In this document: positions 1-19,947 of the stretch, piece after piece
Position numbering within the stretch: position 1 is the first letter of the stretch
Layout of the letters: each line of letters starts with the position of its first letter
Source of the DNA: Desulfobacteraceae bacterium
GTDB lineage: Bacteria > Desulfobacterota > Desulfobacteria > Desulfobacterales > Desulfobacteraceae
Reading direction: 5' to 3'
Assembly: GCA_024225895.1 (NCBI GenBank)
Contig: JAAEMC010000267.1
Location: 1-19,947 of the forward strand
Length of the DNA stretch: 19,947 nucleotides
The notes under the pieces: model-generated
Seen by the model: the letters and a program-made list of their open reading frames with translations, nothing else
What the model was told of the DNA's origin: nothing
The model's database searches: none
Made by a program: the position numbers and the translations under genes

Positions 1-291
1 GTATTCCTCTGGTTAAAATTGTAGTCCCGCCTTGTCCTTAACAACATCTCGAGATCTTGTTCAGCCAGTCAGATAGGGAAAATTATGATTTTACAGATAA
101 TTTTATATTGTAAAATGCAATTTGTCCATTTGCAACAGCGCCCAGGCATTCAGGCATAATTATGTTCCCTTTAAAAGAAAATACTTTTATCCTGTGGTTA
201 TTTGAGAATATTCCAGCCAGATAGAATTTGTATCAGTTCATTTGATAATTGCGAATGCTTTTGGATCTTTTCACTTTTTATGGTGGTTTTG
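1..291. other. AT-rich non-coding stretch downstream of tyrA
   Basis: I see no convincing coding region here on either strand. Besides the 22-bp dyad at 40-61, it holds a perfect 8-bp inverted repeat (ATTTTACA at 88-95, TGTAAAAT at 109-116) around a 13-base AT-rich loop. A weak GGTTTT/AAAACC hairpin at 285-299 overlaps the tyrA stop codon but lacks a T tract, so it is not called a terminator. Confidence 0.4.
40..61. repeat. near-perfect 22-bp inverted repeat
   Basis: The arms AACAACATCTC and GAGATCTTGTT meet at a CTCGAG centre with no loop. Ten of eleven pairs match; the only mismatch is position 45 against 56. A spacerless dyad of this size looks more like a site for a dimeric DNA-binding protein than an RNA hairpin. 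No gene start is visible next to it on the window side, so its target, if any, may lie to the left of the window. Confidence 0.45.
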
Positions 292-1437
292 CTAAAACCG
301 TTCAATTAACTTGTCTATTAGAAAAGTACTTTCCCGCATAGCCTGTTCGGAAAAGGGGCCGAACCACTCGGCAATCCGGTTAAATTTTTCAATAAAAAGG
401 TCTTTGTTGTTCTCATCCAGCATATCTATATGCTGGCCTAAGGATGTGACATATGCCTTGAGCATCTTGCGCCTCTCTTTAGTTGCAAAGATAATTTCAG
501 AATAAAGGGGGGCATCCTGGGCAAAGAGCCTGCCCACCATACCCAGTTCAAGGCGATATATGGGGCTTGAAAATTCCAGGGTTTTTTCAAGTTTTGCGTG
601 CCTGGTATAAAGGAATTGTCCAAAGCAAAAAGTGGCAAAATGCCTTAATGCCTGGACAAGCCCCATGATGTCGTCATGCTCTTTGGCTGTGGATGTGACA
701 AGAATGGCGCCCCAAATGGTTAACTGCTCCACAAGCCATTGACAGGCGGTTTCATCCCTTCCATGGGTGATGACGATAATTTGCTTATCCAGGGAAGCCG
801 TGGTGGGGCCGAAAAGAGGATGAAGGCCTATTACGGGTCCTTTATGGGCGGTACACATCCGTTCCAAGGGTTTGGCCTTTATGCTGGTCAAATCGGATAA
901 GATGGCTTTGGTTGAAAGATAGGGAACAATCTGATCAATGACGGCATAAGTTTTTTCAATAGGCACGGATATCAATACAAGATCTATCCCTTCGCACAAT
1001 TGTTCAGCCTTGTCCCAGTCATGTTCCGTTAAAATCCGGACCACGTACCCGGACTTGGAAAAAAGGGAGGCAAAATACTGTCCCATCTGTCCGGCACCAC
1101 CGATTATGAGAACCTTGGCACCCGGTTTGATGCCTTTGTGTTCCATCTTCCCGGTCTGTTTTACCCGGGACTGCCTTATAATCACCCGGTAAAGGTCTTC
1201 CATGAAGTCCGGGTCAATGTCTGCATTTTGAGCCTGGTTTCTGAGTTTGGAGATCAAATCCTCTTCTCTGGCCGGATGGTAGACCGGGACATTGTGCTTT
1301 TTTTTCAAGGCAACCACTTTTTCAACAACCCCATAGCGTTTTGCGATCAAGGAAAGAATCTGGCTGTCAATGGCATCAATATCATCCCGCAATCCAAGAA
1401 TTTGTTTTTCAAATTGAGTATTCTTTTTTTTATCCAT
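292..1437 (-). CDS. tyrA: bifunctional chorismate mutase / prephenate dehydrogenase (T-protein)
   Basis: This 381-residue cytoplasmic enzyme makes 4-hydroxyphenylpyruvate for tyrosine in two steps: chorismate to prephenate, then NAD-dependent oxidative decarboxylation. Residues 10-95 form an AroQ-type chorismate mutase domain; R17, R34, K45, R57 and E58 fall where the family's active-site residues are expected. From about residue 105 comes the dehydrogenase with a GGAGQMG nucleotide-binding loop (113-119), the SVPI segment, and GLHPLFGP, whose H206 matches the catalytic histidine of E. coli TyrA (H197). QALRHFATF and SSPIYRLELGMVGRLFAQD are also strongly conserved with E. coli TyrA, and the length is close to E. 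coli's 373. The ATG at 1437 has an AAGGA about 11 bases upstream. It is divergent from the EamA gene and no other aromatic-pathway gene is visible. Feedback inhibition by tyrosine is expected from the family but cannot be read from the sequence. Confidence 0.95.
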   Translation of the reverse strand: MDKKKNTQFEKQILGLRDDIDAIDSQILSLIAKRYGVVEKVVALKKKHNVPVYHPAREEDLISKLRNQAQNADIDPDFMEDLYRVIIRQSRVKQTGKMEHKGIKPGAKVLIIGGAGQMGQYFASLFSKSGYVVRILTEHDWDKAEQLCEGIDLVLISVPIEKTYAVIDQIVPYLSTKAILSDLTSIKAKPLERMCTAHKGPVIGLHPLFGPTTASLDKQIIVITHGRDETACQWLVEQLTIWGAILVTSTAKEHDDIMGLVQALRHFATFCFGQFLYTRHAKLEKTLEFSSPIYRLELGMVGRLFAQDAPLYSEIIFATKERRKMLKAYVTSLGQHIDMLDENNKDLFIEKFNRIAEWFGPFSEQAMRESTFLIDKLIERF

Positions 1438-1479
1438 GGGTAACGGTTCCTTGTTGTCAATATGTTGTTTGATGCTCTG

Positions 1480-1509
1480 ATTCTATAAATGAGCTAAGTA
1501 CCAGTTCAA
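1480..1509 (-). promoter_or_regulatory. candidate sigma-70 promoter for tyrA
   Basis: Read on the minus strand, TTGAAC (plus 1504-1509) is followed after 18 bases by TAGAAT (plus 1480-1485), five of six to TATAAT. The predicted transcript starts about 35 bases before the tyrA ATG. This is a pattern match only. Confidence 0.45.
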
Positions 1510-1545
1510 CTGAAAATTGACAATTTTTATTTTCAGCATTATTGC
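1510..1545 (+). promoter_or_regulatory. nested dyads and weak promoter in the tyrA/EamA divergent region
   Basis: Two overlapping inverted repeats occur: CTGAAAAT (1510-1517) with ATTTTCAG (1529-1536), and AAAATTG (1513-1519) with CAATTTT (1521-1527) around a single A. A consensus TTGACA sits inside them at 1517-1522. Seventeen bases later is only TATTGC (1540-1545), so the plus-strand promoter is weak as drawn. The dyads lie immediately upstream of the tyrA -35, so a regulator binding here could affect both genes; that is inference. Confidence 0.35.
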
Positions 1546-1645
1546 AAAATCATCTCCTGGATTTGTCACTTGAGAATCCATTGAAAATGATTTATAGGAA
1601 GATCTTTGACTTCTAACATCCGGGATAAAAAGGATCAATCATACC

Positions 1646-2536
1646 ATGGACATGAATATGAAAACACTAATGGGTTGTTTTGCTGTTTTTGGCTCTGCCA
1701 TTGTGTTTTACCTGGCATCGGTTGTGATTAAAATGTCAAAGTCCGCCGGACTTCACATTGACGCCTCTTTTTTTGTTTTTGTTCGTTTTTTGCTGGGGTT
1801 TGTTTCTGTGGTCTGCCTCATCCTGTTTGAAAAAAAGAAGATCCAGATCAAAAAACCGGGGATTATTTTCGGCCGGACCGTATTTAATATGGTGGCAGCC
1901 TATTGTTTTTTCCAGGCCGTGGCCACCACCTCTGTTTCCGAAGCCAATATTTTAAATATGACCTATCCTTTGTTTATTGCTGTTTTTTCATGGGTCTTTT
2001 TAAAGGAGCAGCGCGATTTCACTGCCGTGGTCATTGTTATTGCCGCTTTTATCGGTGTCTGGCTGATTCTTGCACCCGGAAAAATGGGATTTAAAATTGA
2101 GTCTCTCTGGGGCCTGACCTCAGGGGTTAGTGCTGCCATCGGGTTGATCTACCTGAATTTAAGCATGCGTGACCATGATACGGAAACCACTCTTTTTGTG
2201 ATGTTTGGCCTGGGCACGGTGCTGATGTTTATTATTTTTCACAACAATATTTTTATTCCCAGCCTTTTAGAAACAAAATATCTGTTGATGTGCTCGGCCT
2301 TTGCCATTGCCGGACAATACCTTTTGACCATTGGATTTAAGTATGTGACCGCTGTGGAAGGAGGCATTATTTCTTCCACAAGGATTTTGATTGCCGCCCT
2401 TTTAGGACCCATAATAGCTGCTGATCCAGCCCTTTCTTTTTCCGGATGGATCGGGGCATTTCTCATTTTTTCAGGAAATGTATACTTAACCGTCCGCAAA
2501 ACAAAAGCCGCATCCGGAAGAAATCATACGCATTAG
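1646..2536 (+). CDS. EamA/DMT-family membrane transporter (RhaT/YdcZ-like exporter)
   Basis: A 296-residue inner-membrane protein of the drug/metabolite transporter superfamily, with about ten hydrophobic helices in two homologous EamA halves. The first half ends with the typical segment around EANILNMTYPLFIAVFSWVF followed by LKEQ. The second half carries the matching segment around VEGGIISSTRILIAALLGP and ends SGNVYL, followed by a basic tail. Length is normal for the family (280-300). The start at 1646 is chosen because AAAGGA lies about 11 bases upstream; in-frame ATGs at 1652 and 1658 are possible alternatives. It is transcribed away from tyrA across a 208-base region. DMT members export metabolites, including amino acids, but substrate cannot be predicted; sharing a control region with tyrA is only a weak hint of an aromatic substrate. 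Confidence 0.88.
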   Translation: MDMNMKTLMGCFAVFGSAIVFYLASVVIKMSKSAGLHIDASFFVFVRFLLGFVSVVCLILFEKKKIQIKKPGIIFGRTVFNMVAAYCFFQAVATTSVSEANILNMTYPLFIAVFSWVFLKEQRDFTAVVIVIAAFIGVWLILAPGKMGFKIESLWGLTSGVSAAIGLIYLNLSMRDHDTETTLFVMFGLGTVLMFIIFHNNIFIPSLLETKYLLMCSAFAIAGQYLLTIGFKYVTAVEGGIISSTRILIAALLGPIIAADPALSFSGWIGAFLIFSGNVYLTVRKTKAASGRNHTH

Positions 2537-2733
2537 TCTGTATGAAAAATCCTCCATACTGGTTTTTGCCAGTTGAAATATTTGTTTAACTTTAAATATC
2601 AATGGGTTAAGCGAGAAATTTTTCTATTTTTCCGTAGGGTATTTCATTCGATTTTTATGATTTTTTTTGTTGTAATGGCTGGTTCATTGTTTAAAATTCT
2701 TTGAAACTCCTGATAGGACCGTCTGTCTGGTTT

Positions 2734-2750
2734 TTGGCATATAAATTGCT
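2734..2750 (+). promoter_or_regulatory. sigma-54 (RpoN) -24/-12 promoter
   Basis: TTGGCATA-TAAA-TTGCT matches the sigma-54 consensus (YTGGCACG-N4-TTGCW). The invariant GG (2736-2737) and GC (2748-2749) are exactly 12 bases apart. Transcription would begin near 2761, leaving about 55 bases before the preferred start at 2816. This implies that the beta-helix gene needs RpoN plus an AAA+ activator. The activator gene and its upstream binding site were not identified. Confidence 0.6.
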
Positions 2751-2815
2751 CTATTTAAATTCTTGGATAGAACCGCGCGTAAAATATTCCAAAAATGAAT
2801 GTGGAGCAAAAAACC

Positions 2816-4420
2816 ATGAAGAAACGAACAAGGCCGACAGTGTCCGTTAGCATCCCATTAGTCTTAATGATCATTACTTTCATTTGCAGCCCTGCATTTT
2901 CAGGCACTTACCATGTCTCCACATCCGGGTCCGACCTCACCGGTAACGGGTCATCCGGCAATCCGTGGGCCACCATTACCCATGCGCTGGACAATGTGCC
3001 CGATGACAACAGCACCATTCTTGTTAAACCCGGGACCTATAACGGCAGGGTGAGATTGAGAGGGACTTTTGACAATCATGCTACCGTAAAATCCGAAACC
3101 CCTTATTTGGCCAGGTTGCGGCACACATCTGTTGTGGTCACATGCTATTACGGGCAAGGCATTACCCTTGAAGGATTTGATATTGCACATGCGGGTCCGG
3201 GTGCCGGAGCACTGGTGATACAGATTCAGGATTTGATCGGTGAGCCCGGGGGAGATGATTATGTCAGTGATATTGTTATTAAAAATAATGTCCTGCATGA
3301 CAGCTATAACAACGACATTTTAAAAATCAATAATGGCGCCGGAAATGTAACGGTTTCGGGAAATATGTTTTACAATCAGACAGGAAGTGACGAGCACATC
3401 GATATCAACAGCGCCACAGACGTCATTGTTGAAGATAACTTGTTTTTCAATGATTTTGAAGGCAGCGGCCGGACCAACAACAATGATACATCAAGCTTCA
3501 TTGTCATCAAGGACAGCAATGGGAACTATGATTCAAATCTGGGCAGCCAAAGAATCACTGTCCGCCGGAATATTTTTTTTAACTGGCAAGGTTCTACTGG
3601 TTCCAATTTTGTTTTGATTGGCGAAGACGGCAAAGACTATTACGAAGCCCGGGATGTCCTGGCGGAAAACAACCTGATGCTGGGAAATTCATCCAATGTC
3701 ATGCGCGCTTCCTTTGGGGTTAAAGGAGCTGCAAATATAATTTTCCGCAGCAACACGGTTGTGGGCGATCTGCCCTCACTTGCGTATGCCATGCGCCTGA
3801 ATACGGAAGGAAGCAACCTGCCTTGCGACAATATTTATTTTTATAATAATATCTGGTCTGATCCCACCGGAACCATGGGTGCTGAAAACCCTTCCCGGCC
3901 TGATGATTTTTCAGATACTCCTTCAGGGGAAACCGATTATTTTGAAATCGACAACAACCTGTATTTCAACGGGGCGGACGTCATTCCGGAATCTTCTTCT
4001 GAAATGGTAAACTATACAGATGATGTGTCAGGGGTCATTGCCGACCCGCTTCTTCCCGAAAACAGCAGTCCCGTCATTCCCAGATGGGATGAGGCACAGC
4101 AGATTTTTGCCGACGGCAGCGGGACCATCCGGCAGGTCTTTGAACAGATGGTAGCGCTTTATGCCGTTCCTGCAGACGGCAGTGCGGTTCTGGGCGCAGC
4201 CGATATCTCCAATGCGCCTTTTGACGATATCCTTGGGGATTTACGGCCCACGGGTGATTCGGAATGTGACATGGGGGCCTTTCAAAAGACATCCAGTGAC
4301 ACCCTTGCAGGAGATTTTGACCGGGACGGGGATGTTGATGGATATGATTTGGCTATTTTGTGCGATGATCCCCTTTTGCTGGCGGCTTCAATATTTGCAG
4401 AGAATTTCGGCAGCTTTTAA
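2816..4420 (+). CDS. secreted right-handed parallel beta-helix protein with C-terminal EF-hand/dockerin-like tail
   Basis: A predicted exported protein of 534 residues. Residues 1-29 form a clear signal peptide (MKKRTR, hydrophobic core, SPAFS then G). Residues 30-80 contain the DUF1565-like start of beta-helix proteins (TYHVSTSGSDLTGNGSSGNP, then WATITHAL and LVKPGTY). From about 115 to 390 run repeated strands with Asn ladders such as IVIKNNVLHD, VTVSGNMFYN, VIVEDNLFFN and ITVRRNIFFN, typical of polysaccharide-lyase or adhesin beta-helices. Residues 500-511 (DFDRDGDVDGYD) fit a calcium-binding EF-hand loop, and the tail ends FAENFGSF. Such tails are frequent in deltaproteobacterial secreted proteins. 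The ATG at 2816 is preferred over 2795 because GGAG lies 9 bases upstream and the signal peptide then starts normally. It is preceded by a sigma-54 promoter. A lyase active site could not be identified, so enzymatic function is open. Confidence 0.82.
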   Translation: MKKRTRPTVSVSIPLVLMIITFICSPAFSGTYHVSTSGSDLTGNGSSGNPWATITHALDNVPDDNSTILVKPGTYNGRVRLRGTFDNHATVKSETPYLARLRHTSVVVTCYYGQGITLEGFDIAHAGPGAGALVIQIQDLIGEPGGDDYVSDIVIKNNVLHDSYNNDILKINNGAGNVTVSGNMFYNQTGSDEHIDINSATDVIVEDNLFFNDFEGSGRTNNNDTSSFIVIKDSNGNYDSNLGSQRITVRRNIFFNWQGSTGSNFVLIGEDGKDYYEARDVLAENNLMLGNSSNVMRASFGVKGAANIIFRSNTVVGDLPSLAYAMRLNTEGSNLPCDNIYFYNNIWSDPTGTMGAENPSRPDDFSDTPSGETDYFEIDNNLYFNGADVIPESSSEMVNYTDDVSGVIADPLLPENSSPVIPRWDEAQQIFADGSGTIRQVFEQMVALYAVPADGSAVLGAADISNAPFDDILGDLRPTGDSECDMGAFQKTSSDTLAGDFDRDGDVDGYDLAILCDDPLLLAASIFAENFGSF

Positions 4421-4462
4421 GAAATATATAAAATTGTGCATTTATATCGGTCGGTACCAGCG

Positions 4463-4492
4463 TTGACAACACTCCTTTTTATATCCTATAGA
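4463..4492 (+). promoter_or_regulatory. candidate sigma-70 promoter for the thioesterase gene
   Basis: A consensus TTGACA (4463-4468) is followed after 18 bases by TATAGA (4487-4492). The predicted start lies about 65 bases before the thioesterase ATG, so this gene is probably transcribed separately from the sigma-54-controlled gene upstream. Confidence 0.5.
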
Positions 4493-4564
4493 TTCCCCGG
4501 TTAAACATTAAAACATTTATCATGCGCACCAGACAGGTGTCGGCATTTAATATAAGGGATGATC

Positions 4565-4987
4565 ATGGCACGTGTAAAAATTGAAATGACAGAAAAATTT
4601 ATTTTTGAAACTGAACTTGAAGTGAGAATGGCAGACATAAACCCGGCGCATCATGTCGGGAACGATACATTTATCTCTTTTCTTCAGGAGGCTCGGGTGC
4701 AGTTTTTTGAGTTTCTGGGATTTCCCATGGTCGGGCAGGATAAAAAGGGATTTATCATTGCTGATCTTGCGGTTTCATATAAATCACAAGCCTTTTATAA
4801 AAACAGGTTGAAATTTGAAGTCGGGGCTGGGGAGTTTAATAAACATGGTTGCGACATCTTTTACAAGGTAACTAATATAAAAACAGGCGATCCGGTCATC
4901 CTTGCGAAAACTGGAGTTGTATTTTTTGATTATGTCAAAAATGAGGTTGTCGATATCCCGGAAAAATTTGTATCCCATTTTCGATAA
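4565..4987 (+). CDS. hotdog-fold acyl-CoA thioesterase (4HBT/YbgC-like)
   Basis: A 140-residue cytoplasmic protein with the 4HBT hotdog pattern: an opening strand (FETELEVRMADINPA), HHVGNDTFISFLQEARVQFF on the long helix, LAVSYKSQAFYKNRLKFEVG on the central strands, and VILAKTGVVFFDY near the end. Such enzymes hydrolyse acyl-CoA thioesters. The loop is D-I-N-P-A where the Pseudomonas 4-hydroxybenzoyl-CoA thioesterase has D-C-D-P-A with the second Asp catalytic; here that position is Asn. Related DIN-x-x-H-x-GND proteins exist, so this may be a subfamily trait. Start 4565 is chosen over 4559 because AAGGG (4554-4558) gives 6-base spacing. It stands alone between its promoter and a terminator. 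Substrate unknown. Confidence 0.82.
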   Translation: MARVKIEMTEKFIFETELEVRMADINPAHHVGNDTFISFLQEARVQFFEFLGFPMVGQDKKGFIIADLAVSYKSQAFYKNRLKFEVGAGEFNKHGCDIFYKVTNIKTGDPVILAKTGVVFFDYVKNEVVDIPEKFVSHFR

Positions 4988-5023
4988 TAATCTATCCTGA
5001 AAATATTGTGGAGACAATCTATA

Positions 5024-5051
5024 GGGACGGGCCTATGTGCCCGCCTTTCTT
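5024..5051 (+). terminator. probable intrinsic terminator after the thioesterase gene
   Basis: CGGGC (5028-5032) pairs with GCCCG (5039-5043) around a 6-base loop. The stem extends through G-C and G-T pairs after one A-C mismatch, and TTTCTT follows. It lies 37 bases past the thioesterase stop and separates it from the catabolic cluster. Confidence 0.55.
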
Positions 5052-5101
5052 CACCATTCATCCAATCGCATAATTTTGAAAGAAAAATTCTTTTTAATTC
5101 C

Positions 5102-5131
5102 TTGACAGATACATTAGTATACTAATATATT
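5102..5131 (+). promoter_or_regulatory. sigma-70 promoter of the GntR regulator and catabolic cluster
   Basis: A perfect TTGACA (5102-5107) is followed after 18 bases by TATATT (5126-5131), five of six to consensus. It is the best promoter-like site found upstream of the regulator and ten-kilobase gene cluster. The predicted leader before the gntR ATG is about 68 bases. Confidence 0.6.
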
Positions 5132-5134
5132 AGT
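5113..5134. promoter_or_regulatory. GntR/FadR-type operator overlapping the promoter spacer
   Basis: ATTAGTATACTAAT (5113-5126) is a perfect 14-bp palindrome with the GT-N2-AC core used by FadR/FCD-type GntR repressors. A further half-site TTAGT lies at 5130-5134. The palindrome fills most of the -35/-10 spacer, so a bound dimer would block RNA polymerase. Autorepression relieved by an inducer is the likely arrangement, by inference. Confidence 0.6.
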
Positions 5135-5205
5135 CCCAAATCAAGGGGGCAACCCACTGACTAAATACGCCTAATAGCTTGAATCTATTAAAAAAGGAAT
5201 CTGTT

Positions 5206-5844
5206 ATGCGAATGCCGCAGCAATCAAATTTTCATCTGTTACGGAGCCAGGTTTATGAATTTTTACGCGAAAGATTGAAAAATCATGATCTGAAACCGGG
5301 TATGTTTGTAACGATCAACCAATTATCCCAGCAGACCGGTATTAATAGAACACCCTTGAGAGATGCACTCTTGCAGCTTCAGGTAGAAGGGTTTGTCACC
5401 TTTTTGCCCCAGCGCGGCATTCAGATCAATGAACTGGTTGAAGAAGATCTTGCAGATATGTACGAGGTTCTTGGCGCACTGGATTCCAGGGCATTGCTTT
5501 CCATATTTGATAAGATTACACCGACTCATATTAAAAAGATGAAGGCCATTAATGAAGAAATGTACCGGTTCACCATTACTGACGAAAACTGGCGCTACTT
5601 TGAACTGAACAATGACTTTCATAATGTCTATTTGAATCTGTCAACCAACACCCTTCTTTTAAAACAGCTCAATATCCTAAAGCAGCGGCTTTTTGATTTC
5701 GGTACCAGGGGTGACTGGATCGAAAAGATAAGGGAGCTTAATTACCAGGAACATATTAAGCTGATCAAACTCATTGAACAAGGCGATGCCAAGAAAGTGG
5801 CTGATTATATACGAGATACCCATTGCTCAATCAATTGGGAGTAG
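5206..5844 (+). CDS. GntR-family regulator, FadR/FCD subfamily
   Basis: A 212-residue DNA-binding regulator. Residues 5-75 form the GntR winged helix-turn-helix: QVYEFLRERLKNHDLKPG, then INQLSQQTGINRTPLRDALL, then LQVEGFVTFLPQRGIQI. Residues 85-208 form an all-helical FCD effector domain. It has the Asp/His pattern of metal-containing FCD domains: NDFHNVYL, QEHIKLIKLIEQGD and RDTH. The ATG at 5206 is chosen because AAAAAGGA ends 7 bases upstream; a TTG at 5179 in the same frame has no comparable site. It heads the transporter and enzyme cluster, with 89 bases to the binding-protein gene, and a matching palindrome lies in its promoter. It is probably an autoregulated repressor that senses the imported substrate or a metabolite. 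Confidence 0.88.
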   Translation: MRMPQQSNFHLLRSQVYEFLRERLKNHDLKPGMFVTINQLSQQTGINRTPLRDALLQLQVEGFVTFLPQRGIQINELVEEDLADMYEVLGALDSRALLSIFDKITPTHIKKMKAINEEMYRFTITDENWRYFELNNDFHNVYLNLSTNTLLLKQLNILKQRLFDFGTRGDWIEKIRELNYQEHIKLIKLIEQGDAKKVADYIRDTHCSINWE

Positions 5845-5933
5845 AGATTATTATTACATACCAGCCAACAGAACATGAAAGGAGGAGAGAATCCGGTAAA
5901 CGTTAATTAATATTAAACAAATAAGGAGGAAAA

Positions 5934-7484
5934 ATGGTACATCGTTTGATTAAATTTATGTTTTTTGCATTCATCCCTTTTTTGCTGGCCGCAAATGTCT
6001 GGGCAGCTGAAAAGAACATGGTCTTTGCCTCACCCTATGGGGTAACCACTTTAGATCCCAGTGTCTCATATTCCACTGAGCTGGGATATATGGCAAATAT
6101 CTATGAAACCTTAATCCGGGTAAATCCGCCGGGAAGCAGCGACCTTTTCAGCTATCTCCTGGCTACGGGCTATAGCGCATCAGCAGACGGCCTTGAGTAT
6201 ACATTTACTCTTAGAAAAGGCGTGAAGTTCCACGACGGTACTAACTTTAATGCCCAGGCAGTAAAATTTTCCATTGAAAGAACAAAAAAGCTTGGCAAAG
6301 GGGCCGGCTTTATCTGGGCGGACCTTAAAGAGATCCAGGTCATTGATGATTATACTGTTAAATTTGTTTTAAATATCCCGGTTCCCCTTCCACAGATCGC
6401 GGCATCTGCCTATGCATCTTATATTATGAGCCCCGGTGTGAAAGACAAGGACTCTGCGTGGTTTAACAAAGGCAATGATGCCGGTACCGGACCATATATG
6501 CTGAAAAACTATAAAGACGGCGAATCCTGGATGTTGGCAAAGTTTGAACAATACTGGGGCGGTTGGGATGGAAAACATGTGGAAAATATCCTTGTAAAAT
6601 ATACCAAAGATCCCTTAACCCAGCTCCAGATGCTCCAGGCTGACCAGGCCATGCTGGTGGGAAGAATCCCTTTGGACAGTTACCCATCTGTTAAAAAAGG
6701 AAAAAATACAAAGGTATTGTATGGACCAAGTTACCAGAATTACATGGCATTTTTCAACACCACACGTCCTCCCTTAGACAATGTGAAAGTGAGAAAAGCC
6801 CTGGCCCACGCAATACCCTATGACGACATCATTACCATAGGATTCAACGGTATGGCAAGCCAGGCAAGGGGACCGGTTCCCCAGGGTCAGTTTGGCGGCA
6901 CCGAAGATGTCATCCAGCATAAATATGACCTGGAACTTGCAAAAAAACTGCTGGCAGAGGCAGGCCACAAAGGCGGCGGTTTTAAGCTGTCCTTGTCATA
7001 TGCAGCGGAAAATGCCCAGGAAGCAAGGTTTGCCCCCCTTATCCAAAGCGAGTTTAAAAAAATTGGTGTGGAGGTCGAGATCAAGGCCCTGGCATGGAAT
7101 ACCCAATGGTCCATGGCTAAAGAAGATCCAAAAAAAGCACAGGATATATTTCTTCTGCTCTGGTGGCCAACCTACAGCGATCCATACGAAACCCTTTTTT
7201 CCCTGCTTCACGATGAAGGAAAGAAGCCTGTCTGGAACCTGGCCTACTATAGAAATGCCGCCTATGATGATATGATCCGAAAAGCCTATGAAACCATTGG
7301 ATCAAATCCTCAAAAGGCTCTACAATTGTATGTGGATGCCCAGAACCTGGTACAAAATGATGTTCCCGTGGCCTGGGTTGTGGATATTGTGGCCAACTGG
7401 CCCATGAATAAAAAATTACAGGGACTGGTCATGAATCCCGCATATCCCAATGTGCCTTTTTTCTATGAGATGCATCTGGAATAA
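5934..7484 (+). CDS. periplasmic binding protein of a dipeptide/oligopeptide-type ABC importer (SBP family 5)
   Basis: A 516-residue exported solute-binding protein of the DppA/OppA type. Residues 1-25 form a signal peptide ending NVWAA before EKNMVF. There is no lipobox cysteine, so it should be free in the periplasm. Typical family segments follow: TTLDPSVSYSTELGYMANIY then ETL, TFTLRKGVKFHDG then NFNAQAVKFSIER, GTGPYMLKNYKDGE, and DNVKVRKALAHAIPYDDI. Length fits the family (500-550). A strong AAGGAGG lies 5-6 bases before the ATG, giving high expected expression. It is the first transporter gene of the cluster, 89 bases after the regulator and separated from the permease by a large hairpin. 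Family 5 proteins bind peptides but also nickel, opines, sugars and other small solutes, so peptide specificity is not assured. Confidence 0.9.
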   Translation: MVHRLIKFMFFAFIPFLLAANVWAAEKNMVFASPYGVTTLDPSVSYSTELGYMANIYETLIRVNPPGSSDLFSYLLATGYSASADGLEYTFTLRKGVKFHDGTNFNAQAVKFSIERTKKLGKGAGFIWADLKEIQVIDDYTVKFVLNIPVPLPQIAASAYASYIMSPGVKDKDSAWFNKGNDAGTGPYMLKNYKDGESWMLAKFEQYWGGWDGKHVENILVKYTKDPLTQLQMLQADQAMLVGRIPLDSYPSVKKGKNTKVLYGPSYQNYMAFFNTTRPPLDNVKVRKALAHAIPYDDIITIGFNGMASQARGPVPQGQFGGTEDVIQHKYDLELAKKLLAEAGHKGGGFKLSLSYAAENAQEARFAPLIQSEFKKIGVEVEIKALAWNTQWSMAKEDPKKAQDIFLLLWWPTYSDPYETLFSLLHDEGKKPVWNLAYYRNAAYDDMIRKAYETIGSNPQKALQLYVDAQNLVQNDVPVAWVVDIVANWPMNKKLQGLVMNPAYPNVPFFYEMHLE

Positions 7485-7502
7485 ATGAATACACAAATCA
7501 AA

Positions 7503-7546
7503 TATCACAGTCTTTTGGGCAGTATTATGCCCGGAAGACCGTGATA
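7503..7546 (+). other. large intercistronic RNA hairpin between binding-protein and permease genes
   Basis: TATCAC (7503-7508), GTCTT (7510-7514) and GGGC (7517-7520) pair with GCCC (7529-7532), AAGAC (7535-7539) and GTGATA (7541-7546). One A-C mismatch occurs, the TT/GG step can pair by wobble, and the loop is AGTATTAT. It is followed by A-rich sequence, not a T tract, so it is not a standard intrinsic terminator. The likely role is 3'-end stabilisation or partial transcription attenuation, which would keep binding-protein mRNA above permease mRNA. Confidence 0.65.
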
Positions 7547-7566
7547 AAAAGGAATTGAATTTTTCC

Positions 7567-8577
7567 ATGCTCTTGTTTCTTTTCAAACGCTTTGCCGGTC
7601 TGATTGCCCTTTTGGTGGTGTTAAGCACACTGGTATTCTTTTTTACACGTTCTTTGCCCGGAGATGTGGCCGCCCTTTATGTTGGTGGAACCGCCAAGGC
7701 CGAAGAGATCGAGCGTGCGAGAGTTGAGCTTGGGCTGGATAAGCCTTTAATCGTACAATACAAATGCTATATACAAAAATTGCTGCAAGGCGATATGGGA
7801 ATCTCATTGCGCACCCACCGCCCGGTAATGCAGGATTTAATGGAAAAAATTCCCATGTCCATGGAACTTGTGTGCTGGGCATTGCTTTTCGCCGCTTCAG
7901 GCGGAGTGCTCTTAGGGGTTACTGCAGCCTATCACCAGGGCAGCCTCTTGGATGAAGTCATTAAATGGTTTACATCTGCTGCCGTGAGTATTCCTATTTT
8001 CTTTTTTGCCCTGCTGCTGCAATTATTTTTTTTCAATGTATTGGGATGGTTTCCCCTCCAGGGACGTTTGGATACCTTTCTAGAATTTTCAAATCCCATT
8101 GAAAATATCACGGGATTCAGCCTGGTGGATACAATTATTACCGGCAATTTTGCTGCCTTTTTTAATGTGGCGTGGCACATGGTCCTTCCTGTGGCAGCAT
8201 TGACCATTGGCCCTTTGGGTATTATTGCCCGGCTGACCCGTTCAGCATTACTGGATGTAATGCAGCAGGATTATATTCTGGCGGCCCGGGCATCGGGCAT
8301 CAGTGAATGGGTACTGTTTTTTTATTATGGACTGCGAAATGCGTTATCCCCTGTTTTAACCGTCATTGGTCTTTCTGTTGCCTTGATTTTGCTGTCCACC
8401 TTTTATGTGGAAATGATCTTTAACTGGCCAGGCATTGGCTATTATGCCCTGGCCGCTATTATGAGTCTGGATTACACTGCGCTTATGGGTGTTTCTCTGA
8501 TGATCGGAACGGTCTATGTGATGGCCAATACATTAATGGATATTGTCCGGCGCATTGTAGATCCGAGGATAAAATAG
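7567..8577 (+). CDS. ABC importer inner-membrane permease, DppB type
   Basis: A 336-residue permease with about six membrane helices. The N-terminus MLLFLFKRFAGLIALLVVLS and the following FFFTRSLPGD are typical of DppB/OppB proteins. The C-terminal half carries the EAA loop that contacts the ATPases (LLDVMQQDYILAARASGISE, then the region ending NALSPVL), followed by FYVEMIFNWPGIGYYALAAI. The ATG at 7567 matches where related proteins begin; a TTG at 7555 lies only 1-2 bases from the GGA and is less likely. The GGA-to-ATG spacing of 13 bases is long, suggesting modest translation. It pairs with the following permease. Confidence 0.88.
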   Translation: MLLFLFKRFAGLIALLVVLSTLVFFFTRSLPGDVAALYVGGTAKAEEIERARVELGLDKPLIVQYKCYIQKLLQGDMGISLRTHRPVMQDLMEKIPMSMELVCWALLFAASGGVLLGVTAAYHQGSLLDEVIKWFTSAAVSIPIFFFALLLQLFFFNVLGWFPLQGRLDTFLEFSNPIENITGFSLVDTIITGNFAAFFNVAWHMVLPVAALTIGPLGIIARLTRSALLDVMQQDYILAARASGISEWVLFFYYGLRNALSPVLTVIGLSVALILLSTFYVEMIFNWPGIGYYALAAIMSLDYTALMGVSLMIGTVYVMANTLMDIVRRIVDPRIK

Positions 8578-8589
8578 GGAAAAGTGTGT

Positions 8590-9498
8590 ATGGAATTACA
8601 AGCAGAATCATATGAGCAAATGGCAAAGCAGGTGGTTAAAGAACACCGGCAGGTCAAGTGGTTCCTTTTGGGGCAGCTGCTAAAACGTAAAGCTGCCATG
8701 CTGTCTTTAATCATATTGGTGCTTACGGTGACGGCAGCCCTGTTTGCGCCCTGGGTAGCGCCGTATCCGGATCAGGGTATGGGGGCGGTCAATATTTCAC
8801 AACGTCTTTCTCCTCCTTCCAATGAGCATCTGCTTGGCACGGACATCTATGGCAGGGATATGCTCAGCCGGGTTATCTGCGGAGCCCGCATCTCTATTTT
8901 CGGCGGGATGTTTATTGTGGTTACGGCCGCCTTCATTGGGGTGCCATTGGGTCTTTGGGCCGGATACAATGAAGGGAAATCCGGGGCAGTGATTATCAAA
9001 GTAGTGGAGCTGTTCTTATCTTTTCCCGCCACCTTGATCGCCATGGCCATCACAATCCTTTTTGGCGCAGGGTGGTCTACTGCCTTGATTGCCCTGGTCA
9101 TTCCCTGGTGGCCCTGGTATACCAGGCTGGTCCAGGGAGAAGTCCTTTCCATTAAACAGATGCTCTATGTCGAGGCGGCCCGGATGCTGGGCTACGGCAA
9201 AATATATATAATTTTTCGTCATCTTCTGCCCAATGTCATTACGCCTGTGATTGTTATGATTCTTTTGGATTTGGGACCGGCCATCATTGCCATCGGGTTG
9301 TTGAGTTTTTTAGGACTTGGCACCCAGCCCCCCATGGCAGACTGGGGCCTGATGGTCTGGGAAGGGGCCCAGAATATTTTAAGCGAATGGTGGATTGCCA
9401 TCGTACCGGGCTGTGCCATGTTTATTGTAGTCACGGCATTTAATATTTTTGGAGATGCACTCAAGGATATTTTAACACCGGGCCGATCTTCCGGATAA
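8590..9498 (+). CDS. ABC importer inner-membrane permease, DppC type
   Basis: A 302-residue second permease. It has a cytoplasmic N-terminal region, a first helix near LSLIILVLTVTAALFAPWVA, and the DppC/OppC hallmark sequence LSPPSNEHLLGTDIYGRDML. The EAA loop is EVLSIKQMLYVEAARMLGYG followed by RHLLPNVITPVIV, then FLGLGTQPPMADWGLM and a last helix before ALKDILTPG. The ATG at 8590 is chosen because AGGGA lies 9 bases upstream; the GTG at 8584 is too close to it. The gene begins 12 bases after the first permease. Together they form the heterodimeric channel. Confidence 0.88.
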   Translation: MELQAESYEQMAKQVVKEHRQVKWFLLGQLLKRKAAMLSLIILVLTVTAALFAPWVAPYPDQGMGAVNISQRLSPPSNEHLLGTDIYGRDMLSRVICGARISIFGGMFIVVTAAFIGVPLGLWAGYNEGKSGAVIIKVVELFLSFPATLIAMAITILFGAGWSTALIALVIPWWPWYTRLVQGEVLSIKQMLYVEAARMLGYGKIYIIFRHLLPNVITPVIVMILLDLGPAIIAIGLLSFLGLGTQPPMADWGLMVWEGAQNILSEWWIAIVPGCAMFIVVTAFNIFGDALKDILTPGRSSG

Positions 9499-9512
9499 TA
9501 CTGAAAGGAAAA

Positions 9513-10565
9513 ATGATCAGGCAAATGGAAAAGACAATTCCCCAAAAAGCAAGACAGAAGACAAAGGCTATTCTGGAAGTCCGGGATTTAAATGTTGCTT
9601 TTAAAACCGCCCGGGGCAAGGCAAAAATTTTGGAAGGGGTGAATTTTGAATTGTTTCCAAAAGAGATTTTGGCCCTTGTGGGTGAAACCGGGTCTGGTAA
9701 AAGTGTTACGGCAAAATCAATTCTGAATCTTTTTGGAAACTATCCCGGACAAATCCAGGGCCAGGTGTGGTTTGATACTCAAGATCTTTTAACCTTGAAA
9801 GATGCACAACTTGAGTCTATCAGGGGCAACCGGATTTCCATGGTATTTCAAAATCCTCAATCCAGTATTAATCCCTTGTTTACTCTTGGAGAGCAGATTT
9901 CAAGGCTGATCCGTCTATACCTTGTCCCTGAAATTAAAATGGCTCGGCAGGAAAACAATCTTACTGAAAAGCAGGCTGTCATTCATATTGCCCGCCAGAA
10001 ATTAAATGAGGTCGGGTTAACCGATATTGACCGGCTTCTCAAGTCCTATGCCGGGGAGATCAGCGGAGGCATGGCCCAGCGGTACCGCATTGCATTAGCC
10101 CTGCTCTCATCTCCTGAGATACTTATTGCAGATGAAGCTACCAGTGCCCTGGATGTTACAGTACAGGCTCATATTTTAAAATTGATGAAAGCCCTGTGCC
10201 AAAAAAAGCAGACAGCCATTTTGTTCATCACCCATGATCTGGGTATTGCCGCCCAGATTTGTGACCGGGTAGCGGTCATGTATGCCGGCAGAATTGTGGA
10301 GGTCGCCAAAACAAAAAGTCTGTTTGAAAATCCGTTGCACCCATACACCAGGGGGCTTTTAAAGGCGGTTCCAAAATTTGGTAAAAAAGAAGATCTCTCT
10401 TTTGTACCGGGTATGATTCCTGATCTTGTTCACCCTCCAAAAGGATGTCGGTTCCATACACGCTGTTCCCAGGCAATGACAATATGCCGGCGGGAAAAAC
10501 CAAGGAGAGTTGCGGCAGAAAGCCGCCATGATGTCTCCTGCTTTTTATATGAGCTTGAAAAATAA
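9513..10565 (+). CDS. ABC importer ATPase, DppD type
   Basis: A 350-residue nucleotide-binding subunit. It has Walker A (GETGSGKS, 57-64), Q-loop (VFQNPQSSINP), signature ISGGMAQR (the SGGM form is normal in D-type subunits), Walker B with catalytic Glu (ILIADEATSALD) and the switch His (FITHDLG). The C-terminal oligo_HPY extension (HPYTRGLLKAVP) ends with four cysteines at 312, 318, 325 and 343. A four-Cys [4Fe-4S] site has been described in a DppD structure, so a cluster is possible. AAAGGA lies 3-4 bases from the ATG. It lies 14 bases after the DppC-type permease and its stop abuts the next ATG. Confidence 0.9.
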   Translation: MIRQMEKTIPQKARQKTKAILEVRDLNVAFKTARGKAKILEGVNFELFPKEILALVGETGSGKSVTAKSILNLFGNYPGQIQGQVWFDTQDLLTLKDAQLESIRGNRISMVFQNPQSSINPLFTLGEQISRLIRLYLVPEIKMARQENNLTEKQAVIHIARQKLNEVGLTDIDRLLKSYAGEISGGMAQRYRIALALLSSPEILIADEATSALDVTVQAHILKLMKALCQKKQTAILFITHDLGIAAQICDRVAVMYAGRIVEVAKTKSLFENPLHPYTRGLLKAVPKFGKKEDLSFVPGMIPDLVHPPKGCRFHTRCSQAMTICRREKPRRVAAESRHDVSCFLYELEK

Positions 10566-11597
10566 ATGACAAATAATAACCATATGAATGAATCCTTAAT
10601 GACGCTTTCAAAGGTGAACACCTGGTTTGCCAATGAGAAAACAATAACAGGCAAGCCGGTTTCCTGGATTAAGGCTGTCAATGATGTGACCCTGAATATC
10701 TACAAAGGAGAAAGCTTAGGCCTTGTGGGAGAATCCGGATGCGGCAAAAGTACCCTGGGAAGAACCATTTTGCGGCTGGTTCCCTTACATTCAGGGGGGA
10801 TTCGGTTCATGGGGGATGATATTGCAAGTTTATACGGCAAAAAATTAAGGCCTTTTCGGTCAAAAATGCAGATGGTTTTCCAGGATCCCAAGGCATCCTT
10901 GAATCCTAAGATGAACATCTTTAAAATTTTGAGCGAGGCATTGTATTTGAATACAGTTCTTGGAAAAAAGGATTTTTTAGAGCAGGGGGTGAAACTTCTC
11001 AACCTTGTAGATTTAAGACCGGAGCACATCTTCAGGTATCCCCATGAGTTTTCCGGCGGCCAGCAGCAGCGGATCAGCATTGCCCGAGCCCTGGCAACTG
11101 ATCCGGATTTTATTGTTTTTGACGAGGCCACCAGCGCCCTGGATGTCTCAGTCCAGGCCCAGGTGATTAATCTGATCCACGAGCTTCGCCGGCAATTGAA
11201 GCTCACTTATCTTTTTATCAGCCATGATTTAAGCATCATGGCCCATGCATGTGACCGGGTGGCGGTTATGTATGCCGGTCAGATCGTGGAGGTGCAAAAA
11301 GCGCAATCATTGTTTTCTGCACCCCGTCATCCCTATACCAGGGCATTGAAAGATGCGGTGCCTGTGGCAGATCCCTCATCAAAAAAGGGGCTTTCGATTC
11401 TTAAGGGAGAAGTTGCCAAGTTGTCTGATCTGCCGTCCGGGTGCTATTTTCATCCCCGGTGTGAATTCAAACAGGATATTTGCAGCAAAGAACCGCCTGA
11501 TGTTTATAAAACAGGCAAGAGAAGCTGGGTAAGGTGTCATTTCCAGGAAGCATTGTGGGAGCAAAGAGAATTAATGGATACGAAGGAGTCAGCATGA
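10566..11597 (+). CDS. ABC importer ATPase, DppF type
   Basis: A 343-residue second nucleotide-binding subunit. It has Walker A GESGCGKST, Q-loop VFQDPKASLNP, signature FSGGQQQRISIARAL, Walker B FIVFDEATSALD and the switch His FISHDLS. The C-terminal HPYTRAL extension carries cysteines at 293, 299, 306 and 324, with the same 6-7-18 spacing as the partner ATPase. The ATG follows the previous stop directly (TAAATG) and no good ribosome binding site precedes it, so translation is probably coupled. Its own end overlaps the next gene by 4 bases (ATGA). It completes a five-subunit importer. Confidence 0.9.
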   Translation: MTNNNHMNESLMTLSKVNTWFANEKTITGKPVSWIKAVNDVTLNIYKGESLGLVGESGCGKSTLGRTILRLVPLHSGGIRFMGDDIASLYGKKLRPFRSKMQMVFQDPKASLNPKMNIFKILSEALYLNTVLGKKDFLEQGVKLLNLVDLRPEHIFRYPHEFSGGQQQRISIARALATDPDFIVFDEATSALDVSVQAQVINLIHELRRQLKLTYLFISHDLSIMAHACDRVAVMYAGQIVEVQKAQSLFSAPRHPYTRALKDAVPVADPSSKKGLSILKGEVAKLSDLPSGCYFHPRCEFKQDICSKEPPDVYKTGKRSWVRCHFQEALWEQRELMDTKESA

Positions 11598-12439
11598 GTC
11601 GTTTATTAGGCATTGGCGTATGCCAGATGGAAGTGGATCCGGATGATATTCAAAAAAATTTGGATAATATTAAAAATCAGGTCCGCCTGATCAAATTTTA
11701 CAGTCCCTGGGTAAAGATGGTGGTGACCCCGGAACTCTGCTTTTACAAGGCAGCGGACATGGAAAAAAGTGCCATGGCCATTCCCAATGAAATCACCGAA
11801 TTTTGTTCGAGCCTGGCCCGTGAGTACCAGATTTTTCTCATTGCAGGGTCTTTGTACGAAAAAGAAGGGCAAAAAATTTATAATTCCACCCCGGTCTTTG
11901 ACGACCAGGGTAATATGTTTGGTGTCTACAGGAAGATGTACCCCTGGCGGCCCCATGAGAAAACGGCTTCCGGTAAAAAACCCCTTGTGTTTGACATTCC
12001 CAGAATCGGCAGGGTCGGCCTTTGTAATTGTTATGATCTGTGGTTTCCAGAGCTTTTAAGAGAGCTTGTATGGCAAGGGGCCCGGATTATTTTTATCCCT
12101 ACGGCCGCAGGTACCCAGGACCGGTCCCAGGAAATTATTTTAAGCCAGGCAGCTGCTATTCAGAACCAGTGTTTTATTGTGGGCGTCAATGGGGTCGGAT
12201 TTGGCGGCAAGGGTCAGAGCATTATTGTTGATCCCCAGGGAAATATCGTCCAGCAGGCCGGGCAGCGCCAGGAAAATCTGATTGCCATGCTGGATTTTGA
12301 TGCGGTCACACAGTCAAGGCAATATGGAATTGCAGGGGTCACCCGGTCTTTGGCTTCATTTTTCCATGAGAAGCACAGGTTCTCCTACCAGAAACAAGCC
12401 TTTGACAAGAGCCCTGTATACCGGGAGAACCAATTGTAA
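11594..12439 (+). CDS. nitrilase-superfamily carbon-nitrogen hydrolase (amidase)
   Basis: A 281-residue cytoplasmic amidohydrolase. The catalytic residues are visible: E47 (VTPELCF), K114 (YRKMYPWRPHE), a second Glu E122, and nucleophile C146 (LCNCYDLWFPEL). The K-to-E spacing of 8 and K-to-C spacing of 32 equal those of aliphatic amidase AmiE (K134, E142, C166), and RK-x-x-PW-x-P-x-E is also amidase-like, but it lacks AmiE's long C-terminus. Family members hydrolyse amides, N-carbamoyl amines or nitriles; an amide is favoured here. The ATG at 11594 has AAGGAG 5 bases upstream and overlaps the previous stop, indicating one transcript. Position before a transaminase suggests that it releases an omega-amino acid and ammonia, as DavA does with 5-aminovaleramide. 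Substrate is inferred. Confidence 0.85.
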   Translation: MSRLLGIGVCQMEVDPDDIQKNLDNIKNQVRLIKFYSPWVKMVVTPELCFYKAADMEKSAMAIPNEITEFCSSLAREYQIFLIAGSLYEKEGQKIYNSTPVFDDQGNMFGVYRKMYPWRPHEKTASGKKPLVFDIPRIGRVGLCNCYDLWFPELLRELVWQGARIIFIPTAAGTQDRSQEIILSQAAAIQNQCFIVGVNGVGFGGKGQSIIVDPQGNIVQQAGQRQENLIAMLDFDAVTQSRQYGIAGVTRSLASFFHEKHRFSYQKQAFDKSPVYRENQL

Positions 12440-12476
12440 CAGATCATACCATTCATGAATAATCTTGGAGAGAAAA

Positions 12477-13790
12477 ATGACGGATAATAAAAAAACAAAA
12501 GAATTAAATGGTCTGCGGGATAAGAATATGGCCAAGGGATTTGCCAGCGCCCGGTCTATCTGTGTCCAAAAGGCAGAAGGTGCAACCATATGGGATATGG
12601 ATGGCAGGGAATATATAGATTTTGCCGGTGGTATTGCCGTGATGAATGTGGGGCATTCCCATCCGGATGTGGTGGCTGCGGTCAAAAATCAGGCAGATAA
12701 ATTCATGCACACCTGTTTTATGGTCCTGCCCTATGAATCCCCAGTCAGGCTGGCTCAAAAACTGAACACCCTGGTACCCGGAGAAAGCCCAAAAAAGACC
12801 ATGTTTGTCAATTCCGGTGCAGAGGCTGTGGAAAATGCTGTGAAAATTGCCAGGTATTATACCAAAAAGACCGGTATTATTGCATTTGAAAATGCATTTC
12901 ATGGCCGGACACTCATGGGCATGAGCCTGACCAGCAAGGTGCAGCCCTACAAACTGGGATTTGGTCCATTTGCTCCTGAAATTTACCGGATCCCTTTTGC
13001 CTATTGTTACCGCTGCTCGTTCGGCAAGGAATATCCTTCCTGCGATATAGCCTGTGCTGATCATCTGGAATCTTTTTTAATCACCCACTGCGCCCCTGAA
13101 ACCACGGCTGCACTTATCGCAGAGCCGGTTCCCGGAGAGGGAGGTTATATGGTGCCTCCGCCGGAATATTTCCCTGAACTCAAAAAGATTTGTGATGCCC
13201 ACGGTATCCTGTTCATTGCAGACGAAATCCAGACCGGCATTGGCCGGACAGGCCCGATGTTTGCCATGGAGCACTGGGGGATTGAAGCAGATATCACCAC
13301 CACTGCCAAGAGTCTTGCCGCTGGTATGCCCTTAAGTGCCGTGGTTGGTAAAAAAAAGATTATGGATTGTGTACACCCCGGTGGTGTGGGCGGTACCTAT
13401 GGCGCCAATCCATTGGCATGTGAAGCAGCTTTAGCTGTACTATCAGTCATTGAAAAGGAAAATTTGCTGAAAAAGGGTAAAGATCTTGGCGAAAAATTGA
13501 GTACTGCCTTGAATGATCTGAAAGATGATTTTAAAATCATCGGGGATGTGAGATGTCTGGGGCCCCTTGCTGCTTTAGAGCTGGTCAAGAATCGGGAAAC
13601 AAAAACCCCGGCACAAGAAGAGACCAAAGCCATAACCGATTATTGTTTTAAAAAGGGCCTGGTTCTGCTTTCCTGCGGGGTTTACGGTAATGTTTTACGG
13701 TTTATGATGCCTTTGGTCACCACAGATCAGCAATTGGAACAAGGGATTAACATCCTGAATAATGCGTTTGAATGGCTTGAAAAAAGGTAG
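12477..13790 (+). CDS. class III PLP-dependent aminotransferase (GABA/omega-amino acid type)
   Basis: A 437-residue fold-type I aminotransferase. It moves the terminal amine of an omega-amino acid to a 2-oxoacid, giving a semialdehyde. PLP residues are present: NSGAEAVENA (112-121), FHGRT (141-145), D249 in FIADEIQTGIGRTG, and Schiff-base lysine K278 in TTAKSLAAGMPLSAVVG. Residues aligned with E. coli GabT specificity positions are kept: I53, E216 and E221 (EPVPGEGG), and the Arg in GNVLRFMMP. An insertion has four cysteines, C177, C180, C189 and C193 (YCYRCSFGKEYPSCDIAC), seen in some GABA aminotransferases and possibly metal- or Fe-S-binding. The ATG at 12477 has GGAG 6 bases upstream. It lies between the amidase and the AOR, which would use its aldehyde product. 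Exact substrate (GABA, 5-aminovalerate, beta-alanine) is unknown. Confidence 0.88.
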   Translation: MTDNKKTKELNGLRDKNMAKGFASARSICVQKAEGATIWDMDGREYIDFAGGIAVMNVGHSHPDVVAAVKNQADKFMHTCFMVLPYESPVRLAQKLNTLVPGESPKKTMFVNSGAEAVENAVKIARYYTKKTGIIAFENAFHGRTLMGMSLTSKVQPYKLGFGPFAPEIYRIPFAYCYRCSFGKEYPSCDIACADHLESFLITHCAPETTAALIAEPVPGEGGYMVPPPEYFPELKKICDAHGILFIADEIQTGIGRTGPMFAMEHWGIEADITTTAKSLAAGMPLSAVVGKKKIMDCVHPGGVGGTYGANPLACEAALAVLSVIEKENLLKKGKDLGEKLSTALNDLKDDFKIIGDVRCLGPLAALELVKNRETKTPAQEETKAITDYCFKKGLVLLSCGVYGNVLRFMMPLVTTDQQLEQGINILNNAFEWLEKR

Positions 13791-13822
13791 CGCCACACTA
13801 AAAGGATCAAGGAGAATGGGTC

Positions 13823-15571
13823 ATGCAGGGATTCTACAACAAAATACTGGTTGTGGATCTGACAGCGCAGCGCTTTCAGGTCCAAACCATTGAGGATGAT
13901 GTCTATGAAAAATATCTTGGCGGTAAAGGCCTTGCCACCTGGCTGCTGAAAGAGCGTAATCCTAAAGGCGTGAACCCGCTGGCAGCAGAAAATAATCTGA
14001 TTTTTGCCACAGGGCCTTTAACCGGCGGCATGTCCTGGGGGGCCTCCCGGTATGGCGTCTTCACCAAATCTCCTTTGACCGGGCTTTATGCCGAGTCATA
14101 TTCCGGGGGGCGGGTGCCAGAAGCTGTCAGTGCCACAGGCTTTGATGCCATTGTTCTCCATGGAAGGGCTCAAAATTTGTCTGTTTTGCAGATTACTCCC
14201 GATCAAACCGTGTTCCACGATGCCGAAGACCTGAAAGGCAAAGACACATTTGAAACGGAAAAGGCGGTAAAGGAGAAGTATTGTCTTAAAAAAGATAAAG
14301 GATGGAAAAACGGTGTTGCCGTTGTAGGGCCTGCCGCAGAGAACGGTGTCCGGTTCTCTATCATCAAAAATGATGGCTGGCGATGTGCCGGAAGGGCGGG
14401 AACCGGATCGGTCATGGGATCGAAGAATTTAAAAGCTATTGTTTTTTCAGGTGATATAAAAAGAACTTCCCATGATCCTGATGCCTTAAAGCAATTGTCC
14501 AGGGAAATGGCCAGAGAATCCAAAGACCATCCGGCTGCCCATGCCTATAAATCCATGGGCACCTCCCAAATGGTGAAAATTATGAATTCCGCGGGGGCTT
14601 TTCCTGCAAAATACTGGTCCATGGGTAAAGCGCCTCATTGGGAAAATATCAGTGCCGACGCCCTGCATAACCAATGCGATGTGACCCCACATGCATGTGC
14701 CAAATGCTATCTTGCCTGCGGCAGGATGACAAAGGTCTTAAAAGGTCGCCATAAAGAGATGATCCTGGAAGGCCCGGAGTATGAAACCATCTATACATTC
14801 GGCGGCCTCTGCATGGTGGATGCCATAGAAGAAATAGTTTATTTAAATCATGTTTGCGACAGCCTCGGTATGGATACAATTACCGCCGGAAATCTTTGCG
14901 CCTTTGCCATGGCTGCGTTTGAAAAGGGGAAATCCGATTACGAAATTCTTTTTGGCGATACCGACGGCATTGCAAAACTTTTGAACTTTATCTGTCAACA
15001 GAAAGATATTGGCGAGCTTTTATCAAAGGGCATCATCGAGGCTGCCAAGGCCTGGGGCATGGAAGATGATGCCGTTCATGTCAAAGGCATGGAACCGGCA
15101 GGATACGATCCCAGGGTTTTAAAAGGTATGGGTTTGGGATATGCCACCTCAGACCGGGGTGCCTGCCATCTGAGGGCTACTTTTTATAAGCCGGAGCTTG
15201 CCGGCATTATTGATCCAGATCAAATAGGGGGCAAAGCCAAAGTTTTTATCGATTTTGAGGACCGCCTGACTCTTTTTGATAGTCTGATCCTATGTAAATT
15301 CTACCGAGATCTCTATCCATGGGAACTTTTAGAAACACTGATATCCGGTGCCACCGGCATGGACGGCTCCAAAGAAAATCTGGCGAAAATTGCCTGGCGC
15401 ATTTCGTCAATGGTCAGGCAATTCAATATTGCAGAAGGCATGACGATCCGGCATGAAGCATTGCCAAAACCTTTCTATCAGCCTTTGGCAGATTCCGGGG
15501 CCGTGATTACAAAAAAAGAGATGAATACCCTTAAAAAAGAATATTTTGAATTGCGTAATTGGGGGGAGTGA
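13823..15571 (+). CDS. tungsten-type aldehyde:ferredoxin oxidoreductase (AOR)
   Basis: A 582-residue oxidoreductase, close to the 605 of Pyrococcus furiosus AOR. It oxidises aldehydes to carboxylic acids, passing electrons to ferredoxin through a tungsten-bispterin and one [4Fe-4S] cluster. The N-terminal domain has the family pattern YLGGKGLATWLL, then FATGPLTGG and SYSGGRVPEAVSATGFDAIV. Cluster cysteines are C292, C295, C299 and C491 (C288, C291, C295 and C494 in P. furiosus). The two pterin-binding DxxGxx-type motifs are DSLGMD (346-351) and DSLILC (486-491). RBS AAGGAG lies 8 bases before the ATG and the aminotransferase stop is 32 bases upstream, so it is in the same operon. No dedicated ferredoxin or pterin gene is visible. 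Context suggests oxidation of the semialdehyde made by the transaminase; reduction of an acid is the reverse possibility. Confidence 0.92.
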   Translation: MQGFYNKILVVDLTAQRFQVQTIEDDVYEKYLGGKGLATWLLKERNPKGVNPLAAENNLIFATGPLTGGMSWGASRYGVFTKSPLTGLYAESYSGGRVPEAVSATGFDAIVLHGRAQNLSVLQITPDQTVFHDAEDLKGKDTFETEKAVKEKYCLKKDKGWKNGVAVVGPAAENGVRFSIIKNDGWRCAGRAGTGSVMGSKNLKAIVFSGDIKRTSHDPDALKQLSREMARESKDHPAAHAYKSMGTSQMVKIMNSAGAFPAKYWSMGKAPHWENISADALHNQCDVTPHACAKCYLACGRMTKVLKGRHKEMILEGPEYETIYTFGGLCMVDAIEEIVYLNHVCDSLGMDTITAGNLCAFAMAAFEKGKSDYEILFGDTDGIAKLLNFICQQKDIGELLSKGIIEAAKAWGMEDDAVHVKGMEPAGYDPRVLKGMGLGYATSDRGACHLRATFYKPELAGIIDPDQIGGKAKVFIDFEDRLTLFDSLILCKFYRDLYPWELLETLISGATGMDGSKENLAKIAWRISSMVRQFNIAEGMTIRHEALPKPFYQPLADSGAVITKKEMNTLKKEYFELRNWGE

Positions 15572-15641
15572 GTCTTTTAAGCCTGTTCCGTCTTTTAATG
15601 GACGGTATGGATGCGATGTCTGTGTCATTGGTATTTACATT

Positions 15642-15677
15642 TAATGGATACCGGATCTAACGACCCTGTATCCATTA
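15642..15677. terminator. inverted repeat between convergent AOR and protease genes, possible bidirectional terminator
   Basis: TAATGGATAC (15642-15651) pairs perfectly with GTATCCATTA (15668-15677) around a 16-base loop. It sits between two convergent stop codons (15571 and 15717), where a shared terminator is expected. Neither side has a good T tract, so the call is tentative. A shorter CCGTC/GACGG hairpin lies at 15588-15605, and GTCTTTTAA is directly repeated at 15572 and 15590. Confidence 0.35.
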
Positions 15678-15716
15678 TAGGATTGGCGAAATTCAAGAAC
15701 CTGCCGGCAAAGGATT

Positions 15717-17240
15717 CTATTGGGTGACGGTGAAAGATCCGGCACTGCTCCAGGAACCGCTGCCGTACTCGCTCCAGGGAAGAACATACCATTCATAGGA
15801 GTTTGATTCCAGCGAAGCACTGATGGTAATTGAACACTGTCCGCCGGTGCAGGTGATTTCAGGATAATTGGCATAGTTGTCCGCAATTTCATACCACTGG
15901 ACGAACTTGTAGCTCTTATCAAGGCTTTGCAGGTAAAGTTTATACCATGAGGCATTGGCGTCCTCGGTCCAGACAAAGGTGGTGGTGCCTGACTGTGTGG
16001 TACCGGAAGGCGATACCAGTGTGACCTGGGAAGGTGTATTCCCTGTGCTTGAAACTGAGAAGCTGACGCTGCTGCTCCAGGTGCTGCCGTAATCATTCCA
16101 GGATTTGAGATATCCTTCATAGCTGCCTTCTGCCAGGATAGTGTCAGGGGTCACTGTACAGGCATCATCCGAGCAGATCAGGGAAGCATCGTACCAGGTG
16201 TCAATTTTGTTAACCTTGTTGCTGTTCCAGACAAAGAGCTTGTACCAGGTGACGCCTTCAACCGCATTCCAGTTATAGGCAGGAGTGGCATCCGAGACAC
16301 TGCCGCTGGGCGATGTCAGGGTTGCAGCAGACGGAGCGGCAGGGTTGGAAATTTCGGTGTTTTCTTCTATCCAGTCGGTATAATTCATCACTTTTGCATA
16401 AACACCGGGCGAACCTGCCTGGGCGCATCCGTCGCCAAAAGAGGTGATGCCGGCCAAAAGCCAGCCGTCATCGCTCGCATTTCGCACTACCATAGGGCCG
16501 CCGGAATCGCCCTGGCAGGAGTCAATGCCCCCTTCTTTTTTACCCGCAATAATCATGTTGTCTGTAAAATCGCTTCCGTAAACGCTTTGCCCATATGCAG
16601 CCGAGAAAATGGTAATCTCGGCTTCCATCAGATCTTCCGGGTAAACATCATCTGTGGTGGAGGTGTTTCCCCAGCCGATGATGGTGGCTGAACTTCCGTC
16701 AGCAGTCAGGGATTCATTTGCAGAATAGAGAATTCCGGTGGTTTGCTGGCTGGATGATAGTTTTAAGTGAAGCAGGGCTATATCGTTATCGCTATCATCA
16801 TTTGAGCTTGTCCCCAGATAATTGGGGTGCCGGATGAGCCGGTCCACTTCGATCCTTTCTCCGCCCGAGGTAGTCAGATCATTGACTCCCAGTACCACGT
16901 CAATCTCGGATGCCGTCAGATCGATCAAACAATGGGCAGCAGTCACCACCCACTCAGAATCGATCAAGGTACCGCCACAGAATTGTCCATCATAGGCATC
17001 TTCCCCACGGGTAACCAGGGCTGCAATCCAAGGCCATGCATTGTCGGAAGATACGGTACCCCCTATTATTCTGGGGGTCTTTTCAGTATCCGGGGATGCT
17101 GCCTGAACTTCTTTTTGAACCGGAATAGAATTGTCGGCCAGGACATCTGCAGGAATGGTGAAGGCGGTAAACAGCAAGAGAATAAATGTGAAAGACGTCA
17201 ATAAGTTAAAAACGCTGCAGAATCTTAATTTTTCTTTCAT
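15717..17240 (-). CDS. secreted trypsin-like serine protease (S1) with two C-terminal repeats
   Basis: A 507-residue exported S1 endopeptidase. A signal peptide (about residues 1-35, ending DVLA before DNS) is followed by a short propeptide and an activation site PR-IIGG near residue 57. The catalytic triad is complete: H103 (TAAHC), D153 (NDIALLHL) and S246 (SCQGDSGGP). Asp six residues before the Ser predicts trypsin-like cleavage after Lys/Arg. From about 300 come two repeats of roughly 100 residues sharing L-x-SPSG, an aromatic W, WYKL(F/Y), a C-x4-C pair, W-x-x-YGS and SFxV. The start at 17240 is preferred because GGAG lies 6 bases upstream; the ATG at 17243 leaves only 3. It is convergent with the AOR gene and unlinked to it in function. 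The target is unknown; extracellular protein digestion or processing is likely. Confidence 0.9.
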   Translation of the reverse strand: MKEKLRFCSVFNLLTSFTFILLLFTAFTIPADVLADNSIPVQKEVQAASPDTEKTPRIIGGTVSSDNAWPWIAALVTRGEDAYDGQFCGGTLIDSEWVVTAAHCLIDLTASEIDVVLGVNDLTTSGGERIEVDRLIRHPNYLGTSSNDDSDNDIALLHLKLSSSQQTTGILYSANESLTADGSSATIIGWGNTSTTDDVYPEDLMEAEITIFSAAYGQSVYGSDFTDNMIIAGKKEGGIDSCQGDSGGPMVVRNASDDGWLLAGITSFGDGCAQAGSPGVYAKVMNYTDWIEENTEISNPAAPSAATLTSPSGSVSDATPAYNWNAVEGVTWYKLFVWNSNKVNKIDTWYDASLICSDDACTVTPDTILAEGSYEGYLKSWNDYGSTWSSSVSFSVSSTGNTPSQVTLVSPSGTTQSGTTTFVWTEDANASWYKLYLQSLDKSYKFVQWYEIADNYANYPEITCTGGQCSITISASLESNSYEWYVLPWSEYGSGSWSSAGSFTVTQ

Positions 17241-17699
17241 CATAAGCTCCTTTATTTTTGTAGTGCCAGTCTGGCTTGATGATTATCTGTGTTAAACAGA
17301 CTCAACTGATTGTAAATTGAAAAGAGTCTAATAATTAATTAGGAATTTATAATATATTATATATTTATCGTATACAATGCAACCTAAATCAGGGACTTTG
17401 TTTGGAAGCAATGGTTTTTAAAATTTGGCAAAAAAATTTGCAATATTAGCATGTTACAATTTCTAATAAGAATATATTAAAAGTTAAAAAAATGAGGTAT
17501 GCACAAGATAATTTTTTTTACAAAAAAGCAATTAAATAATAAGAAATAAGCAAATCACACTTGGCTTTGATGTGTGTGGCGCCTTAATGGTGGATCAGGG
17601 ATGAAATTTTGGATACCATTGACTAAGAATGCATACATTTGTATAATTTATCAACAACGTTCCTCATTATTCTAATTACATAATTTTTTGGAGGTCTTT
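17241..17699. other. long AT-rich divergent intergenic region
   Basis: About 460 bases separate the protease from the family 3 binding protein and I see no gene in it. It is very AT-rich, with a run of alternating A/T at 17350-17370 that would suit a protease promoter on the minus strand (several overlapping -10-like hexamers, none with a good -35). AGACTC (17298-17303) and GAGTCT (17324-17329) form an inverted repeat. CACAC and GTGTG flank TTGGCTTTGAT near 17557-17577. The only well-supported promoter is at 17619-17647. Confidence 0.4.
17619..17647 (+). promoter_or_regulatory. near-consensus sigma-70 promoter for the family 3 binding protein
   Basis: TTGACT (17619-17624), a spacer of exactly 17 bases, and a perfect TATAAT (17642-17647). 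Transcription would begin near 17654, about 46 bases before the ATG. This is the strongest sigma-70 match noticed in the window. Confidence 0.65.
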
Positions 17700-18458
17700 A
17701 TGAAAAAGGCGCTAATATTTATTATCCTAATATTTTCAAGTGTTGCATATGCACAGAACCTTGAAAATATTAAATGGATTACAGAAATTTATCCCCCGTC
17801 AAACTTTAATGATAAGCAAGGAGTATTAAGAGGGTACACGGTAGATATCTTGTTGGGAATGTGGGAAAAAGTTGGACTGAAGAAGGGAAGGGAGAACATT
17901 GATGTCGTGCCCTGGGCAAGAGGACTTGCTATGCTTGAAAATGATAAATCTGTCTGTTTGTTTGGAATGGGAATTACCGAGGAGCGAAAGAAAAAATACC
18001 ATTTCGTAGGACGGACTCCTGGAAATATCCAAGCCTTAATTGCAAAAAAAGAAAAAAAATTCAAATTCAACAGCATTGAAAATGTTAATCAGGAAATTAA
18101 AAAAAGAAGAATTGGTGTTGTGCGAGGTGACATAGGTACTGATACATTTTTAAATTCCGGGGGCAAGCCTGAATTGTTAATTTTTGTAGTGGAAGGAAGC
18201 CAACTGGTCAAAATGTTAGATGATGACCGTCTTGATTTAATAGCTTTCGCAGACACTCCGACTTTTAAAAATATGAAAAAGATAGGAATATCTCCTGCTA
18301 AATATGAAATAGTATTACCTATGTTAACAAGTTATTGGGGGTATTCATTTAATAAAAATGTAAACCCGGAAATATTGGAAAAACTACAGAAAGCCTATGA
18401 TGAACTATTTGAACAGGGTACGGTCATGCGAATTCGCAATGCATATGTCAATGAATAA
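17700..18458 (+). CDS. periplasmic solute-binding protein, family 3 type, orphan
   Basis: A 252-residue exported protein. The signal peptide is MKKALIFIILIFSSVAYA before QNLENI. The body follows the transporter substrate-binding family 3 plan: an opening strand with YPPSNFND, then LRGYTVDILLGMWEKVGL, PWARGLAMLENDKSVCLFGM then GITEER, RIGVVRGDIGTDTFL, and a C-terminal helix before RNAYVNE. The ATG at 17700 has GGAGG 5 bases upstream; the TTG at 17688 is too early. No permease or ATPase accompanies it. Its base composition is clearly more AT-rich than the central cluster (about 34% GC in sampled lines), which may indicate transfer or weak codon selection. Orphan members of this type in Proteobacteria are sometimes sensors rather than transport subunits. 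It is convergent with the histidine kinase. Ligand unknown. Confidence 0.8.
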   Translation: MKKALIFIILIFSSVAYAQNLENIKWITEIYPPSNFNDKQGVLRGYTVDILLGMWEKVGLKKGRENIDVVPWARGLAMLENDKSVCLFGMGITEERKKKYHFVGRTPGNIQALIAKKEKKFKFNSIENVNQEIKKRRIGVVRGDIGTDTFLNSGGKPELLIFVVEGSQLVKMLDDDRLDLIAFADTPTFKNMKKIGISPAKYEIVLPMLTSYWGYSFNKNVNPEILEKLQKAYDELFEQGTVMRIRNAYVNE

Positions 18459-18560
18459 TGGAACAACGGTATCCCATATTACAAATCAAAAAGTATCACA
18501 AATTGTAAAGGGGTGAAGTCTGTCCTTGATTATTGTTGGGGTTGCACGATCCCTTTAGAT

Positions 18561-19947
18561 TTAGTCTTTTGAGTTCTTCAGAACCTCCCGGATTTTTTTT
18601 GCAAGATCTTGTTTTGAGAACGGTTTATTGATAAACGCAACTTTCTCATCCAATACTCCATGGTGGGCAATTACATTGGCAGTATATCCGGACATGAACA
18701 GACATTTGAGATCCGGGTATGATTTCAGCAGTTTTTCAGATAGGTCGCGGCCGTTCATTTCAGGCATTATAACATCAGTAATAAGCAAATGAATATCCTT
18801 AACATTGGGTTCTTCCGCGATTCGGACAGCCTCATTAGGAGAAGACGCCGACACAACATTATACCCCAGCCGTTGAAGCATAATGGATGTCAGCTTCAGG
18901 ATTGATTTCTCGTCCTCAACAAGCAGGATGGTTTCATTGCCTATTTCAGCGGTTGTTTCGGAATGCCTTGTTTTGGCCTTGGTAATTGTCTGCTTGTGCC
19001 GTGGAAAAAAGATTTTAAATGTCGAACCTTGATCCGGTTCACTGTAGACATTAATAAAACCGGTGTTTTGTTTGATAATGCCATATATTGTAGACAGACC
19101 GAGACCTGTACCCTCACCAACATCTTTTGTGGTAAAAAACGGTTCAAAAAGATTACTAAGGGTCTCTTTATCCATGCCGCAGCCATTATCGCTAAAAACC
19201 AGCATCACATAATCCCCGGGTCTAAAACCTGTATGATTGCTGCAATAAGCCTCATCAAAGGAAATGTTTTCTGTCTCTATGGTGACTTTGCCTACACCTT
19301 TGATAGCATCCCGTGCATTGACACACAGGTTTGCCAACACCTGGTCAATTTGGGACGGATCAATTTTGATGGGCCACAATTTTTTTCCGGGCGACCACGT
19401 AAGCTCTAAATCCTCCCCGATCAACCGTTGAAGCATTTTCAGCATTCCTTCCATTGTGGTGTTCAGGTTGAGCAGCCTTGGCGAAATGGTTTGTTTCCGG
19501 GCAAAAGCAAGCAGTTGCCTGACAAAATCTGTTGAACGCCGTGTTGCATTTTGAATTTCCTTAAGATTGTCAAAAATAGGATTGTCCGGATCTAAATCTT
19601 CCAGGATCAATTCAGTATTTCCAAGGATGACACCCAGCATATTATTAAAATCATGGGCCACCCCGCCGGCCAGCCGTCCGACCGATTCCATCTTCTGGGC
19701 CTGAATAAGCTGTCTTTCAAGCCTTTTTTGTTCGCTAATATCGGTCAGATTCACTACCAACCCAATTGGTTTGTTTTGAGAATCCTTGATTAATGCAGCG
19801 CTTACAAAAATATCAAGTATGCCTTTTTGCTTGGTATATCGTTTGGATAAAAATTGTACAGGATCACCACAATTATATATTTCCTTTATTTTGGAAGCAG
19901 ATATCTCTTTTTGATCCTCTGGAACAAATGGTATTCTTTTCTCTCTA
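18561..19947 (-). CDS. PAS-containing hybrid histidine kinase with receiver domain (partial, N-terminus beyond window)
   Basis: The reading frame stays open to the right edge, so only the last 461 residues are seen. The Leu codon (TTG) at 19760 is internal, since a PAS-like region continues upstream (IYNCGDPVQFLSKRYTKQKG, then VVNLTDISEQKRLERQL). Domains in order are a PAS domain, a HisKA dimerisation/phosphoacceptor domain with the H-box GRLAGGVAHDFNNMLGVILG, and a HATPase. The HATPase shows an N-box (VLANLCVNARDAIK), G1 (DNGCGMD), F-box (FEPFFTTK) and G2 (GTGLGLS). A C-terminal receiver follows (ILLVEDE, phosphoacceptor Asp in LLITDVIMPEMNG, FMSGY, Lys in NKPFS). This is the common PAS-HK-REC hybrid layout and would autophosphorylate on His and pass phosphate to its own Asp. 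No partner regulator or HPt protein is visible. Signal and output unknown. Confidence 0.9.
   Translation of the reverse strand, partial: REKRIPFVPEDQKEISASKIKEIYNCGDPVQFLSKRYTKQKGILDIFVSAALIKDSQNKPIGLVVNLTDISEQKRLERQLIQAQKMESVGRLAGGVAHDFNNMLGVILGNTELILEDLDPDNPIFDNLKEIQNATRRSTDFVRQLLAFARKQTISPRLLNLNTTMEGMLKMLQRLIGEDLELTWSPGKKLWPIKIDPSQIDQVLANLCVNARDAIKGVGKVTIETENISFDEAYCSNHTGFRPGDYVMLVFSDNGCGMDKETLSNLFEPFFTTKDVGEGTGLGLSTIYGIIKQNTGFINVYSEPDQGSTFKIFFPRHKQTITKAKTRHSETTAEIGNETILLVEDEKSILKLTSIMLQRLGYNVVSASSPNEAVRIAEEPNVKDIHLLITDVIMPEMNGRDLSEKLLKSYPDLKCLFMSGYTANVIAHHGVLDEKVAFINKPFSKQDLAKKIREVLKNSKD

Follow-up and report, generated by a model that had tools for sequence, protein, structure and literature searches.

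A class III aminotransferase (AMT) and an aldehyde:ferredoxin oxidoreductase (AOR) form a conserved gene pair in the family studied here and in some of its relatives in the phylum, and an importer with an amidase is one of several interchangeable front ends of that pair. In the window, the whole 19,947-nt stretch of DNA that we analyzed, from a relative of Desulfobacula and similar sulfate reducers, the pair closes an operon with this front end. Judging from sequence, we think it probable that the operon serves to import a small amide or amide-bearing compound and to oxidize it anaerobically by way of the amidase, AMT and AOR, likely as a five-carbon (C5) skeleton.

The operon lies on one strand (+) and consists, in order, of a promoter with a palindromic operator, a GntR/FCD regulator, five genes for an Opp/Dpp-type importer, a nitrilase-superfamily amidase, AMT and AOR. 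The original prediction that these genes share one direction, with short gaps or overlaps, was confirmed in the stated order; gaps between them do not exceed 89 bp, and the amidase start overlaps the stop of the DppF-type ATPase through an ATGA. Across 4900-15800, the top promoter-like match begins at position 5102 and is a sigma-70-like sequence (TTGACA-18-TATATT, 5102..5131, +) that agrees with the consensus at 11 of 12 positions, a consensus match only, in a scan that overall was near chance (24 matches in 4900-15800 versus a shuffled mean of 18.3). Overlapping palindromes, ATTAGTATACTAAT and ACTAATATATTAGT (5113..5134, no strand assigned), sit within this promoter. The same stretch is found, identical, 5′ of the GntR gene in L009, and related forms are found at this site in L004, L005, L008 and L010, as well as in L006 when its GntR start is corrected; the palindrome was not seen upstream of GntR in L033. 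In L038, just 41 bp upstream of GntR could be compared. The window holds one exact copy of TTAGTATACTAA, and two when up to two mismatches are allowed, against 0.47 expected (18 of 200 shuffles reach two). We predict that the palindromes are the probable GntR operator, through which the GntR protein would repress the promoter until substrate arrives. The regulator itself (5206..5844, +) matches PF00392 and PF07729 (both 1.6e-13); its ORF in the domain scan begins at TTG 5179, and the gene call at 5206. Because of the short gaps, the ATGA overlap and the one strong promoter with its operator, the operon is likely to be a single transcription unit, as had been proposed.

The importer is encoded by a family 5 solute-binding protein (SBP_bac_5, 5934..7484, +, PF00496 2.3e-89), a DppB-type permease (7567..8577, +, PF00528/PF19300), a DppC-type permease with a GTG start (8584..9498, +, PF00528/PF12911) and two ATPases, DppD-type (9513..10565, +) and DppF-type (10566..11597, +), each with PF00005/PF08352. 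For the DppB-type permease, 7567 is the first in-frame ATG, and the listed ORF begins at TTG 7555. All five genes carry the general Pfam domains of the Opp/Dpp type, and the solute-binding protein reaches no NCBIfam cut-off. Nickel, or a named peptide, was rejected as the imported compound because the NCBIfam matches of the five genes to named Opp, Dpp and Nik importers, among those listed (for the two ATPases, the best 25 of 184 and the best 25 of 189), all fall below cut-off. As its family suggests, the Dpp-type importer would bring the compound into the cell.

The amidase (AMID, CN_hydrolase, 11594..12439, +, PF00795 9.2e-40) retains E47, K114, E122 and C146, which we take to be catalytic and which are invariant in all 25 aligned sequences. 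From its family and these residues, the enzyme would free ammonia from a terminal carboxamide and leave an omega-amino acid. It scores 89.2 bits with the N-carbamoylputrescine amidase (AguB) model TIGR03381, for which the cut-off is 410.25, and this is nonetheless its best NCBIfam match; the aliphatic amidase/formamidase models PRK13286 and PRK13287 give 85.4 and 84.6 bits against cut-offs of 427 and 406. In the motif that surrounds the catalytic lysine and the second glutamate, with its PW-x-P-x-E region, the enzyme aligns with the aliphatic amidase 2UXY. Because of this alignment and the low AguB score (89 versus 410 bits), N-carbamoyl amines, once suggested as substrates, now seem less likely, and hydrolysis of N-carbamoylputrescine was set aside as first choice.

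AMT (Aminotran_3, 12477..13790, +) is of the GABA-transaminase type: it scores 546.9 bits with the GABA transaminase equivalog TIGR00700, above the cut-off of 506.65, and its best solved relative is E. coli GabT (1SF2). On the strength of this curated cut-off, it would pass the omega-amino group to 2-oxoglutarate and release an acid semialdehyde. AOR (13823..15571, +) has the features of its superfamily, namely AFOR_N (PF02730, 4.4e-67), AFOR_C (PF01314, 4.4e-107), FeS cysteines and the second-shell Thr, Glu, Tyr and His. With residues assigned by alignment to 1AOR and by the numbering in PMC12096430, all 64 aligned AORs share T247, E321, Y428 and H449 as well as C292, C299 and C491, and 63 of the 64 have C295. 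The operon encodes this single AOR subunit alone. Its best solved relative is P. furiosus AOR (1AOR). The four cysteines presumably serve as FeS ligands. AOR is predicted, from its sequence, to be a tungsten-type enzyme that would hand electrons to ferredoxin; with catalytic and cysteine residues intact, it would oxidize the semialdehyde to a dicarboxylate and reduce ferredoxin. A search of the same genome (81% complete) with the RnfC model gave eight matches, none above cut-off; this family matches 12 of 14 controls and exceeds cut-off in four. A search with OAD_beta, which is not specific for glutaconyl-CoA decarboxylase, found two match pieces, both on a single contig; the second of them is interrupted by two stops.

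Among relatives, it is the last two genes that are widely conserved as a pair. Both AMT and AOR are present in 39 of 86 family genomes, and in 25 of the 86 (24 of 85 without the window) a same-strand AMT immediately precedes a related AOR, compared with about 0.02 genomes expected under a crude random placement that ignores shared ancestry. In a phylum sample (n = 297), four genomes besides that of the window have directly adjacent AMT and AOR, by eye, and several more have single-strand runs of AMT, importer and AOR; for each genome these searches scored no more than the top 4 or 5 candidates, so the counts may be low. Elsewhere the front ends include TRAP or LIV importers, a lactamase-like carboxylase, an opine dehydrogenase, MttB methyltransferases and an M20 deacylase, where the window has a Dpp-type importer and amidase, and glutamate dehydrogenase-type genes occur in or beside the runs of L168, L169 and L201. 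We found no description of this module in the open-licence literature, judged by titles. It seems to us plausible, if a little short of an even chance, that a modular ferredoxin-reducing route for omega-amino acids is widespread in the Desulfobacterota, leading from 5-aminovalerate or GABA to glutaryl-CoA or succinate; that it is made of a transaminase and a tungsten AOR, often with a glutaconate-type CoA-transferase and sometimes with glutamate dehydrogenase; and that its exchangeable front ends serve amides, lactams, opines, and N-methylated and N-acyl derivatives.

The likely carbon skeleton emerges from these other contexts. Of the 25 adjacent AMT-AOR pairs, 11 have a glutaconate-CoA-transferase-like (GctA-like) gene within the stretch examined, and the three CoA-transferase proteins tested had chain A or B of glutaconate CoA-transferase 1POI as best PDB match. 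These neighbors favor a C5 product elsewhere, and point to a module route from 5-aminovalerate through glutarate semialdehyde and glutarate to glutaryl-CoA. For the window this support is indirect because its AOR belongs to another group and its operon has no transferase; this genome carries its GctA-like gene beside a TRAP-type importer on a different contig. In the AOR tree, all 12 adjacent pairs with GctA fall in one group and the window AOR in a mixed one, where many close relatives have no AMT neighbor; the forks of the two big groups have support of 81 and 92, below the 95 mark, and the rows are picked loci, some chosen because AMT is near. Two of the rows (L201 and L202) are labeled 'none' despite a same-strand upstream AMT, with antisense ORFs between. 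P. furiosus formaldehyde:ferredoxin oxidoreductase (FOR), also of the AOR superfamily, is a proposed oxidizer of glutaric semialdehyde, the kind of substrate proposed here too, and was crystallized with glutarate, according to PMC12096430; the window AOR nevertheless scores higher with 1AOR (321 bits) than with FOR 1B25 (250 bits). By analogy with the modules that bear a glutaconate-CoA-transferase-like gene pair, conversion of 5-aminovalerate to glutarate is most likely, with GABA to succinate as the next choice. In the latter, four-carbon (C4) version the amidase would yield GABA, from 4-aminobutyramide or similar, and AOR succinate; the TIGR00700 score of AMT agrees with it, as does a Paraglaciecola locus (L049) in which a distant amidase lies near a GABA-transaminase-type AMT, an aldehyde dehydrogenase and a GntR regulator with an aminotransferase domain. 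We consider it possible but doubtful, since GABA transaminases often accept 5-aminovalerate too and the transferase genes of sister modules indicate C5. The 5-aminovaler- skeleton suggested earlier is therefore sensible, with 5-aminovaleramide as no more than a candidate for the amide.

A lack of conservation in related genomes, named beforehand as a ground for refutation, did not refute the proposal: amidase, AMT and intact AOR occur together in L003, L004 and L006 as well. The amidase is nonetheless rare, with 6 of the 86 family genomes having it when the window is counted, and AOR is intact in only four of seven amidase-AMT clusters: it is decayed in L009 and L011, and in L207 the 3.2 kb that follow AMT showed none. 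The importer and amidase of L011 are likewise incomplete. Among 14 close amidase loci, AMT is directly downstream in only five; eight have no AMT in the downstream DNA covered, which spans 0.7 to ~10 kb, and one ends at a contig edge. Importer and amidase occur without AMT in L005, L008, L013 and L032, the order GntR-amidase-importer is kept without AMT in L033 and L038, and one relative, P0120, was entered with both ABC_tran and CN_hydrolase domains. These arrangements would suit nitrogen scavenging, with importer and amidase as the functional unit that gains ammonia from small amides, and AMT and AOR as co-transcribed cargo in few lineages. That reading is improbable in our view, since the amidase keeps company with a matching AMT subtype (at least 75% identity): each is found in six of 86 family genomes and five are shared (hypergeometric 1e-6), or, without the window, four are shared of five and five in 85 (1.2e-5), shared ancestry being ignored in both values. 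Amidase-AMT neighborhoods also recur in distant phyla: among 66 distant amidase loci (34-44% identity), 29 have a same-strand class III AMT no more than 5 kb away, including those of Asgard archaea, Planctomycetota, Alteromonadales and Anaerolineae. An AOR-like gene is near only one of the 66 (L020, 33%, 6.3 kb away). The amide-to-acid prediction is in part supported, as to the chain of amidase, transaminase and AOR and the replacement of the dehydrogenase by AOR; it is weakened by amidase-AMT clusters without an intact AOR and by importer-amidase units that occur without AMT and AOR.

The proposed route resembles the Dav (delta-aminovalerate) branch of lysine degradation, DavA-DavT-DavD, in which a nitrilase-superfamily amidase likewise comes before a class III transaminase whose substrate is an omega-amino acid; the operon differs in its AOR as last step and in its dedicated importer. 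The plain Dav pathway was ruled out because the 17 window ORFs scanned contain neither a flavin amine oxidase-type Pfam match, as for lysine 2-monooxygenase (DavB), nor an Aldedh match, as for the NAD(P)-dependent semialdehyde dehydrogenase DavD; the latter result also supports the prediction that AOR takes the place of such a dehydrogenase. With the GABA shunt (GabT-GabD) the operon shares a GabT-type aminotransferase, but it has AOR for GabD, plus the amidase and importer. Relatives of glutaconate CoA-transferase (1POI), near many AMT-AOR pairs, are absent from the operon. AOR could also run in reverse, or detoxify aldehydes for a biosynthetic transaminase, as the often wide substrate range of AORs and their suggested role in detoxification (in sections of PMC12096430) would allow; we find this very unlikely, because the recurrent AMT-first order with an importer, and elsewhere the CoA-transferase and glutamate dehydrogenase, suit catabolism.

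Anoxic sediments and guts are rich in both 5-aminovalerate and GABA. Proline fermentation yields 5-aminovalerate as an end product (PMC8473912, PMC6615313), and the physiological roles of AORs are often unclear (PMC12096430). If the proposed route is correct, the oxidation of the semialdehyde would be kept as low-potential electrons rather than as NADH, and the transaminase-AOR route would supply a physiological substrate for AORs. The AMT-AOR pair yields concrete predictions for cultured Desulfobacterota.

The GntR/FCD regulator, a five-gene Opp/Dpp-type importer, a CN_hydrolase amidase, a class III aminotransferase of the GABA-transaminase type (AMT) and a two-domain aldehyde:ferredoxin oxidoreductase (AOR) are encoded on the same strand of the window, with successive intergenic gaps of 89, 82, 6, 14, 0, -4, 37 and 32 bp when ATG starts at 5206, 7567, 11594 and 12477 are used. 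The gene after AOR, at 15717-17243, is on the opposite strand and convergent with the operon; it encodes a trypsin-family serine protease of 508 aa (PF00089, 9.9e-57). A 541 aa ORF at 2795-4420 (+) has no Pfam match at E 0.001. The top promoter-like match within 4900-15800 (5102-5131, 11/12) contains two overlapping palindromes. The identical palindrome stretch is found 5′ of the homologous regulator gene in the compared locus L009, and related forms occur there in L004, L005, L006, L008 and L010; for the L006 upstream region, a palindrome search with 3 mismatches was at chance level. The stretch was not seen 5′ of the regulator in L033, and L038 has just 41 bp of upstream DNA for this comparison. 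Judged from sequence, the operon is likely to be one transcript under presumed regulation.

Residues E47, K114, E122 and C146 of the amidase, whose roles we assume from the nitrilase superfamily, are invariant across 25 aligned relatives, and in alignment the K114-E122 region matches the corresponding motif of aliphatic amidase 2UXY. The amidase fell below every cut-off in the NCBIfam profile comparison. AMT scores 546.9 bits against a GABA transaminase cut-off of 506.65, and its best solved relative is E. coli GabT. The best solved relatives of AOR are 1AOR (321 bits) and 9MQX (320 bits); formaldehyde:ferredoxin oxidoreductase (FOR) 1B25 scores 250 bits. The P. furiosus AOR residue set, taken from PMC12096430, maps onto T247, E321, Y428 and H449, which are invariant in 64/64 aligned AORs. 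The position of P. furiosus Y452 is Thr in 64/64; cysteines C292, C299 and C491 are present in 64/64 and C295 in 63/64.

A scan of 84,980 genomes, one per species, gave 182 amidase relatives; the analysis covered the 80 best loci. Fourteen of these 80 (L001-L013, L032) are close (≥53% identity), all from records titled Desulfo- groups or Deltaproteobacteria. Recognisable importer genes adjoin the amidase in 12 of the 14, in L011 without ATPase genes; L012 has mere importer fragments nearby and L007 no importer genes. On the L005 contig, a first importer-amidase set is followed by a second GntR-importer set. AMT lies directly 3′ of the amidase in five (L003, L004, L006, L009, L011), and no AMT was found in the downstream DNA of eight, amounting to 0.7 kb (L002), 1.2 kb (L010) or more. 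The L001 contig ends 77 bp past the amidase; in what appears to be the same genome, G052, a matching AMT begins the separate contig L207, with AOR absent from the following 3.2 kb, and we infer that the two contigs are parts of one cluster. AOR is intact in the window, L003, L004 and L006, fragmented in L009 and disrupted in L011; thus, counting L207, it is intact in 4/7 amidase-AMT clusters.

The other 66 of the best 80 loci are distant (34-44% identity). A class III AMT occurs anywhere on the locus in 36; in 29 it is co-directional with the amidase and no more than 5 kb away. One locus has an AOR-like gene (L020, 6.3 kb off). Family matches of representatives place aldehyde dehydrogenase, M28 and M20 peptidases, an Orn/Lys/Arg-decarboxylase-like protein and an ATP-grasp-type protein among the neighbours. 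A cluster of 916-973 aa proteins lies near the amidase in L031, L040, L044, L045, L059, L061, L065 and L076, every one of which has a class III AMT; the L059 member is Orn/Lys/Arg-decarboxylase-like. These eight loci possibly encode a decarboxylase-amidase-transaminase route. Two protein clusters are found immediately 5′ of the amidase in L063, L066-L069, L073-L075 and L077 (titles mostly Rhodobacteraceae); their representatives in L059 and L031 match PRK06524 'biotin carboxylase' and a C45-type autoproteolytic hydrolase. In Asgard archaeal loci (L015-L017, L019, L020, L022-L024, L028; families determined for L019 only), AMT, amidase and M28- or M20-type peptidase-cluster genes are close together.

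Among 86 family genomes including the window's, AOR (E ≤ 1e-150) gave 63 matches in 52 genomes and AMT (E ≤ 1e-130) 61 in 48. Both were present in 39, and in 25 of these AMT is the co-directional 5′ neighbour of AOR, less than 300 bp away; seven further same-strand pairs are 0.5-6.5 kb apart. The amidase is present in 6/86. In the window's own genome there are 8 AFOR_N matches, and AMT of the window type was not seen in the DNA stretches around the other 7. Across 297 genomes sampled from the phylum, the window's included, where counts rest on the best 4-5 candidates per genome, AMT was found in at least 38 and AOR in at least 63 (E ≤ 1e-130). Directly adjacent pairs were read by eye in G310, G289, G120 and G330, and ten more same-contig cases were compared; in one of these ten, G241, the genes are on opposite strands.

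The genes accompanying this pair differ between loci; representatives were assigned with Pfam or NCBIfam, and the remainder by BLAST against those representatives. The accompanying genes include a TRAP importer (DctP assigned from Pfam, DctQ and DctM from their position and size) with a CoA-transferase pair and sigma-54 regulator (e.g. L157, L164, L167); a LIV-type importer between AMT and AOR (L137, L138, L199, L200, L205); a family 3 importer with octopine/nopaline dehydrogenase (L144); an M20 deacylase with a TctA transporter (L160); MttB-type methyltransferases (L175, L176); glutamate dehydrogenase (L168, L169, L201); and a lactamase-like set of LamB/YcsF, carboxyltransferase and biotin carboxylase (L173, with L204 similar), which together with AMT and AOR is a candidate anaerobic lactam degradation operon. 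L198 and L201 run sigma-54 regulator, AMT, LIV-type importer, AOR and glutaconate CoA-transferase-like subunits GctA and GctB; L202 is similar, and in L201 a glutamate dehydrogenase-like protein follows GctB. Glutaconate CoA-transferase 1POI was the best match of all three CoA-transferase proteins tested (L164, 226 and 216 bits; L201 A subunit, 236 bits). A GctA-like gene lies within the compared stretch of 11/25 directly adjacent AMT-AOR pairs, several other stretches being short contigs.

In a tree of the 64 AORs, L175 stands alone and the others form two groups, of 31 and 32 members, whose forks have support 81 and 92. All 31 are AMT-linked, counting L201 and L202 as linked, and all 12 adjacent AMT-AOR pairs with GctA fall here. 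The window AOR is in the mixed group of 32 (12 AMT-linked, 20 not), where L186, counted as non-linked, has a GctA-like gene close by and also a nearby AMT gene, in opposite orientation to AOR. Absence of an AMT link changes 8 times on the tree versus a shuffled mean of 17.6. The main basis for proposing a C5 route (5-aminovalerate to glutarate) thus lies in the sister AOR group. This glutaryl route is supported indirectly, by GctAB and by analogy with P. furiosus FOR, a proposed glutaric semialdehyde oxidiser according to PMC12096430. Clostridium viride uses another route for 5-aminovalerate, via 5-hydroxyvalerate to valerate, as described in PMC8473912.

The original prediction was an operon, compared with Dav, converting an amide through an omega-amino acid and semialdehyde to an acid. 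The sequences show which genes are present, their order, their conservation and the key residues; regulation, all of these substrates, ferredoxin as acceptor and the reaction direction are presumed. The AMT-AOR module is not described by title in the open-licence papers searched. What recurs across the loci is a transaminase followed by AOR; the importer, the enzyme that unmasks the substrate and the step that activates the acid are exchanged from locus to locus, and the window operon would be the amide-fed version. The element that would be new is AOR within otherwise known Dav/GABA-type omega-amino acid catabolism.
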